NCBI RefSeq assembly: GCF_009711205.1
Contig: NZ_WMIG01000010.1
Location: 1-64,000, forward strand
Reading direction: 5' to 3'
DNA: 64,000 nucleotides
DNA from: Paracoccus litorisediminis
GTDB taxonomy: Bacteria; Pseudomonadota; Alphaproteobacteria; Rhodobacterales; Rhodobacteraceae
The notes under the pieces were generated by a model. It was not told the origin of the DNA and did no database searches. It saw nothing but the letters and a program-made list of their open reading frames with translations. Within the stretch, counting starts at the first letter, position 1. Each line of letters begins with the position of its first letter. Made by a program: the position numbers and the translations under genes. Of this stretch, positions 1-64,000 are shown one piece after another.

Positions 1-15
1 GTAAGGTTTGGACAT
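1..15 (-). CDS. 5' end of a CDS leaving the window (first five codons only)
   Basis: On the minus strand an ATG beginning at position 15 reads M-S-K-P-Y before the window ends. It is preceded eight bases upstream by a perfect AAGGAG ribosome binding site (positions 29 to 24). This is good evidence that a minus-strand gene begins here, but nothing can be said about its product. The upstream DNA to position 198 is AT-richer than the rest and probably holds its promoter, along with that of the divergent gene at 199. The arms TTGATG (28-33) and CATCAA (51-56) form a loose inverted repeat in this gap. Confidence 0.45.
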
Positions 16-198
16 GGAGAATACTCCTTGATGCAATGCACTGATTTTACATCAAAGTCGCAGTTCCAACTTGAATCCACCTCGCTATACAATTTTGCAG
101 AATAATCGGACTTATGTAACCAATCTACGCATCCGACCAATCATCTCGACAGAACCCAACCGCCACGGCAAGATCGCCCCGAACGAGGGAGAATTGCA

Positions 199-786
199 AT
201 GTCGGAGAAGCATCCCGAGGTCGAGGCATGGTTTGCCGGGCTGAGCCTATGGCAAAAGGAACTAAGCGCCCTGCGGGACATCCTGCTGCAAAGCGGCCTG
301 ACCGAGACCTTCAAATGGCATTTCCCGGTCTATGCCTGCGCGCGCGGCAATGTCGCGATCATCTGGGACTTCAAGGATCGAGCGGCGCTGGGTTTTTTCA
401 AGGGCGTGCTGTTGCCAGACTCCAAAGGCATTCTGGAAGCCCCCGGCGAAAACTCGCGATCGCAACGGGTCGTCAATTTCACCTCACTTGAGCAGGTCGA
501 ACGGTTGCGGCCCGTCCTGATGGACTATCTTCGCGAGGCGATCGCCATCGAGATGGCCGGGCAAAAGGTCGATCTGCCCAAGGACGATCTGGAATATCCG
601 ACCGAACTGGTCGATCACCTTGATACGGATACGACCTTTAGAACCGCATTCGAGGCACTCACGCCGGGACGTCGGCGCAGCTGGGTGCTGCATTTCTCGC
701 AGCCGAAGCAGGCGGAAACCCGCACCTCGCGTATCGTGAAGGCCACACCTAAGGTCCTTGCGGGCAAGGGAATGAACGACCGCTGA
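199..786 (+). CDS. YdeI/OmpD-associated family protein (DUF1801 plus OmdA-like C-terminus)
   Basis: A 195-residue cytoplasmic protein with no signal peptide or membrane segment. The N-terminal part (about residues 8-125) has the DUF1801 look: an early LRDILLQSGLTETFKW segment, then aromatic and glycine-rich strands through FFKGVLLPD. The C-terminal part (about 140-195) has the GRRRSW motif followed by SRIVK, typical of the YdeI/OmdA C-terminal domain (bacteriocin-protection or OmpD-associated family). The biochemical role of the family is poorly defined. The start at 199 is supported by GAGGGAG about eight bases upstream. It stands alone: the upstream gene is divergent and the next gene is convergent and distant. 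Confidence 0.8.
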   Translation: MSEKHPEVEAWFAGLSLWQKELSALRDILLQSGLTETFKWHFPVYACARGNVAIIWDFKDRAALGFFKGVLLPDSKGILEAPGENSRSQRVVNFTSLEQVERLRPVLMDYLREAIAIEMAGQKVDLPKDDLEYPTELVDHLDTDTTFRTAFEALTPGRRRSWVLHFSQPKQAETRTSRIVKATPKVLAGKGMNDR

Positions 787-1276
787 CAATGCATGGTGAC
801 CGTCACGCGATGTTGGCCGGGACGGCACCATTGCAAATCGCGACGGGTGTTTTGGTCGGCGGCTTGTCGCTGCTGTCGCAGAATCCGTGACGCCCTGAAC
901 TGGGGCTGCTTCCCTATCTCGTGGCGCGCGAGTGCGTTCGCCCCCGCCGCAGCGATCCGCGCTGCTGGTTGCCGATGCCCGCGGGCGGATATGGCAGAGG
1001 GCACGCGCTCGTGCGCGTCCTCAATCACAGACAGCAGAACTGACACGGGGCCTGATCGATTTGCTGACGTTTGTCCAACACTGAAAGAGACGACACCGAG
1101 CTTGCCGTCGGAAATGCATTTTCAATGCAATGAAGACCGCTACGATGATCATGATCCGGCAAGTGGTGGCCGAACATTCGGGCACGATGCTCCGGCAATA
1201 GTGCGGCGCATGCGATCGCGCTGGGACGGATAGCAAGTTCTGCGCCGGCCAATCCCGACCGGCGCAGAGCGATAGC
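787..1276. other. 490-bp gap with no supported gene
   Basis: Short frames exist on both strands here, but none has a recognisable domain, a good ribosome binding site or a protein-like composition; the longest are rich in Arg, Cys and Trp. The base composition is less uniformly GC-rich than the neighbouring genes. The only clear structure is the hairpin at 1240-1267, next to the end of the convergent dehydratase gene. A decayed gene is possible but cannot be shown. Confidence 0.5.
1240..1267 (-). terminator. Hairpin after the IlvD/Edd dehydratase gene
   Basis: Perfect 9-bp arms CTGCGCCGG and CCGGCGCAG flank a 10-base loop, ten bases beyond the minus-strand stop codon at 1277-1279. There is no strong U-run, so it may act as an mRNA-stabilising stem or a weak terminator. 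Confidence 0.5.
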
Positions 1277-3058
1277 TTAGTGGTTGTGCCGCGGCGGGGT
1301 CGACGAGATGCGCTGGAAATCCTCGGCGCCGCGAATGGTCGCGCCGTCCTGCAACTGCGTCACCGTCTCGCGATAGATGCGCTGCCATGGCGTGCGCGAG
1401 GGCGGGACAGCAGGGATGCCATCGGCCTTGCGGCGGGTGATCTCGGCATCGTCCACCAGCATGTCGCAGGTGCCCGTATTCAGGTCCAGACGGATGATAT
1501 CGCCCGTCCGAATCCACGCCAGACCACCACCCGCAGCGCTTTCGGGCGAGGCGTTCAGGATCGACGGGCTGTCCGCAGTTCCCGATTGCCGCCCGTCGCC
1601 CAGCGTCGGCAGGCTGGTGATGCCGCGCTTGATCAGGTGATCCGGCGGCTGCATGTTCACCACCTCGGCCGAGCCCGGCCAGCCCAGCGGACCCGCGCCC
1701 CGGATGACCAGAATCGAACGCTCATCGATGTCCAGCGCCGGATCGTTGATGCGGGCGTGGTAATCCTCGGAGCCGTCAAAGACGAAGGCCTTGCCCTCAA
1801 AGATGCCCTCGCGGCCCGGTTCCGACAGGTAGCGGGCACGGAAATCGGCGGAAATCACCGAGGTCTTCATGATCGCGAAGTCGAACAGGTTGCCCTTGAG
1901 GACGAAGAAGCCTGCGCGCTCCATCATCGGATCGGCATAGGGCTTGATGACCTCGCGGTCGGTCGACTCGCGGCCTTCGAGGTTTTCGGCCATGGTTTGG
2001 CCGCTGACCGTCGGGCAAGTGCCGTTCAGCTTGCCGGCTTGCAACAGTTCCCACATGATCGCCGGGACGCCGCCCGCGCGGTGGAAACGCTCGCCCAGAT
2101 AAGCCCCGGCGGGCTGGACGTTCGCCAGCAGCGGAATGTCATAGCCATGGGCCTGCCAATCCTCGGGACGCAGATCGACGCCAGCATGTTTCGCCATCGC
2201 CATGATATGCGGCTGGGCATTGGTCGAGCCGCCAATGGCCGAGTTCACCCGGATCGCGTTCAGGAAAGCCTCGCGCGTCAGGATGTCCGAGGGGCGGATG
2301 TCTTCCAGCACCAGTTCCACGGCGCGGCGGCCGGTGCGATAGGACATCTGGCCGCGCGAACGATAGGCGGCGGGGATCGCCGCGCAGCCGGTCAGCGACA
2401 TGCCAAGCGCCTCGGCAATGGCGTTCATCGTGCTGGCCGTGCCCATGGTGTTGCAATGGCCGACCGAGGGGGCCGAATCCAGCGCCGCGTCAAGGAATTC
2501 CTCGCGGGTGATTTCGCCAGCCGCATATTTCCGACGCGAGCGCCAGATCACCGTGCCGGAACCCACCAGCTCGCCATCGTGCCAGCCATCCAGCATCGGC
2601 CCGCCGGACAGAACGATCGCCGGAATATCCACCGTCGCCGCCGCCATCAGCGCCGAAGGCGTGGTCTTGTCGCAGCCGGTGGTCAGCACGACCCCGTCAA
2701 AGGGATAGCCGTAAAGCAGCTCGACCAGACCCATATAGGCCAGGTTGCGGTCCAGCGCAGCGGTCGGGCGCTTGCAGTTTTCGAACAGCGGATGCGAGGG
2801 GAATTCGATCGGAATCCCGCCCGCATCGCGGATGCCGTCGCGCACGCGCTTGGCCAGATCCAGATGGTGGCGGTTGCAGGGGTTCAGATCGCTGCCCGAT
2901 TGCGCAATGCCGATGATCGGCTTGCCCGAGCGCAGTTCCTCGGGCGTGGTGCCGTAGTTCATGAAGCGCTCAAGATAAAGCGCCGTCATGTCGGCATGAT
3001 CGGGGTTGTCGAACCAGTCCTGCGAGCGCAGGCGGCGTGGCGATTGGTCCGAGGTCAT
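1277..3058 (-). CDS. IlvD/Edd family sugar-acid dehydratase
   Basis: A 593-residue cytoplasmic Fe-S dehydratase. It should convert an aldonate (such as xylonate, arabinonate or a related sugar acid) to the 2-keto-3-deoxy acid. The three cluster-ligand cysteines of the family are visible: C61 in SDLNPCNRHH, C129 in TTGCDKTTP and C202 in VGHCNTMGTAST. Length matches the aldonate branch of the family. The start ATG overlaps the stop of the preceding dehydrogenase gene (ATGA), so translation is coupled. It is the last gene of a three-gene minus-strand operon. The exact sugar acid cannot be read from sequence; the FAH-fold dehydratase at 7407 suggests a Weimberg-like route. Dihydroxyacid dehydratase (IlvD itself) is less likely given this context. 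Confidence 0.88.
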   Translation of the reverse strand: MTSDQSPRRLRSQDWFDNPDHADMTALYLERFMNYGTTPEELRSGKPIIGIAQSGSDLNPCNRHHLDLAKRVRDGIRDAGGIPIEFPSHPLFENCKRPTAALDRNLAYMGLVELLYGYPFDGVVLTTGCDKTTPSALMAAATVDIPAIVLSGGPMLDGWHDGELVGSGTVIWRSRRKYAAGEITREEFLDAALDSAPSVGHCNTMGTASTMNAIAEALGMSLTGCAAIPAAYRSRGQMSYRTGRRAVELVLEDIRPSDILTREAFLNAIRVNSAIGGSTNAQPHIMAMAKHAGVDLRPEDWQAHGYDIPLLANVQPAGAYLGERFHRAGGVPAIMWELLQAGKLNGTCPTVSGQTMAENLEGRESTDREVIKPYADPMMERAGFFVLKGNLFDFAIMKTSVISADFRARYLSEPGREGIFEGKAFVFDGSEDYHARINDPALDIDERSILVIRGAGPLGWPGSAEVVNMQPPDHLIKRGITSLPTLGDGRQSGTADSPSILNASPESAAGGGLAWIRTGDIIRLDLNTGTCDMLVDDAEITRRKADGIPAVPPSRTPWQRIYRETVTQLQDGATIRGAEDFQRISSTPPRHNH

Positions 3059-3951
3059 TTGCTCTCCTCCGCAGGGATGGCTGCGTTCAGTCTTTCCAGA
3101 TGCAGCAGTAGCCCGCTGTGATCGGTATCGCCATGGCCTGATGCCACAAAATCGGTGAAGGCGCTGCGGACAACCTCGGTCAGGGGCAGCGTCAGGTCGG
3201 TGGCCGCTGCCAGATCGGCCACCGCGTTCAGATCCTTCAGTTGCAGCCGCGAAGGGCCACCGGGGGCAAAGTTCCGTTCGACCATACGCGCGCCGTGCAA
3301 TTCGAGGATGCGGCTTTCGGCGAAACCGCCCCGGATCGCATCGCGGAACTTGGCGCGATCCGCGCCGCCGGCCTGCACCAGCATCATCGCCTCGGCCACC
3401 GCACCGATGGTGACGGCGACAATCTGCTGGTTCGCCAGTTTGCAGACCTGCCCCGCACCGGACGGACCGACATGGGTCAGGCGCCCCAGCGGCGCGAACA
3501 CATCGGCCAGACCCGCGATCACATCCGCGTCGCCCCCGGCCATCAGGGCCAAGGTGCCAGCCTGTGCGCCGACAACGCCACCGGAAACCGGGCTGTCGAC
3601 ATGGGCAATGCCCAGTTCCGCCAGCCTTGCGGCATGATCGCGCGCCATTGCCGGGGCAATGGACGAGGCGTCGATGACGACGGCGCCGGATGCCAGCGCG
3701 CCCGCCACTCCCTGTTCAAACAGCACATTAGCGACGGCGTGCCCGTCCGATAGCATGGTAAAGACCACATCCGCCCCGATCACGGCCTGCACCGGGTCCG
3801 TTGCGACAACCGCGCCGTCGGCGGCCAAGGCCTGCGCCTTTTCCGGGGCGCGGTTCCAGACCGTCACCGGGAACCCGGCCCCGAGCAGGCGGCGCACCAT
3901 CGGTGCGCCCATCAACCCCGTCCCCAGAAAGACGATCTTCACCCCGCTCAC
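3055..3951 (-). CDS. 3-hydroxyisobutyrate dehydrogenase-family NAD(P)-dependent oxidoreductase
   Basis: A 298-residue beta-hydroxyacid dehydrogenase. The N-terminal Rossmann motif is FLGTGLMGAPM (residues 8-18). The substrate-binding signature DSPVSGGVVGAQAGTL lies at about 119-134. The catalytic lysine is K171 in GQVCKLANQ. Relatives act on 3-hydroxyisobutyrate, tartronate semialdehyde, L-threonate or 4-hydroxybutyrate; beside a DenD-like enzyme a C4 sugar acid or tartronate-type substrate is plausible. Translation starts at a GTG overlapping the upstream stop (GTGA), and its own stop overlaps the next start, so all three genes of this operon are coupled. The substrate is unresolved. Confidence 0.85.
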   Translation of the reverse strand: MSGVKIVFLGTGLMGAPMVRRLLGAGFPVTVWNRAPEKAQALAADGAVVATDPVQAVIGADVVFTMLSDGHAVANVLFEQGVAGALASGAVVIDASSIAPAMARDHAARLAELGIAHVDSPVSGGVVGAQAGTLALMAGGDADVIAGLADVFAPLGRLTHVGPSGAGQVCKLANQQIVAVTIGAVAEAMMLVQAGGADRAKFRDAIRGGFAESRILELHGARMVERNFAPGGPSRLQLKDLNAVADLAAATDLTLPLTEVVRSAFTDFVASGHGDTDHSGLLLHLERLNAAIPAEESK

Positions 3952-4931
3952 AACTGGCCGCCCAGCTCGTCCTCGACATGGACGCGGATGATCTCGTCAA
4001 AGCTCGACTCGGCGGTGAAGCCCAGTTCGCGGGCGCGGGTGGCCTCAAAGCCGGGGGCCCAGCCTTCGCACATGCGGATGATCATCGGATCAGGCTCGCG
4101 GCGGATCAGGTTCACGGCCTTGTCGCCGGCGATGCGCCGCAGAGCCTCGATCTGTTCGCCAACCGTGGCGCTGAGGCCCGGCATCGACAGGTTGCGGCGC
4201 GGGCCGACCAGATCCACGTCGATGGTCGCGGCATGCAGCATGAAGCCCACCGCCGAACGCGGCGAGGCATGCCAGTGGCGGATGCTTTCGGGAACCGGCA
4301 GCACCGCTTCCTGACCGATCAGCGGCTCGCGCAGGATGTTCGAGAAGAAGCCCGAAGCCGCCTTGTTTGGCTTGCCGGGGCGGATGCAGACCGTGGGCAG
4401 ACGGATGCCGATACCGTCAAAGAAGCCGCGGCGCGAATAGTCGGCCAACAGCAGCTCGCTCATCGCCTTTTGCGTGCCATAGCTGGTCAGGGGCGTGGTG
4501 TGGAAATCGTCCGGGATCGGGAAAGGCAGCGGTGCGCCGACCACGGCGATGGAGGACGCAAAGACCACGCGCGGACGGTAGCCATCCACCGCCTGCGCCA
4601 GCCGGATCGCCTCGAACAGCGCGCGCGTGCCGTCGAGGTTGATGCGGTAACCCTTTTCAAAATCAAGCTCCGCCTCGCCCGAGACGATGGCGGCAAGGTG
4701 ATAGATCACGTCAGGCCGCGTCGCGATCAGTTTTTCAGCGGTGCCCGCATCGGACAGGTCGGCGGTCAGACGCGTCACCTTGCCGGTAAAGCCCGCGGGG
4801 GCATCGGGCTCGACAACATCAACAAGGGTCAGCGCGTCGATGGCGCGTTCGGCCAGACCGCCCTCGGCGACCAGTTTTTGCGTCAGCTTGCGACCCACCA
4901 TGCCGGCCGCGCCAATGATCAGAATATGCAT
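3948..4931 (-). CDS. denD: DenD-like NAD-dependent epimerase/dehydrogenase (D-erythronate dehydrogenase family)
   Basis: A 327-residue extended short-chain dehydrogenase. The Rossmann motif GAAGMVG is at residues 7-13 and the catalytic pair Y151/K155 is in SYGTQKAMSELL. The overall pattern (IYHLAAIVSGEAE, VFASSIAVVG, the IRLPTVCIRPGKPN segment) resembles D-erythronate dehydrogenase DenD, which oxidises D-erythronate to the 2-keto acid. A uronate or other sugar-acid dehydrogenase is the alternative. It is the first gene of the minus-strand operon, with GAGGAGGAG just before the ATG. A candidate GntR operator lies 59 bases upstream at 4990-5004. Confidence 0.75.
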   Translation of the reverse strand: MHILIIGAAGMVGRKLTQKLVAEGGLAERAIDALTLVDVVEPDAPAGFTGKVTRLTADLSDAGTAEKLIATRPDVIYHLAAIVSGEAELDFEKGYRINLDGTRALFEAIRLAQAVDGYRPRVVFASSIAVVGAPLPFPIPDDFHTTPLTSYGTQKAMSELLLADYSRRGFFDGIGIRLPTVCIRPGKPNKAASGFFSNILREPLIGQEAVLPVPESIRHWHASPRSAVGFMLHAATIDVDLVGPRRNLSMPGLSATVGEQIEALRRIAGDKAVNLIRREPDPMIIRMCEGWAPGFEATRARELGFTAESSFDEIIRVHVEDELGGQL

Positions 4932-4989
4932 CTGGTCTCCTCCTCGAAACCTCGCCGCTCCGGCACCGCGCCGCCGAGCGGATTTATAT

Positions 4990-5004
4990 GGTTGTCTGAT
5001 AACC
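4990..5004. promoter_or_regulatory. Candidate FadR/GntR operator in the divergent denD/oxidase promoter
   Basis: GGTTGTCTGATAACC is a near-perfect palindrome (GGTTGTC, T, GATAACC) followed by CCTGAT. Nearly the same string, GTTGTCTGACACCTGAT, precedes the FAH-family gene at 7366-7382. A FadR-type regulator gene lies between the two sites, so it is the natural candidate to bind both and control both directions. Confidence 0.55.
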
Positions 5005-5065
5005 TGATCTTTGTATGATGCAAGGTGTTTTCACGCCGAAGCGCGACCAGGGAGGGTCTGGCGAC

Positions 5066-6523
5066 ATGGATCGACATATTCAGGAGGCGGGCCGCGCGGC
5101 CCTTGCCGCCGACAGCGACGCATTGGCCGCACGTCTGCGCGACAGCCTTGGCACGGATGTGGTCCTGACCGGACCCGAGACGGCGCGTTATTGCAGCGAC
5201 TGGCATGGCGATGTGCATAGCGGCGCGGTCGCGGTGCTGCGTCCGCGCGACACAGCCGAGGTCGCGGCCTGCATGCGCGCCGCCGTGGCGCTGGGGTTGG
5301 ATGTCGTACCGCAGGGTGGCAATACCGGGCTGGTGCTGGGCGCGACGCCCGACGCGCCCGCCGCGCAGGTGGTCATCAGCCTTGAGCGGATGACCCGCAT
5401 CCGCCGCATCGACGCCGATGATTTCTCGGCAGTGGTCGAGGCAGGCGCTGTTCTTGAAAGCTTCAAGGATCAGGTGGCGCAGGCCGGGCTGTTTTTTCCA
5501 CTCGCGCTTGGTGCGCAGGGTAGCTGCCAGATCGGCGGCAATGTCTCGACCAATGCCGGGGGCGTCAATGTCCTGCGCTACGGGATGACGCGCGATCTGG
5601 TGCTGGGACTGGAAGTGGTGCTGCCCGATGGAACGGTCTTTGATGGGCTGTCGACGCTGCGCAAGGACAATCGCGGGCTGGACCTGAAGCAGCTGTTCAT
5701 CGGGGCCGAAGGCACGCTGGGCATCATCACCGCCGTTTCGGTCAAGCTGCTGCCCCGGCCCGAACATGTCGCGACCGCCCTGCTGGCGCTGGACAGCCTG
5801 CCCGACGCGATCGAGCTTTACCGCCGCGCCCGTCGCCAATGCTGCGACCTGATGTCGGCATTCGAATTCATGCCACCCTTGGCCCTGACATTGGCACAAG
5901 AGGCAATCCCGGACCTGCAGATCCCGATTCAGGCTGACCATCCGGCCTATGTGCTGATGGAAATCTCGGGCTCGGGTCTGGTCGATATCGACGACCTGAT
6001 GGCGCGCTTCCTTGAACTCGCGATGGAGGAAGGGCTGGTCGTCGATGGCGTCGTCGCCCAATCCCATGCGCAGGCCCAGAACCTGTGGCTGATCCGCGAG
6101 GGCATGAACGAAGGTCAGGCCAAGCGCGGCAAGCATCTGCGCACCGATGTCTCGGTCCCGCTGTCCAAACTGGCCGATTTCGTGGCCGAGGCCGAGGCCG
6201 CCATCGCGCAGGACATGCCCGCCGCGGTTTGTGTGTCCTATGGACATGTCGGCGACGGCAATGTGCATCTGAACGTGCTGCCGGATTTTGCCCAAGGCCC
6301 GGACAGTCTTGATGCGCAAATCCTGAAATCGAAAAAGATCGTGAACGCCGTGCTGGACCGCTTCCAGGGCTCGATCAGCGCCGAACATGGAATTGGCCGG
6401 CTGAAGAAGCCCGATTTCACCGCCCGCCTACCGGAAACCCGCCGCCGCCTGCTGCTGGCCATCAAGGCCGCCATTGACCCCGAAGGGGTGATGAATCCGG
6501 GCTGTCAGATCGACCGGACCTGA
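5066..6523 (+). CDS. FAD-binding oxidase of the GlcD/D-2-hydroxyglutarate dehydrogenase family
   Basis: A 485-residue flavoprotein. The FAD-binding type 4 domain shows QGGNTGLVLGA, then CQIGGNVSTNAGGVNVLRYG, then GAEGTLGIITAVSVKLLP. The C-terminal substrate domain carries YGHVGDGNVHLN and SAEHGIGRLK, the metal/substrate motifs of D-2-hydroxyglutarate, D-lactate and glycolate dehydrogenases. It probably oxidises a D-2-hydroxy acid to the 2-keto acid and passes electrons to a quinone or electron-transfer flavoprotein. The start at 5066 is chosen for the GGAGGG at 5051-5056; an in-frame ATG at 5015 lacks such a site and lies too close to the operator. It heads the plus-strand half of the locus. 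Confidence 0.85.
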   Translation: MDRHIQEAGRAALAADSDALAARLRDSLGTDVVLTGPETARYCSDWHGDVHSGAVAVLRPRDTAEVAACMRAAVALGLDVVPQGGNTGLVLGATPDAPAAQVVISLERMTRIRRIDADDFSAVVEAGAVLESFKDQVAQAGLFFPLALGAQGSCQIGGNVSTNAGGVNVLRYGMTRDLVLGLEVVLPDGTVFDGLSTLRKDNRGLDLKQLFIGAEGTLGIITAVSVKLLPRPEHVATALLALDSLPDAIELYRRARRQCCDLMSAFEFMPPLALTLAQEAIPDLQIPIQADHPAYVLMEISGSGLVDIDDLMARFLELAMEEGLVVDGVVAQSHAQAQNLWLIREGMNEGQAKRGKHLRTDVSVPLSKLADFVAEAEAAIAQDMPAAVCVSYGHVGDGNVHLNVLPDFAQGPDSLDAQILKSKKIVNAVLDRFQGSISAEHGIGRLKKPDFTARLPETRRRLLLAIKAAIDPEGVMNPGCQIDRT

Positions 6524-6564
6524 TAAGAGATGGATCAGGAACGAAAAAAAAGGCTCGATCAGAG

Positions 6565-7281
6565 ATGACACAGGGATTTGGGCAGATATCGCGTAACGAA
6601 CATCTGCCGGCGCGGATCGCGTCGCAATTCGCGGAACGCATCCACAGGGGCGACATCAAGCCCGGCGACAAGCTGCCGACCGAACATGCGATGGCGCAGA
6701 CCTTCGGCGTCAGCCGCACCGTGATTCGCGAGGCCATCGCGCAGCTGCGCAATGAAGGGCTGGTCGAGACCCGGCAGGGCGTCGGCGCCTTCGTGGTCGA
6801 ACGGCAGGCTCGCCACATTCGGCTTGGCGATGGCGAGCAGATGAACAAGCACGACTTCACCGACCTCTTTCAGCTGCGCGTGCCGCTGGAAATCGAGGCG
6901 GCGGGGCTGGCTGCGGTCAACCACACGCCGCCGCAGCTGGAATTGCTGGACGCGGCCCTTGCCCGGATGTCGCAATCGCAGGACTGGAACACCGAAGGCG
7001 TCGCCGCCGATCTGGAGTTTCACCGCATCATCGCGCTGGCAACCGGGAATGCATATTTCGACCAGTTCATCAGCGCCATCGCCGACCGGGTCGGCCATGT
7101 CATCATGGCCGCACGCGAGCAGATTTTGTTCGATGAAATCATGGCCATCACCATCGATGAGCATATGGCCATCCGCGACGCCATCCGTGCCCGCGATCCG
7201 TTGGCCGCACGGCGCGCCATGCGCCAGCACCTGACCGGGTCGGCCAGCCGGGTCGGCATGGAGCTGGAATTTTTCAACTGA
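6565..7281 (+). CDS. FadR/GntR-family transcriptional regulator (FCD domain)
   Basis: A 238-residue regulator. The N-terminal winged helix (residues 12-78) has the GntR pattern IKPGDKLPTEHAMAQTFGVS, then RTVIREAIAQLRNEGLVE. The all-helical FCD domain follows, with metal-ligand-like histidines in EFHRIIALATGN, IDEHMAIRDAI and AMRQHL. It follows the FAD oxidase by 41 bases and precedes the FAH-family gene. It probably senses a sugar acid or keto acid and represses both arms of the locus through the sites at 4990-5004 and 7365-7379. The ribosome binding site is weak. A 12-codon frame starting at 6530 ends in an ATGA overlap with this start, which may aid reinitiation. Confidence 0.9.
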   Translation: MTQGFGQISRNEHLPARIASQFAERIHRGDIKPGDKLPTEHAMAQTFGVSRTVIREAIAQLRNEGLVETRQGVGAFVVERQARHIRLGDGEQMNKHDFTDLFQLRVPLEIEAAGLAAVNHTPPQLELLDAALARMSQSQDWNTEGVAADLEFHRIIALATGNAYFDQFISAIADRVGHVIMAAREQILFDEIMAITIDEHMAIRDAIRARDPLAARRAMRQHLTGSASRVGMELEFFN

Positions 7282-7352
7282 AACAATCCTCTGATCCAAA
7301 GTTTGGCAACAAGACGATTGGCGGTGGACAGAATCTTACCGCAGCGTTAAGG

Positions 7353-7382
7353 ATCAGGTCATAATGTTGTCTGACACCTGAT
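7353..7382. promoter_or_regulatory. Candidate GntR operator upstream of the FAH-TRAP genes
   Basis: The core TGTTGTCTGACACCT (7365-7379) closely matches the site at 4990-5004. It is also embedded in a larger inverted repeat with arms ATCAGGT (7353-7359) and ACCTGAT (7376-7382). The site lies 25-50 bases before the FAH-family start codon, where a repressor would block transcription. Confidence 0.55.
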
Positions 7383-7406
7383 GTCAGCACGGCGCGTGGA
7401 GGCGCC

Positions 7407-8594
7407 GTGAAAAAACGGGAGGTTGCATTGGTTTCAACTCATGCGTTGAAAGCGGTCGGGATTTTGCCCGATGACGCGGATCGCGCCATCCTTGTCGGCC
7501 GTGTCTGGTCCAATGACGCAGGCGGCCCCTGCCCCGTCACGCTGCGCAATGGCCGCGTGCTTGATCTCAGCGGGATTGCCGCGACGGTCTCGGGTCTTCT
7601 GGAACTTGACGATGTGGCCCAGCGTCTGGGCACCGCCGATCTGCCCGATCTCGGCCATCTGGACGAATATCTGGACGGAAGCCGTGGCCGGCTGCTGGCC
7701 CCGATCGACCTGCAGGCGGTCAAGGCCGCTGGCGTGACCTTCGCCGACAGCATGCTGGAACGCGTGATCGAGGAACAGGCGCGTGGCGATAGCGGCCGGG
7801 CGCAGGAAATCCGCGCACGTCTGGCCCCGGTGATCGGGGAAAACCTGCGCGGCGTGCAGGCCGGTTCGGAAAAATCTCGTCAAGTCAAAGCCTTGCTGCA
7901 GGAAATGAACCTGTGGTCGCAATATCTTGAGGTCGGCATCGGTCCCGACGCCGAGATCTTCACCAAGGCCCAGCCGATGTCTTCGGTCGGCTGCGGCGAC
8001 AAGGTCGGGCTGCACCCGATTTCCGAATGGAACAACCCCGAGCCGGAAGTGGTCATGGTCACCCGCGCCGACGGGACCATCATCGGCGCGACCTTGGGCA
8101 ATGACGTGAACCTGCGCGATGTCGAGGGCCGCTCGGCCCTGCTGCTTGGCAAGGCCAAGGACAACAACGCGTCGTGCTCGATCGGGCCGTTCATCCGGCT
8201 GTTCGATGGCGAGTTCACGCTGGAAGTGGTCGAACAGGTCGTCGTCTCGCTGCTGGTTCAGGGCGAGGACGGGTTCGAGATGACGGGCGAAAGCCCGCTG
8301 GCAGCCATCAGCCGCAAGCCCGCCGATCTGGTCGGGCAGATGCGCAACCGTTCGCACCAATACCCGGATGGCGCGGTGCTGTTCCTTGGCACCATGTTCG
8401 CCCCGGTCAAGGACCGCCGCGGCAAGGGTCAGGGCTTTACCCATGAAATGGGCGACCGGGTCGAGATCTCGACCCCGCGTCTGGGCCGTCTGGTGAACTG
8501 GGTCGACCGCTCGGACGCCTGCCCGGAATGGGGTTTCGGCACGCGCGAGCTGATGCGCAATCTGGTGAAACGCGGATTGGGGGAAAGGATTTGA
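7407..8594 (+). CDS. FAH-family 2-keto-3-deoxy-sugar-acid dehydratase (XylX-like)
   Basis: A 395-residue protein of the fumarylacetoacetate hydrolase fold. It keeps the acidic metal-binding set: the glutamates in NPEPEVVMV and the aspartate in TLGNDVNLRD. Length and the GRVW near the N-terminus followed by PVTLRNGRVLDLSG fit the XylX/KdxD group, which removes water from 2-keto-3-deoxy-xylonate or -arabinonate to give alpha-ketoglutarate semialdehyde. This follows naturally from the IlvD/Edd dehydratase at 1277, giving a Weimberg-type route; the semialdehyde dehydrogenase is not in the window. The GTG at 7407 has GGAGG four bases upstream; a TTG at 7428 has an equally good GGAGG, so the start is uncertain by seven codons. 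Confidence 0.82.
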   Translation: MKKREVALVSTHALKAVGILPDDADRAILVGRVWSNDAGGPCPVTLRNGRVLDLSGIAATVSGLLELDDVAQRLGTADLPDLGHLDEYLDGSRGRLLAPIDLQAVKAAGVTFADSMLERVIEEQARGDSGRAQEIRARLAPVIGENLRGVQAGSEKSRQVKALLQEMNLWSQYLEVGIGPDAEIFTKAQPMSSVGCGDKVGLHPISEWNNPEPEVVMVTRADGTIIGATLGNDVNLRDVEGRSALLLGKAKDNNASCSIGPFIRLFDGEFTLEVVEQVVVSLLVQGEDGFEMTGESPLAAISRKPADLVGQMRNRSHQYPDGAVLFLGTMFAPVKDRRGKGQGFTHEMGDRVEISTPRLGRLVNWVDRSDACPEWGFGTRELMRNLVKRGLGERI

Positions 8595-8595
8595 G

Positions 8596-9135
8596 ATGGT
8601 CAAGACCGTAATCAACCTGTTCTACCGCCTTCTGGACTATGTGCTGATCTTCCTGATCGGCGGCATGGCTCTGATGGTCTTTGTGAACGTCGTCATGCGC
8701 TACACCATGAACTCGGGCATTCCGGTGACCGAGGAACTGTCGCGCTTCTTCTTTGTCTGGCTGACCTTCATCGGCGCGGTCGTGGCGCATCGCCACAACC
8801 TGCATATGGGCATGGAAACCTTTGTCGCGATGATGGGCCGCAAGGGCCGCATGCTGATGATGGGTCTTTCGGACCTGCTGATCATCGGCTGCTCGTTCGT
8901 GTTGTTCTGGGGCAGCTGGAAACAGCTTCCGATCAACATGAGCATGCTGGCCCCTGTGTCCGGCATCCCGATGGGCTGGGTCTATGGAACCGGCCTGTTC
9001 ACCGCGACCTGCATCATCCTGATCACGCTTGAACGTTTCATCCGCCTGCTGACCGGTCGCGTGACCGAAGCCGAGATCGCCGCCTTTGCCGGTGAGTTCC
9101 ACAGCGTCGAAGAATTGGCGGAGCGCGGCCTATGA
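8596..9135 (+). CDS. dctQ: TRAP transporter small permease (DctQ family)
   Basis: A 179-residue membrane protein with four predicted helices: about residues 12-34, 50-67, 90-108 and 130-150. The family motif is the ELSRFFFVWLTFIGAVVAHR stretch. It pairs with the large permease to make the membrane part of a sodium- or proton-driven TRAP carrier. It starts one base after the FAH-family stop codon and overlaps the next gene by four bases, so FAH, DctQ, DctM and DctP genes are one operon. The link to sugar-acid enzymes points to a sugar-acid substrate rather than a C4 dicarboxylate. Confidence 0.92.
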   Translation: MVKTVINLFYRLLDYVLIFLIGGMALMVFVNVVMRYTMNSGIPVTEELSRFFFVWLTFIGAVVAHRHNLHMGMETFVAMMGRKGRMLMMGLSDLLIIGCSFVLFWGSWKQLPINMSMLAPVSGIPMGWVYGTGLFTATCIILITLERFIRLLTGRVTEAEIAAFAGEFHSVEELAERGL

Positions 9136-10409
9136 CCCTAATCGTCTTTATCGTTTCCCTGATCGGGGCCATGGCCATTGGCGCGCCCGTCGCCTTTGCC
9201 CTGATCTTCTGCGGCGTCATGCTCATGACCTATATGGGCATGTTCAACACCCAGATCATCGCCCAGAACATGATGATCGGCGCCGATACCTTCACGCTGC
9301 TGGCCATTCCCTTCTTCGTCCTTGCGGGCGAGCTGATGAACGCTGGCGGTCTGTCCAAGCGGATCATCGACTTCTCGATCGCCTGTGTCGGCCATATCCG
9401 GGGCGGTCTGGGCATCGTGGCCATCGTCGCCGCGATCATCATGGCCTCGATCTCGGGCTCGGCTGCGGCGGATACCGCGGCGCTGGCCGCGATCCTGATC
9501 CCGATGATGGCCAAGGCCGGTTATAACGTGCCGCGCTCGGCCGGTCTGATTGCAGCGGGCGGCGTCATCGCGCCGGTCATCCCGCCGTCGATGGCCTTCA
9601 TCGTCTTCGGCGTCTCGGCCAACGTCTCGATCTCGAAACTGTTCATGGCCGGGATCGTGCCGGGCGTGCTGATGGGCGTGTCGCTGCTGATCACCTGGCT
9701 GATCGTGGTCCGCAAGGACAAGATCGAAAGCCTGCCGCGCGCCAGCTGGCCTGATCGCGGCCGCTCTGCCGCGCGTGCGGCCTGGGCACTTGGCATGCCG
9801 GTCATCATTCTGGGCGGCATCAAGATGGGCGTCGTCACGCCTACCGAAGCTGCCGTTGTCGCCGCCTTCTATGCACTGTTCGTCGGCATGTTCGTCTATC
9901 GCGAACTGAAGCCCGCCGATCTGCCCAAGGTGCTGCTGTCCGCAGCCAAGACCACCGCCGCGATCATGTTCCTTGTCTGCGCCGCTCTGGTTTCGGCCTG
10001 GCTGATCACCGCCGCCAACATACCGAATGAGATCACGGGCTACATCGAGCCGCTGATCGACAACCCGAAACTGCTGATGTTCGCCATCATGGTGCTGATC
10101 CTGATCGTGGGCACGGCACTGGACCTGACGCCGACCATCCTGATCCTGACGCCCGTGCTGCTGCCGATCGTCGTCAAGGCCGGGATCGACCCGATCTACT
10201 TTGGCGTCATGTTCATCATGAACTGCTGCATCGGCCTGCTGACCCCGCCGGTGGGCGTCGTGCTGAACGTCGTCAGCGGCGTCGGCAAGATCCCTCTGGG
10301 CAAGGTCATCACCGGTGTCTGGCCCTTCCTGATCGCCGAAACCATCGTCCTGTTCCTGTTGGTCCTGTTCCCGCAGATCGTGACGGTCCCGGCGAACTGG
10401 TTCTACTGA
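9132..10409 (+). CDS. dctM: TRAP transporter large permease (DctM family)
   Basis: A 425-residue polytopic inner-membrane protein of usual DctM length, hydrophobic nearly throughout. Characteristic stretches are IPFFVLAGELMNAGGLSKRI, ASISGSAAADTAALAAI, IPPSMAFIVFGV and the C-terminal GLLTPPVGVVLNVVSG. It is the ion-coupled translocation subunit. The ATG overlaps the end of dctQ (ATGA). The binding-protein gene follows after 40 bases with its own strong ribosome binding site, which allows more binding protein to be made than permease. Confidence 0.95.
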   Translation: MTLIVFIVSLIGAMAIGAPVAFALIFCGVMLMTYMGMFNTQIIAQNMMIGADTFTLLAIPFFVLAGELMNAGGLSKRIIDFSIACVGHIRGGLGIVAIVAAIIMASISGSAAADTAALAAILIPMMAKAGYNVPRSAGLIAAGGVIAPVIPPSMAFIVFGVSANVSISKLFMAGIVPGVLMGVSLLITWLIVVRKDKIESLPRASWPDRGRSAARAAWALGMPVIILGGIKMGVVTPTEAAVVAAFYALFVGMFVYRELKPADLPKVLLSAAKTTAAIMFLVCAALVSAWLITAANIPNEITGYIEPLIDNPKLLMFAIMVLILIVGTALDLTPTILILTPVLLPIVVKAGIDPIYFGVMFIMNCCIGLLTPPVGVVLNVVSGVGKIPLGKVITGVWPFLIAETIVLFLLVLFPQIVTVPANWFY

Positions 10410-10449
10410 TCAAACTTCAACCGTTTTCTGAATTCCTGGGAGGAACCAC

Positions 10450-11460
10450 ATGAAAAACCACGCAATCAAGGCCGCGCTGCTTGTCTCGACCCTGCTGGGT
10501 GCCGCAACGCCCGCCCTTGCCGATTTCCAGGCGCGCAACTTCCGCGTCTCGAACGGGATCAACGAGGATCACCCGGTCAACAACGGCATGAAGGCCATGC
10601 AGGTCTGCCTGGATGAGAAGACCGGCGGCCAGATGAAGATGACCGGTTTCTGGGGCGGCGCGCTTGGCGGCGACCTTCAGGCGACGCAGGCGCTGCGCTC
10701 GGGCGTGCAGGAAGCGGTTGTCACCTCGTCCTCGCCGCTGGTCGGCATCGTCCCGGCGCTTGGCGTCTTTGACCTGCCCTTCCTGTTCCGCAGCAACGAA
10801 GAAGCCTATGCCGTCATGGATGGCGAGTTCGGCGACTTCCTGAACCAGAAGCTGGACGAGGCCGGGCTGGTCAACCTTGCCTATTGGGAAAACGGCTTCC
10901 GCAACGTGTCGAACTCGAAGCTGCCGATCACCAAATGGGAAGACTTCGAGGGTCTGAAGCTGCGCGTGATGCAGAACAACATCTTCCTCGACAGCTTCGC
11001 CAACTTCGGTGCCAACGCCACGCCGATGGCCTTTGGCGAGGTATTCTCGGCGCTGGAAACCAAGGCGATCGACGCGCAGGAAAACCCCTATGTCACGCTG
11101 GACACCTCGAAATTCTACGAGGTGCAAAGCTATGTCAGCGAGACCAAGCACGCCTACACCCCGTTCCTGTTCCTGTTCTCGAAGGCGATCTTCAACACCT
11201 ATTCGCCCGAGGAACAGCAGGCCCTGCGTGACTGCGCCGCCGTTGGCCGCGATGAAGAACGCAAGGTCATCCAAGAGCTGAACAAGGCCTCGCTGGCCAA
11301 GGTCGAAGCTGCCGGGCTGAAGTTCAACACCATCACCCCGGAAGAACAGGCCCGCATGCTTGAGAAGTCGCAAGTGGTCTACGAAAAGCACAAGGCCGAT
11401 ATCGGCGAAGACGTCGTCGACCGCGTGCAGAAAGAACTGGCCGCGATCCGCGGCAACTAA
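10450..11460 (+). CDS. dctP: TRAP transporter solute-binding protein (DctP family)
   Basis: A 336-residue periplasmic protein with a Sec signal (residues 1-25) cleaved near PALA/DF. The conserved ligand-binding region has the arginine in LRVMQN that usually pairs with a substrate carboxylate, then ANATPMAFGEVFSALETKAI and AQENPYVT. It delivers the substrate, probably a sugar acid in view of its neighbours, to the DctQM permease. GGGAGGA sits six bases before the ATG. It ends the operon and a strong terminator follows. Confidence 0.95.
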   Translation: MKNHAIKAALLVSTLLGAATPALADFQARNFRVSNGINEDHPVNNGMKAMQVCLDEKTGGQMKMTGFWGGALGGDLQATQALRSGVQEAVVTSSSPLVGIVPALGVFDLPFLFRSNEEAYAVMDGEFGDFLNQKLDEAGLVNLAYWENGFRNVSNSKLPITKWEDFEGLKLRVMQNNIFLDSFANFGANATPMAFGEVFSALETKAIDAQENPYVTLDTSKFYEVQSYVSETKHAYTPFLFLFSKAIFNTYSPEEQQALRDCAAVGRDEERKVIQELNKASLAKVEAAGLKFNTITPEEQARMLEKSQVVYEKHKADIGEDVVDRVQKELAAIRGN

Positions 11461-11507
11461 GCCACAAGGTCGCGCCGTCGTCCCCCCGGGCGGCGCGGCC
11501 GAAACTG

Positions 11508-11536
11508 CGGCGCCGCCATCGCGGCGCCGGTTTTTT
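11508..11536 (+). terminator. Intrinsic terminator after dctP
   Basis: An 8-bp GC stem (CGGCGCCG with CGGCGCCG, read as arms 11508-11515 and 11522-11529) has a six-base loop and runs straight into TTTTTT at 11531-11536. This is a textbook rho-independent terminator 48 bases after the dctP stop. Confidence 0.8.
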
Positions 11537-11677
11537 CAGCGAGAGGCCATGGTGAAGATCACGCCTATTCGTGACCACCACGACATTCGCGCCATTGCTG
11601 CGATGACTTAGAACGCCCGCCTCCAAGCCTCGATCTGCCCATCAACCGGGCTCGTCGGAAAGCCATTTTGGCGCGTG

Positions 11678-12367
11678 TCAGTCCTTTTTCTTTCTGAAAA
11701 CCAGATCGAGATAGCTGTCGCCCGCACGCAGGACGTGAGCCTTCATCGCGACTTCGGCGGCATCGGGGTCGCCAGCAATGACCGCGCGGCCGATCTGCCG
11801 ATGCTCGGTCAGGGCCTGCTGGCGTTCCGCCGGATCGGAATGGATCACCCGCCTTGCGCCGCTGTCATAGACATCCTGCCGATCGTTCAACAGCCGCAGG
11901 TAATTCGCCCGCGCGACCGAGCGGATATGGCCGTGAAAGACCTCATTCAGCTGCACCAGTTCCTCGGCGCTGCTTTCGGCAGTGGCGCGCTGCATGTCGT
12001 CAAGGATGGCCTGTAGTACCGGCTTGTCTGGCGCGGTGATGCGCTGCGCGGCCAGCCGGGCGATGGTCGATTCGATGGCGGCGCGGGCGAGGATCATTTC
12101 CTCGGCCCAGGCGAAATCGAAATTCACGATCACCCCGCTGCGGGGCTTGGTGCGGACCAGACCGTCGGCTTCCAGCAGGCGCAGGGCCTCTTTCACCGGG
12201 GTGGTGCTGACGCCCAGTTGCTCTGCGATGGCGCGTTCGTTCAGCCGCGCGCCCGGCTCGAATCCGCCCTGCAGGATCACCTGCCGCAACGCGCGGTGCA
12301 CATGCTCGCGCAGCCCGACAAGGGCATGAGGGTCCAGCGGCGCAAGGGCTGCTACGGGCAGAGGCAT
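11678..12367 (-). CDS. GntR-family transcriptional regulator (FCD domain)
   Basis: A 229-residue regulator. The winged-helix domain spans about residues 18-85 with LNERAIAEQLGVSTTPVKEA and LRLLEADGLVRTKPRSGV. A C-terminal FCD ligand-binding bundle has histidines in VFHGHIRSVAR and AMKAHVLR. It lies 48 bases downstream of the SorC-type regulator in the same direction, so the two may be cotranscribed. It is convergent with the TRAP operon. It could control either neighbouring catabolic cluster; the sequence does not decide which. Confidence 0.9.
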   Translation of the reverse strand: MPLPVAALAPLDPHALVGLREHVHRALRQVILQGGFEPGARLNERAIAEQLGVSTTPVKEALRLLEADGLVRTKPRSGVIVNFDFAWAEEMILARAAIESTIARLAAQRITAPDKPVLQAILDDMQRATAESSAEELVQLNEVFHGHIRSVARANYLRLLNDRQDVYDSGARRVIHSDPAERQQALTEHRQIGRAVIAGDPDAAEVAMKAHVLRAGDSYLDLVFRKKKD

Positions 12368-12415
12368 GGGGTTCTCCGATGCATTGAATGTCGGATGCGG
12401 AATACGGTCGCGGGA

Positions 12416-13381
12416 TCAAACCCGCGCGTCGTGTTCCAACACCATACGCGCGGTCAGATCGTCGGTGATCAGAATATTGGCCAATCCCGCCCGAAGGGCC
12501 GCGCGAATGATCGCGACCTTATGCGGACCGGCTGCGGCCAGCACACGTTCAGGCGTCTGGCGCAAGGTTTCCAGATCAATGCCGATGGTGCAGTCGTCCA
12601 ATGCCGTCCTGACCTGCTGGCCCTGCCCGTCCAGAAACCGACAGACCACATCCCCGATCGCGCCCGCATCGGTCAGGTCGCGCATGCCAACCTCGGACGG
12701 CAGGCCGGTGCGGATCAGATAGCTGCGTTCGGAAATGTCGCTGGCCGTCAGGATCGCCACGTCCAGCGCCGTCAGCTTGTGGAAATGCTCGGTGAAGATC
12801 TCTTGCGCCAGAAAGGCGGCACGGTCGATCTGCGGCGCAAGAAAGATCGGCGCGGCCAGCAGCGAATAGCGCGCCCCAAGCCGCCCCGCCAAACCCGAGG
12901 CGATACCGAAGGCATTGAGCGAATCCCCCCGGCTGGTCCCCCCGATCATCGAGATCACCTCAAGCTCGGGCAGGCTTTGCTGCATCATCCGGTTGATCGC
13001 GCTTTGCAGCGTCATCCCCCATGACACGCCGATGCGCCGCCATTCGCCTGCCTGCAGCCGCTCCGCCATATAGGCCGCCAGCGCCGCGCCGCAGGCATTG
13101 TGATAATCGTAATGTTCGGGATTGGCCGGGGCCACCAACGCACGCGCCAGCCCGAAGCGTTCCTGCAACTGGTCCTGCAGATCAAAGCGCGGCAGGAAGG
13201 GCGAATCGATCTCGACCTTGACCAACCCCAGGGCGCGGGCGCGCTGGATGGCCTGATTCACCCGCAACCGGGTCACGCCCATCGCCTTGGCGATCTGGGC
13301 CTGGGTCAATTCATTCACGAAATAATGCCAGCAGACTTCGACGGTGAAGGCATCGGCCTGCGGAAAATCCTTGTTCAACAT
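12416..13381 (-). CDS. SorC/DeoR-type sugar-binding transcriptional regulator
   Basis: A 321-residue regulator with an N-terminal helix-turn-helix (LTQAQIAKAMGVTRLRVNQA, about residues 25-44). A C-terminal sugar-phosphate-binding domain of the SorC/CggR type follows, visible as WGMTLQSAI, VISMIGGTSRG and the late AAGPHKVAII. It is divergent from the polyol ABC operon, like the regulator of the smo operon in Rhodobacter. It probably binds the inverted repeat at 13444-13461 and responds to a polyol or sugar phosphate. Confidence 0.9.
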   Translation of the reverse strand: MLNKDFPQADAFTVEVCWHYFVNELTQAQIAKAMGVTRLRVNQAIQRARALGLVKVEIDSPFLPRFDLQDQLQERFGLARALVAPANPEHYDYHNACGAALAAYMAERLQAGEWRRIGVSWGMTLQSAINRMMQQSLPELEVISMIGGTSRGDSLNAFGIASGLAGRLGARYSLLAAPIFLAPQIDRAAFLAQEIFTEHFHKLTALDVAILTASDISERSYLIRTGLPSEVGMRDLTDAGAIGDVVCRFLDGQGQQVRTALDDCTIGIDLETLRQTPERVLAAAGPHKVAIIRAALRAGLANILITDDLTARMVLEHDARV

Positions 13382-13443
13382 GGGCGCATCTCATCGGGCG
13401 GGAGGCGCTTGTCAAGCATCGGAAATCCCGCCCCGTTTACAAC

Positions 13444-13461
13444 TGTATTTTTAGAAATACA
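13444..13461. promoter_or_regulatory. Candidate SorC operator
   Basis: TGTATTTTTAGAAATACA is a perfect inverted repeat with 7-bp arms and a 4-bp centre, AT-rich in an otherwise GC-rich region. It lies between the divergent sorC-type gene (start 13381) and the binding-protein gene (start 13580), so one site could serve both promoters. Confidence 0.65.
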
Positions 13462-13579
13462 TTTGCAAGTTTTTCTTGCGCGAAGCTTGGCGGATTTGCC
13501 AAGATGCCCATGGGACGAGGAAGGCCGGAGCGGCAACGACAGTTTCCCGCCGCACCTCGCCGATCAGGGAGGATGGTTG

Positions 13580-15016
<1,437 letters not shown>

Positions 15017-15032
15017 GCGTTCCTCCCCCGGT

Positions 15033-15056
15033 CGCCGCGGGAGCAATCCCGCGGCG
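15033..15056 (+). other. Intercistronic hairpin with GNRA loop
   Basis: Perfect 10-bp arms CGCCGCGGGA and TCCCGCGGCG close on a GCAA loop, a stable GNRA tetraloop. No U-run follows. It sits 16 bases after the binding-protein stop. Such stems usually protect the upstream binding-protein message from 3' decay or partly terminate, giving more binding protein than permease. Confidence 0.7.
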
Positions 15057-15100
15057 ATTGGCAAGCCGCGCGCATCTCCGCGCATTGGACGGGAAAAGCC

Positions 15101-15979
15101 ATGCAATCCAAGTTTCTGGGCTGGGCCTTGCTGGCCCCCACGCTGCTGATCCTGGCGCTGTTCGGGGTCGTGCCCTTCATCTATGTGCTGTTCGTGTCCT
15201 TCCACCAATGGAACCCGTTCGGGGCCAATCCCGACATGGTGTTCAACTGGGCCGACAATTACCGCAAGCTGGTCTTTGACGCGCAGTTCCTGGCCTCGCT
15301 GGGGGTGACGGCGGCCTTCGTCTTCTTCGCCGTCCTGTCCGAGCTGATCCTTGGCTATTTTCTGGCGCAGGCCCTGATGCGGGATTTTCCCGGCAAGACG
15401 TTCTTTCGCACCATCCACACCCTGCCCTTGATCATGGCTCCGATCATCGTCGGCTCGGTCTGGAAGTTGATGACGACGCCGTCCATCGGGATCATCCCGA
15501 ACCTGCTGTCGAACTGGTTGGGCTATGACCTGAATATCGGCCAAAGCGCGTGGCAGGCCTTTGCCACCACCGTGGTCATGGACATCTGGCACTGGACGCC
15601 GCTGGTCACGCTGACCCTGATCGCGGCGCTGGTGTCCCTGCCCGCCGATCCGTTCGAGCAGGCGCAGATCGACGGCGCGAACCGGCGGCAGATCTTCTGG
15701 CACATCACGCTGCCGATGATCCGTCCGGCGATCCTTGCCACCGTCTTCATCCGCATGATGGACGCGATGCGGACCGTCGATGAGGTATTGATGCTGACCG
15801 GCGGCGGCCCCGGCTCGGCCACGCGCTATGTCGGCGTGCATATCTTCAAGGAAGTCTTTCCAAGGACGAATTACGGCTACGGATCGGCCGTGTCGGTGAT
15901 CGTCCTGTACCTGACCATCGTCACCTGCTGGCTGATGTATGTCGGCCTGATCGCACCCCGCAACAAGGGAAAGGGCTGA
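15101..15979 (+). CDS. Polyol ABC transporter permease (first subunit)
   Basis: A 292-residue inner-membrane protein with six predicted helices, beginning with WALLAPTLLILALFGVVPFI. The EAA loop that docks the ATPase is seen as EQAQIDGANRRQIFWHITLP at about residues 186-205. It belongs to the MalF/SmoF-type permease group and forms a heterodimer with the next gene product. It is separated from the second permease by three bases. Confidence 0.92.
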   Translation: MQSKFLGWALLAPTLLILALFGVVPFIYVLFVSFHQWNPFGANPDMVFNWADNYRKLVFDAQFLASLGVTAAFVFFAVLSELILGYFLAQALMRDFPGKTFFRTIHTLPLIMAPIIVGSVWKLMTTPSIGIIPNLLSNWLGYDLNIGQSAWQAFATTVVMDIWHWTPLVTLTLIAALVSLPADPFEQAQIDGANRRQIFWHITLPMIRPAILATVFIRMMDAMRTVDEVLMLTGGGPGSATRYVGVHIFKEVFPRTNYGYGSAVSVIVLYLTIVTCWLMYVGLIAPRNKGKG

Positions 15980-15982
15980 TCC

Positions 15983-16822
15983 ATGCGCAAGGGCAATCCG
16001 TGGCTGTCGGTGCTGTTCTGGGTGCTGATCAGCTTCCTGACGCTGTTCCCGATCTATTGGCTGTTCGTCATCTCGGTCAAACCGGCGATCGAGCTGTTCA
16101 CGACCCCCTCGGTCTGGCTGTCGGGCGATCTGTATTGGAAGAACTACACCGACGTGCTGAACGATCGCACCTTGCGCGGCTACATGATCAATTCGCTGGT
16201 CATCTCATCGGGCAATGCGATCCTGTGCACCACGCTGGGCTTTCTGGCCTGCTACGCTCTGTCGCGCTTCGATCTGCCCGGCAAGGAAAGCGTATTCTTC
16301 TGGACCATCACCAACCGCATGGCCCCGCCTGCGGTCTTCCTGCTGCCGCTCTATCTGCTGATGACACAGATCTACACCATCGGAGATTTCAAGCTGGCCG
16401 ACACAAGGATCGGGATGATCCTTGTCTATTGCACCTTCAACCTGCCCTTCGCGATCTGGACCCTGCGCCCGACGCTGGACGCCATCCCCAAGGAGCTGGA
16501 CGAGGCCGCCTTTGTCGATGGTGCCAGCCCGTGGAAGGTCATCAGTGAGGTGGTCTTCCCGCTGGCCCGACCCGGCCTTGCGGTGACACTGATCCTGACC
16601 TGGGTCTTTGCCTGGAACGAATACCTGCTGGCAGCGACGCTGACCAATTTCAACGCCCGCACCCTGACCACGGGCCTGTCCGAATATGTCACCACAACCG
16701 GCACCAATTGGGGGATCATGGCGGCAATCTCGGTCTTTACGCTGATCCCGGCGCTGATCGTCTTCAGCCTTGTGCAACGCCATATCGTCGCCGGCCTGAC
16801 CTTTGGCGCGGTGAAAGGATAG
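15983..16822 (+). CDS. Polyol ABC transporter permease (second subunit)
   Basis: A 279-residue MalG/SmoG-type permease with six predicted helices. The first is LSVLFWVLISFLTLFPIYWL. The EAA loop is visible as ELDEAAFVDGASPWKVISEV at about residues 172-191. It pairs with the preceding permease to form the channel energised by the ATPase at 18082. It is followed after three bases by a tiny membrane protein gene, so all these genes are cotranscribed. Confidence 0.93.
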   Translation: MRKGNPWLSVLFWVLISFLTLFPIYWLFVISVKPAIELFTTPSVWLSGDLYWKNYTDVLNDRTLRGYMINSLVISSGNAILCTTLGFLACYALSRFDLPGKESVFFWTITNRMAPPAVFLLPLYLLMTQIYTIGDFKLADTRIGMILVYCTFNLPFAIWTLRPTLDAIPKELDEAAFVDGASPWKVISEVVFPLARPGLAVTLILTWVFAWNEYLLAATLTNFNARTLTTGLSEYVTTTGTNWGIMAAISVFTLIPALIVFSLVQRHIVAGLTFGAVKG

Positions 16823-16825
16823 ACC

Positions 16826-17014
16826 ATGTCTCAGGAACGCACGGGCTTTCTGCCCATCGAGACCAACTGGTTCGACCGGCTGTTCATCAGCGTCGTGCTG
16901 TGGGTGGCGCTGTCGCTGTTCTGGCTGCGCTTTCTGGAACCGCTGGGCCTGTCGATCTGGATCGGCGTGGCGATCTCGGTCGTGCTTGCCGCCATCATCA
17001 TTCGAAGGGGATAG
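16826..17014 (+). CDS. Small two-helix membrane protein in the polyol ABC operon
   Basis: A 62-residue protein with two hydrophobic segments (about residues 20-36, ending FWLRFLEPLG, and 42-58, IWIGVAISVVLAAIIII) and a basic C-terminus RRG. It is tightly spaced, three bases from the genes on both sides, which argues that it is real and made with the transporter. Glycerol-type ABC operons of alphaproteobacteria also carry small membrane proteins (DUF2160), but family membership cannot be confirmed here. A role in assembling or stabilising the permease is an inference. Confidence 0.75.
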   Translation: MSQERTGFLPIETNWFDRLFISVVLWVALSLFWLRFLEPLGLSIWIGVAISVVLAAIIIRRG

Positions 17015-17017
17015 GTC

Positions 17018-18070
17018 ATGCAATCGCTGGTGCTTGAACGGCAGGGGGAACTGTCCCTGCGCGATTTCCCCCAGATCGACCGGGAAGAGGAAGTGCTTGG
17101 CCCGCGCGACGTGCGCATCAAGCTGCATACGGTGGGGATCTGCGGATCGGATGTGCATTACTACACGCATGGGCGCATCGGTCCTTTCGTCGTGAATGCC
17201 CCGATGATCCTTGGCCATGAGGCCTCGGGCACGGTGATCGAGGTCGGGACCGAGGTCACCACCCTGAAACCCGGCGACCGCGTCTGCATGGAGCCGGGCA
17301 TCCCCGACCCGAACAGCCGCGCCACCCGACTGGGCATGTATAACGTGGACCCGGCCGTGCGCTTCTGGGCGACGCCGCCGGTCCATGGCATCCTGCGCCC
17401 GACCTGTGTGCATCCCGAGGCCTTCACCTTCAAGCTGCCCGACAATGTCAGCTTTGCCGAGGCCGCGATGGTCGAGCCGCTGGCCGTCGGCATCCATGCC
17501 GCGACCAAGGCCCGGATCAAGCCCGGCGACAATGCCGTGGTCATGGGCGCGGGTCCCATCGGGCTTGTCACCGCGCTCTCGGCACTGGCGGCGGGCTGTG
17601 CGCGGGTGTTCCTGACCGACATCGCCCAGCCCAAGCTGGAGATCGGGGCCAGCCTTTCGCCCGCGATCACCCCGATCAATGTCGCGCATGAGGATCTGGC
17701 GGCGCGCGTCCTGCGCGAAACCGATGGGTGGGGGGCCGAGGTGGTCTTTGAGGCGACCGGCTCGCCCAAGGCGGCGGCGGGGATCTTTCCGCCGCTCGCG
17801 CCCGGAGGTTGCGTGGTGCTGATCGGCGGCCAGCCCGACCCCATCGCCTATGATGCCGGGGCGGCGATGGTGCGCGAGGCGCGGGTCGAGAACATCTTTC
17901 GCTACGCCCATGCCTTTCCGCGCTGCGTGAACATGATCGCCTCGGGCGCGATCGACGTGAAACCGCTGATCACCCGTCGATTCGACTTCAAGGATAGCGT
18001 TCAAGCCTTTGAAATAGCGGCATCCGCACCTGCGGGCGACGTCAAGATGCAGATCGAGTTACCAGGGTAG
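17018..18070 (+). CDS. Zinc-dependent polyol dehydrogenase (xylitol/sorbitol dehydrogenase, MDR family)
   Basis: A 350-residue medium-chain dehydrogenase. The catalytic zinc site shows C42 in [11 protein letters not shown] and H67-E68 in LGHEASGTV. The NAD-binding motif is [17 protein letters not shown] at about 175-191. It should oxidise xylitol, sorbitol or a similar polyol to the ketose with NAD. The four-cysteine structural zinc lobe of classical alcohol dehydrogenase is absent, as in many sorbitol dehydrogenases. It lies in the polyol ABC operon between the small membrane protein and the ATPase gene. Confidence 0.88.
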
Positions 18071-18081
18071 GGGGGACGGGC

Positions 18082-19143
18082 ATGGCACGGGTCAAGATCG
18101 ACAAGGTTTTCAAGCGCTACGGCGCGCTGCAGGTCATGCACGGGGTCAGCGTCGATATCGAGGATGGCGAATTCGTCGTGCTGGTCGGCCCCTCGGGCTG
18201 CGGTAAATCAACCCTGCTGCGGATGCTGGCCGGGCTGGAACAGATCAGCGAGGGCACCATCTCGATCGGGGAACGAGTAGTCAACGACGTGCCGCCAAAG
18301 GAACGCGACATTTCGATGGTGTTCCAGTCCTACGCGCTGTACCCGCACAAGACCGTGGCCGAGAATATCGGCTTTCCGCTGAAGATGGCCAAGCGCCCCA
18401 AGGCCGAGATCGCGGAAAAGGTGCGGCACGCGGCCTCGATCCTTGATCTTGCGCATCTGCTGGACCGCTACCCCAAGCAGCTTTCCGGCGGCCAGCGCCA
18501 GCGCGTTGCCATGGGCCGCGCCATCGTGCGCAATCCGCAGGTGTTTCTGTTCGACGAACCGCTGTCGAACCTTGACGCGAAGCTGCGCGTCAGCATGCGA
18601 GTCGAGATCAAGGAACTGCACCAGCGCCTTGGCACGACCATCGTCTATGTCACTCATGACCAGATCGAGGCGATGACCATGGCCGACAAGATCGTCGTGA
18701 TGCGCGACGGTCAGGTGGAACAGATCGGCGCGCCGCTGGAACTGTTCGACCGGCCCGAAAGCGTCTTTGTCGCCGGTTTCATCGGCTCGCCTTCGATGAA
18801 CTTCCTGCACGGGCGGGCGTCACAGCGGGACGGGCGGTTCGTCTTTGTCACCGATGGCGGGCTGGAGCTGCCCTTGCCACAGACCCCGCTGGTCGAGGGC
18901 CACCCGCTGACCTATGGCATTCGACCCGAACATATCGATATCGGCCCCGAAGGCGTGCCCGTCGATGTCGTGGTCACCGAACCCACCGGCTCGGAGACCC
19001 AGGTCTTTGCCCGCGTCGACAACGACCTGATCAATGCCGTGGTCAAGGACCGCATCCATGCCCGCCCCGGCGAGCGTATCGGCTTTGTCATCGACCCCAG
19101 GAATGTCCATCTGTTCGACCGTCAGTCCGAACGCCGCCTGTGA
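18082..19143 (+). CDS. Polyol ABC transporter ATP-binding protein (UgpC/MalK/SmoK type)
   Basis: A 353-residue ATPase. Walker A is GPSGCGKST (residues 36-44). The Q-loop VFQSYALYPH, the signature LSGGQRQRVAMGRAIVRNP, Walker B VFLFDEPLSNLDA and the switch histidine in VTHDQIEAMTMAD are all intact. The C-terminal 110 residues form the TOBE/regulatory domain typical of the MalK group. It energises the permease pair encoded at 15101-16822. The mannitol dehydrogenase gene follows after 14 bases. Confidence 0.95.
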   Translation: MARVKIDKVFKRYGALQVMHGVSVDIEDGEFVVLVGPSGCGKSTLLRMLAGLEQISEGTISIGERVVNDVPPKERDISMVFQSYALYPHKTVAENIGFPLKMAKRPKAEIAEKVRHAASILDLAHLLDRYPKQLSGGQRQRVAMGRAIVRNPQVFLFDEPLSNLDAKLRVSMRVEIKELHQRLGTTIVYVTHDQIEAMTMADKIVVMRDGQVEQIGAPLELFDRPESVFVAGFIGSPSMNFLHGRASQRDGRFVFVTDGGLELPLPQTPLVEGHPLTYGIRPEHIDIGPEGVPVDVVVTEPTGSETQVFARVDNDLINAVVKDRIHARPGERIGFVIDPRNVHLFDRQSERRL

Positions 19144-19157
19144 ATCAAGGGAACCGC

Positions 19158-20621
19158 ATGACCCGCCTTTCCAACTCGACCCTGCCCGACCTGCCCGCCC
19201 AGATCCTGCGCCCGACCTATGACCGCGCCGCGTTGCGCCCCGGCATCCTGCATATCGGGCTGGGGAATTTCCACCGCGCCCATCAGTCATGGTACCTGCA
19301 CCGGCTGATGCAGCAGGGTCTGGCGCAGGACTGGGCGATCATCGGCGCGGGCGTGCGGCCCTATGACAGCGCCATGCGCGACCGGCTGGCCGCACAGGAC
19401 TGGCTGACCACGCTGATCGAACTGGACCCGGCGGGCCGCTCGGCCGAGGTGGTGGGCTCGATGATCGGCTATGTCCCGATCGAGGAGGGCCACGCCCCCC
19501 TGATCGCCGCCATGGCCGATCCGGCCATCCGCATCGTGTCTCTGACCGTGACCGAGGGCGGCTATTACCTGAACCCCGACAAGGGGCTGGATGTCACCCA
19601 TCCCGATATCCGCCATGACGCGGAAAATCCTGCCCGCCCCCGCACCGCCTTTGGCGCCATGGTCGCGGCGCTGTCGCTTAGGCGCGCGGCAGGCCTTCCT
19701 GCATTCACCGCGCAAAGCTGCGACAACCTGCAAGGCAATGGCGCGATCCTGCACCAGACCGTCGTGGGCCTTGCCCGGCTTTCCGACCCGGAACTGGCCG
19801 ACTGGATCGAGGCGAATGGAGCCTTTCCCAATTCCATGGTCGATTGCATCGTTCCCGCCACCGGCCCCGCGGAACTGGAACTGGTCCGCGAGCTGGGGGT
19901 TCAGGACGATGCCCCCGTCACCCATGAAAATTTCCGCCAATGGGTGATCGAGGATGCCTTCTGCGCCGGTCGTCCCGACTGGAACCTTGTCGGCGCGACC
20001 TTCTCGGACCGGGTGCATGATTATGAGCGGATGAAGATCCGGGTGCTGAACGCGGGCCATCAGGTCATCGGCAATGTCGCGGACCTTCTGGGCATCGTCA
20101 CCATCGCCGAAACCATGGCCGATCCCGACATCGCCGCCCTGTTCCGCCGGGTCGAGGAAGCCGAGATCCTGCCCCATATCCATGCCGTCCCCGAATACAC
20201 GCCCGCCGCCTATCTGGACCTGATCAAGCGCCGCTTCGCCAATCCCGCCATCCGCGACACCACGCGGCGCGTTGCCTTTGACGGTTCAAGCCGGCATCCG
20301 GGATTCGTGCTGCCCTCGGTCCGGGACGGGCTGGCCGCGGGTACGCCGGTCACCGGGCTTGCGCTGGTCGAGGCGTTGTGGGCGCGCTACTGCACCGGTA
20401 CGCGCGAGGACGGCTCGGTGATCGAACCAAACGACCCCGACTGGTCCATCCTTCAGGATCGCGCCCGACAGGCGGCAGCCGATCCGCGTCTCTGGCTGGT
20501 CCCCGCCCTTTACGGCGAGCTGGCCGATACCGCCCCCTTTGCGGATGCGTTTGACGGATGGCTGAGGCTCATCCACAAAGAAGGGGCGCGAGCGGCGCTG
20601 ACCCGCTATCTGGCAATGTGA
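19158..20621 (+). CDS. mtlK: Mannitol 2-dehydrogenase family protein (long-chain polyol dehydrogenase)
   Basis: A 487-residue enzyme of the polyol-specific long-chain dehydrogenase family. It starts with the NAD-binding segment LHIGLGNFHRAHQSWYLHRL. The conserved catalytic pattern K-x4-N-x2-H is seen in KIRVLNAGH in the second half. It should oxidise D-mannitol to fructose (or D-arabinitol to xylulose) with NAD. The ATG at 19158 has AAGGGA five bases upstream; the in-frame GTG at 19140 overlaps the preceding gene and is less likely. With xylulokinase next, arabinitol and xylitol are plausible extra substrates. Confidence 0.9.
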   Translation: MTRLSNSTLPDLPAQILRPTYDRAALRPGILHIGLGNFHRAHQSWYLHRLMQQGLAQDWAIIGAGVRPYDSAMRDRLAAQDWLTTLIELDPAGRSAEVVGSMIGYVPIEEGHAPLIAAMADPAIRIVSLTVTEGGYYLNPDKGLDVTHPDIRHDAENPARPRTAFGAMVAALSLRRAAGLPAFTAQSCDNLQGNGAILHQTVVGLARLSDPELADWIEANGAFPNSMVDCIVPATGPAELELVRELGVQDDAPVTHENFRQWVIEDAFCAGRPDWNLVGATFSDRVHDYERMKIRVLNAGHQVIGNVADLLGIVTIAETMADPDIAALFRRVEEAEILPHIHAVPEYTPAAYLDLIKRRFANPAIRDTTRRVAFDGSSRHPGFVLPSVRDGLAAGTPVTGLALVEALWARYCTGTREDGSVIEPNDPDWSILQDRARQAAADPRLWLVPALYGELADTAPFADAFDGWLRLIHKEGARAALTRYLAM

Positions 20622-20625
20622 TGCA

Positions 20626-22077
20626 ATGAGTTTCCTTGGAATCGATCTGGGCACGTCGGGGCTGCGCGCATTGCTGGTTTCCGATGATGGCACCCCCATT
20701 GGCGCAACCGAACGGCATTATCAGGTCAGCCACCCGAAATCGGGCTGGTCCGAACAGGACCCCGCCGACTGGATCGCAGCCTTGCAGGGCGCCATTGCCG
20801 AACTGTGGGCAGAATATCCCGAATTCGCCGGATTGCAGGGGATCGGAGTCGCTGGCCACATGCATGGCGCGGTGCTGCTGGATGCCCAGGACCGGGTGAT
20901 CCGACCCTGCATCCTGTGGAACGACACCCGCAGCCATGCCGAGGCCGCGCGTCTGGACGCCCTGCCCGCCTTTCGCAGGCTTTCGGGCAATATCGTTTTT
21001 CCCGGATTCACCGCGCCCAAGCTGGAATGGGTCCGCGCACATGAGCCCGAAAACTTCGCCCGTATTGCCCATGTCCTGCTGCCCGCCGCCTATCTGAACC
21101 TGTGGCTGACCGGGGATCATGTCGCGGACATGTCGGACAGCGCGGGCACGTCCTGGCTGGATACCGGGCGGCGGGACTGGTCCGCCGAGTTGTTGGCGGC
21201 CAGCCACATGAGCCGCGACCAGATGCCCCGGCTGATCGAGGGGTCGGCCACAGCGGGTCGGCTGCGTCCGGATCTGGCACGGGAATGGGGGTTGAACGGC
21301 CCGGTCGCGGTGGCAGGCGGCGCAGGCGACAATGCCGCCGCCGCCTGCGGCATCGGCGCGATGACCGAGGGGCAGGGATTCGTCTCGCTGGGGACATCGG
21401 GCGTGCTGCTGGTGGCGCGCGACGGCTATCGTCCGGCACCCGAAACCGCCGTCCACACCTTCTGTCATGCGGTGCCGGAAAAGTGGTATCAGATGGGGGT
21501 GATGTTGTCGGCGACCGACAGCCTGAACTGGCTGTCGCACATCACCGGGGCGAAACCGGCCGAGTTGACCGCAGGTCTGGGCGAGGCGCTGCGCGCCCCC
21601 GGCCCGGTGCGTTTCCTGCCCTATCTCTCGGGCGAGCGGACGCCGCATAACGATCCGCTGATCCGGGGCAGTTTCACCGGTCTTGGCTCGGATACCAGCC
21701 GTGACGACCTGACCCGCGCCGTGCTGGAGGGCGTGGCCTTTGGTCTGCGCGACAGTCATGAGGCGTTGAAGGCCACCGGGGCGCGGACCGACCGGCTGCT
21801 GGCCATCGGCGGCGGCGCAAGGTCGCATCAATGGTTGCGGATCATCGCGACGGCGCTGGATGTGACGCTGGCCTTGCCCAGCGACGGCGAATTCGGCGCG
21901 GCCTTGGGCGCGGCGCGGCTGGGCCGGGTCGCCTCGGGCGCAGGCAGCGTCGATCAGGTGATGACGGCCCCGGAAACCACGGTCGAAATCAGCCCAGACC
22001 CTGCCTTGCGCGACGCCTTTGACGCCGCCTATCAGGACTTCCGCGCCGCCTATCCGGCGATCCGCGGAGTGCAGTGA
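20626..22077 (+). CDS. xylB: Xylulokinase
   Basis: A 483-residue FGGY-family sugar kinase. The N-terminal phosphate-binding motif is LGIDLGTSGLRALLVSDDGT. The substrate region contains VAGHMHGAVLLD. The second ATP-site motif is FVSLGTSGVLLVA at about residues 248-260, and the C-terminal FGGY signature region runs LAIGGGARSHQWLRIIA. It phosphorylates D-xylulose made by the polyol dehydrogenases of the operon, feeding the pentose phosphate pathway. It ends the operon. Its TGA stop abuts the stop of the convergent SDR gene, forming TGATCA, so no room is left for a terminator between them. Confidence 0.93.
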   Translation: MSFLGIDLGTSGLRALLVSDDGTPIGATERHYQVSHPKSGWSEQDPADWIAALQGAIAELWAEYPEFAGLQGIGVAGHMHGAVLLDAQDRVIRPCILWNDTRSHAEAARLDALPAFRRLSGNIVFPGFTAPKLEWVRAHEPENFARIAHVLLPAAYLNLWLTGDHVADMSDSAGTSWLDTGRRDWSAELLAASHMSRDQMPRLIEGSATAGRLRPDLAREWGLNGPVAVAGGAGDNAAAACGIGAMTEGQGFVSLGTSGVLLVARDGYRPAPETAVHTFCHAVPEKWYQMGVMLSATDSLNWLSHITGAKPAELTAGLGEALRAPGPVRFLPYLSGERTPHNDPLIRGSFTGLGSDTSRDDLTRAVLEGVAFGLRDSHEALKATGARTDRLLAIGGGARSHQWLRIIATALDVTLALPSDGEFGAALGAARLGRVASGAGSVDQVMTAPETTVEISPDPALRDAFDAAYQDFRAAYPAIRGVQ

Positions 22078-22809
22078 TCAACGCAGCGAGTAGCCGCCAT
22101 CGGCCATCAGCACCTCGCCGGTGATGATGGCGGCATCGCTTGATGCCAGAAACCGCGCTGCCGCCGCGATTTCCCGTGGCTGGGCAAAGCGGCCCACGGG
22201 AATGTCGCGCCGGGCTTTCTCGCCCTTTTCCCCGGCCCAGCCGACCAGTGCCATCGGCGTTTCCACCACGGTGGGCGCGATGGCATTGACGGTAATGCCA
22301 TGCCCGGCCCATTCCACCGCCAGCACCTTGGTCAGCAGGTTCAGCCCGGCCTTGCTGGCCCCGTAAGCGGCATGTTCGTCGATCGCGACCACCCCCGCCT
22401 GAGACGAGACATTGATCACCCGCCCCCGCCCCGAGCGCTTCAGCCAGGGCAGCGCCGCCACCGCCATCAGCCATGGCGCGCGCAGGTTCACCGCCATCGT
22501 CGCGTCCCATGCCGCGACATCGGGCTGGTCCGCCGGAAAGACGATGCCCAGCCCAGCATTGTTCACCAGCACATCGATGCCCATGGCCTCGCCGATTTCG
22601 GGCACGACACTTGCGATGGCCGCTGGATCGGACAGGTCCAGCGTGAAGGCACGATGCCCCTGCCCCAGTTCCGCCGCCAATTCGCCCGCATCCATCCGGT
22701 CGACCAGCGCCAGCCGCGCGCCACCTGCGGCGAAAGCTTCGGCCATCGCCCGACCAATGCCTCCCGCAGCGCCGGTGACCAGCACCGTCAGCCCCTCGAA
22801 CTCGCCCAT
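22078..22809 (-). CDS. SDR-family dehydrogenase (polyol/sugar type)
   Basis: A 243-residue classical short-chain dehydrogenase. Cofactor motif TGAAGGIGRAMAEA (residues 12-25), NNAGLGIVFP, catalytic Ser in VINVSSQAG and the YGASK pair at about 155-159. The late APTVVETPM segment and GEVLMADGGYSLR end are typical. The last of three SDR genes on the minus strand, convergent with xylB. Context suggests a polyol or sugar alcohol substrate; some relatives act on threitol, galactitol or arabinitol. Spacing to the next SDR gene is seven bases. Confidence 0.85.
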   Translation of the reverse strand: MGEFEGLTVLVTGAAGGIGRAMAEAFAAGGARLALVDRMDAGELAAELGQGHRAFTLDLSDPAAIASVVPEIGEAMGIDVLVNNAGLGIVFPADQPDVAAWDATMAVNLRAPWLMAVAALPWLKRSGRGRVINVSSQAGVVAIDEHAAYGASKAGLNLLTKVLAVEWAGHGITVNAIAPTVVETPMALVGWAGEKGEKARRDIPVGRFAQPREIAAAARFLASSDAAIITGEVLMADGGYSLR

Positions 22810-22816
22810 CGCGCCC

Positions 22817-23545
22817 TCAGATGTCGAAGTTGGTGGGCAGGACGATCACGTCCCGGATGGTGACATTGCGATTGCGGGTCAGCATGAACATGATCGCCTC
22901 GGCCACCTCCTCGGGTTCGATCAGGCTGCCGGATTCCTTCGCCTTGCGCAGGTTTTCCTCGGGCCAGTCCGCCAGCAAGGCCGAGATCACCGGACCCGGA
23001 GAGACCTGCCCGACCCGGATGCCCTTGCGGTTCAATTGCCGCCGCATCGCCTGCACGAAACAGGTGATCGCCCATTTCGAGCCGGAATAGACCGGCTCCC
23101 ACGGAATGGCCGAATGCCCGGCGACCGAGCAGGTGACGATGATGTCGCCGCTGCCGCGCTCGGTCATATGCGGGATGACGGCATGGACGTTCTTCATCAC
23201 CGCGTTGACGTTCAGGTTCAGCATGCGGTCGATGGTGGCGGGATCGGTCTCGGACAGATCGCCGCCGATATAGGTTCCGGCATTGCAATGCAGGATGTCG
23301 ATGCGCCTGGTCTTTTCCAGCGCCTGCGGCACCATCGCGGCGCAGCTTTCCGCGTCCAGCAGGTCGGTGACCTGTGGAATCGCCGCCGCGCCCAACTCGG
23401 CCACCAGCCGGTCCAGCGCCTGCGCATCGCGGTCGGCCATGATGACCCGCGCCCCCGCCTCGATCAGCGCCCGCGTGGTCGCCAACCCGATCCCCGATGC
23501 CGCGCCGGTGATCAGCGCAACCTTATCCTTCAGGCTTTCCGCCAT
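22817..23545 (-). CDS. SDR-family dehydrogenase, ribitol 2-dehydrogenase-like
   Basis: A 242-residue short-chain dehydrogenase. Cofactor motif TGAASGIGLATTRAL (about residues 13-27), HCNAGTYIGGDLSETDP, catalytic Ser in IVTCSVAGHSA and YSGSK. The unusual CNAG in place of NNAG and the WEPVYSGSKWAITCF stretch resemble ribitol 2-dehydrogenases, which make D-ribulose from ribitol. The ATG at 23545 is chosen because GGGGGAC lies just upstream; a longer frame to 23584 would overlap the preceding gene. Middle gene of the SDR trio. Confidence 0.82.
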   Translation of the reverse strand: MAESLKDKVALITGAASGIGLATTRALIEAGARVIMADRDAQALDRLVAELGAAAIPQVTDLLDAESCAAMVPQALEKTRRIDILHCNAGTYIGGDLSETDPATIDRMLNLNVNAVMKNVHAVIPHMTERGSGDIIVTCSVAGHSAIPWEPVYSGSKWAITCFVQAMRRQLNRKGIRVGQVSPGPVISALLADWPEENLRKAKESGSLIEPEEVAEAIMFMLTRNRNVTIRDVIVLPTNFDI

Positions 23546-23561
23546 GTCCTCGTCCCCCCTG

Positions 23562-24326
23562 TTAGTGCGTGGTGTAACCGCCATCCGCGACCAGAACCGC
23601 CCCAGTCACGTAGCTGGCCGCGTCGGATGCCAGAAATAACGCGCAGGTCGCCATTTCCTCGGGCTGGGCAAAGCGGCCCATCGGCGTGTTCTCGGTCCAG
23701 ATGCGGTTCCAGTCGGCATTCGCAATCCCGCCCGCCGTCATGTCCGAGACCACGTAGCCCGGTGCCAAGGCATTCACCCGGATGCCCCGCCCGGCATATT
23801 CAAAGGCCATGACCGTGCTCATCTGGTGGACCGCCGCCTTCGAGGCATTATAGGCGACCTGCAATTGCGGCTTGTTCGCGACATGGCCCGAGATCGAGCC
23901 GATATTCACGATTGCCCCACCCCCCTGCGCCAGCATTGGCCGCACCGCAGCCCGCGCGATGCGGAACGGTGCCATCAGGTTCGTGTCCATGATCGCCTTC
24001 AGCCGGGCGTCGTCGAAATCGTGGAAATCGCCGTTATCGGCAATGCCCGCATTGTTCACCAGCACGTCAAGACGACCGAAACGCTCCAGCGCCGCCGCGA
24101 CCATGGCCTCGGGCGCGTCATCAGCGGTCACGTCGGCCTGAAACCATGAGGCCGCCTTGGGGTTGTCGGCCAGCAGCGCGTCCAGCGCAGGCGTCCGCGA
24201 CCGGCTGGTCAGCAGGCATTTCGCCCCCGCCTCAAGGAAAGCCGCGGCAATGGCCAGACCGATCCCGCGATTGCCGCCGGTGATCAGCGCGACCTTGCCG
24301 TCCAGTCGGAATTTCTCAAGCGCCAT
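23562..24326 (-). CDS. SDR-family dehydrogenase (first of three)
   Basis: A 254-residue classical short-chain dehydrogenase. Cofactor motif TGGNRGIGLAIAAAFLEAG, NNAGIADNGDFHD, catalytic Ser in VNIGSISGHVANKP and YNASK. The C-terminus ends VTGAVLVADGGYTTH. The start at 24326 places GGGG about eight bases upstream; an ATG at 24335 directly adjoins the G-run. It heads the three-gene SDR operon facing the polyol operon. The substrate is probably a sugar alcohol or its ketose. Confidence 0.84.
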   Translation of the reverse strand: MALEKFRLDGKVALITGGNRGIGLAIAAAFLEAGAKCLLTSRSRTPALDALLADNPKAASWFQADVTADDAPEAMVAAALERFGRLDVLVNNAGIADNGDFHDFDDARLKAIMDTNLMAPFRIARAAVRPMLAQGGGAIVNIGSISGHVANKPQLQVAYNASKAAVHQMSTVMAFEYAGRGIRVNALAPGYVVSDMTAGGIANADWNRIWTENTPMGRFAQPEEMATCALFLASDAASYVTGAVLVADGGYTTH

Positions 24327-24593
24327 TGGTGTCATCCCCCATTCACCGCGCGTTTCATGAAGCAAGGGTCTGCAACTGCCGCTTGGGCCAAGCCCTTGAC
24401 TGGCATGACATGCAGACTCGCCCGCTGTGGCTGCGTCGGGGTGATATTACATTTGTATCGCGATCTATCCAGATGTTTTTACCGATGCAGATGCAATGCG
24501 GCCACGCTTGTCGCAAGGCACATGCCGGGCGTATCGTGACGCCAACGGGCATGAACTCGTACGGCGTGCTAACTCAGCAGGAGGGCAAGGAAA

Positions 24594-25013
24594 TTGGCCA
24601 CTGGAAGCGACGCGACCAAATTGCTGCATCCCGAGGCGGTGCCTCATCTGCCGGGCTTCATTACCCTGCCCGGACAAACGGACTGGCTCATGGTGGGGAT
24701 GGCGGGTTTTCTGATCCTGTTCATCGTCGGGATCGGGGTGTTCTACCTTAGACTGCACGCCCTGCCCGAGCACATGGCCCATCGCGGCCAAAAGGTGCAG
24801 CTTGAGCTGGTCGCGGTTCTGGCGCTGATCGCCCTGTTCACCCATAACCACGCCTTCTGGATCGCGGGGCTGCTGCTGGCGATGGTCCCGGTTCCCGATT
24901 TCAGCACGCCGCTCAGTTCGATGGCGCAGTCACTGGGCCGCATGGCCCCGCCCGCGCCACCCGAACCCGAACCCGCACCCACGGCCGAGGCCGACAAACC
25001 GGCGGAGGTCTGA
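24594..25013 (+). CDS. yiaW: YiaW-like inner-membrane protein (DUF3302), TTG start
   Basis: A 139-residue protein with two membrane segments (about residues 31-52, WLMVGMAGFLILFIVGIGVF, and 70-100, VQLELVAVLALIALFT onward). A proline- and glutamate-rich tail (PPAPPEPEPAPTAE) follows. The pairing with a HlyD-type protein three bases downstream and the QKVQLELVAVLALIALFTHN segment fit the YiaW/DUF3302 family. Translation appears to start at TTG 24594 with GGAGG nine bases before it; no ATG is available in frame. The role is unknown; the partner suggests part of an export or envelope system. Confidence 0.72.
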   Translation: MATGSDATKLLHPEAVPHLPGFITLPGQTDWLMVGMAGFLILFIVGIGVFYLRLHALPEHMAHRGQKVQLELVAVLALIALFTHNHAFWIAGLLLAMVPVPDFSTPLSSMAQSLGRMAPPAPPEPEPAPTAEADKPAEV

Positions 25014-25016
25014 GCC

Positions 25017-26246
25017 ATGCTGGAACTGCTGCTTTGCTCAAGCGTCACCATCCTGCCCGATTACCTGTATCGCCGCTTTGCCCAAGGCAAACGCTTTGGT
25101 CGGGAAATCACGCTGTTCACCGTCTGGTACGAATTGCGCTGGGGCATCGTGCTGTGTCTGCTGCTGACCATCAGCCTGATCACGGCGATCTTCTATTTCC
25201 ACCCCTCGACCAAATCCGCGACCTCGGTCTTTCGCACGGTCACCATCCTGCCGGAAACCAATGGCCGGGTGGCCGAGACCTTTGTCGACATCAACCAAAG
25301 CGTCAAACAGGGCGATCCGCTGTTCCGGCTGGACGATACCAGCCAGCGCGCCGCGGTTGAGACCGACCGCCGCGCCTTGGCCGAAATCGAGGCCGAGCTG
25401 AAAGTTGCCCAGATCCAGGTCCGCGAGGCGGATGGCCGCATCGCGCAGGCTCAGGGGATGCTGGCGCAGGCCACGGACGAATATGAGACGCGAAATGCCC
25501 TGCTCAAGCAGAACTCCAGCGCCGTCGCCCGCCGCGATGTCGAGCGCGCGCAGGTGCAGGTCGAAACCCAGCAGGGCATGGTCGATGCCGCCATCGCCGC
25601 GCGGGATGCGCTGAAGGCTCAGGTCGAATTCCAACTGCCTGCCCGCAAGTCCAGCGCCGAAGCCGCCCTGCACGAGGCTCAGGTCGAGCTGGACAAGACG
25701 CTTGTGCTGGCAGGCACCGACGGGATCGTCCAGCAGTTCGCATTGCGGCCCGGCGATGTGGTCAACCCGATGCTGCGCCCGGCGGGTATCCTGGTGCCGC
25801 AGCGGCAGGTCACCGGTCTGGTCGCCGGCTTTGGCCAAATCGAATCCCAGGTGATGAAACCCGGCATGATCGGCGAGGTCGCCTGCATCGCCAAGCCGTG
25901 GCAGGTGATCCCGATGGTGGTGACCGAAGTTCAGGACGTGATCGCCGCCGGTCAGATCCGGCCCACGGATCAGCTGCTTGACATGCAAAACCTGGTACAG
26001 GGCGGCACGATCACCGTGATCATGGAGCCGCTGTTCGAAGGCGCGCTGGACGGGCTACCCCAAGGTGCGACCTGCATCGCCAATGCCTATACCAGCAACC
26101 ATGACGCGCTGGACGATCCCGGCACAGGCTCATTTAAACGCTTCGGGCTGCATGCGATCGACACGGTGGGGCTGGTGCATGCGCTGATCCTGCGCATTCA
26201 GGCCATTCTGCTGCCGGTGCAGACACTGGTGCTGAAGGGCCATTGA
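25017..26246 (+). CDS. yiaV: HlyD-family membrane fusion protein (YiaV-like)
   Basis: A 409-residue inner-membrane-anchored periplasmic adaptor. One helix (about residues 42-62, WGIVLCLLLTISLITAIFYF) is followed by a lipoyl half-motif (TVTILPETNGRVAETFVDIN, then VKQGDPLFRLDDTSQ). A long coiled coil spans about 110-215, then a second lipoyl half (AGTDGIVQQFALRPGDVV). This is the EmrA/YiaV architecture. No inner-membrane pump or outer-membrane channel is adjacent, so it may work only with the YiaW-like partner, as in the E. coli yiaWV pair beside a sugar-acid locus. Confidence 0.85.
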   Translation: MLELLLCSSVTILPDYLYRRFAQGKRFGREITLFTVWYELRWGIVLCLLLTISLITAIFYFHPSTKSATSVFRTVTILPETNGRVAETFVDINQSVKQGDPLFRLDDTSQRAAVETDRRALAEIEAELKVAQIQVREADGRIAQAQGMLAQATDEYETRNALLKQNSSAVARRDVERAQVQVETQQGMVDAAIAARDALKAQVEFQLPARKSSAEAALHEAQVELDKTLVLAGTDGIVQQFALRPGDVVNPMLRPAGILVPQRQVTGLVAGFGQIESQVMKPGMIGEVACIAKPWQVIPMVVTEVQDVIAAGQIRPTDQLLDMQNLVQGGTITVIMEPLFEGALDGLPQGATCIANAYTSNHDALDDPGTGSFKRFGLHAIDTVGLVHALILRIQAILLPVQTLVLKGH

Positions 26247-26251
26247 ACGTA

Positions 26252-26280
26252 GCGGGCGGGCCGGTTTCCCGGCCCGCCGC
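26252..26280. terminator. Bidirectional hairpin between convergent genes
   Basis: A GC-rich stem GCGGGCGGGCCGG / CCGGCCCGCCGC with one bulged G and a TTTC loop lies between the stops of the yiaV-like gene and the convergent peptide transporter gene. It is placed to stop transcription from both sides. Confidence 0.65.
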
Positions 26281-26285
26281 TGATC

Positions 26286-27824
26286 TTAGTGCTTCACTTC
26301 CTCGGCGGGCAGATGCTCGCTGCCGCCCAAGGCCCAGCGGGTCAGCGGCCGCGCGGCCAGGATCAGCAGCACACCCGGGATGACGCTGCCCCAGAACAGC
26401 CGATCGAACAGATGCGGCAGGCTGGTCGGGCTGGAAGTGTCCATGCCCGTCGCCAGCAGCCCCGCCATCAGGCTGCCCAGCGAGCTTGCGACGAACCAGA
26501 AGCCCATCATCTGGCTGGTGAAGCGCTGCGGCGCGAGACGCGAGAAGGTACTGAGGCCTACCGGGCTAAGCAGCAGTTCGGCGCAGGTATGGATCAGGAA
26601 GGTGCCGGTCAGGAACAGGAACGACACTTTCGCGCCACCCGCCGCCATCCGTGCCGCAGGCACCAGCAGCCAGAAGCCCAGACCCACAAGGATCAGCGCC
26701 AGCCCGAATTTCACAAAGACCGAGATCTCCCATTTCCGCTTCTGCGCGGTCAGCCAGAAGGCCGCGAACAGGGGCGTCAGCAGCACGATGAAGGCCGGGT
26801 TCAGGTTCTGGAACCACGAGGCCGGAACCTCGAAGCTGCCCAGCTGACGATCGGTCAGATCGGCGGCAAAGATCGACAACGACGACCCGGCCTGCTCGAA
26901 GCGCGACCAGAAGACGGCGGCGGCCACGAACAGCACCGCCAGAACGATCATCCGGCGTTTCTCGGCGGGAGTCAGGTCACCGGCGAAATAGATGTTCAGG
27001 AAGAAGCCCACCGCCACGGTGACGATCAGCACACCCATCGCGCCTGCAATTCCGGTGGCGCTGGACAGGTCCAGCCAACCGGCCATCATCATGCCTCCGA
27101 TCACCAGCACCGCCGCGCCGCACAGGATCACGGTGGTCAGATGGTCGAAACGCGCCGTCCCGCTATCGGGATGGTGATGCGGCTGCGGAGCCCCGCCCAG
27201 ACCGCGCAACGAATTCTTGCCAGCATAGATGAAGTTCACCAGCCCCAGGGTCATGGCGATGGCAGCGGCGCCAAAGCCCCAGTGCCAGCCCCATTTCTCG
27301 CCCAGATAACCGGCGATGAAGCCGCCAAGGATCGCACCGATATTGATGCCCATGTAGAAGAACGAAAAGCCCGCATCGCGCCCGCCGATATCGTCCTTGT
27401 CGTAAAGCTCACCGACCATGCTGGAGATGTTGGGCTTGAGCAGCCCCGTGCCGATGGCGATGCAAGCCAGCCCGACCAGGAACAGACCCGCGCTTGAACC
27501 GGCAAACGCCAGCAAGATATGGCCGATGATGATGATCACCGCACCGACGGTGATCGCACGGCGCGAGCCCCAGAAGCGGTCGGCAATCCAGCCGCCCGGC
27601 AGGGCAAGGATATAGGCCGAGGCCGTATAGATGCCATAGATCGCCACCGCATCCGCGGTGGCAAGGCCAAGGCCGCCATTGGCGACGACATCGACCAGAT
27701 AAAGAACCAGGATGGCGCGCATCCCGTAATAGCTGAAGCGCTCCCACATCTCGACGAGGAAGAGCGAGGTCAGACCGGCGGGGTATTTTCCGAGTCGGGT
27801 CATGTTTACCTGCGACTTTTTCAT
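26286..27824 (-). CDS. POT-family proton-dependent oligopeptide transporter
   Basis: A 512-residue MFS-type peptide:H+ symporter with about 14 hydrophobic segments. Near the N-terminus is the POT signature WERFSYYGMRAILVLYL (helix 1 with the E-x-x-E-R/F-x-Y-Y-x-M pattern). The PTR2 signature region is FSFFYMGINIGAILGGFIAG. It imports di- and tripeptides. ATG 27824 is the longest start; ATG 27803 has a better-placed AGG and gives a start just before KYPAGLTSLF, so the true N-terminus may be seven residues shorter. No partner genes; convergent with yiaV. Confidence 0.92.
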   Translation of the reverse strand: MKKSQVNMTRLGKYPAGLTSLFLVEMWERFSYYGMRAILVLYLVDVVANGGLGLATADAVAIYGIYTASAYILALPGGWIADRFWGSRRAITVGAVIIIIGHILLAFAGSSAGLFLVGLACIAIGTGLLKPNISSMVGELYDKDDIGGRDAGFSFFYMGINIGAILGGFIAGYLGEKWGWHWGFGAAAIAMTLGLVNFIYAGKNSLRGLGGAPQPHHHPDSGTARFDHLTTVILCGAAVLVIGGMMMAGWLDLSSATGIAGAMGVLIVTVAVGFFLNIYFAGDLTPAEKRRMIVLAVLFVAAAVFWSRFEQAGSSLSIFAADLTDRQLGSFEVPASWFQNLNPAFIVLLTPLFAAFWLTAQKRKWEISVFVKFGLALILVGLGFWLLVPAARMAAGGAKVSFLFLTGTFLIHTCAELLLSPVGLSTFSRLAPQRFTSQMMGFWFVASSLGSLMAGLLATGMDTSSPTSLPHLFDRLFWGSVIPGVLLILAARPLTRWALGGSEHLPAEEVKH

Positions 27825-28216
27825 TCGCGGGACGGGTTACTCCAGCTTGCTCCGGGGGGAAATGGGCAGATGGACGTCCGACGCAGGGTATTTTGCACCT
27901 TTTGCTTGATTCAGTCCCTCGAATTCTGTCACTTCGCCTGATCGGCCTGTCATCCTGACTGCGCATAATCTCGCTGCAATGGACCGATTCCCGCGCTTTT
28001 CGGCCCGCGCCCCCTGATCGCACAGCCCATGCATTTGGCTTGATTTGTCAGCCATCGCCCCGCAGGATTCACCGCGAACCGAACCCGCGCCCGACAGGCT
28101 GCGACGATTTGTCGGCCCACAGGGGCCTCGCACAGCCTTCCTATATCTTGTGTTTTTTGCTCATCATACCCATATAGGTGGAAGTTTTCCGACAATTTCG
28201 CAGCCAGGACAGGCCC
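27825..28216. other. 392-bp divergent promoter region between the peptide transporter and nrdJ
   Basis: No protein-coding frame is supported here. It should carry the promoters of the two divergent genes. Visible are an AT-rich stretch at 28140-28175, with the NrdR-like box at 28138-28153. Cobalamin riboswitch motifs were looked for by eye and not recognised. Confidence 0.55.
28138..28153. promoter_or_regulatory. NrdR-box-like site upstream of nrdJ
   Basis: TTCCTATATCTTGTGT matches 12 of 16 positions of the NrdR consensus (acaCwATATaTwGtgt), with the ATAT and GTGT parts intact. It lies 64 bases before the nrdJ start codon. NrdR boxes normally occur in pairs; a clear second box was not found, which lowers confidence. 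Confidence 0.4.
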
Positions 28217-30490
28217 ATGAACCAGATCCATCCCATCGAGAACGATTCCGTCTTTGCGGCTCCGATCGCCGAGCAGATCTGGGACATGAAATACCGCCTG
28301 AAAGAGGCCTCGGGCGCACCACGCGACCTGTCGGTGCAGGACACATGGCGGCGCATCGCCCGCGATCTGGCCCGAGTCGAGGCCGACCCCGCCGCATGGG
28401 AGGACCGTTTCTACGCCGCGCTGGAAGGTTTCAAGTTCCTGCCCGCCGGTCGGATCATCGCTGGCGCAGGCACCGGCCGCGACGTGACGCTGTTCAACTG
28501 CTTCGTCATGGGCACCATCCCCGATAGCATGGCCGGTATCTTCGACATGCTGAAGGAAGCCGCGCTGACCATGCAGCAGGGCGGGGGCATCGGCTATGAC
28601 TTCTCGACGCTGCGGCCCAAGGGCGCGCCGGTCATGGGGGTGGCGGCGGATGCCTCGGGGCCGCTGACCTTCATGGATGTCTGGGATTCGATGTGCCGCA
28701 CGATTATGTCGGCCGGCTCGCGCCGCGGCGCGATGATGGCGACCATGCGCTGCGACCATCCCGATGTTGAGGAATTCATCACGGCCAAGCAGGACGCCAA
28801 GCGGCTGCGCATGTTCAACCTGTCGGTTCTGGTCACCGATCCGTTCATGGACGCGGTCAAGGCCGATGCCGACTGGCCGCTGGTCTTTGGCGGCAAGACC
28901 TTCCGCACCGTCAAGGCACGCGCGCTGTGGGACCGCATCATGCAGTCCACCTATGACTATGCCGAGCCGGGCGTGATCTTCATCGACCGCATCAACAAGG
29001 CCAACAACCTCGGCTATTGCGAAACCATCTCGGCCACCAATCCCTGTGGCGAACAGCCCCTGCCGCCCTATGGCGCCTGCCTGCTGGGCTCGGTCAACCT
29101 GGCGCGGCTGGTGACGCATCCGTTTACGGACAAGGCGGAACTGGATGCGCGCGGCTTGGACGAACTGGTCCGCACCGCCGTCCGCATGATGGACAATGTC
29201 GTCGATGCATCGAAATTCCCGCTGCCCCAACAGGAGGCCGAGGCCCATGCCAAGCGCCGCATCGGGCTGGGCGTCACCGGGCTGGCCGATGCATTGCTGA
29301 TGCTGGGCCTGCGCTACGGCGCTGACGATGCCGTCGCCCAGACCCGCGTCTGGATGAAGGCCATTGCGCGTTCGGCCTATCTGGCCTCGGTCGATCTGGC
29401 CCGCGAAAAAGGTGCCTTCCCGCTGTTCGATGCCAAGAAATATCTGAAATCCGGCTTCATGCAGAAGATGGACAAGGATGTGCGCGATGCCATTTCGCAG
29501 CATGGTATCCGCAATGCGCTGCTGACCTCGATCGCGCCGACCGGAACGATCTCGCTTTACGCGGGCAATGTGTCATCCGGGATCGAGCCGGTCTTTGCCT
29601 ATGCCTATACTCGCAAGGTGCTGCAAAAGGACGGCTCGCGGACCGAGGAAGAGGTCGTCGATTACGCCGTCCAGATGTGGCGCGACCTGCATGGCGATGC
29701 GCCCTTGCCGGATTACTTCGTCAACGCCCAGACGCTGGCACCCCGCGATCACGTCGCCATGCAGGCGGCGGCGCAGGAATGGGTGGACAGCTCGATCTCC
29801 AAGACCATCAACTGCCCGCAGGATATCGGCTTTCAGGAATTCAAGGATGTCTACATGGCGGCCTGGGATCTGGGCTGCAAAGGCTGCACCACCTATCGCC
29901 CGAATGACGTGACCGGCTCGGTCCTGTCCGTCGAGCCCGAGAAGAAGCCCGAACCCACACCGGCTCCGGTGCCCGCCCCCGCCGTCACCCCCCTGGCCCG
30001 CGCCGAGGTTCTGTCGGGCGAGACCTACAAGCTGAAATGGCCCGACAGCCAGCACGCCATCTATGTTACCGTCAACGACACCATCGACGAGGACGGCACC
30101 CGCCGCCCGTTCGAGGTCTTCATCAACTCCAAGAACATGGAGCATTTCGCCTGGACGGTCGCGCTGACCCGGATGATCTCGGCGGTGTTCCGGCGCGGCG
30201 GCGATGTGGGCTTCGTGGTTGAGGAACTGAAGGCCGTCTTCGACCCGCGCGGCGGATCGTGGATGAAGGGCAAATACGTGCCCTCCATCCTGGCCGCGAT
30301 CGGCAATATCCTCGAACAGCACATGATCGCGATCGGTTTCTTCACCGCGCCCGAAGCACCTGCGGCCGTCCCGGCCATCGCGACGGAACGACCCAAGGGT
30401 CAGGCCTGCCCCAGCTGCGGCGAATTCACCGTGATCCATGCCGATGGCTGCGAAAAATGCACCAGCTGCCTCTGGAGCCGCTGCGGCTGA
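28217..30490 (+). CDS. nrdJ: Adenosylcobalamin-dependent (class II) ribonucleotide reductase
   Basis: A 757-residue enzyme that reduces ribonucleotides to deoxyribonucleotides using B12, independent of oxygen. The first active-site cysteine is in LFNCFVMGTI, the thiyl-radical cysteine is C277 in SATNPCGEQPLPP, and the partner cysteine lies in GCKGCTTYRPND. A proline-rich linker (EPTPAPVPAPAVTP) leads to a C-terminal domain ending in a cysteine-rich tail (CPSCGEFT, CEKCTSCLWSRCG) that probably binds zinc or shuttles thiols. The start at 28217 follows AGGACAGG; 13 upstream in-frame codons are excluded because they overlap the promoter region. Monocistronic. Confidence 0.95.
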   Translation: MNQIHPIENDSVFAAPIAEQIWDMKYRLKEASGAPRDLSVQDTWRRIARDLARVEADPAAWEDRFYAALEGFKFLPAGRIIAGAGTGRDVTLFNCFVMGTIPDSMAGIFDMLKEAALTMQQGGGIGYDFSTLRPKGAPVMGVAADASGPLTFMDVWDSMCRTIMSAGSRRGAMMATMRCDHPDVEEFITAKQDAKRLRMFNLSVLVTDPFMDAVKADADWPLVFGGKTFRTVKARALWDRIMQSTYDYAEPGVIFIDRINKANNLGYCETISATNPCGEQPLPPYGACLLGSVNLARLVTHPFTDKAELDARGLDELVRTAVRMMDNVVDASKFPLPQQEAEAHAKRRIGLGVTGLADALLMLGLRYGADDAVAQTRVWMKAIARSAYLASVDLAREKGAFPLFDAKKYLKSGFMQKMDKDVRDAISQHGIRNALLTSIAPTGTISLYAGNVSSGIEPVFAYAYTRKVLQKDGSRTEEEVVDYAVQMWRDLHGDAPLPDYFVNAQTLAPRDHVAMQAAAQEWVDSSISKTINCPQDIGFQEFKDVYMAAWDLGCKGCTTYRPNDVTGSVLSVEPEKKPEPTPAPVPAPAVTPLARAEVLSGETYKLKWPDSQHAIYVTVNDTIDEDGTRRPFEVFINSKNMEHFAWTVALTRMISAVFRRGGDVGFVVEELKAVFDPRGGSWMKGKYVPSILAAIGNILEQHMIAIGFFTAPEAPAAVPAIATERPKGQACPSCGEFTVIHADGCEKCTSCLWSRCG

Positions 30491-30497
30491 AGCGACA

Positions 30498-30562
30498 CTC
30501 CCCGGTTTCTTTCTTGTAGAAATATCCCGGGGAGATCCCGAAGGGATCGGGGCAGAGCCCCC
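30498..30562. repeat. REP-like multi-hairpin element after nrdJ
   Basis: Three stems in a row. First, CTCCCCGG (30498-30505) with TCCCGGGGAG (to 30534), reinforced by inner TTTCT/AGAAA arms. Second, GATCCC-GAA-GGGATC (30534-30548). Third, GGGGC-AGA-GCCCC (30549-30561). The layout, with a TTTCTTGTAGAAATATCCCGGG core, resembles intergenic palindromes scattered in Rhodobacteraceae genomes (from memory). It lies between the convergent nrdJ and GMC dehydrogenase genes and may also terminate transcription. Confidence 0.55.
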
Positions 30563-30594
30563 TGCAAGGCTGGCCATCGGCGCGAACAGCGCCG

Positions 30595-32241
30595 TCAGGC
30601 CACCTTGCCCAAGACCCCACCAACCTGCCCGGCCATGGCGCGATCCTCGATCACCATCTGCGCCAGCTTCGCGCCGATCATCATCGCGGGCGCGTTGGTA
30701 TTGCCGGACACGATCTCGGGCATGATCGAGCAATCGGCGACGCGCAGCCCCTCGACCCCGCGCACCCGCAGCCGGGGATCGACCACGGCCCGATCATCCA
30801 CCCCCATCCGGCAGGTTCCGGTGGGGTGATAGATGGTGGTCGAATTTTCACGCGCCCAGGCCAATGTCTCGTCATAGCCCTGAACGCCGGGGGCAGGCCG
30901 GAACTCCTCGGAAATCGCCGCGCGCAATGGCTCGGTCCGGGCGATCTGACGGGCGATCTCGATGCCCGCGACCACGGTATCGCAATCGGTCCGGGTCGAC
31001 AGGTAATTCGGCTGGATCAGCGGCGCATCCCGCGCGTCGGGACTGCGCAATGTCACCGTGCCCCGGCTTTCAGGACGCAGCTGGCAGACCGATTGCGTGA
31101 AGGCCGAGAACGGATGCACCCCCTCACCGGGGCTGTCGGCGGACCAGGGCTGGATGTGGAACTGGATGTCGGGCGTGACAAGCTCGGGCCGGGTGCGCAG
31201 GAAACCAAAGACCAGACTTGCCGCCATGGTCATCGGCCCGGTGCGGAACAGCGCATATTCCAACCCGATCCGCGCCTTGTTGAACAGGCTGCGGACCTCA
31301 TCGTTCAGGGTCGCCTCGCGGCATTTGAAGACCAGCCGGGCCTGCAGATGGTCCTGCAGGTTGCGACCGACCTCGGGCGAATGGCGGGCCACGCGGATGC
31401 CCTGCGCAGTCAATTGTTCAGCGTCACCCACGCCCGACAGCATCAGCAATTGCGGAGAGCCGATGGCCCCGGCGCACAGGATCACTTCGCGCGCGGCGCG
31501 GATCACGTCGCGGCTGCCGTCAGGGCGGATGATCTCGACGCCCGTGGCGCGGCCTTCTTCGATCATCACGCGCAGCACCTGCGCATGGGTCTCGATGCGC
31601 AGGTTTGCGCGGTCGCGAATCGGCGTCAGGAAGGCCTTGGCCGAGGAGCAGCGCCGCCCCTTGTCCACGGTCAGCTGGAAATGCCCCACCCCGTCCTGAA
31701 CCGGGCCGTTGTAATCGGGATTATAGGGAATGCCCTGCGCTTTCGCGGCCTCGATCCACAATTCGCAGATGCGGCGACGCAGGCGCGGGTCAGATACCTG
31801 CAATGCGCCTTCGGACCCTCGCCCCTCGCCACTGCCGCGCTGGAACGTCTCCAACTCCTCGAAAAGCGGGCCGACCTCGGACCATGACCAGCCGCGATTG
31901 CCCATCTGCGCCCAATGGTCGTAATCCTGCCGCTGGCCGCGCACGTAAAGCAGCCCGTTCAGCGAGGACGAGCCCCCCAGCACCTTGCCGCGCGGCCAGT
32001 GGATGGCGCGTCCGGCAAGGCCGGGATCAGGCTCGGTCCGGTAGCACCAGTCGAATTCGGGATTGTGCATGGTACGGAAATAGCCGACCGGAATGTGTAT
32101 CCACGGGCTGGTGTCGCGGCCCCCGGCCTCAAGCAGGGTGACGCGGATGCCCGGATCGGCGCTCAGCCGGTTCGCCACCACGCATCCGGCGGAACCAGCG
32201 CCCACCACCACGTAATCGGAAATTTCCTGACCTACGGCCAT
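30595..32241 (-). CDS. GMC-family oxidoreductase (choline dehydrogenase-like)
   Basis: A 548-residue FAD enzyme. ADP-binding motif VVGAGSAGCVVANRLSAD (about residues 12-29), GMC signature 1 PRGKVLGGSSSLNGLLYVRG and signature 2 GAIGSPQLLMLSGVG. The active-site histidine lies in YHPTGTCRMG near the C-terminus. It oxidises an alcohol to the aldehyde with FAD. Similar to BetA, but no betaine aldehyde dehydrogenase or betI is adjacent, so the substrate may be another alcohol. It lies 62 bases downstream of an MHS transporter in the same direction, with a divergent IclR regulator. Confidence 0.9.
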   Translation of the reverse strand: MAVGQEISDYVVVGAGSAGCVVANRLSADPGIRVTLLEAGGRDTSPWIHIPVGYFRTMHNPEFDWCYRTEPDPGLAGRAIHWPRGKVLGGSSSLNGLLYVRGQRQDYDHWAQMGNRGWSWSEVGPLFEELETFQRGSGEGRGSEGALQVSDPRLRRRICELWIEAAKAQGIPYNPDYNGPVQDGVGHFQLTVDKGRRCSSAKAFLTPIRDRANLRIETHAQVLRVMIEEGRATGVEIIRPDGSRDVIRAAREVILCAGAIGSPQLLMLSGVGDAEQLTAQGIRVARHSPEVGRNLQDHLQARLVFKCREATLNDEVRSLFNKARIGLEYALFRTGPMTMAASLVFGFLRTRPELVTPDIQFHIQPWSADSPGEGVHPFSAFTQSVCQLRPESRGTVTLRSPDARDAPLIQPNYLSTRTDCDTVVAGIEIARQIARTEPLRAAISEEFRPAPGVQGYDETLAWARENSTTIYHPTGTCRMGVDDRAVVDPRLRVRGVEGLRVADCSIMPEIVSGNTNAPAMMIGAKLAQMVIEDRAMAGQVGGVLGKVA

Positions 32242-32267
32242 GTCTTATCCCTCACAGTGACAATGTG

Positions 32268-32293
32268 GCGGCGCCCCGGTGGCGGGACGCCGC
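32268..32293 (-). other. Intercistronic hairpin between MHS transporter and GMC gene
   Basis: Arms GCGGCGCCCCG and CGGGACGCCGC (one mismatch) with a four-base loop lie ten bases after the transporter stop. No U-run is present, so it is more likely a message-stabilising or partial-termination stem than a full terminator. Confidence 0.5.
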
Positions 32294-32303
32294 AGTGCCT
32301 TGG

Positions 32304-33614
32304 TTAGCCGCGCGCCTCACGCCGCCCGATCAGGATCGCGCAGATCATCGACACAAGACCGGCAAAGACCACATAGCAGCACAGCCAGAACGGATCGTTG
32401 TTGTTCGAGGCCATCAGCCATGTCGCGATCATCGGCGTGATCCCCGAGGCAAATATCCCCGAGAACTGATAGACGAAGGACACGCCGGTATAGCGCACGC
32501 TGGGATCGAACAGATCGGCGAACAGCGCCGCCTCGGGGCCGTAGCAAATCGGGTAGATGATGCCAAAGGGCAGCACGATCCCCAGAACGATCAGCACCGG
32601 ATTGCCCGAGGTCATCAGCGCGAATGCCGGGAACACGCTGAGACACAGCAAAAGCGCGCCCATCGCATAGGTCTGCGGTCGCCCGACCCGGTCGGAAAGC
32701 CGGCCAAAGAACGGGATGCAGAACACCATCACCACCGCCGCCGCGCAGACCGTCCACAGCGCGAAACTGCGCTCGAGTCCGACATACTTGGTCAGGTAGA
32801 CGATCGAGAACACCGCGAAGATGTTGAAGAACACGCCGTCGATATAGCGCGCGCCCATGCCCAGTGCGACATTGGCCGGGTAGCGCTTGATCATGTCGGT
32901 AAAGGGCAGGCCCTGATCGCGGCCCCGCGATTCCGCCTTGGCCTTCTCGAATTCCGGGCTTTCACCGATATTGCTGCGGATCCAGGTTCCCAGACCGACA
33001 AGGATGATCGAGGCGACAAAGGCCGAGCGCCAGCCCCAGGCCAGGAAGGCCTCTTCCGGCAGCATGGTCAGCAGCGCCATCACCCCGGACGCCATGAACA
33101 GGCCCAGAGACAGGCCGATCTGCGGGATCGAGGCATAGAAGCCGCGCTTTTCCTTGGGCGCGAATTCATAGGCCATCAGCACTGCCCCGCCCCATTCGCC
33201 ACCGATGCCGATGCCCTGCAGGATACGCAGAAACAGCAGGATGATCGGCGCGGCGATGCCGATGCTTTCATAGGTCGGCAAAAACCCGATGGCGACCGTT
33301 GCACCGCCCATCAGCAGCAGGGTGATGACCAGCATCGTCTTGCGTCCGATGCGGTCGCCGAAATGGCCAAAGACCAGCCCGCCCAGCGGACGGGCGACAA
33401 AGCCCATCGCGAAGGTGGCATAGGCCAGCAGGATCGAGACGGTTTCGTTGTCCGTGGGAAAGAACAGCTTGTTGAACACGATCCCGGCAACGACGCCGTA
33501 AAGAAAGAAATCATACCATTCGATGGTCGAGCCCACGAGGCTGGCGAACACGACCTTTCTGACATTGTTCTCATGTTTGGCAGTGCCATAGGCACCGATG
33601 CTCAGATCCGACAT
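32304..33614 (-). CDS. MFS transporter, metabolite:H+ symporter family
   Basis: A 436-residue, 12-helix transporter. Near the N-terminus VGSTIEWYDFFLYG is the typical start of the MHS (ProP/ShiA/KgtP) group. The loop 2-3 motif reads RPLGGLVFGHFGDRIGRK, and GGEWGGAVLMAYE marks helix 5. It imports an organic acid, betaine or similar solute with protons. ATG 33614 is chosen for GGGAGG ten bases upstream; the frame stays open to 33734 but would run through the operator. It forms an operon with the GMC dehydrogenase, whose substrate it may bring in. Confidence 0.9.
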   Translation of the reverse strand: MSDLSIGAYGTAKHENNVRKVVFASLVGSTIEWYDFFLYGVVAGIVFNKLFFPTDNETVSILLAYATFAMGFVARPLGGLVFGHFGDRIGRKTMLVITLLLMGGATVAIGFLPTYESIGIAAPIILLFLRILQGIGIGGEWGGAVLMAYEFAPKEKRGFYASIPQIGLSLGLFMASGVMALLTMLPEEAFLAWGWRSAFVASIILVGLGTWIRSNIGESPEFEKAKAESRGRDQGLPFTDMIKRYPANVALGMGARYIDGVFFNIFAVFSIVYLTKYVGLERSFALWTVCAAAVVMVFCIPFFGRLSDRVGRPQTYAMGALLLCLSVFPAFALMTSGNPVLIVLGIVLPFGIIYPICYGPEAALFADLFDPSVRYTGVSFVYQFSGIFASGITPMIATWLMASNNNDPFWLCCYVVFAGLVSMICAILIGRREARG

Positions 33615-33726
33615 TCCGCCCTCCCGTGCGTTGTTCGTCGTCTGCAATCTGTTCGGAACCGGCACGCTCCTCCCATGCCGGTGATCGGATGCTGCCCGAG
33701 CCATCGGCATTGAGTCAAAGTAATTT

Positions 33727-33743
33727 TGAGACAATGAGTCTCA
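33727..33743. promoter_or_regulatory. Candidate IclR operator
   Basis: TGAGACAATGAGTCTCA is a perfect inverted repeat with 6-bp arms and a 5-bp centre. It lies between the divergent MHS transporter gene (start 33614) and the IclR-type gene (start 33826), where the regulator could control both. Confidence 0.6.
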
Positions 33744-33825
33744 TTTATGACAGAACGCATATCCGTTCCGCGGTTGGACAGCGCCCCGCCCCGCGCTAGA
33801 CTGGCGCCCCGGACAGGAAAGCACG

Positions 33826-34596
33826 ATGCCGATGGACCAAAGCCCCGACTCCATTTCCAGCGCACCCAGCCTGCGCAACTTGCAGATCCTGCAGGTGATC
33901 GCACTTGAGGCGCGGCCGATGACGCCGACCGAGGTCAACGCCGTCCTTGGCCTGCCCAAGCCCACCATCCACCGGCTGGTCGCCAATCTGGAACAGGAGG
34001 GCTATCTCTCGCGGCATCTGGACGGGCGCAGCTATCTGCCGGGCCCGAAACTGCGCGAGATGATGCTGGGCGTGATGCGCGCCGGTCATCACCACCTGCC
34101 CCGGCGCGAGGTGCTGATGCGGCTGAACGAATCCGTGGGCGAGACCTGCAACCTGTCGATCCCCGACGGCGATGCGATGATCTATGTCGACCGGGTGGAA
34201 ACCCATTGGCCGCTACGGATCGCGCTGAAGGTCGGCTCGCGCGTGCCGCTGCACGCGACCTCGGCGGGCAAGGCGGCGCTGACCCAGATGGGCGCGGCAG
34301 AGTTCGAGCGCTTCCTGTCCAAGGCGCGGCTGCATGCCCATACCGAACGCACCATCACCGACCCCGCCGCCTTGCGCAGCGAAATTGCCGCGATCCGCAC
34401 GCGCGGCTACTCCACCGATAGCGAGGAATTCGTGCCCGGCATGATCGCGGTCGCCGTGCCGGTTCTGGACCGCGCCGGTTTGTTCTGCGCGACGCTGTCC
34501 TTCCACGCCCCCGTGCAGCGCCTGTCACTTGAGGACGGGCTGAAACACCTGCCCGCCTTGCGTCAGGCCGCGAGCGAGTTGACCGGTCTGACCTGA
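33826..34596 (+). CDS. IclR-family transcriptional regulator
   Basis: A 256-residue regulator. The N-terminal winged helix (about residues 12-70) has MTPTEVNAVLGLPKPTIHRL, then VANLEQEGYL. The C-terminal effector domain shows the IclR pattern LNESVGETCNLSIPDGDAMI, then RVPLHATSAGKAAL and GYSTDSEEFVPGMIAVAVPV. It is divergent from the MHS transporter and GMC dehydrogenase genes and is their likely local regulator. AGGAAAG precedes the ATG. Effector unknown. Confidence 0.92.
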   Translation: MPMDQSPDSISSAPSLRNLQILQVIALEARPMTPTEVNAVLGLPKPTIHRLVANLEQEGYLSRHLDGRSYLPGPKLREMMLGVMRAGHHHLPRREVLMRLNESVGETCNLSIPDGDAMIYVDRVETHWPLRIALKVGSRVPLHATSAGKAALTQMGAAEFERFLSKARLHAHTERTITDPAALRSEIAAIRTRGYSTDSEEFVPGMIAVAVPVLDRAGLFCATLSFHAPVQRLSLEDGLKHLPALRQAASELTGLT

Positions 34597-34870
34597 GCTA
34601 TCACATCTGCTATTTGTAGCGCGCGTCGAGACATCAACATCTGGATGGTAAGAAAGAAGGTTATATATTACGACTAATCCGTTGAAATATTGAAAAATAT
34701 ATCGATACTCTACTTTCCAGCATCGCAGCTACCCTGCGTACTGCACACGGAAGGGTAAAATCAGATACAAAGCGCATTGCGCCGCCCTATCGCCCCCCGG
34801 ATCTTGTATCTTGGCCCAGATTTCGCCAAAGTCTTTGGCCTGAAATTCCTTGGAAGGACCACGCCAGATC

Positions 34871-35545
34871 ATGCGCATGCGCGACACGTTCATCAAGCCG
34901 ATGCATCCGGAGGGTCGTCGTTTCGTCGCGATCTTTGCAGCCATCACCCTCGCGCTGTTCTTGCTGTGGGAGCCTTTGGGCTGGATCGGGGTCGGCCTGA
35001 CAGTCTGGTGCTACTACTTCTTTCGCGACCCCGAGCGTGTCACCCCCAACCGCCCCGGACTGGTGATCAGCCCGGCTGACGGCATCGTCTCGCTGATCGA
35101 ACCCGCAGTTCCGCCGAAGGAACTGGGCATGGCCGACGCGCCTCTGACCCGCGTCAGCGTCTTCATGAGCGTGTTCAACTGCCATGTGAACCGCGCCCCG
35201 GTCGCGGGCCGGGTATCCGCCGTCGCCTACCGCCCGGGCAAGTTCTTCAACGCCTCGCTTGACAAGGCCAGCGTCGACAACGAACGCAACAGCCTGTGCA
35301 TCGAGATGGAGGACGGCCGCCAATTGGCCGTGGTCCAGATCGCCGGTCTGGTGGCGCGGCGCATCGTCTGCTTCGTCAAGCCGGGCGATGCGGTGACGCG
35401 CGGCGGACGCTTCGGCCTGATCCGTTTCGGCTCGCGCCTTGATGTCTATCTGCCGCCGGGCGTTGAGCCTCTGGTCAGCATCGGCCAGACCATGGTGGCC
35501 GGGGAAAGCATCATCGCCGACCTCACCTCGACCCGGACCGAGTGA
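34871..35545 (+). CDS. psd: Phosphatidylserine decarboxylase proenzyme
   Basis: A 224-residue membrane-associated proenzyme of the short, archaeal-like class. It converts phosphatidylserine to phosphatidylethanolamine. Cleavage before Ser188 in [11 protein letters not shown] would give the pyruvoyl group. One or two hydrophobic segments at about residues 18-50 anchor it. The start is uncertain: ATG 34871 (or 34877) has AAGGA somewhat far upstream, and a TTG at 34850 is possible. The upstream 270 bp hold an AT-rich patch (34650-34715), probably the promoter. The TGA overlaps the pssA start (TGATG). Confidence 0.92.
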
Positions 35546-36294
35546 TGTCCGAGAACCCGCAAAAGCCCTCGGGCGAATTGACCCTGCTGCAACTGCTGCC
35601 CAATGTGCTGACGGTGGCCGCCATCTGCGCGGGCCTGTCGGCGATCCGCTTTGGCGTGCAGGGGAATTATACGCTGGCCGTGCTGTTGATCATCCTTGCC
35701 GGGGTGCTGGACGGGGTGGACGGGCGGTTGGCCCGCGCACTTGGCAGTTCCAGCAAGATCGGTGCCGAGCTGGATTCGCTGGCCGATTTCCTGAACTTCG
35801 GCGTGGCGCCGCCCCTGCTGCTGTATTTCTGGGGCCTGGACCATTTCCGCGGCATCGCCTGGATCTCGGTTCTGGTCTTTGCGGTTTGCAGCGTGATGCG
35901 GCTGGCGCGGTTCAATGTCGGCGCCAAGGCCGATGCGACCGAACGCCCCGACACCGCCTATTTTCAGGGCGTTCCCTCGCCCGCCGGTGCGCTGCTGGTC
36001 ATGCTGCCGATGTATCTGTCCTTCCTGTTCGGCAACAAGCCCGTCCTGCCCGAGCCGGTCATCTGCATCTACATGGTCGCCGTAGGGTTGTTGCTTATCA
36101 GCCGCATCCCGACATGGTCGTTCAAGAAAACCCGCATATCACGCGAGAACGTCAAGTTTTTCCTGATCGCGGTGACGGCAACGCTGGCCGCCTTGCTGAC
36201 TTTTCCTTGGGCGACGTTGATTGTGCTTTGCCTTGCCTATGTAGGCATGGTCATCTGGGCCTTGTTGGAGAAACGCAAATCATCTGCGGGTTGA
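35545..36294 (+). CDS. pssA: CDP-diacylglycerol-serine O-phosphatidyltransferase
   Basis: A 249-residue polytopic membrane enzyme that makes phosphatidylserine from CDP-diacylglycerol and serine. The CDP-alcohol phosphotransferase motif is complete: D59-G60-x2-A63-R64-x8-G73-x3-D77-x3-D81. At least six hydrophobic segments follow the usual layout. It directly supplies the substrate of the Psd encoded just upstream, and the two genes overlap by one base. The methyltransferase gene follows after nine bases. Confidence 0.95.
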   Translation: MSENPQKPSGELTLLQLLPNVLTVAAICAGLSAIRFGVQGNYTLAVLLIILAGVLDGVDGRLARALGSSSKIGAELDSLADFLNFGVAPPLLLYFWGLDHFRGIAWISVLVFAVCSVMRLARFNVGAKADATERPDTAYFQGVPSPAGALLVMLPMYLSFLFGNKPVLPEPVICIYMVAVGLLLISRIPTWSFKKTRISRENVKFFLIAVTATLAALLTFPWATLIVLCLAYVGMVIWALLEKRKSSAG

Positions 36295-36303
36295 GCAAGG
36301 CAT

Positions 36304-36921
36304 ATGGATATAAAGGCGGTACAGGCGTCCTACTCACGCTGGGCCCCGATCTATGACGGGACGTTCGGGGCGCTGACCAATGGGGGCCGAAAAAAGGCCG
36401 TCGGTTACATCAACTCACGTGGTGGCAGCGTGCTGGAGGTCGGGGTCGGAACCGGCCTGTCGCTACAGCACTACGAGCCCGGCATGCGGGTCACGGGCAT
36501 CGATTTCAGCCATGAAATGCTGGAAAAGGCACGTGAGAAGGTCGAAAAACAGAACCTGACCCAGGTCCACGAATTGCGGCAGATGGATGCCCGTTCGCTG
36601 GACTTCCCCGACGACCATTTCGACACCGTGGCCGCCATGCATGTGCTGTCCGTGGTGCCGGAACCCGAAAAGGTGATGGCCGAGATCGCACGGGTCTGTA
36701 AACCGGGCGGCAAGGTGGTCATCACCAACCATTTCGCCCGCAGCGAGGGCGCGCTGGCGGCGATCGAAAAGGCGTTTGCGCCGCTGGCCAATGTCATTGG
36801 CTGGCATTCCGATTTCCGCATCGAGACCGTGCTGGGCGAATCCTGCCTGCAGCTTGAATCGCGCGAAACCATCCCGCCCTTCATGACCTTTCTGGTGCTG
36901 GGCAAACGTCAGCCCAACTGA
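36304..36921 (+). CDS. pmtA: Phosphatidylethanolamine N-methyltransferase (PmtA-like SAM methyltransferase)
   Basis: A 205-residue class I SAM methyltransferase. The SAM motif is VLEVGVGTGLSLQHYEPG (about residues 42-59), then GIDFSHEMLEKAREKV and the post-motif segment FDTVAAMHVLSVVPEP. Length and the N-terminal YSRWAPIYDGTFG match the Rhodobacter-type PmtA, which methylates phosphatidylethanolamine three times to phosphatidylcholine. Position behind psd and pssA supports this: the three genes would take CDP-diacylglycerol to phosphatidylcholine in one operon. A general methyltransferase is the alternative. Confidence 0.85.
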   Translation: MDIKAVQASYSRWAPIYDGTFGALTNGGRKKAVGYINSRGGSVLEVGVGTGLSLQHYEPGMRVTGIDFSHEMLEKAREKVEKQNLTQVHELRQMDARSLDFPDDHFDTVAAMHVLSVVPEPEKVMAEIARVCKPGGKVVITNHFARSEGALAAIEKAFAPLANVIGWHSDFRIETVLGESCLQLESRETIPPFMTFLVLGKRQPN

Positions 36922-36928
36922 ACGAAAA

Positions 36929-36954
36929 CCACCGGTCGGCAAGCCGTCCGGTGG
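36929..36954. terminator. Hairpin between pmtA and the convergent isomerase gene
   Basis: Arms CCACCGGTCGG and CCGTCCGGTGG (one mismatch) with a CAAG loop lie seven bases after the pmtA stop. No strong U-run, but the place between convergent genes suggests termination. Confidence 0.55.
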
Positions 36955-36981
36955 CCAATTTCAAAAGGTTATGGTCGAAAC

Positions 36982-37806
36982 CTAACGCGCCAACCCCGCT
37001 GCTGCCAGCCACTCGACCGAACGCATGATCCGGCCCTTGTCGCGCAGTTCAAGGATCAACCGGGGCGAGGATTTCAACTCGGCCAGCGCGCGAAACACTC
37101 CGTGCCACAGGATGTTCCCCTCGCCAATCGCCCAGTGGCGGTCGGCATAGCCATCGGCATCCTGCAGATGGACGTGTTGCAGGCGCTCGCCCGCACGGCG
37201 GATGAAATAATCCACCGGCGGCGCGCCGGTCGCGCCATGGGCGTAATGCGCGTGCCCGGTATCGACGGACACCGCCATGGCCGGGGAATCGAAGCTGTCG
37301 GCAAGGATGCGGCGAATATCGGGGTCCTTGTCCTCGATATTTTCGACGACCATGGTGACACCGATATCTTCGGCGCGGGCGACGACCGGAGCCATGATCT
37401 TATGGCAATTCTCGATCACCCAGTCATAGGCCGAGCGATCCGAGAAATTGTCCAGATTGTTGAAATCCCAGGTCGTGTAGGGCGAATGGATGACCATCTG
37501 CGTCGCACCCAGATAGTCGCAGACTTCCAGCCCCTGCAGATATTTCCGGGTGATCACCGCCTGCATGTCGGGATCGGGATTGGCGATGTTCAGGCCCCAG
37601 AACGGACCGTGGATGCCCAACCGCCCCTGATAGCCAGACAGGATATGGCGGGCCTGATCGGCCACCGATTTCCAGTCGCCATTCAGCAGATCGGCATCGA
37701 AGAAATCCTGAAGCTCGACATCGCGATCCTCGGCAAGGATGAAATCGCGAAAGTCCTCAAGCGCCGCAGTCGGCAGCGCCATGCCCAGCAATGGCAGGTC
37801 GGTCAT
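36982..37806 (-). CDS. Sugar phosphate isomerase/epimerase-like TIM-barrel protein
   Basis: A 274-residue protein of the xylose isomerase-like/AP endonuclease 2 TIM-barrel family. Likely metal ligands are spread as in relatives: the Glu in VVENIEDKD, Asp-His in SVDTGHAHY, His in HVHLQDADG and Glu in LILELRD. Members isomerise or epimerise sugars or inosose-type compounds. It is the last gene of the eight-gene minus-strand operon. It would act on the sugar released by the phosphodiesterase and phosphatase upstream. Substrate not known. Confidence 0.8.
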   Translation of the reverse strand: MTDLPLLGMALPTAALEDFRDFILAEDRDVELQDFFDADLLNGDWKSVADQARHILSGYQGRLGIHGPFWGLNIANPDPDMQAVITRKYLQGLEVCDYLGATQMVIHSPYTTWDFNNLDNFSDRSAYDWVIENCHKIMAPVVARAEDIGVTMVVENIEDKDPDIRRILADSFDSPAMAVSVDTGHAHYAHGATGAPPVDYFIRRAGERLQHVHLQDADGYADRHWAIGEGNILWHGVFRALAELKSSPRLILELRDKGRIMRSVEWLAAAGLAR

Positions 37807-37808
37807 GA

Positions 37809-38486
37809 TCAGGCTTTCTCGAAAAGGGGAAGGGAAAGATCGCTTAACAATGTGTGAAATTCGTCCATGCCGTGGACCAAGTGATGCGCGCCCGCGTCAA
37901 GCAGGCGGTCGGCATGGCCCTCGCGGTGTTCCGACGGGCCGATAAAGCCCACGGCCAGACATCCCGCGTCACGGGCGCACAGGATGCCATGCGGGTTGTC
38001 GTCGATGAAGATTGCCCGTTCCGGCGCGACGCCAAGACGCGCGGCGGCAAATATCGCCAGATCGGGGGCGGGCTTGGCACGGGCGACATGCTCGGCCGAA
38101 TAGACATGCGGACCGAAACGCCGCGCCAGCGGCGTCCGCGCGATGGAACGGTCCAGCCGTCGGATGCTGGAATTCGAGCAGACCGCCATGGCCACGTCGA
38201 AGTCCCACAACACACGCTCGATCCCCGGTATATGTGGGATATGCTGGTCGAACATCTGGAACAGCATCCGGTCGGCTGCCGCAAACACCTGTTCGGCGTC
38301 CAGTCCCGCCTGCGCCATCCATCCCCGGCTTTGATCGCCACCATTGCCGGAAAAGATGCGCGCGGCCTCATCCCGGTCCATCGGGAAACCGGCAGCGGTA
38401 ATGGCCTGCGCCAACGCTCCGCAGCCCAGCGGCTCGCTGTCCAGCAGCACGCCGTCGCAGTCGAAAAGGATCGCGTCATAACTCAT
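37809..38486 (-). CDS. HAD-superfamily phosphatase (beta-phosphoglucomutase-like)
   Basis: A 225-residue cytoplasmic HAD hydrolase. Motif I FDCDGVLLDSEPLG supplies the nucleophile Asp; motif II is in MAVCSNSS; the lysine of motif III lies in ARAKPAPD; motif IV is FIDDNPHGI. Subclass IA cap. The ATG overlaps the stop of the GDPD gene (ATGA), so the two are translationally coupled. In this context it probably dephosphorylates the sugar or polyol phosphate produced by the phosphodiesterase. A phosphomutase role is the alternative. Confidence 0.87.
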   Translation of the reverse strand: MSYDAILFDCDGVLLDSEPLGCGALAQAITAAGFPMDRDEAARIFSGNGGDQSRGWMAQAGLDAEQVFAAADRMLFQMFDQHIPHIPGIERVLWDFDVAMAVCSNSSIRRLDRSIARTPLARRFGPHVYSAEHVARAKPAPDLAIFAAARLGVAPERAIFIDDNPHGILCARDAGCLAVGFIGPSEHREGHADRLLDAGAHHLVHGMDEFHTLLSDLSLPLFEKA

Positions 38487-39241
38487 GCGGTGCATTCCTC
38501 GGTCATCAATTCGCGGACAAGGACGGGATTGTCCGAGACGATATAGCCCGGGCCGCGCGCGATCCAGTGCCGGATCAGGTCGGGGTCGTTGACGGTCCAG
38601 ACCGAGGTTGCCACCAGCGGGCGCAGGCTGCGGATCAGGTCGAACTCGGCCTCGAACAACTCATGATGGATGCCGACGATATCGACCAGCCCATCGACCT
38701 CGGCCAGAAGCGCCGCGATGCCACCCTGACGCGTGGCCCAGTCGCGGTTGACCGAGATCAGCCGCCCGAATTCCGGGGCAACATCGCGGATCTCGCGCAC
38801 GACGGAAATGTCGAAGCTGTGCAGGACCGAGCGCGCCTGCAACCCGCGCTGGCGCAGCGCCTCGGCGGCCATGGCGACCATGCCGGGATAGGGCTGGCCG
38901 TTCTGATCCGCCTTGAGTTCGACATACAGATCGGCCGTGTCCGGGGTCAGGATATCCAGCACCTCGTCAAAGCTTGGCACGCCTTCGTCGATCAGCGCAC
39001 CATCCGGGCCCTTCAGGCGCAGCGCGCGGCGGCTTTCGGGGGTCAGGTCACGGACAAGACCGGTTCCGTCCGTCGTGCGCTCCAGCGTGGCGTCATGGAT
39101 CACCACCAGCTCACCGGCATCGGTCAGGTGCAGGTCGAATTCGATGGCGTCGAAACCGTGCCGGACGGTCTGGCGAAAGCCGTAGGCCGAGTTCTCGGCC
39201 CAGAGGTTGCGGGCGCCGCGATGCGCCATGATCTTGGGCAT
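38483..39241 (-). CDS. Glycerophosphodiester phosphodiesterase family protein
   Basis: A 252-residue GDPD-fold enzyme. The catalytic set is visible near the N-terminus: HRGARNLWAENS (first His and Glu), then FDLHLTDAGELVVIHDATLERTTDG split as E-x-D and the second His. No signal peptide, so it acts in the cytoplasm after import. It lies directly behind the peptide-type ABC permease genes and is coupled to the HAD phosphatase. Such a pair could split an imported phosphodiester and dephosphorylate the product. UgpQ-like glycerophosphodiester breakdown is the simple alternative. Confidence 0.9.
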   Translation of the reverse strand: MPKIMAHRGARNLWAENSAYGFRQTVRHGFDAIEFDLHLTDAGELVVIHDATLERTTDGTGLVRDLTPESRRALRLKGPDGALIDEGVPSFDEVLDILTPDTADLYVELKADQNGQPYPGMVAMAAEALRQRGLQARSVLHSFDISVVREIRDVAPEFGRLISVNRDWATRQGGIAALLAEVDGLVDIVGIHHELFEAEFDLIRSLRPLVATSVWTVNDPDLIRHWIARGPGYIVSDNPVLVRELMTEECTA

Positions 39242-39256
39242 GTCTGTATCCTTCGT

Positions 39257-40120
39257 TCAGCGGATTGTCGGGTCCAGCCGGTCGCGCAGCCAGTCCCCCA
39301 TAAGCGAAATACTCAGCGTCGTCAGCACGATCACCACGGATGGAGCCAGCATGATCCATGGCGCGCGCGTCAGATATTCGCGGCCAAAGCCCACCATGTT
39401 CCCCAGTGAGCTTTGCGGCGGCTGCACCCCAAGCCCCAGAAAGCTAAGGCCGGATTCCATCAGGATGATTTCCGGGAAGGTCAGCGTCATCGACACGATC
39501 AGGGTCGAGGCGACATTGGGCAGGATGTGGCGCAGATAGACCCGGCGCGGGTTCGCGCCCAGTTGCACCACTGCCGCCGCATAGCCCTGGGCCGAGGCCG
39601 AAATCGCCAACCCGCGCGCGATGCGGGCGTAACGCTCCCACCCGTAAAAGCCCATCAGGCAGACCAGCAGCCACATGGATGAGCCGAAAAACGCCAGCAC
39701 CGCCAGCGACATGATCATGAAGGGCAGCGCCGCCTGAAAATCGGCCAGCGCCATCACCAGATGCTCGACCCAGCCGCGGAATTGCGCGGCCAGGAAGCCC
39801 AAGGTGGTGCCCAAGACCGCCGACAGGATCGTCGCGCCAAAGGCGATGACAAGCGACACCCGGATCGACTGGATCAGCCGCGACAGCACGTCCCGGCCCA
39901 GTTCATCCGTGCCCAGCAGGTGGCCCGGCGTGCCCATCGGGGCCAGCCGCGCCATCAGGTCCATGCGGGTGATGTCATAGGGGCGGATCTGGTCGGCAAA
40001 GATCGCCACCAACACCATCGTTGCGATCCAGATCATCGACAACACGACAAGGAACGGCATCTTCAGACGGATGCGGGTCAGCAGATGCGGTGCGGGAAGG
40101 ACGGTTGCAGTCGTCATCAT
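39257..40120 (-). CDS. Peptide/opine-type ABC transporter permease (DppC family)
   Basis: A 287-residue permease with an N-terminal helix (LVVLSMIWIATMVLVAIFA) and five more predicted helices. The DppC-type features are HLLGTDELGRDVLSRLI at about residues 90-106 and the EAA region QLGANPRRVYLRHILPN. It forms the channel together with the DppB-type protein encoded seven bases upstream. The GDPD gene follows after 15 bases. The substrate class for this family is peptides, opines, oligosaccharides or sugar phosphodiesters. Confidence 0.92.
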   Translation of the reverse strand: MMTTATVLPAPHLLTRIRLKMPFLVVLSMIWIATMVLVAIFADQIRPYDITRMDLMARLAPMGTPGHLLGTDELGRDVLSRLIQSIRVSLVIAFGATILSAVLGTTLGFLAAQFRGWVEHLVMALADFQAALPFMIMSLAVLAFFGSSMWLLVCLMGFYGWERYARIARGLAISASAQGYAAAVVQLGANPRRVYLRHILPNVASTLIVSMTLTFPEIILMESGLSFLGLGVQPPQSSLGNMVGFGREYLTRAPWIMLAPSVVIVLTTLSISLMGDWLRDRLDPTIR

Positions 40121-40126
40121 CAGTCC

Positions 40127-41053
40127 TCAGTGAGCAGGCTTGGCGCGCAGGCGCGGGTCCAGCAGGCCATAGGAAAAATCGACCAGCAGATTCGCCACCA
40201 CCATCGAAGCGGCGATGACCAGCAGCAGGCATTGCACCACCGCCAGATCGCGGTTTGCGACCGAGACGACGATCAGCCGCCCAATCCCCGGCCATGAAAA
40301 GATGCTTTCGACCACCACCGCGCCTGCGATCAGCGCGCCCAGCATGAAGCCGATCAGCGTGACGATGGGCACCGCCGCATTGGGCAGCGCGTGACGCCAG
40401 ACCACCTCCCGCCAGGGCAAGCCCTTGGCCATGGCGGTGCGGATATAGGGCTGGCCCAGCACCTCGATCATGGCCGAGCGCGAGAACCGCGCAAGGATGC
40501 CGATGCCGCCGATGGACAGGGTGGCAATGGGCAGGATGGCGTGACGCCAGCTGGACTGCCCGCCCGAGGGCAGCCAGTCCAGCCGGACTGCAAAGACCAG
40601 AACCAGCACCAGCCCAAGGACAAAGGACGGGATGGTGAAGCCAAAGATCGACATCATGATGACGCCGCGATCCGCCACCGACTGGCGGTGCAGCGCGGCA
40701 TAGACCCCCGCCGGAATGCCGATCGCCAGTTTCAGGATCAGCGCGGGCACGGTCAGAGCCAGCGTCGCCGGGATGCGCTGCAGCACCAGATCGATGGCGG
40801 GCGACTGGTCGCGCATCGAGACGCCGAAATCGAAGCTGAGGATCTGGCGCAGATAGGCCAGGTATTGCTGCCACAGCGGGTCGTCCAACCCCCAACGGGC
40901 GCGGAAAGCATCGACCGCGTCCTGCGGCGCATCCGGCCCCAGCAGGACCTGCGCCGGATCGCCCGACAGGCGCAGCACGACAAAGGCAAAGGTCACGACC
41001 AGCAGGATGGTCAGAAAGGCGCGGGCCAGCTTGGCAAGGATGAAGCGGATCAT
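40127..41053 (-). CDS. Peptide/opine-type ABC transporter permease (DppB family)
   Basis: A 308-residue permease. N-terminal helix ILAKLARAFLTILLVVTFAF, then the DppB-type region RARWGLDDPLWQQYLAYL and LPIATLSIGGIGILARFSRS. The EAA-like loop is GLPWREVVWRHALPNAAVP. Six predicted helices. The ATG at 41053 has GAGG six bases upstream, so the six extra in-frame codons to 41071 are not used. It pairs with the DppC-type protein that follows. Confidence 0.92.
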   Translation of the reverse strand: MIRFILAKLARAFLTILLVVTFAFVVLRLSGDPAQVLLGPDAPQDAVDAFRARWGLDDPLWQQYLAYLRQILSFDFGVSMRDQSPAIDLVLQRIPATLALTVPALILKLAIGIPAGVYAALHRQSVADRGVIMMSIFGFTIPSFVLGLVLVLVFAVRLDWLPSGGQSSWRHAILPIATLSIGGIGILARFSRSAMIEVLGQPYIRTAMAKGLPWREVVWRHALPNAAVPIVTLIGFMLGALIAGAVVVESIFSWPGIGRLIVVSVANRDLAVVQCLLLVIAASMVVANLLVDFSYGLLDPRLRAKPAH

Positions 41054-41060
41054 GAAAACC

Positions 41061-42038
41061 TCAGGCGGCAACGGGCCGGGCGTGGCCCAGCTTCAGGCAG
41101 GCGGCCAGCCGCCCGTCATGTTCGGCCAGTTCGGGCCGGGTCGCGGCGCAACCTGCATCGGAATGGCGGCAGCGCGGATGAAAGGCACAGCCCGATGGTC
41201 GGCTGGCGGGATTGGGCGGCTCTCCCTTCAGGATGATGCGCCCGTCCAGCCCCTGCCCCGGTTTCGGGACCGAGGACACCAGCGCCCGCGTATAAGGATG
41301 GCGCGGGTCCGAAAATATCCGGTCCGAGGAGGCGATCTCGACCACGCGGCCCAGATACATCACCGCCACCCGGTCACAGATATTGCGCACCACCTTCAGG
41401 TCATGGCTGATAAAGACCATGGTCAGCCGCTCTCGTTCCTGCAATTCGCGCAGCAGGTTCACCACCTGCGCCTGAATCGAGACATCCAGCGCCGAGACGG
41501 GTTCGTCGCAGACCAGAAAACGCGGGCGACTGGCCAGCGCGCGGGCGATGACGACGCGCTGGCGCTGCCCGCCGGACAGTTCATGCGGATAGCGGTCGGC
41601 CTGATCGGCGCGCAGCCCGACCCGCGCCATCAGCGCGGCCACGCGGTCGCGAGCGTCCTCGCCCTTGGCCAGACCGTGGATCTCCAGCGGCTCAGATATC
41701 TGGCGGCTGATGGTCATGCGCCGGTCCAGTGCCGCCAGCGGGTCCTGATAGACCAGTTGCATATCGGCCCGCAGCTTGCGCCAATCCGCGCTGCCGGGGG
41801 CGGGCATCGGCTGGCCGCGATAGCGGACCTCGCCCTGCCATGGCCGTTCCAGTCCCAGCAGCATTCGGCCAAGCGTCGATTTTCCCGAGCCGCTTTCCCC
41901 GACAATGCCAAGGATTTCGCCTTCGTGCAGGGTCAGGTCGATGCCATCGACGGCACGGATATCATTGGCTTTTCCAAACAGGGGTTTGGCGGTGGCATAG
42001 CGCTGGACCAGCCCGCGCACATCAAGCAACGGGCTCAT
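41061..42038 (-). CDS. Peptide/opine-type ABC transporter ATP-binding protein (DppF family)
   Basis: A 325-residue ATPase. Walker A GESGSGKSTLGRML, signature ELSGGQRQRVVIARALASRP, Walker B FLVCDEPVSALDV and switch His in VFISHDLKVVRNI. The C-terminal oligopeptide-transporter region with clustered cysteines (CAFHPRCRHSDAGC) is present. The ATG overlaps the stop of the DppD-type gene (ATGA). Together the two ATPases energise the DppBC-type permease. Confidence 0.94.
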   Translation of the reverse strand: MSPLLDVRGLVQRYATAKPLFGKANDIRAVDGIDLTLHEGEILGIVGESGSGKSTLGRMLLGLERPWQGEVRYRGQPMPAPGSADWRKLRADMQLVYQDPLAALDRRMTISRQISEPLEIHGLAKGEDARDRVAALMARVGLRADQADRYPHELSGGQRQRVVIARALASRPRFLVCDEPVSALDVSIQAQVVNLLRELQERERLTMVFISHDLKVVRNICDRVAVMYLGRVVEIASSDRIFSDPRHPYTRALVSSVPKPGQGLDGRIILKGEPPNPASRPSGCAFHPRCRHSDAGCAATRPELAEHDGRLAACLKLGHARPVAA

Positions 42039-43021
42039 GCCGGGACCTCCTGCTGGGTCATGTGTCGAAGTGACGATTGGACGGGATGAAAACAGGCGAC
42101 CGCGCCGCCGGATCGCTGGTCCTTCAGGTCCGGGGCATAGGAATTGCACAGCGACGATGCGGCATCACAGCGCGGGGCAAAGGCGCAACCGGCCGGCAGG
42201 GCGCGCGGATCGGGCACCGTGCCCTCGATCGGGCGCAGCCGGGCGCGGCCCGCCTCCAGATCGGGGATCGCGCGGAACAGCCCGTGCGTATAGGGATGGG
42301 CAGGTGCCGCGAACAGGCTGTCGATGTCGTTCGCCTCGACGATCCGGCCCGCATACATCACTGCCGCCCGGTCGCAGACCGCCGAGACCGCGCCAAGGTC
42401 GTGGCTGATAAAGACCATCGCCATGCCGGTCTGACGGCGCAAGCCAGCCAGCAGGTCCAGAATTTGCGCCTGAATGGTTGCGTCCAGCGCGGTCGTCGGC
42501 TCATCCGCGATCAGCAGGTCGGGTTGACCGGCAAGGGCCATGGCGATCATGATGCGCTGGCACTGACCACCGGAAAACTCATGCGGGTACAGGTCGATGC
42601 GACGCTTGGCGTCGGGAATGCCGACCATATCCATCAGCCGCAGCACCTCGGTCCGGGCCTGCGCACCACGCAGCCCGCGATGTAGGCGCAGGCCTTCGCC
42701 AATTTGCCGACCGACGCGCTGCACCGGGTTCAGCGAAGATGACGGGTCCTGAAAGATCATCGCGATGCGGGCACCGCGCACCCCTTCCAGTGTGGTCCTT
42801 GGCGCGCCGATCAGTTCCTGCCCGTCCAACCGGACCGAGCCCTGGACCCGCGCCTTGCCCGGCAGCAATCCCAGCGCTGCCAGCCACGTTACCGACTTGC
42901 CGCAGCCGCTTTCGCCGACCAGACCGATGGCCTCGCCGCGGTCGATATCCAGATCGATACCGTGCAGGACCGGAACGCCGTCAAAGGCGACCGTCAGATC
43001 CCGGATGGAGACGAACGACAT
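42035..43021 (-). CDS. Peptide/opine-type ABC transporter ATP-binding protein (DppD family)
   Basis: A 328-residue ATPase. Walker A GESGCGKSVTWLAA, signature FSGGQCQRIMIAMALAGQPD, Walker B LLIADEPTTALDA and switch His in VFISHDLGAVSAV. The C-terminal extension carries GCAFAPRCDAASSLC, the cysteine pattern of oligopeptide transporter ATPases. It follows the binding-protein gene after a 71-base gap with a terminator-like hairpin, so it is expressed by read-through. Confidence 0.94.
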   Translation of the reverse strand: MSFVSIRDLTVAFDGVPVLHGIDLDIDRGEAIGLVGESGCGKSVTWLAALGLLPGKARVQGSVRLDGQELIGAPRTTLEGVRGARIAMIFQDPSSSLNPVQRVGRQIGEGLRLHRGLRGAQARTEVLRLMDMVGIPDAKRRIDLYPHEFSGGQCQRIMIAMALAGQPDLLIADEPTTALDATIQAQILDLLAGLRRQTGMAMVFISHDLGAVSAVCDRAAVMYAGRIVEANDIDSLFAAPAHPYTHGLFRAIPDLEAGRARLRPIEGTVPDPRALPAGCAFAPRCDAASSLCNSYAPDLKDQRSGGAVACFHPVQSSLRHMTQQEVPA

Positions 43022-43045
43022 GCGCCGCCCTCCTGTCTTGCTTGG

Positions 43046-43081
43046 AAAAATGAAACAGGGCGGATGCTGTCACCCGCCCTG
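43046..43081 (-). terminator. Attenuator-like hairpin between binding protein and ATPase genes
   Basis: Read on the minus strand, perfect 8-bp arms CAGGGCGG and CCGCCCTG are followed by TTTCATTTTT. It lies within the operon, just after the binding-protein stop at 43093. It probably terminates part of the transcripts so that binding protein is made in excess. Confidence 0.65.
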
Positions 43082-43092
43082 CCCGTTCGAAA

Positions 43093-44727
43093 TCAGACGC
43101 TCCAGTTCGCGGCGCGGAAATCCATGGCAAAGGCCGGCGCGGCCTTCCAGTTCAGCTCGGATTTCATGCCGGTGAAGACCGCGTTCTGGTGCAGCACGGT
43201 ATAGGCCGGGTCCTCGCGCTCGCAGATTTCCAGCAGTCGGGTGATCGCCTTCTTGCGGTCGGCGTGGCTGGTCGAGGTCTCCATGACCACGGACAGGCGG
43301 TTGACCTCGTCGTTCCAGAAGTCGCGCTTCTGCTGAGCCTCGCCATTCGGGCCGAACTGGGTGATCAACGGCGTGATCGGGTCGTTGATATTGTTCGAGG
43401 CCGACCAGTCGCGCACGCCCTTGACCCCTTCGGGATCGTGGATCTGCGCCCAGTTTTCCTTCATCTGGATTTCGACGTTCAGACCGACCTGCTTCCACAT
43501 CTCGACCAGAATCTGCGCGGTGGGGGTCTGGTTGGTATAGTAGTTGTTCAGCAGGCGGTAGGGGATCGCATCGCCCTTGTAGCCCGCCTGTTTCAGCAGG
43601 TCGCGCGCCAGTTCGGGATTGTATTCCGGCACGGTCCAGCCCTCGACGAACATGTCCGAGGTCTTGAAGCTATCGAACTGCATCCCCGCCGGGATCGCGG
43701 TCTGCCCACCCCACAGCGCATCGACGATGGCCTTGCGATCGATCGAATGGGTGAAGGCGCGGCGCACCAGCGGATCGGCCAGAATCTCGTTCTGCTTGTT
43801 GAAGACCGAGATGCGGTGGTTCCAGATGGTCGAGGATTGAACCTCAAGCCCCGGGGCCGCCTGAATGGTGGCGATCTGGTCGGGCGGCAGGTCGCAGGCG
43901 AAATCATATTCGCCCGACAGCAGCCCGTTGACGCGGCTGGCGACCTCGGGGACCTCGACAAAGCGGATGCGGGCCAGCGGCGGGCGGCCGCCCCAGTAAT
44001 CGTCGAATGCCACCAGCGTCAGCGACACGTCGGGGCGGAATTCCTCGACCCGGTAAGGGCCGGTGGTAACGGGTTTCGCGGCCCAATCGGCATAGGTCGC
44101 GGCCTCGTCCCAGGCGCGCTTGCTGGCGATCTGCGAGCCGAATGCATACAGCCGCCCTTCCAGCGTCACGTCCGGCGTCGCGTTGTGGAAGCGGACGGTG
44201 TATCTGTCGACAGCTTCGACGCCGCGCAGGGCGGGCCACAGGCGACGGGCGATGCCGGGGACGCTGGCGGGCAGTTCCTTGGCCGATTGCGGCTTGAAAT
44301 CCGCCTCATACAGGGTCTTGCCGCCCGCAGGCTCGGTCCCGGCGAAAAGCCGTTCGTTCGAGAAGGAGAACACCACGTCCTCGGCGGTCAGTTCGTCGCC
44401 ATTGTGGAAGCGGACGCCCTGACGCAGCTTGAGTTCGATGGTCTTGTCGTCCAGCCGCTTCCATTCGGTGGCCAGACCCGGCACCGGGCCCTGATTGCCC
44501 ATCCAGTCGCGCAGGATCAGCCCTTCCCACAGGTTCGGGAAGAAGACGCGCTCGCCGACGTTGGACTGTTCGTACCAGATGTCCAGCGTGTTGTTGTTGG
44601 TGATCTTTTGCACGGCGATGGTGATTTCGCGGCGCTGGCCTTGGGCGCGCAAGCCGCGCGGCAGGATCAGCGAACCGGCGGCGGCACCGAACAGGCCCAG
44701 CGTGTGGCGACGGTTGATAAGCATCAT
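43093..44727 (-). CDS. Peptide/opine-type ABC transporter substrate-binding protein
   Basis: A 544-residue family 5 binding protein (DppA/OppA/AccA group). The N-terminus INRRHTLGLFGAAAGSLILP looks like a twin-arginine signal, so it may be exported folded. Family 5 landmarks: LKLRQGVRFHNGDELTAEDV at about residues 95-115 and FTHSIDRKAIVDALWGG. The ATG at 44727 has GAGAGGG upstream; longer readings are rejected. It is the first gene of the eight-gene operon ending at 36982. The neighbouring phosphodiesterase and phosphatase suggest a phosphodiester ligand rather than a peptide. Confidence 0.93.
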   Translation of the reverse strand: MMLINRRHTLGLFGAAAGSLILPRGLRAQGQRREITIAVQKITNNNTLDIWYEQSNVGERVFFPNLWEGLILRDWMGNQGPVPGLATEWKRLDDKTIELKLRQGVRFHNGDELTAEDVVFSFSNERLFAGTEPAGGKTLYEADFKPQSAKELPASVPGIARRLWPALRGVEAVDRYTVRFHNATPDVTLEGRLYAFGSQIASKRAWDEAATYADWAAKPVTTGPYRVEEFRPDVSLTLVAFDDYWGGRPPLARIRFVEVPEVASRVNGLLSGEYDFACDLPPDQIATIQAAPGLEVQSSTIWNHRISVFNKQNEILADPLVRRAFTHSIDRKAIVDALWGGQTAIPAGMQFDSFKTSDMFVEGWTVPEYNPELARDLLKQAGYKGDAIPYRLLNNYYTNQTPTAQILVEMWKQVGLNVEIQMKENWAQIHDPEGVKGVRDWSASNNINDPITPLITQFGPNGEAQQKRDFWNDEVNRLSVVMETSTSHADRKKAITRLLEICEREDPAYTVLHQNAVFTGMKSELNWKAAPAFAMDFRAANWSV

Positions 44728-44846
44728 TCCCTCTCGTGTTCTTCTGTTGCGACTTTCCGTGAAGGTCGCGCAGCCTTTGCGCCCTGAACGTGGCGCTGGG
44801 ACGAGAGTCCGGTGACGTTTCAATGAAGTTTGCCCGGCAGACGGTT

Positions 44847-44876
44847 GCGCCGCCGCCGGTTTCCCGGCGACGGCGC
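44847..44876 (-). terminator. Hairpin after napC
   Basis: Arms GCGCCGCCGCCGG and CCGGCGACGGCGC (one C-A mismatch) with a four-base loop lie 26 bases after the napC stop on the minus strand. Likely end of the nap operon. Confidence 0.6.
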
Positions 44877-44902
44877 GGCTTTCGGCAGGCGCTTGGGGTG
44901 GG

Positions 44903-45589
44903 CTAACCCTCGTGCGCGCGCTGCAAAAGATAACCCTGAACCTCGCTGGCCGGGGCGGCGGGGGTCGCGTCCATGTCCTTGGGCACGGTCCAGCCCGGAG
45001 CCACCCCGCTCATGTCGGGCAGCTCATGCGCGATGCCCTTGTGGCAATCGATGCAGGTGCGCTGGCCGGTCAGCAGATACTGGCTGTGGATATTGGCGGC
45101 GCGCGGCGCCTGTTTCGACAGGTCCATGGCGACCGCCGTGTGGCAGTTGCGGCATTCCAGACTGTCATTGGCCTTCAGCCGCGCCCATTCATGCTGGGCC
45201 AGCTCGATCCGCTTTTCCAGAAACTTCTGGCGGGTGTTGACCGTACCAAAGATCTTGCCCCAGACCTCTTTGCTGGCCTGCATCTTGCGCGCGATCTTAT
45301 GCGTCCATTCATGCGGCACATGGCAGTCCGGGCATGATGCCCGCACCCCCGAGCGGTTCGAGAAATGGACCGTATGCGACAGTTCTTCATAGACGTTATC
45401 GCGCATCTCATGACACGAGGTGCAGAATTTTTCGGTGTTGGTCAGCTCCAGCGCGGTGTTGAACGCGCCCCAGAACATGACCCCGCCGATGAACCCGCCC
45501 AGCGTCAGGAAGCCCAGCCCCAGCGTTCCCGCCGGAGTCCAGAGCACGCGCCAGAACCATTTGAACGGTGCAAGAATCCAGTGCAGCAT
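44903..45589 (-). CDS. napC: NapC tetraheme quinol dehydrogenase
   Basis: A 228-residue membrane-anchored cytochrome c of the NapC/NirT family. One N-terminal helix (about residues 22-45) anchors it in the inner membrane. Four CxxCH heme sites are present: CTSCH (56-60), CPDCH (86-90), CRNCH (146-150) and CIDCH (179-183). It takes electrons from ubiquinol and passes them to NapB in the periplasm. Last gene of the nap operon, one base after napB. Confidence 0.97.
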
Positions 45590-45590
45590 G

Positions 45591-46061
45591 TCACTGATCC
45601 CCCGCCGTTTCCGTGCCCATATCCGCCATGTCGGTAAAGGTGTTCTTCACCAGCGCCTCGGTATCGGCCTGCGGCACATGGCATTGCGTGCAGAAATAAC
45701 GCCGGGGCGAGACATCAGCCAGCATCTGCCCCTCGCGGGTCATGAAATGCGTGATCGAGATCATCGGCGCGCCCGTCCCCAGCGAGTTTTCCCGCTTGTG
45801 GCAGGACAGGCAGCGGTTGGCATTGACCGACAGCTGATAGCCCTCGATCGAATGCGGAATGATCGGCGGCTGTTCGGGATAGGCGCGCATCTGCCGCACG
45901 TCATCGGTGACATAGCGTTCCAGCGGTGCGGCGGGGATCGGCTCCATCGGCTGAGGCGTGGGGCCGGTCAGTTCGGGCGGGTCCTGAGGAAGGCCCTGCG
46001 CCAGGGTCAGGCTGGCGGCGCAGCAGGCAAGGACAATCATGGCAGTCCGGATCGCGTTCAT
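45591..46061 (-). CDS. napB: NapB diheme cytochrome c subunit of periplasmic nitrate reductase
   Basis: A 156-residue periplasmic protein. Sec signal at residues 1-21 ([17 protein letters not shown]). Two heme sites: CLSCH (84-88) and CTQCH (124-128), with extra histidines ([18 protein letters not shown]) as axial ligands. It relays electrons from NapC to NapA. The ATG shares a base with the napA stop (TGATG), so translation is coupled. Confidence 0.96.
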
Positions 46062-48568
46062 CACACGGCCTCAATCTTGACGGCACATTTCTTGAAATCG
46101 GTCTGCTTCGAGATTGGATCGGTCGCGTCCAGCGTCACCTTGTTGATCAACTGGCTGGCATCGAACCACGGGACGAAGATCACCCCCTTGGGCATTCGGT
46201 TGCGGCCGCGGATTTCCACCCGCGAACGGATCTCGCCGCGCCGCGAGATCACCCGCACCTCCATGCCCTGATTCAACCCCCGCTCACGCGCGTCGGTGGC
46301 GTTCATGAAGACCTTGGCGCCGGGGAAGGCCTTGTACAGTTCCGGCACGCGCATGGTCATCGAACCGGAATGCCAGTGTTCCAGCACGCGCCCGGTGACC
46401 AGCCAGAAGTTGAACTCGTCATCCGGGCTTTCGGCGGGCGGCTCATAGGGAACGCCGATGATCAGCGCCTTGCCGTCGGGATAGCCATAGAACTGCACGC
46501 CGCGGCCTTTTTCGACAAAAGGATCGTAGCCCTCGCGGAAGCGCCAACGGGTTTCCTTGCCGTCCACCACCGGCCAGCGCAGACCCCGGATCTCGTCGCT
46601 TTGATACATGTCATAGGGGGCAAGGTCGTGGCCATGGCCGCGGCCAAAGCTTGCATATTCCTCGAACAGGCCCTTCTGGATGTAGAAGCCGAATTCCTGC
46701 GCCTCGGGGTTGGCATAATCCTCGCGGATTTCGGTCAGGGGAAACTTGTCGACCTGACCATTGGCATAGGCGACCTCAAAGATGGTCTTGCCCTTGTACT
46801 CGGGATTGGCCTCCAGCAGTTCCGCGGGCCAGACCTCATCGGTGGTGAAGCGTTTCGAGAACTCGACCAGTTGCCACAGGTCGGATTTCGCGTCGCCGGG
46901 CGCGTCGACCAGCTGGTGCCAGGCATGGGTGCGACGTTCGGCATTGCCATAGACGCCCTCTTTTTCCACCCACATTGCGGCGGGCAGAATGATGTCGGCA
47001 GCCATCGCCGTCACCGTCGGATAGGCGTCCGAAACCACGATCAGGTTGTCGGGATTGCGGTACCCCGGATAAGCCTCGTTCGAGCTGTTCGCACTAGCCT
47101 GCAGGTTGTTGTTCACCATGATCCAGTAGAAATTCAGCACCCCGTCATGCAGCATCCGGTCCTGCTGCACGGCATGGAAACCGGGCTTGGTGTTCAGAAG
47201 CCCATGAGGAACCTTCCACAACTCCTCGGCATGTTTGACATGTTCGGGATTGGTCACCACCATGTCGGCGGGCAGGCGGTGGGCGAATGTCCCCACCTCT
47301 CGCGCCGTGCCGCAAGCCGAGGGCTGGCCGGTCAGCGAGAAGGGCGAATTGCCGGGTTCCGAGATTTTCCCGGTCAGCAGGTGGATGTTGTAGACCATCT
47401 GGTTGGCCCAGACGCCGCGCACATGCTGGTTGAAGCCCATGGTCCACAAGGACATGACCTTGCGGTTCGGATCGGCGTAAAGCTCGGCCAGTTCCTTGAG
47501 GAAACCCGGCTCGACCCCTGAAAGCTTGCTGACGTAATCCAGCGTGTAGGTTGAGACCAGCGCCTTGTAGGCCTCGAAATCCGAGGGGTCCATCCTGCCC
47601 GCATCGGCCGCGCCGGTGGCCTTGACCTCCAGCGGGTTGTCGGGGCGCAGGCCATAGCCGATATCGGTCTGGCCCTTCACGAACTTGGTGTATTTGTCGA
47701 CGAAGTCCTGGTTCACCGCACCGGATTCAATGATGTGATTGGCGATGTAGTTCAGGATCGCCAGATCGGTCCCCGGCTTGAACACGATCGGAATGTCGGC
47801 CAGATCCATCGAGCGATGGGTAAAGGTCGACAGCACCGCGCATTTCACCCCCGGCGTGCCCAGCCGACGGTCGGCCAGCCGCGTCCACAGGATCGGGTGC
47901 ATTTCCGCCATGTTCGAGCCCCACAGCACGAAGGCGTCGGCATGTTCGAAATCGTCGTAGCAGCCCATCGGCTCATCGATGCCAAAGGTGCGCATGAAGG
48001 CCGTGGCCGCCGAGGCCATGCAGTGGCGCGCATTCGGATCAAGGTTGTTCGACCGCAGACCGACCCGCATCAGCTTGGTCGCGGCATAGCCCTCCAGCAC
48101 GGTCCATTGCCCCGAGCCGAACATGCCGACCCCCTCCGGCCCCTTGGCCTTGAGCACCTCCTTGACCTTGGCGGCCATGACGTCAAAGGCCTCGTCCCAG
48201 CTGACCGGCTCGAACTCGCCTTCCTTGTCGAAGACGCCATTGGTCTTGCGCATCAAGGGCGTGGTCAGGCGGTCCTCGCCATACATGATCTTGGACAGGA
48301 AGTAGCCTTTGACGCAGTTCAGGCCGCGGTTCACTTCGGCCTGCATGTCGCCATGGGTGGCGACGACCTTTCCTTCCTTGACGCCGACCATCACCCCGCA
48401 GCCGGTGCCGCAGAAACGGCAGGGCGCCTTGGACCACTTGATCTGCAATGCCTCGACCCCACCCGGAACGGGCTGGGCCAGAACCGAAGCGGGAAGCCCG
48501 GCGGCCGTCGCCGCGAGCGCCGCGGCATGGGCCTTCAGAAGGTTACGTCTGGTCTGGTCGACACTCAT
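46061..48568 (-). CDS. napA: NapA catalytic subunit of periplasmic nitrate reductase
   Basis: An 835-residue molybdoenzyme that reduces nitrate to nitrite in the periplasm. A twin-arginine signal ([15 protein letters not shown]) covers residues 6-32. The [4Fe-4S] ligands are C50, C53, C57 and C85, and the molybdenum ligand is C183 in NARHCMASA. Length matches the Paracoccus enzyme. The ATG at 48568 is the only start giving the Tat signal; the open frame continues upstream through napD and is rejected. Expected to carry the bis-MGD cofactor. Confidence 0.97.
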
Positions 48569-48573
48569 CTTAG

Positions 48574-48822
48574 CTACCCCGCATTCTCTGCGTGCTCGAA
48601 CACCATGTTGGCGCCAAGGACACCGTCTATCAGATTGATCTGCGTCAGTTTTTCGCCAAGTTCGCCGCTGCTGCGGCCTTCGATCGTGACCACGATCCGG
48701 CGATCGTCGCGGCCATGCACCTCGACATTGTCGTGGCGGGAAATCTGTTCCAGCACGGATTGCATCGCTTCCGGGACGACGCTGATCACGGCAGAGGACA
48801 CATGCCATTCCTCACTCTGCAT
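48574..48822 (-). CDS. napD: NapD chaperone for NapA export
   Basis: An 82-residue cytoplasmic protein. The ferredoxin-like fold pattern is seen in [12 protein letters not shown] and [17 protein letters not shown]. NapD binds the Tat signal of NapA and delays export until the cofactor is in place. It overlaps the napF end by 11 bases and is five bases from napA. Confidence 0.92.
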
Positions 48823-49297
48823 CGGCCATGTTCCTTTCGATGATGCCAATTGCCCCGTTCGGACAGGGCGCAATGCAGGCGCCACAGCCCGTGCAGGCGG
48901 CGCCGTCGATTTCGGGCAGAAAGGGGCCGCCGATGCGCGGCCGCATCGAGATCGCGTCCTCGGGGCAGGTGTCGCGGCAGGTCATGCAGCTGATCCCGGC
49001 ATGCGTAAGGCAATCGCCGGAAATCGCGACCAGATGGCCCATGATCCGGGTTTTGCCAAAGACCGGCTCGGGGCAGGCCCGCGCGCATTCGCCGCAAAAG
49101 GTGCATTCGTCGCGCGGCAGCAGGATCACCCGGTCCTGCGCGATGGACAGGATCTGCTGCGGACAGGCGCGGACGCAATCGCCGCAGCCGGTGCAGGCGT
49201 CAAGCGACACCGCGCCGGGCGGGCGCGGTTCAAAAGGCGCGGGAAGCGGGCGGCCCCTCAGAAGCTGGCGGCGGGATATGCTGGCACTGGCTGGCAT
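48812..49297 (-). CDS. napF: NapF ferredoxin-type protein
   Basis: A 161-residue iron-sulfur protein. Four cysteine groups can bind [4Fe-4S] clusters: CTGCGDCVRACP, CTFCGECARACP, a looser one from CLTHAGISCMTCRDTCP, and CTGCGACIAPCP. The N-terminus ISRRQLLRG is Tat-like, but NapF is generally cytoplasmic and helps load clusters into NapA before export. It lies between napE and napD; napG and napH are absent. Confidence 0.93.
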   Translation of the reverse strand: MPASASISRRQLLRGRPLPAPFEPRPPGAVSLDACTGCGDCVRACPQQILSIAQDRVILLPRDECTFCGECARACPEPVFGKTRIMGHLVAISGDCLTHAGISCMTCRDTCPEDAISMRPRIGGPFLPEIDGAACTGCGACIAPCPNGAIGIIERNMADAE

Positions 49298-49303
49298 ATC
49301 GGG

Positions 49304-49501
49304 TCAGTGCCCGACTGTCGGCGGTCCGGGTGGGCCTGTGAATATCTGGTAAATCCAGACGATGAAGCCATAGGCTCCGACAAAGGCAATCGAAAGAATC
49401 GGCCAGATGGCCAGTGCAAGCAAAAGGAAAATCGCAAGTTCCCTGAACCGTTGGCCGGGGGCGATGGGCCTGTCCTGCGTATCGTAGCGAGCGTCGGGCA
49501 A
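49304..49501 (-). CDS. napE: NapE small membrane protein, TTG start
   Basis: A 65-residue protein with one or two helices (FRELAIFLLLALAIWPILSI and GAYGFIVWIYQIFTG) and a proline-rich C-terminus. This is the NapE pattern found at the head of nap operons in Paracoccus and Rhodobacter. Its role is unknown. No in-frame ATG fits: the TTG at 49501 has GGGGGA seven bases upstream and gives a normal length, while the in-frame ATG at 49570 adds 23 unlikely residues. Confidence 0.85.
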   Translation of the reverse strand: MPDARYDTQDRPIAPGQRFRELAIFLLLALAIWPILSIAFVGAYGFIVWIYQIFTGPPGPPTVGH

Positions 49502-49616
49502 CTGTATTCCCCCATGCAAGGCAAACGGGCAAGCTGTCGAAGTGCTGACTGAACAGGAAAAGCCTAACACGAGAAAACCACCCTCGAAAGAGAGCAGTTT
49601 TCACAATTAGATCGCT

Positions 49617-49639
49617 GATTGAATTGGTGTTGCAATCAA
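49617..49639. promoter_or_regulatory. Inverted repeat in the nap promoter region
   Basis: Perfect arms TGATTG and CAATCA are separated by 11 bases, about 115 bases before the napE start. The spacing does not fit an FNR box. Expression of nap in Paracoccus is known to follow cellular redox state rather than FNR, so this could be the site of a different regulator. Confidence 0.4.
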
Positions 49640-49699
49640 TCCAACGGCGAGCGGACGGCTGATCATCCCCTGCCATTGGATTGGGTATTTCATGCGCGA

Positions 49700-50173
49700 T
49701 CAGCCGCGGCGCGCGGCCTCGATCGCGGCCACGTCGATCTTGCCCATCGTCATCATCGCGGCAAAGGCGCGACTGGCCTCTTCGCCGCCCGCAGCCATGG
49801 CCTCGGTCAGCGCGCGCGGGGTGATCTGCCATGACAGGCCCCATTTGTCCTTGCACCAGCCGCATTCGCTTTCCTGCCCGCCATTGCCGACGATGGCGTT
49901 CCAGTAGCGGTCGGTTTCCTCCTGATCCTCGGTCTCGATCTGGAACGAGAAGGCCTCGGAGTGATGAAAATAGCTGCCGCCATTCAGTCCAAGGCAGGGA
50001 ATGCCCGCCACGGTGAACTCAACGGTCAGGACATCGCCCTTCTTGCCCGAAGGGTAGTCGCCAGGCGCGCGATGCACCGCAGTCACCCGGCTGTCGGGGA
50101 AAACCCCGGCATAGAAATTTGCGGCCTCTTCGGCATCCTTGTCGTACCACAGGCAGATCGTGTTCTTGGCCAT
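49700..50173 (-). CDS. VOC-family protein (PhnB/3-demethylubiquinone methyltransferase-like fold)
   Basis: A 157-residue small glyoxalase-fold protein. It begins NTICLWYDKDAEEAANFYAG, typical of the PhnB-like VOC group, and contains GLNGGSYFHHSEAFSFQIET and CGWCKDKWGLSWQITP. The group was once named after a methyltransferase, but no methyltransferase motif is present. Function unknown. It lies upstream of nap in the same direction, separated by 198 bases that hold the nap promoter. Confidence 0.85.
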   Translation of the reverse strand: MAKNTICLWYDKDAEEAANFYAGVFPDSRVTAVHRAPGDYPSGKKGDVLTVEFTVAGIPCLGLNGGSYFHHSEAFSFQIETEDQEETDRYWNAIVGNGGQESECGWCKDKWGLSWQITPRALTEAMAAGGEEASRAFAAMMTMGKIDVAAIEAARRG

Positions 50174-50237
50174 TGCATGAACCTTTCCTTTGGGGTGGGG
50201 CCGTGATCCCTGCGGGAATGCAAGGCCCCGGCCCGCG

Positions 50238-50498
50238 TCAGATCAACGCCAGATCGGCTGTCTCGATCTGCTGATCGGCATCGTCGCGTTTGGCTGCCGC
50301 CGCGCCCTCGCGCAGCGTCGAGGAAACGCTGGCCACCTCGACGATCTGGTAGGATGTGGCCAGCAGGTCGTCAAAGGCGTGGCTCAGTGCCGAATCCGCG
50401 TTTCCAAGAAATTCATCGGTCACTTCGGGGTTCGAACTGTTCAGGTCCACCAGCGCCGCGCGAAGCGAGGCCAGCAGGTCATTGGGTATTTCCGCCAT
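50238..50498 (-). CDS. Small acidic protein of unknown function
   Basis: An 86-residue, mainly helical, acidic protein with no signal peptide, membrane segment or cysteine. Not recognised. Composition is protein-like and codon use is like its neighbours, which supports it being real. The ATG at 50498 is chosen as the start of the protein-like region (MAEIPNDLLASL); nine upstream in-frame codons are basic and less likely. The ribosome binding site is weak (AAAGAAG). Confidence 0.5.
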   Translation of the reverse strand: MAEIPNDLLASLRAALVDLNSSNPEVTDEFLGNADSALSHAFDDLLATSYQIVEVASVSSTLREGAAAAKRDDADQQIETADLALI

Positions 50499-50631
50499 GG
50501 TCTTCTTTCGTTTTTGGCCCGCCAACGCCCGGCAGGCGCAAATCGTTTCATCGCAATGACCGAAAAGCGTTAAATCTTTATGAACGTGCCGTTATCCGCC
50601 ACGTCATTGCAGGCGCTTGACCAACCCAATC

Positions 50632-50659
50632 ATTTCCATTATTCCTGAATTATGGAAAT
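50632..50659. promoter_or_regulatory. ArsR operator overlapping the arsR start codon
   Basis: Perfect 8-bp arms ATTTCCAT and ATGGAAAT are separated by 12 bases. The right arm contains the arsR start codon at 50652. This is the normal place and form for an ArsR autoregulatory site, unusually close to the start. Confidence 0.65.
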
Positions 50660-50987
50660 GAATCACGCTCTCGACTCGCTTTCAGCCCTTGCCCATGAAG
50701 GGCGGCTTCAGGTCTTTCGCCTGCTGGTCCGCGCCGGACCCGAAGGCATGGCGGCGGGCGAGATCGCCACGGCGCTTCAGTTCCGCGCCAATACGCTGTC
50801 GAACCATTTGAACATCCTTGCCGCGTCCGGGCTGGTCCGCGCGCTGCGCGAGGGCCGCTCGATCCGCTATTTCGCTGAGATGCAGACGATGCGCGGGCTA
50901 CTGGGCTTCCTGATGGAGGATTGCTGCGGCGGTAATGCCGCGCTGTGCCAGCCCCTGCTTGACCAGATCGCCTGCGACTGCACCTGA
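50652..50987 (+). CDS. arsR: ArsR-family arsenic-responsive repressor
   Basis: A 111-residue winged-helix repressor. The recognition region is FRANTLSNHLNILAASGLVR. The classical CxCxxC helix site is absent; instead Cys91, Cys92 and Cys99 (EDCCGGNAALC) plus Cys108 and Cys110 lie at the C-terminus, as in the C-terminal-cysteine arsenite sensors. It heads arsR-acr3-arsC-arsH and should be released from DNA by As(III). There is no Shine-Dalgarno before 50652, so the transcript may be leaderless, or ATG 50658 is used. Confidence 0.93.
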   Translation: MEMNHALDSLSALAHEGRLQVFRLLVRAGPEGMAAGEIATALQFRANTLSNHLNILAASGLVRALREGRSIRYFAEMQTMRGLLGFLMEDCCGGNAALCQPLLDQIACDCT

Positions 50988-50996
50988 CCCGAGGAC

Positions 50997-52040
50997 ATGA
51001 TGACCGACATGACCGATGACGCCCCGGCACGACTGGGGACATTTGAACGCGGCCTGACCCTGTGGGTGGCGCTGGCGATGGGGACGGGGATCGCGCTTGG
51101 CGCGGCCGCTCCGGGGATGATCCATGCCATTGCCGGGGCCGAGGTCGCCAGCGTCAATCTGGTTGTGGCAGTGCTGATCTGGGCCATGGTCTATCCGATG
51201 ATGGTCAATGTCGATTTCGGCGCAGTGGCCGGTGTGGCGCGCCAGCCGCGCGGGTTGGTGATCACGCTGGTCATCAATTGGCTGATCAAGCCCTTTACCA
51301 TGGCGGCGCTGGCGGTGCTGTTCTTTGACCATGTCTTTGCCCCATGGATCGCACCCGAGGACGCGCAGCAATATATTGCCGGGCTGATCCTGCTGGGGGC
51401 TGCGCCCTGTACGGCCATGGTCTTTGTCTGGTCGCAACTGGTGCGGGGGGACGCGACCTATACGCTGGTGCAGGTCTCGGTCAATGATCTGGTCATGGTG
51501 GTGGCCTTTGCCCCCATCGTCGCGCTGCTACTGGGCGTGACCGAGATCGCCGTGCCGTGGTCCACGCTGGTCATCGCCACGCTGCTTTACGTGGTGCTGC
51601 CACTGGCCGCAGGCTGGCTGACCCGACGCTGGTTGGGCACGCCCGAGGCGATCGCGGCGTTTTCCGCGCGGATCAAACCGATATCGATGATCGGCCTGAT
51701 CGCCACGGTCGCCATCCTGTTTGCGCTGCAGGGACAGGTGATCCTTGACCGCCCCTTCATCATCGCCCTGATCGCCCTACCAATCCTGATCCAGAGCTAT
51801 GCGATCTTTGCCATCGCCTATGCCGCAGCCTATGCCCTGCGCGTGCCGCATCGCATCGCCGCCCCCTGCGCCATGATCGGCACCTCGAATTTCTTTGAAC
51901 TGGCCGTGGCCGTGGCGATCAGCCTGTTCGGGCTGCATTCGGGCGCGGCCCTGGCCACCGTGGTCGGCGTGCTGGTCGAGGTTCCGGTGATGCTGTCGCT
52001 GGTTGCCTTTGCCAACCGCACCCGCAACCGTTTCGCCTGA
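50997..52040 (+). CDS. acr3: ACR3-family arsenite efflux permease
   Basis: A 347-residue permease with ten predicted helices. The ACR3 hallmark [14 protein letters not shown], with the conserved cysteine in helix 4, is at about residues 138-151. Other landmarks are [12 protein letters not shown] and the helix 9 region [20 protein letters not shown]. It exports arsenite (and possibly antimonite) using the proton gradient. GAGG precedes the paired ATGs at 50997 and 51000. Confidence 0.95.
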
Positions 52041-52050
52041 GGAGCCCGCG

Positions 52051-52470
52051 ATGATCGTCATTCACCACAACCCCGACTGCGGCACATCCCGAAACGTGCT
52101 ACAGATCATCCGCGCCTCGGGGTCTGATCCCGTCATCATCGACTACCTGTCCGATGGCTGGACCCGGCCGCAACTGCTGGCGCTGTTCGCGGCCTGCGAC
52201 CTGACCCCGCGTCAGGCGCTAAGGACCACAAAATCCCCCGCCGCCGAACTGGGTCTGCTGGACGAAGGCGTCAGCGACGAAACGATCCTGGCGGCGATGC
52301 TGGCCCATCCGGTGCTGGTCAACCGACCCATCGTCGCCTCGCCCAAGGGCACGCGCCTGTGCCGCCCGTCCGAAACGGTGCTGCCCTTGCTGGACCGCCT
52401 GCCTCCCGGTCCGCTGTTCAAGGAAGACGGCCAGATGATCCTGAATGAAAAGGGCGAGATCCTTGACTGA
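52051..52470 (+). CDS. arsC: Arsenate reductase (glutaredoxin-dependent)
   Basis: A 139-residue ArsC of the thioredoxin-fold, glutaredoxin-coupled class. The catalytic Cys10 sits in [11 protein letters not shown]. Later arginines ([18 protein letters not shown]) complete the anion site. It reduces As(V) to As(III) for export by Acr3. The ATG at 52051 has GAGGAG upstream. Its end overlaps the likely arsH start. Confidence 0.95.
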
Positions 52471-53176
52471 CCTTCCCAATATCCAGCCCGCCTGCTTCGC
52501 CCCCAGCGAACCCGCGCAACTGTTCCCGACCGAACGCAGCAGCCATGCGCCGCGCATCCTGCTGCTTTACGGCTCGCTGCGCGAACGCAGCTTTTCGCGG
52601 CTGTCAGCCGAGGAAGCGGCGCGCATTTTGCAAGCTTTGGGTGCCGAGACACGCTTCTTCGACCCGCATGGCCTGCCCATGGTCGATGAGGCAACCGCCG
52701 ATCACCCCAAGGTCGCGGAACTGCGCGATCTGGTCGGCTGGTGCGAGGGCATGGTCTGGTCTTCTCCGGAACGGCACGGGGCAATGTCGGGGGTGATGAA
52801 GACCCAGATCGACTGGATTCCGCTGTCACTGGGCGGGGTGCGCCCGACGCAGGGCAAGACATTGGCGGTGATGCAGGTCTGCGGCGGCAGCCAAAGCTTC
52901 AACACCGTCAATCAACTGCGCATCCTAGGCCGCTGGATGCGACTGCTGACCATCCCCAACCAATCCTCGGTCGCGAAAGCATGGGACGAGTTCGACGAGA
53001 CCGGGCGGATGAAGCCCTCGCCCTATTACGACCGGATCGTCGACGTGATGGAGGAACTGGTCCGCTTCACCCTGCTGACCCGCGACATCCGCGATCATCT
53101 GGTCGACCGCTATTCCGAGCGCGTCGAAAGCCGTGCAGAACTATCGCGCCGGGTGAACCAGAAGCAGGCCGTCTGA
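52463..53176 (+). CDS. arsH: ArsH NADPH-dependent FMN reductase
   Basis: A 237-residue flavodoxin-like protein. [20 protein letters not shown] near the N-terminus binds FMN phosphate; [20 protein letters not shown] is the ArsH signature. It oxidises or detoxifies organoarsenicals and helps arsenic resistance. A TTG at 52463, overlapping the arsC end, with AAGGG upstream fits best; an ATG at 52445 would add six residues. Last gene of the ars operon. Confidence 0.93.
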
Positions 53177-53192
53177 CGGCGCGCCGCGTCAG
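53173..53192. terminator. Small palindrome at the arsH/LysR convergent end
   Basis: Arms CTGACG and CGTCAG flank an 8-base GC loop that spans both stop codons' surroundings. Placement between convergent genes suggests a weak two-way terminator. Confidence 0.35.
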
Positions 53193-54106
53193 GGCTTACC
53201 CGACAGATCCGGTTGACGCCTGGACTTGCGGGCCAGAAAATCGACAAAGGCCTTGACCCGCAGGGCGATCAGCCGGTTGTCGGGATAGACCGCATGCAGC
53301 GGCACCTCGCCCGCGCGCCAATCCGTCAGCACGGCCTCAAGCCGCCCGGCGCGCAGTTCGTCGCCCACGACAAAGGCGGGCAATTGGCAGATGCCCGCGC
53401 CATTCAGCGCCGCGATCATCAGCGCGCTACCGTCATTCAACTCCAGCCGGGGCAGGATCGGGACGGCAACCTGCTCATCCTCGCGGGTCATCGTCCAGAC
53501 CCGCCCCCGCCGCAGGGGCGCGAAATGCAGCAGATCGTGCCCGACCAGATCGCCGGGCAGGATGGGCCGCCCACGCCGCGCCAGATAGTCGGGCGTGGCG
53601 CACGTCATCAGCGGTGACGCCCCCAGCGCCCGCGTCACAAGGTTCGGCCCGACCGCGATCGTGCCCCGGATCGCCAGATCGAAACGGCCTTCGATCAGGT
53701 TGCGCTCGTCATTCGACAGGTCCAGCTCGATCCGCATGCCGGGATGGGCGGACAGGAACTCGGCGGTCCATGGGATCAGGAAACGCTGGCAGAAATCCGG
53801 TGGTGCGGTCAGGCGCAACCGGCCTTCGGGGGCGGTATGCTCGGCACGGGCCGCGCGTTCGGCCAGATCGACGCGCTGGCCCAGATCGGACAGGTGATCG
53901 CGGTAAACCTGCCCCGCCGGGGTCAACCGCACCAGCCGGGTCGAGCGATGGAACAGCCGCACGCCCAGACGCCGCTCAAGGTCCGCGACCTGCGCGCTGA
54001 CCGTGGCCCGCGACAGGCCCAGCCCTTCGGCGGCCGCGGTGAAGCTTTCATGCGCGGCCACGGCAAGGAAAGCGGCGATGCCGTAAAGCGGATCGACGGT
54101 CTTCAT
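53189..54106 (-). CDS. LysR-family transcriptional regulator
   Basis: A 305-residue regulator. The N-terminal helix-turn-helix reads FTAAAEGLGLSRATVSAQVA and continues to LERRLGVRLFHRSTRLVRLT. The C-terminal periplasmic-binding-like domain begins near residue 90 (GRLRLTAPPDFC). It belongs to the large AaeR/PtrR-like subgroup judging from FHRSTRLVRLT. Divergent from the cupin gene at 54214, which may be its target. Confidence 0.92.
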   Translation of the reverse strand: MKTVDPLYGIAAFLAVAAHESFTAAAEGLGLSRATVSAQVADLERRLGVRLFHRSTRLVRLTPAGQVYRDHLSDLGQRVDLAERAARAEHTAPEGRLRLTAPPDFCQRFLIPWTAEFLSAHPGMRIELDLSNDERNLIEGRFDLAIRGTIAVGPNLVTRALGASPLMTCATPDYLARRGRPILPGDLVGHDLLHFAPLRRGRVWTMTREDEQVAVPILPRLELNDGSALMIAALNGAGICQLPAFVVGDELRAGRLEAVLTDWRAGEVPLHAVYPDNRLIALRVKAFVDFLARKSRRQPDLSGKP

Positions 54107-54213
54107 TCGTCAAACCATCTGGACAGTGCAGCGGGATCCGGCCGCTTTATCGGCCAGCATGGCCCAGATTATAGCGGTCGCATCCGAAAACAATCGTCTT
54201 GATGGAGAACCGA

Positions 54214-54675
54214 ATGACCAGCTTTGAACAGGCCGCCATTTCGCCCGCAGGCGAAGGGAAACTGGCCAGGGGCTTTGGCCCGCATCTGATCCGTATCCCG
54301 TCCGAGGCCACTGGCGGCCGCCTTGGCGTCTTTGAATCCTGCATCCCTGCCGGAGAAGGCCCGCCGATGCACGTCCATGAACGCGAGGATGAATTCTTTC
54401 GCGTGCTCGACGGCTGCTTCGCCTTCTGGTGCAACGGCACGCGGGTCGAGCTTGAGGCCGGCGGGCTGATCGTCGTCCCGCGCGGCGCGGTGCATCGCTT
54501 CCAGAATATTGGCGACAGCGCCGGGCGGGTGATGACCATCGTGACGCCCGGCGGCTTCGAGGGCTTTTTCGGTGCGGTCGAGGTCGAAGACCCGCAGACG
54601 CCGCAGGCCATCGACAGTCTGGCCGCGCGGTTCAACCTGCGCTTCGTTCCGGCGCTGGCGGCGGCAGTGGCCTGA
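54214..54675 (+). CDS. Cupin-domain protein
   Basis: A 153-residue single-domain cupin. Cupin motif 1 is PPMHVHEREDEFFRVLDG, with two His and one Glu as metal ligands. Motif 2 is IVVPRGAVHRFQNIG, with the last His ligand. The function cannot be read from the fold; relatives include quercetinase-like and small detoxifying enzymes. The ATG at 54214 has GGAG six bases upstream. Divergent from a LysR regulator and convergent with ybaK at a four-base gap. Confidence 0.87.
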   Translation: MTSFEQAAISPAGEGKLARGFGPHLIRIPSEATGGRLGVFESCIPAGEGPPMHVHEREDEFFRVLDGCFAFWCNGTRVELEAGGLIVVPRGAVHRFQNIGDSAGRVMTIVTPGGFEGFFGAVEVEDPQTPQAIDSLAARFNLRFVPALAAAVA

Positions 54676-54679
54676 CAGC

Positions 54680-55153
54680 CTAGCGCGCGAACTTCGCCAT
54701 GTCGCAGGACAGTGCGCGGGTCAGGTCATCCGGGGCCAGCACGATCTGCAACCCGCGCCTGCCGCCATTGACATAGATGGTGGCGTGGGTCTGCGCCGAT
54801 TGCTCCAGCAGGGCCGTGACCTGCTTGCGCTGGCCCAGCGGGCTGATCCCGCCGACCTTGTAGCCGGTCATCCGTTCCGCCACGTCGGGCTTCATCATCC
54901 GTGCCGATTTTCCACCGCAGACGGCAGCCAACGCCTTCATGTCAACCTCGGCATCCGAGGGCAGGATGGCGCAGATGGGCTTACCATCGACCTCGGCCAT
55001 CAGGGTCTTGAACACCCGATCCGGCGTGACCTGCATGGCCTCGGCGGCCTGCAGGCCGACCCGTTCGCCACCGGGGTCGTAATCATATTCGACCAGTTCA
55101 AAGGTGATCCCGGCCTTGCTCAGGACCAGCGTTGCGGGGGTGCCGCGGGCCAT
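54680..55153 (-). CDS. ybaK: Cys-tRNA(Pro) deacylase (YbaK/EbsC)
   Basis: A 157-residue tRNA-editing enzyme. The key lysine of the family lies in DRVFKTLMAEVDGKPICAIL (about residues 45-64). The GGKSARMMKPDVAERMTGYK segment and VGGISPLGQRKQ complete the YbaK pattern. It hydrolyses cysteine wrongly attached to tRNA-Pro. Free-standing gene, convergent with the cupin gene. Confidence 0.94.
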   Translation of the reverse strand: MARGTPATLVLSKAGITFELVEYDYDPGGERVGLQAAEAMQVTPDRVFKTLMAEVDGKPICAILPSDAEVDMKALAAVCGGKSARMMKPDVAERMTGYKVGGISPLGQRKQVTALLEQSAQTHATIYVNGGRRGLQIVLAPDDLTRALSCDMAKFAR

Positions 55154-55231
55154 GCTTCTTCTCCTGCCTGCGCCGGAAATGTCCGGCCGGGCGGCAATGA
55201 AGCATGGCCCGCGTCCCGATGCCAGAGCCCG

Positions 55232-55762
55232 CTATTGCGGAATCCGCTCATCATAGGTCTGGCGCAGGACGGTCCAGTCCTTCCAGAAGCTGGACGCCGT
55301 ATCGCCCGAGGCTTCGGCCACCAGCAGGTCCAGATGCACGTGCCACCCGGCACTGACACCGACCTTGGTCGAGCGCTCGGTCAGGCCGGTATGGGTCAGC
55401 GTCAGCAGCACCCGCCCATCCTTGGGCTGCAGTTCAAAGGTGACATCGCCCTCGCCCCAACCGATCACCAGCCGGTGCGGCGGATCGGCGGCGATGACCC
55501 GGCTTTGCAACCGATGCTCGGCCGGAAAGTTGTCGGGTCGCGGATCGCCGGGGCGGCTCAGATCGTCATTGCGCCAGACCAGTTCCAGCGGCGATCCGGG
55601 AGTCAGCTCCATATCGCCCGAGGCCAGCCATTTGCGGCGCTTGTCGCTGTCGGTCAGGTAGGACCAGATCCTTTCGATCGGTCCGGGCAGCCAGCGCCGG
55701 ATCACAAGCGTCGTGGGATTGACGAGGGTGCCGAAACGATCGGCCAATTCCAGATCTTTCAT
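55232..55762 (-). CDS. SRPBCC (AHSA1-like) domain protein
   Basis: A 176-residue START/AHSA1-fold protein. It shows the usual early strand-helix (LVIRRWLPGPIERIWSYLTD), the KWLASGDMEL turn, and the strand pair VTFELQPKDGRVLLTLTHTG. These proteins bind hydrophobic ligands; function unknown. The ATG overlaps the stop of the ArsR-type regulator gene (ATGA), a common pairing in which the regulator controls the two-gene unit. Confidence 0.87.
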   Translation of the reverse strand: MKDLELADRFGTLVNPTTLVIRRWLPGPIERIWSYLTDSDKRRKWLASGDMELTPGSPLELVWRNDDLSRPGDPRPDNFPAEHRLQSRVIAADPPHRLVIGWGEGDVTFELQPKDGRVLLTLTHTGLTERSTKVGVSAGWHVHLDLLVAEASGDTASSFWKDWTVLRQTYDERIPQ

Positions 55763-56118
55763 CGGTCGTCTCCGTGGCTTGGGTTAGGGTTGTCTTTGTC
55801 CTTGCGCTGCTGCGCGTCCTCTTCGGCCAAAAGCCGTTCGAGCACGTCAAGGCGCGAGGTCCAGAACCGCTCATAGAAGGCCAGTTCGTCATGGGCGCGC
55901 TTCAGCGGCGCGGCTTCCAGATGGCAGATATGGGTCCGCCAGCGGATCTCGCGCCGGATCAGCCCGGCCTTTTCCAGCACCTTGATATGCTTTGAGGCCG
56001 CAGCCAGCGACATGTCATGCGGCGCGGCCAGCTCGGTCACGCTGCGCTCGCCATCGGCAAGGTCGTGCAGCATCTGCCTGCGGGTCTCGTCGCTCAGCGC
56101 GTGAAAGATGGTGTCCAT
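55759..56118 (-). CDS. ArsR/SmtB-family transcriptional regulator (SdpR-like)
   Basis: A 119-residue winged-helix protein. It starts MDTIFHALSDETRRQMLHDL, typical of the ArsR group that precedes SRPBCC genes. The recognition helix region is HDMSLAAASKHIKVLEKAGL. No metal-binding cysteines, so it probably does not sense metal. The ATG at 56118 is preferred over 56142, because the latter lies inside a putative operator repeat (56136-56151). Confidence 0.88.
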   Translation of the reverse strand: MDTIFHALSDETRRQMLHDLADGERSVTELAAPHDMSLAAASKHIKVLEKAGLIRREIRWRTHICHLEAAPLKRAHDELAFYERFWTSRLDVLERLLAEEDAQQRKDKDNPNPSHGDDR

Positions 56119-56135
56119 GGGGTGCGATTCTTGTT

Positions 56136-56190
56136 CAACCATATTGTTAAATTATACCCGGTCGCATCATCAGTCAACAATTTGGTTAAA
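56136..56190. promoter_or_regulatory. Two operator-like repeats upstream of the ArsR/SRPBCC pair
   Basis: CAACCATATTGTTAAA (56136-56151) and CAACAATTTGGTTAAA (56175-56190) match at 12 of 16 positions and are 39 bases apart; each holds an AAC-N6-GTT inverted repeat. They lie between the ArsR-type gene and the divergent pabB. They are AT-rich in a GC-rich region and are the likely binding sites of the regulator. Confidence 0.55.
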
Positions 56191-56271
56191 TGAAATGCGG
56201 CGTGCTGCCGCTGGACAGACCCTTGGCGCTGGGGCATCAGCGGGCAAGAATTCACTGCTGCCGGAGTGGGC

Positions 56272-57408
56272 ATGATCCTTTTCGAAGACGGGCCGGGGGA
56301 ACGCGCCGCATTGTTTCGCGATCCGCGCCATCTGGTCGTCGCCTGGACCGCTGACGAGGTGCTGCCCGCGCTGCGCGAGATCGAGGCGGCACGGGCGCAA
56401 GGTGCATGGGTCGCGGGCTGGATCGGCTATGAGGCCGGGCTGGCGCTGGAGCCCCGTCTGCGCCCCCTGATGCGCCTGCCGGAAAATGAACCCCTGCTGG
56501 CCTTTGGCATCCACGACGGCCCGCAACCTGCGGACGGGTTTCTGGACGCCGCCGCCCAGCAGGCCGATCAGGCGCGTTTGGCCGATCTGGTGCCGCTGAT
56601 GGATGAGTCCGGCTATCACACGCGCTTCCGGCGGCTGGCCGATTACATCGCTCAGGGCGATTGCTATCAGGTGAACCTGACCTTCCCGCTGGAAACCCGG
56701 CTGGAAAATGGCACCGGGCTTGGGCTTTACGCGGCCTTGCGGCAGCGCCAGCCGGTCGGGCACGGTGCCTATGCCGATATGGGCGTGGGACCGGTGATCA
56801 TCTCGCGCTCGCCCGAGTTGTTCTTTCGTCTTGATGCGGATGGCGGGATCGAGACCCGGCCGATGAAAGGCACCGCGCCCCGCGACCCCGACCCCATCCG
56901 CGACCGCGCCTTGGCGCAGGAGTTGCAGGACAGCGACAAGACCCGCGCCGAGAACCTGATGATCGTCGATCTGCTGCGCAATGACATTGCCCGCATCGCG
57001 CAGGTCGGCTCGGTCAAGGTGCCGGAACTGTTCCGCGTCGATGCGTTGGAGACCGTGCATCAGATGATCTCGCGGGTGGTCGGGCGGCTAGACGGACCAG
57101 CGCGGCTGGACCGGCTGATGCAGGCGCTGTTCCCCTGCGGCTCGATCACCGGCGCGCCCAAGATCCGCGCCATGCAGATCATCGCGGAACTGGAGCCCTT
57201 CCCGCGCGGCGTCTATTGCGGGGCGATGGGCTGGATGGGGCCGGATGGCAGCGCGTCGTTCAATGTCGCGATCCGCACCTTGCGGCTGTTCCCGGACGGT
57301 CGCGTGTTGATGAATGTCGGCGGCGGCGTGGTGCAGGATTCCACCGCGTCCGGAGAATGGGAGGAAGCCCTGTGGAAAACCCGTTTCACGGATCTGGGCC
57401 GGACCTGA
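56272..57408 (+). CDS. pabB: Aminodeoxychorismate synthase component I
   Basis: A 378-residue chorismate-binding enzyme. It makes 4-amino-4-deoxychorismate for folate synthesis. The family motifs are TRPMKGTAPRDPDPIRDRAL, NLMIVDLLRNDIARI and LFPCGSITGAPKIRAM. The N-terminal domain is short, as in many alphaproteobacterial PabB. ATG 56272 has GGAG five bases upstream; GTG 56266 is also in frame. Overlaps pabC by 37 bases. The glutamine amidotransferase partner PabA is not in the window. Confidence 0.93.
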   Translation: MILFEDGPGERAALFRDPRHLVVAWTADEVLPALREIEAARAQGAWVAGWIGYEAGLALEPRLRPLMRLPENEPLLAFGIHDGPQPADGFLDAAAQQADQARLADLVPLMDESGYHTRFRRLADYIAQGDCYQVNLTFPLETRLENGTGLGLYAALRQRQPVGHGAYADMGVGPVIISRSPELFFRLDADGGIETRPMKGTAPRDPDPIRDRALAQELQDSDKTRAENLMIVDLLRNDIARIAQVGSVKVPELFRVDALETVHQMISRVVGRLDGPARLDRLMQALFPCGSITGAPKIRAMQIIAELEPFPRGVYCGAMGWMGPDGSASFNVAIRTLRLFPDGRVLMNVGGGVVQDSTASGEWEEALWKTRFTDLGRT

Positions 57409-58001
57409 AGCTGATCGAGACGCTGCTATGGGACGGCAGCGACCTGATCCGCCTGCCCCGCCATCTGGCGCGACTGTCACAATCCGCCACGCGGCTGGGC
57501 TGGCGTTGTGATCCTGTCGCTGCCGAGACCGCATTGCGGCAGGCCGCGCCCGTGGGACCGGCACGGATGCGGCTGACGCTGGACGCCTTGGGCGCAGTCA
57601 ATGTGACGACGGGCGCGCTGGTCCCGACCCCGCCCCTGTGGCGGGTGGCGCTGGCGGATGCGCGGATCTCCTCGGACAATCCTTGGCTTTCGGTCAAATC
57701 GACCCATCGCGCGCTTTACGATCAAAGCCGCGCCGCCCTGCCGCCGGGCATTGACGAGCTGGCCTTCCTCAATGAGCGCAATGAAATCTGCGAGGGCACG
57801 ATCACCAATATCTTCTACGATCTGGGCGACGGGCTGTACACTCCGCCCCTGACCTGCGGTCTGCTGCCCGGCGTGCTGCGTGGCGAAATGCTGGCGCTTG
57901 GGCAATGCCGCGAACGGGTTCTGCACCTGTCGGAACTGCCCCGCGCCCGGATCTGGATGGGCAATTCGCTGCGCGGCCTGATCCCGGCTGAACTGACTTG
58001 A
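57372..58001 (+). CDS. pabC: Aminodeoxychorismate lyase-like class IV aminotransferase
   Basis: A 209-residue PLP enzyme of fold type IV. The PLP lysine is in SVKSTHRALYDQ. The family pattern ELAFLNERNEICEGTITNIF follows, and the LLPGVLRGEML phosphate site comes later. It would release pyruvate from aminodeoxychorismate to give p-aminobenzoate. It is slightly shorter than usual PabC. Translation starts at GTG 57372 inside pabB, with GGAGG eight bases upstream; no in-frame ATG fits. Confidence 0.85.
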   Translation: MENPFHGSGPDLKLIETLLWDGSDLIRLPRHLARLSQSATRLGWRCDPVAAETALRQAAPVGPARMRLTLDALGAVNVTTGALVPTPPLWRVALADARISSDNPWLSVKSTHRALYDQSRAALPPGIDELAFLNERNEICEGTITNIFYDLGDGLYTPPLTCGLLPGVLRGEMLALGQCRERVLHLSELPRARIWMGNSLRGLIPAELT

Positions 58002-58015
58002 TCCACGCCCTCAAA

Positions 58016-58037
58016 GTAGGTATACCGATCTACCTAC
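58016..58037. promoter_or_regulatory. TetR operator upstream of the TetR/EamA pair
   Basis: Perfect 7-bp arms GTAGGTA and TACCTAC with an 8-base centre lie 13 bases before the regulator's ATG. The inner GGTATACC is itself palindromic. The position suits autorepression. Confidence 0.7.
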
Positions 58038-58050
58038 ACCGAGGAGCGCC

Positions 58051-58641
58051 ATGGACGAGCCCGCGAAACACCCCCCCGAAAGCGCGCGCGACAGGCTGCT
58101 GCGCGCCGCCGCCATCCTGTTCTACAACAACGGCATCGGCGGCACCGGGATCGACGCCATCGTCGAACGGGCCGGAGTGGCCAAGAAAAGCCTGTATAAC
58201 AACTTCGCCTCCAAGGCCGATCTGGTAAGCCAGTATCTTGAGGCGCGGCATCAGGAATGGCTGGACCTGTATCACGCGCGGTTGGAGGGGGCGGTCACGC
58301 CTCGGGACCGGCTGCTGGCGGTGTTCGACGCCTATCGCGACCATGCCGAATACGCCTATGAGCGCGGCTTTCGTGGCTGCGGCCTGCTGAATGCCGCCGC
58401 CGAACTGACTGCGGGCGATGCGGGCCGCGATGCCGTCCGCCGCCACAAGGAAGAGGTCGAAACGCTGCTGCTGGCCCCGCTGACGGAATTGCTGCCGCAG
58501 GACCCCATCCGTGCGGCCCATCTGGCCCGGCAGCTTAGCTTTCTGCTGGAAGGCGCGATGGCGCGGGCGGGTCTGGAAGGGACCAGCGCCCGCATGATCG
58601 AGGCGCGCGACATGGCCACCGACCTGCTGGAGACGCTGTGA
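58051..58641 (+). CDS. TetR-family transcriptional regulator
   Basis: A 196-residue repressor. The helix-turn-helix reads IGGTGIDAIVERAGVAKKSL, then YNNFASKADLVSQYLEAR. A helical ligand domain follows. GGAG precedes the ATG. Its stop codon overlaps the GTG start of the EamA transporter gene, so the two are coupled and the transporter is the likely target. Confidence 0.93.
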   Translation: MDEPAKHPPESARDRLLRAAAILFYNNGIGGTGIDAIVERAGVAKKSLYNNFASKADLVSQYLEARHQEWLDLYHARLEGAVTPRDRLLAVFDAYRDHAEYAYERGFRGCGLLNAAAELTAGDAGRDAVRRHKEEVETLLLAPLTELLPQDPIRAAHLARQLSFLLEGAMARAGLEGTSARMIEARDMATDLLETL

Positions 58642-59564
58642 ACATGGGCTCAAGGGATTACGCGCTTGGCATCGCGGCGGTGCTGTTCGCCTCGGTGGTC
58701 TGGGGCACGACGGGGACGGCCGCGACCTTTGCCCCCGATGTGGGGGCCGCCGCCATCGGCGCGGCGGCGATGGGGCTGGGCGGGATTGCGCAGGCGCTGT
58801 TCGCCGGGCGCAGCATCGCCGCCAGCCTGCCCGGCCTGCTGACCCATTGGCGCAAGCTGGTTCTGGGCGGAATCGCGGTCGCGATCTATCCGCTGGCCTT
58901 TTATGGCTCGATGCGGCTGGCGGGTGTGACGATCGGAACGGTGGTGACGATCGGCTCGGCCCCGCTGTTTTCGGCGATGATCGAATATGTCCTTGACCGG
59001 CAACGGCTATCGCCGCGCTGGCTGATCGGGGCGGGGATCGGACTGCTGGGGATCGTGCTGCTTTGCGCGGCCAAGGGTGCCGCCCATCCCGGTGCAACTG
59101 GCGGCGACATGGCGCTGCCGGGGATCGGGCTGGGACTGATCGGCGGCTTGACCTATGCACTGTATTCGTGGACCGCGCGCGGGGTGATGCTGCGCGGCAT
59201 CCGGTCGAAGGTCGCAATGGGCGCGACGTTTGGCATTGGCGGGCTGCTGCTGATGCCGGTGCTGATCGCGACGGGCGGACCGTTCCTGCAATCATGGAAC
59301 AATGCCGCCGTCGGGATCTACATGGCATTGGTGCCGATGTTTCTGGGCTATCTGGCCTTTGGCTACGGGCTGGCCCGCATCCCGGCCAGCACCGCCACGA
59401 CCGTCACCCTGACCGAGCCGGTGGTGGCCGCGGTCTTTGCCATCCTGATCGTCGGCGAAAGGCTGAGCGCGATGGGATGGCTGGGCGTCACCCTGATCGT
59501 GTCCTGCCTGATCGTCATCACCGTGCCCTTGCGGATGCCTGTCCGGGCCGCACAAAGGGCCTGA
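58638..59564 (+). CDS. EamA/DMT-family transporter
   Basis: A 308-residue membrane protein with ten predicted helices in two EamA repeats. Repeat 1 begins AVLFASVVWGTTGTAATFAP and repeat 2 LIGGLTYALYSWTARGVM. The final EPVVAAVFAILIVGERLSAM is the typical repeat end. Probably exports a metabolite or drug under control of the preceding TetR protein. GTG 58638 has GGAG five bases upstream; ATG 58644 is the alternative start. Its TGA stop abuts the convergent ArgP-type gene stop as TGATCA. Confidence 0.88.
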   Translation: MNMGSRDYALGIAAVLFASVVWGTTGTAATFAPDVGAAAIGAAAMGLGGIAQALFAGRSIAASLPGLLTHWRKLVLGGIAVAIYPLAFYGSMRLAGVTIGTVVTIGSAPLFSAMIEYVLDRQRLSPRWLIGAGIGLLGIVLLCAAKGAAHPGATGGDMALPGIGLGLIGGLTYALYSWTARGVMLRGIRSKVAMGATFGIGGLLLMPVLIATGGPFLQSWNNAAVGIYMALVPMFLGYLAFGYGLARIPASTATTVTLTEPVVAAVFAILIVGERLSAMGWLGVTLIVSCLIVITVPLRMPVRAAQRA

Positions 59565-60452
59565 TCAGACCAGTTCGCGCCGGGCTGTGGCCAGCACGGC
59601 GCGGGTCAGCCCGGCCAGCCGGTCGGCAGCCAAGCGACTGACCTGCCAGTAAAGCGGCCGGTCAAATGTGGCACCGGGCAGCAGCTCGACCAGACGCCCG
59701 GCGGCCAGATGGTCGCGGGCCAGTTGCGCCGGATTCATTGCCCAGCCGATACCCGCGACGCAGGCATCGACAAAGCTTTGCGTCGAGGGCAGCCAATGCG
59801 TCGGATGGGCCAGATCATGGCCGAAATTCCGTTTGATCCAAAGACGTTGCAGGTCATCCTTATGATCGAATGTAAGGCTAGGCGCCTGCGTCAGCGCCGC
59901 GACCGTCACCCCATCCGGGAAATGCCGCCGCATGTATTCCGGGCTGGCCGTCGCGTGATAGCGCAGGCTGCCCAAAGGCGTGCCCCGGCAACCCTGCACC
60001 GGCTTTTCGACCGAGGTCACCGCCGCAAAGACCCGGCCCCGCCGCAGCCAGTCGGCGGTGTTTTCCTCATCGTCGATGGCAATGTTCATCAGATAGTCGC
60101 TGGTTCTGGTGAACTCGGCCACCGCATCCAGAAACCAGGTACCGACGCTGTCGGAGTTGGCGGCAATCGCCAGCGTCACCCGCTGCGCGGGCGCGGCCAG
60201 TTCCGGCAGTTGCTGCATCAGCTCTTGTTCCAGCATGCCGACCCGGTCCATGTGGCGACACAGCCACGCGCCCTTTTCGGTGGCAATGCAGGGCTGGCCG
60301 CGCTCGATCAGCACCGTGCCCAACCGTTCCTCAAGATGCTTCACCCGCTGCGAGATGGCCGAGGGCGTCACCCCCAGCATTGCCGCCGCCCGCTCAAAGC
60401 TGCCGCTTTGCACCACAGCCGCCACGGCCCGAAGCGCGGGATAATCCATCAT
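59565..60452 (-). CDS. argP: LysR-family regulator ArgP/LysG
   Basis: A 295-residue regulator. It starts MDYPALRAVAAVVQSGSFER; the helix-turn-helix continues AAMLGVTPSAISQRVKHLEE. The C-terminal domain includes TSVEKPVQGCRGTPLGSLRY, a stretch typical of ArgP/LysG, which sense lysine and arginine. Divergent from lysE, its classical target. A near-perfect 22-bp palindrome lies between the two genes. Confidence 0.92.
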   Translation of the reverse strand: MMDYPALRAVAAVVQSGSFERAAAMLGVTPSAISQRVKHLEERLGTVLIERGQPCIATEKGAWLCRHMDRVGMLEQELMQQLPELAAPAQRVTLAIAANSDSVGTWFLDAVAEFTRTSDYLMNIAIDDEENTADWLRRGRVFAAVTSVEKPVQGCRGTPLGSLRYHATASPEYMRRHFPDGVTVAALTQAPSLTFDHKDDLQRLWIKRNFGHDLAHPTHWLPSTQSFVDACVAGIGWAMNPAQLARDHLAAGRLVELLPGATFDRPLYWQVSRLAADRLAGLTRAVLATARRELV

Positions 60453-60471
60453 TAGATTTCCTGAATTCTAG

Positions 60472-60493
60472 TTAGGGAAATTAATTTGCCTAA
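60472..60493. promoter_or_regulatory. 22-bp palindrome between argP and lysE
   Basis: The sequence from TTAGG to CCTAA around a central AAATTAATTT is palindromic at 20 of 22 positions. It lies 20 bases from the argP start and 47 from the lysE start, suitable for LysR-type binding controlling both. Confidence 0.6.
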
Positions 60494-60540
60494 TTTAGCG
60501 CCCCACCCTAGGTCCGGCAATGCATTCAGCGGAGCGTGGC

Positions 60541-61152
60541 ATGGAATTTTCAGTCTTTTTGACCGGCATGATGATGAGTCTTGGTCTGATCGTCGCCATC
60601 GGGGCGCAAAACGCCTTTGTGCTGCGGCAGGGGCTGAAGGGTCAGCATGTGCTGCCGGTGGTGCTGGCCTGCGCGGTCTCGGATGCGGCGCTGATCACGC
60701 TGGGGATCACCAGCTTTGGCCGTATCGCGGGCTGGTTGCCATGGCTGGAGCCCGCCATGCGCTTGCTGGGGGCGGCCTTTCTGTTCTGGTACGGGGCGAA
60801 AAGCCTGCGCGCGGCGCTGCGTTCCAACGACGCGTTGGCCACAGATCCGGGTCAGACCATGGACGATCTGACCGGGACCTTGCTGGCCTGTCTGGCCATT
60901 ACCTGGCTGAACCCGCACGTCTATCTGGACACGGTGGTACTGCTGGGCACGATTTCCGGGCAGTTCACAGGCGCGCGCGGCTCATTCGCCATCGGTGCGA
61001 TCCTGGGATCGTTCCTGTTCTTCTTTGCCCTGGGATTCGGAGCGACGCGACTGCGCCCGATCTTTGCCCGCCCCGCCGCGTGGCGCATCCTTGAGGCGGT
61101 GATCGCCGTCATGATGTGGTCGATCGCGGCACGGCTGCTGATGGGGGGCTAA
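60541..61152 (+). CDS. lysE: LysE/ArgO-family amino acid exporter
   Basis: A 203-residue exporter of lysine or arginine with five to six helices. The LysE motif GAQNAFVLRQGLKGQHV lies near residues 20-36. The second half carries LACLAITWLNPHVYLDTVVL, which matches the ArgO/LysE repeat. GGAG is six bases before the ATG at 60541; seven upstream in-frame codons are not used. Divergent from argP. Confidence 0.94.
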   Translation: MEFSVFLTGMMMSLGLIVAIGAQNAFVLRQGLKGQHVLPVVLACAVSDAALITLGITSFGRIAGWLPWLEPAMRLLGAAFLFWYGAKSLRAALRSNDALATDPGQTMDDLTGTLLACLAITWLNPHVYLDTVVLLGTISGQFTGARGSFAIGAILGSFLFFFALGFGATRLRPIFARPAAWRILEAVIAVMMWSIAARLLMGG

Positions 61153-61160
61153 GCCCCCCA
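61142..61160. terminator. Hairpin with the lysE stop codon in its loop
   Basis: Arms TGGGGGGC and GCCCCCCA close on a TAA loop; this TAA is the lysE stop codon. The convergent DJ-1-like gene ends five bases beyond. It probably terminates in both directions. Confidence 0.6.
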
Positions 61161-61164
61161 CGCA

Positions 61165-61836
61165 TTACGCCTTGAGCAGCTTGGCGATTTCCTCGCCCAC
61201 GGCGCTGGCGGATTGCGGGTTCTGGCCGGTGACCAGACGCCCATCGACCGCGACCGTCTCGGTCCAGTCCGGGCCGGGCTGCATCTGCGCGCCCAGTTCC
61301 GCCAATCGCGAGGACAGCAGGAACGGCACGACATCCTGCAGGCCGACCGCCACTTCCTCGGCATCGGTAAAGGCCGCGACCTTGCGCCCGGCAACCAGCG
61401 GTTTGCCGTCGGCAAGCGTCACATTGGTCAGCGCCGCCGGACCGTGGCAGACCGCGCCGACAACGCCACCCTGCTCCCAGATCGCGCGGGATTTTTCATT
61501 GACCGCCGCCGAGACCGGGAAATCCCAGACCGCGCCATGCCCTCCGGCAAAGAAGATCGCCGAATAATCGGCGGGGTTCACATCCGCCAGCTTCAGGCTG
61601 CCTGCGATACGGGCGCGGAAATCCGGGTCGTTCCAGTAGCGCGCATTGGTTGCGTCCTCCAGATCGAACCCGTCCACCGGCGGCTCACCGCCCTTGATCG
61701 AGGCGAAGGCCACCGGCAGCCCCTCGCGGTCGAACACCGCCAGCGGATGGGTGACTTCGGACAGGAAATAGCCGGTCGGCTGGCCGGTATCCCCCTTTTG
61801 CGAATGCGAAGTCATGACGATGAGGATCGGTTTCAT
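61165..61836 (-). CDS. DJ-1/PfpI-family protein (type 1 glutamine amidotransferase-like)
   Basis: A 223-residue protein with the nucleophile elbow GGVVGAVCHGPAAL and the preceding FFAGGHGAVWDF. This is the Hsp31-like/glyoxalase III-like branch of the DJ-1 superfamily. Members remove glyoxals or repair stress-damaged proteins. The start at 61836 is where the family N-terminus begins (KPILIVMTSHSQKG); upstream codons overlap the next gene. Third gene of the VOC-OYE-DJ-1 unit. Confidence 0.88.
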   Translation of the reverse strand: MKPILIVMTSHSQKGDTGQPTGYFLSEVTHPLAVFDREGLPVAFASIKGGEPPVDGFDLEDATNARYWNDPDFRARIAGSLKLADVNPADYSAIFFAGGHGAVWDFPVSAAVNEKSRAIWEQGGVVGAVCHGPAALTNVTLADGKPLVAGRKVAAFTDAEEVAVGLQDVVPFLLSSRLAELGAQMQPGPDWTETVAVDGRLVTGQNPQSASAVGEEIAKLLKA

Positions 61837-61876
61837 GGGACTCTCCTGCTTGGTTTGATGGGTCAACACGTCAGGC

Positions 61877-62980
61877 TCAGGCCTGTTCCAGCCATGTCGG
61901 CCAGTCGGTATAGGCGCGGGCATCGCCGCCATAGAAGCTGGCCGGGTCGGGACGCACGATCGGCCAGCCGTGACGCATCCGCTCGACCAGATCGGGGTTC
62001 GAGGTGAAGGCCGCGCCAAACCCGGCCATGTCGATCAGCCCTTCGGCCAGCATCGCATCGGATTTCTGGCGGTCCATGCCCCCGGCAAGGATCAGCACGC
62101 CCTGATAGGCCGCGCGGAACTTTTGCAAGAAGCCCTCGGGCATGGCAGGCGCCCCGCGCGAGGACTGGTCCATGATATGCACGAACGCCACGCCGCGTTC
62201 CGAAAGCGCGCGGGCCAGCGCAAGGAAGGTTTCTTCCTCGCCCTCGAAATCGCCCAGATCGTGCAGGCGACCAAAGGGCGACAGGCGGATGCCGACATGT
62301 TCGGCCCCGATCCGCACAATGCAGGCATCGACCACTTCCAGCGCGAAGCGGATGCGATTTTCGACGCTTTGCGAGCCATAGCGGTCGGTCCGGTCATTCA
62401 CCGCACCGTTCAGGAATTGCTCGACCAGATAACCATTTGCGCCGTGAATCTCGACCCCGTCGAAGCCCGCGCGGATGGCATTTTCGGCGGCGTGGGCGAA
62501 ATCCTCGACCACGCGGGGAATCTCAGCGGTTTCCAGCGCCCGCGGGGTCGAGGCCGGGACAAAGCCCGCCGACCCGTCAGGCAGATAGCCAAAGGCCGAG
62601 CAATTCGCCGCCGGACGCCCGGTGGCGCTGATGGGCGCTGTCCCGCCCGGTTGCAGGGACACATGGCTCATCCGCCCGACATGCCAGATCTGGGTAAAGA
62701 TCGCCGCGCCCTGATCATGGACGGCCTGTGTCACCGGCTGCCAAGCGGCGACCTGATCCTCGGACCACAAGCCGGGACAATCGACAAAGCCGGAACCCTC
62801 GGGTGAGATCACCGTCCCCTCGGTCACGATCAACCCGGCATTGGCGCGCTGCGCGTAATAGCGGGCCATCTCGGCCGTGGGCAGGTTGCCGGGCGCACGG
62901 GCCCGCGTCATCGGCGCCATGACGGCGCGGTTTTTCAGCCGCAGCGGGCCGATCTGGATGCTGTCGAACAGGTTGGTCAT
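61877..62980 (-). CDS. nemA: Old yellow enzyme-family alkene reductase (NemA-like)
   Basis: A 367-residue FMN enzyme. It starts LFDSIQIGPLRLKNRAVMAP. The FMN/substrate site is GFDGVEIHGANGYLVEQFLN, and TDRYGSQSVENRIRFALEV follows. It reduces activated C=C bonds of electrophiles such as N-ethylmaleimide with NAD(P)H. It lies between a VOC protein and a DJ-1-like protein, suggesting an electrophile-defence operon. Confidence 0.93.
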   Translation of the reverse strand: MTNLFDSIQIGPLRLKNRAVMAPMTRARAPGNLPTAEMARYYAQRANAGLIVTEGTVISPEGSGFVDCPGLWSEDQVAAWQPVTQAVHDQGAAIFTQIWHVGRMSHVSLQPGGTAPISATGRPAANCSAFGYLPDGSAGFVPASTPRALETAEIPRVVEDFAHAAENAIRAGFDGVEIHGANGYLVEQFLNGAVNDRTDRYGSQSVENRIRFALEVVDACIVRIGAEHVGIRLSPFGRLHDLGDFEGEEETFLALARALSERGVAFVHIMDQSSRGAPAMPEGFLQKFRAAYQGVLILAGGMDRQKSDAMLAEGLIDMAGFGAAFTSNPDLVERMRHGWPIVRPDPASFYGGDARAYTDWPTWLEQA

Positions 62981-62989
62981 GGGGAACTC

Positions 62990-63484
62990 TCAGTTATAGG
63001 CGCCGGCGGAATAGGTCAGCTCATAGCTGTGGGAATACAGCTCAAAGACGATACCGAAGGGGTCCTCGACATAGACCATCCGGTAAGGCTTCTTGCCGGG
63101 GAAGTAGGAACGAACCGGCATCCGGGCCTTGCCGCCTGCCGCAATGATGCGGGCCAGCAGGCCTTCGACATCCGGGTCCTGAATGGCGAAATGGAACAAG
63201 CCGGTCTGGCGGAAGGGCAGGTTGTCGGCTGGCGGGTGGTTGCCGGGAAACTCGAACAACTCGATGCCGATCCGGTCGCCGGTCGCCATATGGGCGATGC
63301 GGAACCTGTCCCAGCCGGGGCCGAAGACATCGTTGCACATCACGCCGATATCGGTGTCGTCCTGCACAATCTCGGTCGGCGGCATGATGACATAGAAGCC
63401 CATCACGTCGCGATAGAACTCGACCGCGCGGTCCAGATCCGGGACCGACAGGCCGATATGGGAAAACGTGCGGGGCGTGGTCAT
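62990..63484 (-). CDS. VOC-family (glyoxalase/dioxygenase superfamily) protein
   Basis: A 164-residue metal-binding VOC protein. It starts FSHIGLSVPDLDRAVEFYRD; the two half-folds end with GLFHFAIQDPDVEGLLARI and VEDPFGIVFELYSHSYE. Candidate metal ligands are His9, the Glu in GIELFEF, His in FHFAI and the Glu in VFELYS. It may act as a glyoxalase or dioxygenase. First gene of the operon with nemA and the DJ-1-like gene, and divergent from a LysR regulator. Confidence 0.87.
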   Translation of the reverse strand: MTTPRTFSHIGLSVPDLDRAVEFYRDVMGFYVIMPPTEIVQDDTDIGVMCNDVFGPGWDRFRIAHMATGDRIGIELFEFPGNHPPADNLPFRQTGLFHFAIQDPDVEGLLARIIAAGGKARMPVRSYFPGKKPYRMVYVEDPFGIVFELYSHSYELTYSAGAYN

Positions 63485-63572
63485 GGGTCTCTCCTGTCTG
63501 CTGAGCCAGAAATGGGCTTGGCATCCCCGATTGTGAAATTATCATTTACTTGGATGATGATTACGTTTCGGA

Positions 63573-64000
63573 ATGGTGATGCTGAACGCGCAATGGCTGG
63601 AGACATTCGTGACCCTGTACCGGGTGGGCCATTTCACCCGTGCCGCCGAGCGGCTGAACATGACCCAGCCCGGCGTCTCGCAGCATCTGCGCAAGCTGGA
63701 ACAACAGGTCGGTCAGGCGTTGATTGCGCGTCAGGGCAAAAGCTTCACCCTCACCCCGGCGGGCGAGGCCGTGCTGGCCCTAGGCCTGCGCCGCCGAGAG
63801 GAAGAACGCGCCCTGCGGCAGGACCTGCTGCAGGATGATCCCGATCTGGGAGAGGTCACGCTGGCTTGCTCGGGCAGCCTTGCCCTGCTGCTTTACCCGC
63901 ATTTCCTTGACCTGATGGAACGCGCGCCTGGGCTGGTCATCCGGCTGGAGGCCACGCCGCAGGGCCGCGTCCCCGAAGGGTTGCTTTCAGGCAGCTTCGA
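63573..64000 (+). CDS. LysR-family transcriptional regulator (3' end outside window)
   Basis: The first 142 residues are present and the frame is open to the window end. The helix-turn-helix region is FTRAAERLNMTQPGVSQHLR, then KLEQQVGQALIARQGKSFTL. The effector domain begins about residue 93 (EVTLACSGSLALLLYPHF). Divergent from the VOC-OYE-DJ-1 operon, which it probably regulates. ATG 63573 or 63579 is the start; the ribosome binding site is weak. Confidence 0.88.
   Translation, partial: MVMLNAQWLETFVTLYRVGHFTRAAERLNMTQPGVSQHLRKLEQQVGQALIARQGKSFTLTPAGEAVLALGLRRREEERALRQDLLQDDPDLGEVTLACSGSLALLLYPHFLDLMERAPGLVIRLEATPQGRVPEGLLSGSF

Follow-up and report, generated by a model that had tools for sequence, protein, structure and literature searches.

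A conserved two-transcript locus combining a predicted Weimberg dehydratase pair, DenD-like and other redox enzymes and a TRAP carrier, with a probable role in aldonate breakdown

Described systems and the layout of the locus

Among the described systems, the Weimberg pathway of Caulobacter, the genes of which we take to be xylXABCD, comes close to the locus examined here, having in common with it an IlvD/Edd D-xylonate dehydratase and a FAH-fold 2-keto-3-deoxypentonate (KDP) dehydratase, both predicted in our case. In contrast to the Caulobacter system, no aldose dehydrogenase, lactonase or alpha-ketoglutaric semialdehyde (KGSA) dehydrogenase was found among the ten ORFs scanned (1277-12367), and the locus would take up the acid itself through a TRAP carrier and carries three extra redox enzymes. 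Cluster 1 of Herbaspirillum huttiense is described as encoding a D-arabinonate dehydratase, the D-KDP dehydratase C785_RS13680 and a D-KDP 4-dehydrogenase (PMC6336799). Its FAH protein is related to ours: GarD-like dehydratases lie near FAH homologs in seven loci, in an arrangement resembling that D-arabinonate cluster, and the FAH protein is at least 66% identical to that of the window in five of the seven and 56% identical in another, locus L154 of Herbaspirillum autotrophicum. Our locus differs in having an IlvD/Edd protein as its acid-sugar dehydratase, no COG1028 KDP 4-dehydrogenase, and a TRAP carrier. With the tetronate (DenD/Otn) system it shares the DenD family and an adjoining NAD_binding_2/11 dehydrogenase, but it lacks OtnK, OtnI and OtnC, its beta-hydroxyacid dehydrogenase does not reach the LtnD cut-off, and an FCD-type GntR regulator and a TRAP carrier take the place of DeoR and MFS. 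Finally, the CxaP/DctPAm binding protein of Advenella mimigardefordensis (7bbr, 7bco), which is reported to bind D-xylonate, D-fuconate, D-galactonate and D-gluconate (PMC12076931), is among the two nearest solved relatives of our DctP in both sequence and fold.

The window, that is, the whole stretch of 64,000 nucleotides that was analyzed (bases 1-64000 of contig C2), holds the locus close to a contig end, which lies 1276 bases past the IlvD gene. The ORF and domain/profile scan placed every gene named in the sequence-only reading where that reading had put it, and the span 1277-11460 is exact (Table 1). The GntR/FCD regulator gene is also part of the locus, although the title of that reading did not mention it. 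The three minus-strand genes overlap their neighbors by 4 bases, and an 83-base gap parts them from the divergent plus-strand genes, which start with the FAD-linked oxidase.

Table 1. Features of the locus, with functions as predicted from profile and structure matches
Feature	Position	Strand	Remarks
IlvD/Edd sugar-acid dehydratase	1277..3058	-	593 aa; PRK13017, 5oyn match
GarR/HIBADH-family NAD(P) beta-hydroxyacid dehydrogenase	3055..3951	-	298 aa; PF03446 + PF14833
DenD-like NAD-dependent dehydrogenase	3948..4931	-	327 aa; NF043036, 2hrz match
Operator-like palindrome TTGTCTGATAA	4992..5002	.	in divergent DenD/FAD-oxidase promoter gap
FAD-linked D-2-hydroxyacid dehydrogenase	5015..6523	+	502 aa as called, start uncertain; PF01565 + PF02913
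GntR-family FCD regulator	6565..7281	+	PF00392 + PF07729
Operator-like palindrome TTGTCTGACAC	7367..7377	.	upstream of FAH-TRAP operon
FAH-fold 2-keto-3-deoxypentonate dehydratase, XylX type	7407..8594	+	395 aa; 9kkt, 9kkv matches
DctQ, TRAP small permease	8596..9135	+	PF04290 103 bits
DctM, TRAP large permease	9132..10409	+	TIGR00786 457 > 268
DctP, TRAP solute-binding protein	10450..11460	+	TIGR00787 233 > 175

This gene mix is far above what chance would yield, since 47 of the 67 loci with a close FAH homolog (out of 83 loci examined) have both DenD and DctP in the flanking sequence that was fetched. The 47 loci come from Paracoccaceae, Rhizobiaceae, Brucellaceae and Bordetella, and a GntR/FCD regulator was found in all of them; an IlvD match was missing from nine by the search rule used, one of which is cut by a contig end. 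The gene set is thus a conserved unit in many soil and water bacteria. Overall, we consider it likely that this two-transcript, probably co-regulated locus serves aldonate uptake and non-phosphorylative breakdown, of pentonates above all, and its core would be the Weimberg (Route II) pair of IlvD/Edd and FAH-fold dehydratases. Counting against this explanation is a relative (L190) in which the cluster is present without FAH, and against its emphasis on pentonates two Bordetella loci (L124, L143), which encode three further proteins, partly identified by eye: an SDR, a sugar kinase and a KDPG-aldolase-like protein.

The predicted dehydratase pair and the last step

In the profile search the IlvD/Edd protein scored 1044 bits with PRK13017 (cut-off 684), and it is identical at 440 of 591 positions (74%) to 5oyn, presumably the Caulobacter D-xylonate dehydratase CcXylD. 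Its C-terminus reads RHNH, the final His being typical of sugar-acid dehydratases; to our knowledge, IlvD/Edd enzymes of this kind are reported to take (2R,3S) aldonates only. The C-terminal His is described for the IlvD/Edd sugar-acid dehydratase group in PMC9314677, where CcXylD is reported to be active on both D-xylonate and D-gluconate. By sequence, the protein is an IlvD/Edd dehydratase of the D-xylonate type, and its identity to a characterized enzyme suggests that it would convert a (2R,3S) aldonate such as D-xylonate into KDP.

The FAH-fold protein matched 9kkt with 391 bits in the sequence search of solved structures, and its predicted model (pLDDT 84.7) aligns end to end with 9kkv, a 2-keto-3-deoxy-D-xylonate dehydratase (VIA Z 49.4, rmsd 2.3, 368 residues, 54% identity), as opposed to a Z of 24.0 with 8gst, an L-2,4-diketo-3-deoxyrhamnonate hydrolase. 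Characterized D-KDP dehydratases are described as members of the FAH family (PMC7374468). Both sequence and fold place our protein with the 2-keto-3-deoxypentonate dehydratases, and structure, residues and gene partners suggest that it would turn KDP into KGSA. Hydrolases of the FAH family carry a His-x-x-Glu pattern, and at the place where it is expected (placement by motif) our protein reads Ser115-Met-Leu-Glu118, so that the candidate of a hydrolase with the catalytic His was rejected. The same hydrolase pattern is given in PMC6336799, which also describes Route III in Herbaspirillum. If the locus followed that route, a dehydrogenase would oxidize KDP at C4, pyruvate and glycolate would result from hydrolysis of the 2,4-dioxo acid by the FAH-fold protein, and oxidation of the glycolate would fall to the GlcD-like enzyme. 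On paper the dehydrogenases, FAH fold, GlcD-like oxidase and GarR-like reductase fit such a scheme, but we regard it as highly improbable, as Glu183 is kept in 99 of 99 FAH sequences and Ser115 in 28 of 28, the fold is closer to the dehydratase than to the hydrolase, DenD is of the NAD-epimerase type (PF01370) and not the COG1028 SDR of Route III, and the FAD-linked enzyme misses the GlcD equivalog cut-off (TIGR00387, 245.4 < 567.9).

The choice between pentonates and hexonates is less sharp. Hexonates may be the real substrates, because CcXylD works faster with D-gluconate than with D-xylonate (47.91 vs 25.65 U/mg for CcXylDHT; PMC9314677), and three of the four acids bound by CxaP are hexonates (PMC12076931); gluconate-5-dehydrogenase-like SDRs, all below cut-off, also occur in 9 of the 83 loci, eight of them with DenD. 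We nevertheless think it unlikely that D-gluconate, D-galactonate and D-fuconate are served at least as much as pentonates, with FAH acting on a C6 2-keto-3-deoxy acid or on a pentonate branch only: the FAH match to a D-KDP dehydratase is end to end, and a KDG kinase-like match lies near only two cluster loci (L124 and L143), with none among the window-cluster ORFs scanned.

A Weimberg-type route to KGSA had been proposed from the sequence alone, and it is supported by the two dehydratase matches and by the proximity of DctP to the sugar-acid binder 7bbr. The same reading considered the last enzyme missing from the window, which is true, but says little because the contig stops 1276 bases after IlvD; the semialdehyde dehydrogenase is probably encoded elsewhere in the genome. 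A candidate at C12:645877-647391 gives 908 bits to 3v4c, which we take to be a KGSA dehydrogenase; for this 3v4c-like protein no NCBIfam match was found at E <= 1e-70. The type is present in 39 of the 47 cluster genomes, and six of the other eight hold a GudD-like ALDH (61-100% identity), named below the curated threshold (558 < 770), so that 45 of the 47 have one candidate or the other, with neither type found in G205, the genome of locus L132. In relatives L127 and L140 the GudD-like ALDH lies inside the cluster itself. As a family control, the 3v4c-like type was found in 73 of 88 FAH-positive vs 58 of 207 FAH-negative genomes. Such a dehydrogenase would convert KGSA to alpha-ketoglutarate.

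Carrier, regulator and operator-like sites

DctP matches two solved binders equally well by sequence (4p47 and 7bbr, 246 bits each), and its model (pLDDT 67.6) gives VIA Z values of 27.8 and 25.7, respectively. While 4p47, from Ochrobactrum anthropi, ranks first, it is ligand-free, and the predicted aldonate class of ligand therefore rests on 7bbr at 33% identity over 283 residues, described with 2-keto-3-deoxy-D-gluconate bound (PMC11668362). C4 acids would be suited as well, because other 4p47-related binders hold erythronate or pantoate, most ligands of the solved TRAP binders in that group having co-purified (PMC11668362). The nearest solved binders suggest that DctPQM would import the acid.

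The palindrome TTGTCTGAYAA occurs in both promoter gaps of the locus. With up to two mismatches to TTGTCTGACAA, it is found in 41 of 42 corresponding DenD/FAD-oxidase gaps vs 3.1% of shuffles of those gaps, and in 47 of 51 gaps upstream of FAH-TRAP (an unshuffled set), counts to be read with the consensus having been derived from the same gaps and with related loci not being independent. It was not found near the KGSA dehydrogenase candidate of this genome. Control of both transcripts probably lies with the GntR/FCD protein, which would act at this site in each promoter. The FAD-linked gene was called from 5015, but this start is in doubt, as the operator-like site (4992-5002) lies a mere 12 bases ahead of it, and an in-frame ATG at 5066 is a possible alternative.

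The redox enzymes and the range of acids

DenD passes the D-erythronate dehydrogenase equivalog NF043036 (362.1 > 325) and is 80% identical to 2hrz. The GarR-like protein falls short of the cut-off in each of the 12 NCBIfam models listed, including tartronate semialdehyde reductase (248 < 341) and L-threonate dehydrogenase LtnD (NF043037, 137.2 < 350), and its nearest solved relative is 4dll (276 bits). For the FAD-linked enzyme the nearest is 3pm9 (349 bits), named merely "putative oxidoreductase", and D-2-hydroxyglutarate dehydrogenase 6lpn gives 305 bits.

The C4 sugar acids suggested from the sequence alone thus find support in DenD, but not in the GarR-like protein or in the rest of the cluster. 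It is conceivable, though doubtful, that two pathways share one carrier, with the Weimberg pair handling C5 acids and DenD, perhaps with the GarR-like enzyme, oxidizing D-erythronate or threonate to a 2-oxo-tetronate for OtnI, OtnK and OtnC encoded elsewhere. Besides the DenD score and the erythronate in some solved binders, the adjoining OtnK (613 > 350) and OtnC (334 > 250) of this genome (C1:509858-511754) speak for such a division. Against it, no Otn gene was found among the ten ORFs scanned, OtnI of this genome is below cut-off (268 < 325), and OtnK is above cut-off in only 22 of the 47 cluster genomes, this one included; it is below cut-off in G135, G150, G205 and G094, all 99-100% complete, and has no match at E <= 0.001 in seven of the 47, a count to be read with the named genomes coming without a completeness value. 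A more distant kinase of the 2-OtnK type could stand in for it (PMC12540250). In a tree of 77 sequences, moreover, the cluster DenDs form one clade of their own, apart from two OtnK-linked DenDs.

Returning to aldonate breakdown through the dehydratase pair, DenD, the GarR-like and the FAD-linked enzymes would add redox steps on hydroxyls of the imported acids, and their conserved linkage and shared operator-like site suggest that they draw on one acid pool. Tentatively, and with more doubt than confidence, they may form a stereochemical redox funnel that inverts hydroxyls and feeds other stereoisomers to the (2R,3S)-only dehydratase. DenD with the FAD-linked enzyme would oxidize the 2-OH, the GarR-like enzyme would provide reduction or 3-OH chemistry, and D-xylonate would arise from D-lyxonate (C2 inverted) or D-ribonate (C3 inverted). 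We did not find a D-ribonate or D-lyxonate pathway of this type described in the open-licence literature searched.

The combined or new pathway envisaged earlier fits in the sense of the gene set, which is conserved as a unit and shares an operator-like site. What looked like an odd gene mix thereby becomes a unit open to gene-by-gene tests in over 40 sequenced genomes. "D-erythronate dehydrogenase" labels in the cluster genomes may mislead, since a single clade of DenD accompanies pentonate-type dehydratases, and no tetronate kinase exceeds the curated cut-off in 25 of the 47 genomes. If the redox enzymes do invert stereocenters, several stereoisomers would be burned via one carrier and one dehydratase pair, a single locus would make several sugar acids available as food, and its genes would serve as ready-made parts for producing alpha-ketoglutarate from sugar-acid mixtures.

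Gene content and the dehydratase pair

The locus occupies window positions 1277-11460. It is made up of nine genes, all of them intact, which form two transcripts running in opposite directions; all the genes named for this divergent arrangement in the sequence-only reading are in place. Neighbouring genes of the minus-strand transcript overlap by 4 bases in each pair. Contig C2 begins with the window, which covers 64 kb of it, in a genome of 5.37 Mb and 72 contigs. The DenD of the window shares 94% identity with its counterpart in Paracoccus aestuariivivens.

Genes of the cluster, with their positions in the window and the databases searched for the assignment
Gene product	Position	Strand	Assignment
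IlvD/Edd dehydratase	1277-3058	minus	NCBIfam + Pfam
GarR/HIBADH-family dehydrogenase	3055-3951	minus	NCBIfam + Pfam
DenD	3948-4931	minus	NCBIfam + Pfam
FAD-linked D-2-hydroxyacid dehydrogenase	5015-6523	plus	NCBIfam + Pfam
GntR/FCD regulator	6565-7281	plus	NCBIfam + Pfam
FAH-fold protein	7407-8594	plus	NCBIfam + Pfam
TRAP DctQ, DctM, DctP	8596-11460	plus	NCBIfam + Pfam

Adjoining the cluster, at 12416-22077, are genes for a SorC-type regulator, a sugar ABC transporter, a Zn-dependent dehydrogenase, a mannitol/D-arabinitol-type dehydrogenase and XylB (score 540, above the cut-off of 380); this is a predicted polyol pathway under its own regulator.

IlvD is identical at 440 of 591 aligned positions to 5oyn, which we take to be the Caulobacter D-xylonate dehydratase, and its C-terminal residue is histidine. 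Such a histidine has been proposed to position sugar acids; the same source reports the Caulobacter enzyme as active on D-xylonate and D-gluconate, this IlvD/Edd enzyme group as accepting only (2R,3S) acids, and D-xylonate as the sole substrate of its test enzyme among the four D-pentonates (PMC9314677). The FAH protein matched no model in the NCBIfam search. Within this fold, a glutamate is described as specific to dehydratases, and a His/Glu pair three residues apart as specific to hydrolases (PMC6336799). All 99 sequences compared have the glutamate corresponding to Glu183 of the FAH protein, and Ser115 stands at the place expected for the histidine in 28 of 28 (placement by motif). Characterised dehydratases of D-2-keto-3-deoxypentonate (D-KDP) belong to the FAH family and those of L-KDP to the DHDPS family (PMC7374468). 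The two residues and this family membership make predicted conversion of KDP to alpha-ketoglutaric semialdehyde (KGSA) the best reading for the FAH protein, and the Weimberg-type route to KGSA proposed earlier would hold for both dehydratases. Route III, leading to pyruvate and glycolate, was attractive at first because it uses every gene without requiring a KGSA dehydrogenase; it was rejected in view of the residues and the structure of the FAH protein. The locus is probably a Route II (Weimberg) aldonate locus with its KGSA dehydrogenase supplied in trans, which is the ordinary part of the finding.

Conservation, possible alternative dehydratases and an operator-like palindrome

We compared 83 loci, namely the best 80 of at least 597 stretches from named genomes plus three (L059-L061) of 20 family neighbourhoods, the other 17 of which (L062-L078, FAH 58-64%) were mapped separately. 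A partner was counted at ≥50% identity and ≥80% query coverage with no stop; a gene that is broken or cut off by the end of a contig is therefore scored as absent, and L144 was excluded from the partner counts because its FAH is broken. Open reading frames on the loci beyond the window come from a simple GC-frame caller, some being spurious, and gene names were assigned partly by eye. FAH at ≥66% identity is present in 67 of the 83 listed loci, together with DenD and DctP in 47 of the 67; these 47 also carry GntR (47), DctM (47), DctQ (46), the FAD enzyme (41), GarR (39) and IlvD (38), and extend over Paracoccus, other Paracoccaceae, Rhizobium, Agrobacterium, Sinorhizobium, Brucella pituitosa, B. 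tritici and Bordetella. Another 19 of the 67 lack DenD by the same rule, with FAH in other settings. A second group, of seven loci in genomes of the same family (FAH 59-62%, DenD-like 41-46%), resembled this module but was left out of the cluster counts because it is a separate, larger region with gluconate- and OtnK-type genes, and its DenD-like proteins form a distant clade. None of the open-licence PMC papers listed in literature searches dealt with this cluster.

The dehydratase accompanying FAH may vary. In 7 of the 83 listed loci FAH has a GarD-like dehydratase in its vicinity, and in five of these seven FAH is at ≥66%. Sixteen of the 83, all from Rhizobiales, encode an enolase-superfamily protein (844 bits to 4dx3; at L085:15090-16292, for example); among the sixteen are L144 and five of the nine IlvD-less cluster loci (L103, L122, L123, L135 and L141). 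L082, which is cut by its contig, L106, L127 and L134 have neither IlvD nor this protein. These occurrences suggest that different acid-sugar dehydratases feed one KDP dehydratase. An enolase-superfamily copy at 90% identity is found in the same genome as the window (C10:56115-57314, L170), beside amidohydrolase-like and peptide-type ABC transporter-like genes named by eye; being sited in another region, it is not evidence for the window.

Both promoter gaps contain a palindrome, TTGTCTGATAA at 4992-5002 between DenD and the FAD enzyme and TTGTCTGACAC at 7367-7377 between GntR and FAH, and the 64-kb window has no other site within one mismatch of TTGTCTGACAA. With up to two mismatches to the consensus TTGTCTGAYAA, the palindrome is found in 41 of 42 DenD/FAD gaps of relatives, as opposed to 3.1% of shuffled ones, and in 47 of the 51 that separate GntR from FAH, only gaps 30-500 bases long being considered, counts which describe conservation rather than an independent test, as the consensus was read from the same gaps. 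It is retained before FAH in several loci without TRAP genes, and a gene for an EamA-family membrane protein beside the cluster is preceded by a perfect copy in L091 (at 15096) and L092 (at 15073); 27 of the 83 listed loci encode proteins of that EamA group. The palindrome was not found in the stretches around the genome's own KGSA dehydrogenase candidate, enolase-family gene or second sugar-acid cluster. Its distribution indicates that both transcripts are probably co-regulated as one regulon. What we take to be the classical FadR-type operator, TNGTNNNACNA, was tried as well; it matches the window five times, close to the 4.05 matches expected, and neither promoter gap contains it.

A candidate KGSA dehydrogenase in trans

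The last enzyme of the route had been called missing, and none of the ten open reading frames scanned at 1277-12367 encodes it; candidates are, however, encoded elsewhere. The genome yields 28 aldehyde dehydrogenase matches, and the candidate at C12:645877-647391 scores 908 bits to 3v4c, presumably an alpha-ketoglutarate semialdehyde dehydrogenase of Sinorhizobium, although annotated simply as an NADP+ aldehyde dehydrogenase; the candidate protein matched no NCBIfam model at E ≤ 1e-70. We searched 47 cluster-carrying genomes, a set different from the 47 partner-count loci: 41 of the 44 named loci (L123, L128 and L133 left out), L144, the genome of the window, G135, G150, G205 and G094. They represent 46 distinct genomes, since G205 (L061) is also the genome of L132, Frigidibacter albus; L122 and L123 come from different strains of a single species. 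The 3v4c-like type is present in 39 of the 47, and six of the remaining eight have a GudD-like dehydrogenase at 61-100% identity, which, in a search covering 11 genomes, was not found in three checked genomes having the 3v4c-like type. The GudD-like gene lies within the cluster in two Agrobacterium relatives (L127 and L140) and follows FAH-IlvD in L146; its product scores 558 with the NCBIfam GucD model for KGSA dehydrogenase, below the cut-off of 770.

As a control, 295 family genomes were examined, which represent 294 genera, so that none is a near copy of another even though they are related. Of the 88 genomes with an FAH homologue, 73 have the 3v4c-like type, versus 58 of the 207 FAH-negative ones (Fisher p ~1e-18). 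This presence list is complete, and adjacency counts are lower bounds: at least 19 genomes have the 3v4c-like gene no further than 6 kb from FAH, and at least 24 of the 88 have FAH and a DenD-like gene, the distant group included, no more than 5 kb apart.

Elsewhere in the genome of the window (L169, G000:C10:17000-36900), two identical 489-residue aldehyde dehydrogenases lie 5.8 kb apart, each preceded by a look-alike dehydrogenase of ~350 residues (likeness judged from the first residues), reflecting either a recent duplication or an assembly effect.

The redox enzymes and the carrier

DenD scores 362 with the D-erythronate dehydrogenase model, above the cut-off of 325, which lends partial support to the C4 sugar acids put forward earlier. 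The genome encodes the tetronate-pathway proteins OtnK and OtnC outside the cluster, and OtnI only below the cut-off. OtnK, however, exceeds its cut-off in just 22 of the 47 genomes searched, which weakens the tetronate reading; seven have no match at all, and G135, G150, G205 and G094, for which completeness is given as 99-100%, have matches below the cut-off. A separate 2-oxo-tetronate kinase route is described (PMC12540250), with which the tetronate reading could still hold. Of 77 DenDs placed in a tree, the 51 that belong to cluster loci, among them that of L111, which lacks TRAP genes, fall on one side of a branch (100/96), and both OtnK-linked DenDs lie outside it. The GarR-like protein is below the cut-off of all NCBIfam models listed, and among relatives of known function D-2-hydroxyglutarate dehydrogenase (305 bits) is nearest to the FAD enzyme.

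The same genome holds another sugar-acid cluster (L187, G000:C12:508000-527900), which contains a DenD at 57% and an IlvD at 64% to those of the window, plus an OtnI-like protein, a DapA-family protein, SDRs and a 280-residue FAH-like protein, the last identified by eye. This second DenD is again in pentonate-type company, and the cluster may be an L-KDP Route II/III locus.

The best solved relatives of DctP are 4p47 and 7bbr, a sugar-acid binding protein, with equal bits; in the fold comparison 4p47 comes first (Z 27.8) and 7bbr second (Z 25.7), for a model with pLDDT of only 67.6, and the likeness to the CxaP/7bbr system lies in this sequence and fold match. Reported ligands of the CxaP system are D-xylonate, D-fuconate, D-galactonate and D-gluconate (PMC12076931), and 7bbr is described with 2-keto-3-deoxy-D-gluconate bound, 4p47 as ligand-free, and other relatives with erythronate or pantoate, mostly co-purified (PMC11668362). 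These ligands would, at best, narrow the class bound by DctP to sugar acids, not to a chain length.

The cluster is a conserved and probably co-regulated unit whose three redox enzymes have no place in any known textbook route, as the remark that the gene mix matches no single textbook pathway had anticipated, and this is its new part. D-lyxonate is the C2 epimer of D-xylonate, and D-ribonate its C3 epimer. It is conceivable, if rather unlikely, that the three enzymes act as a stereochemical funnel: oxidation of 2-OH groups would fall to DenD together with the FAD enzyme, and the GarR-like enzyme, whose family acts on beta-hydroxy acids, would also take part. One locus, L190 (G094:C5:334500-354400), has the cluster without FAH, flanked by a gluconate-5-dehydrogenase-like SDR and by a glycerate kinase, the latter identified by eye. 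It represents a natural knock-out, which could reveal the role of the redox enzymes without KDP dehydration.
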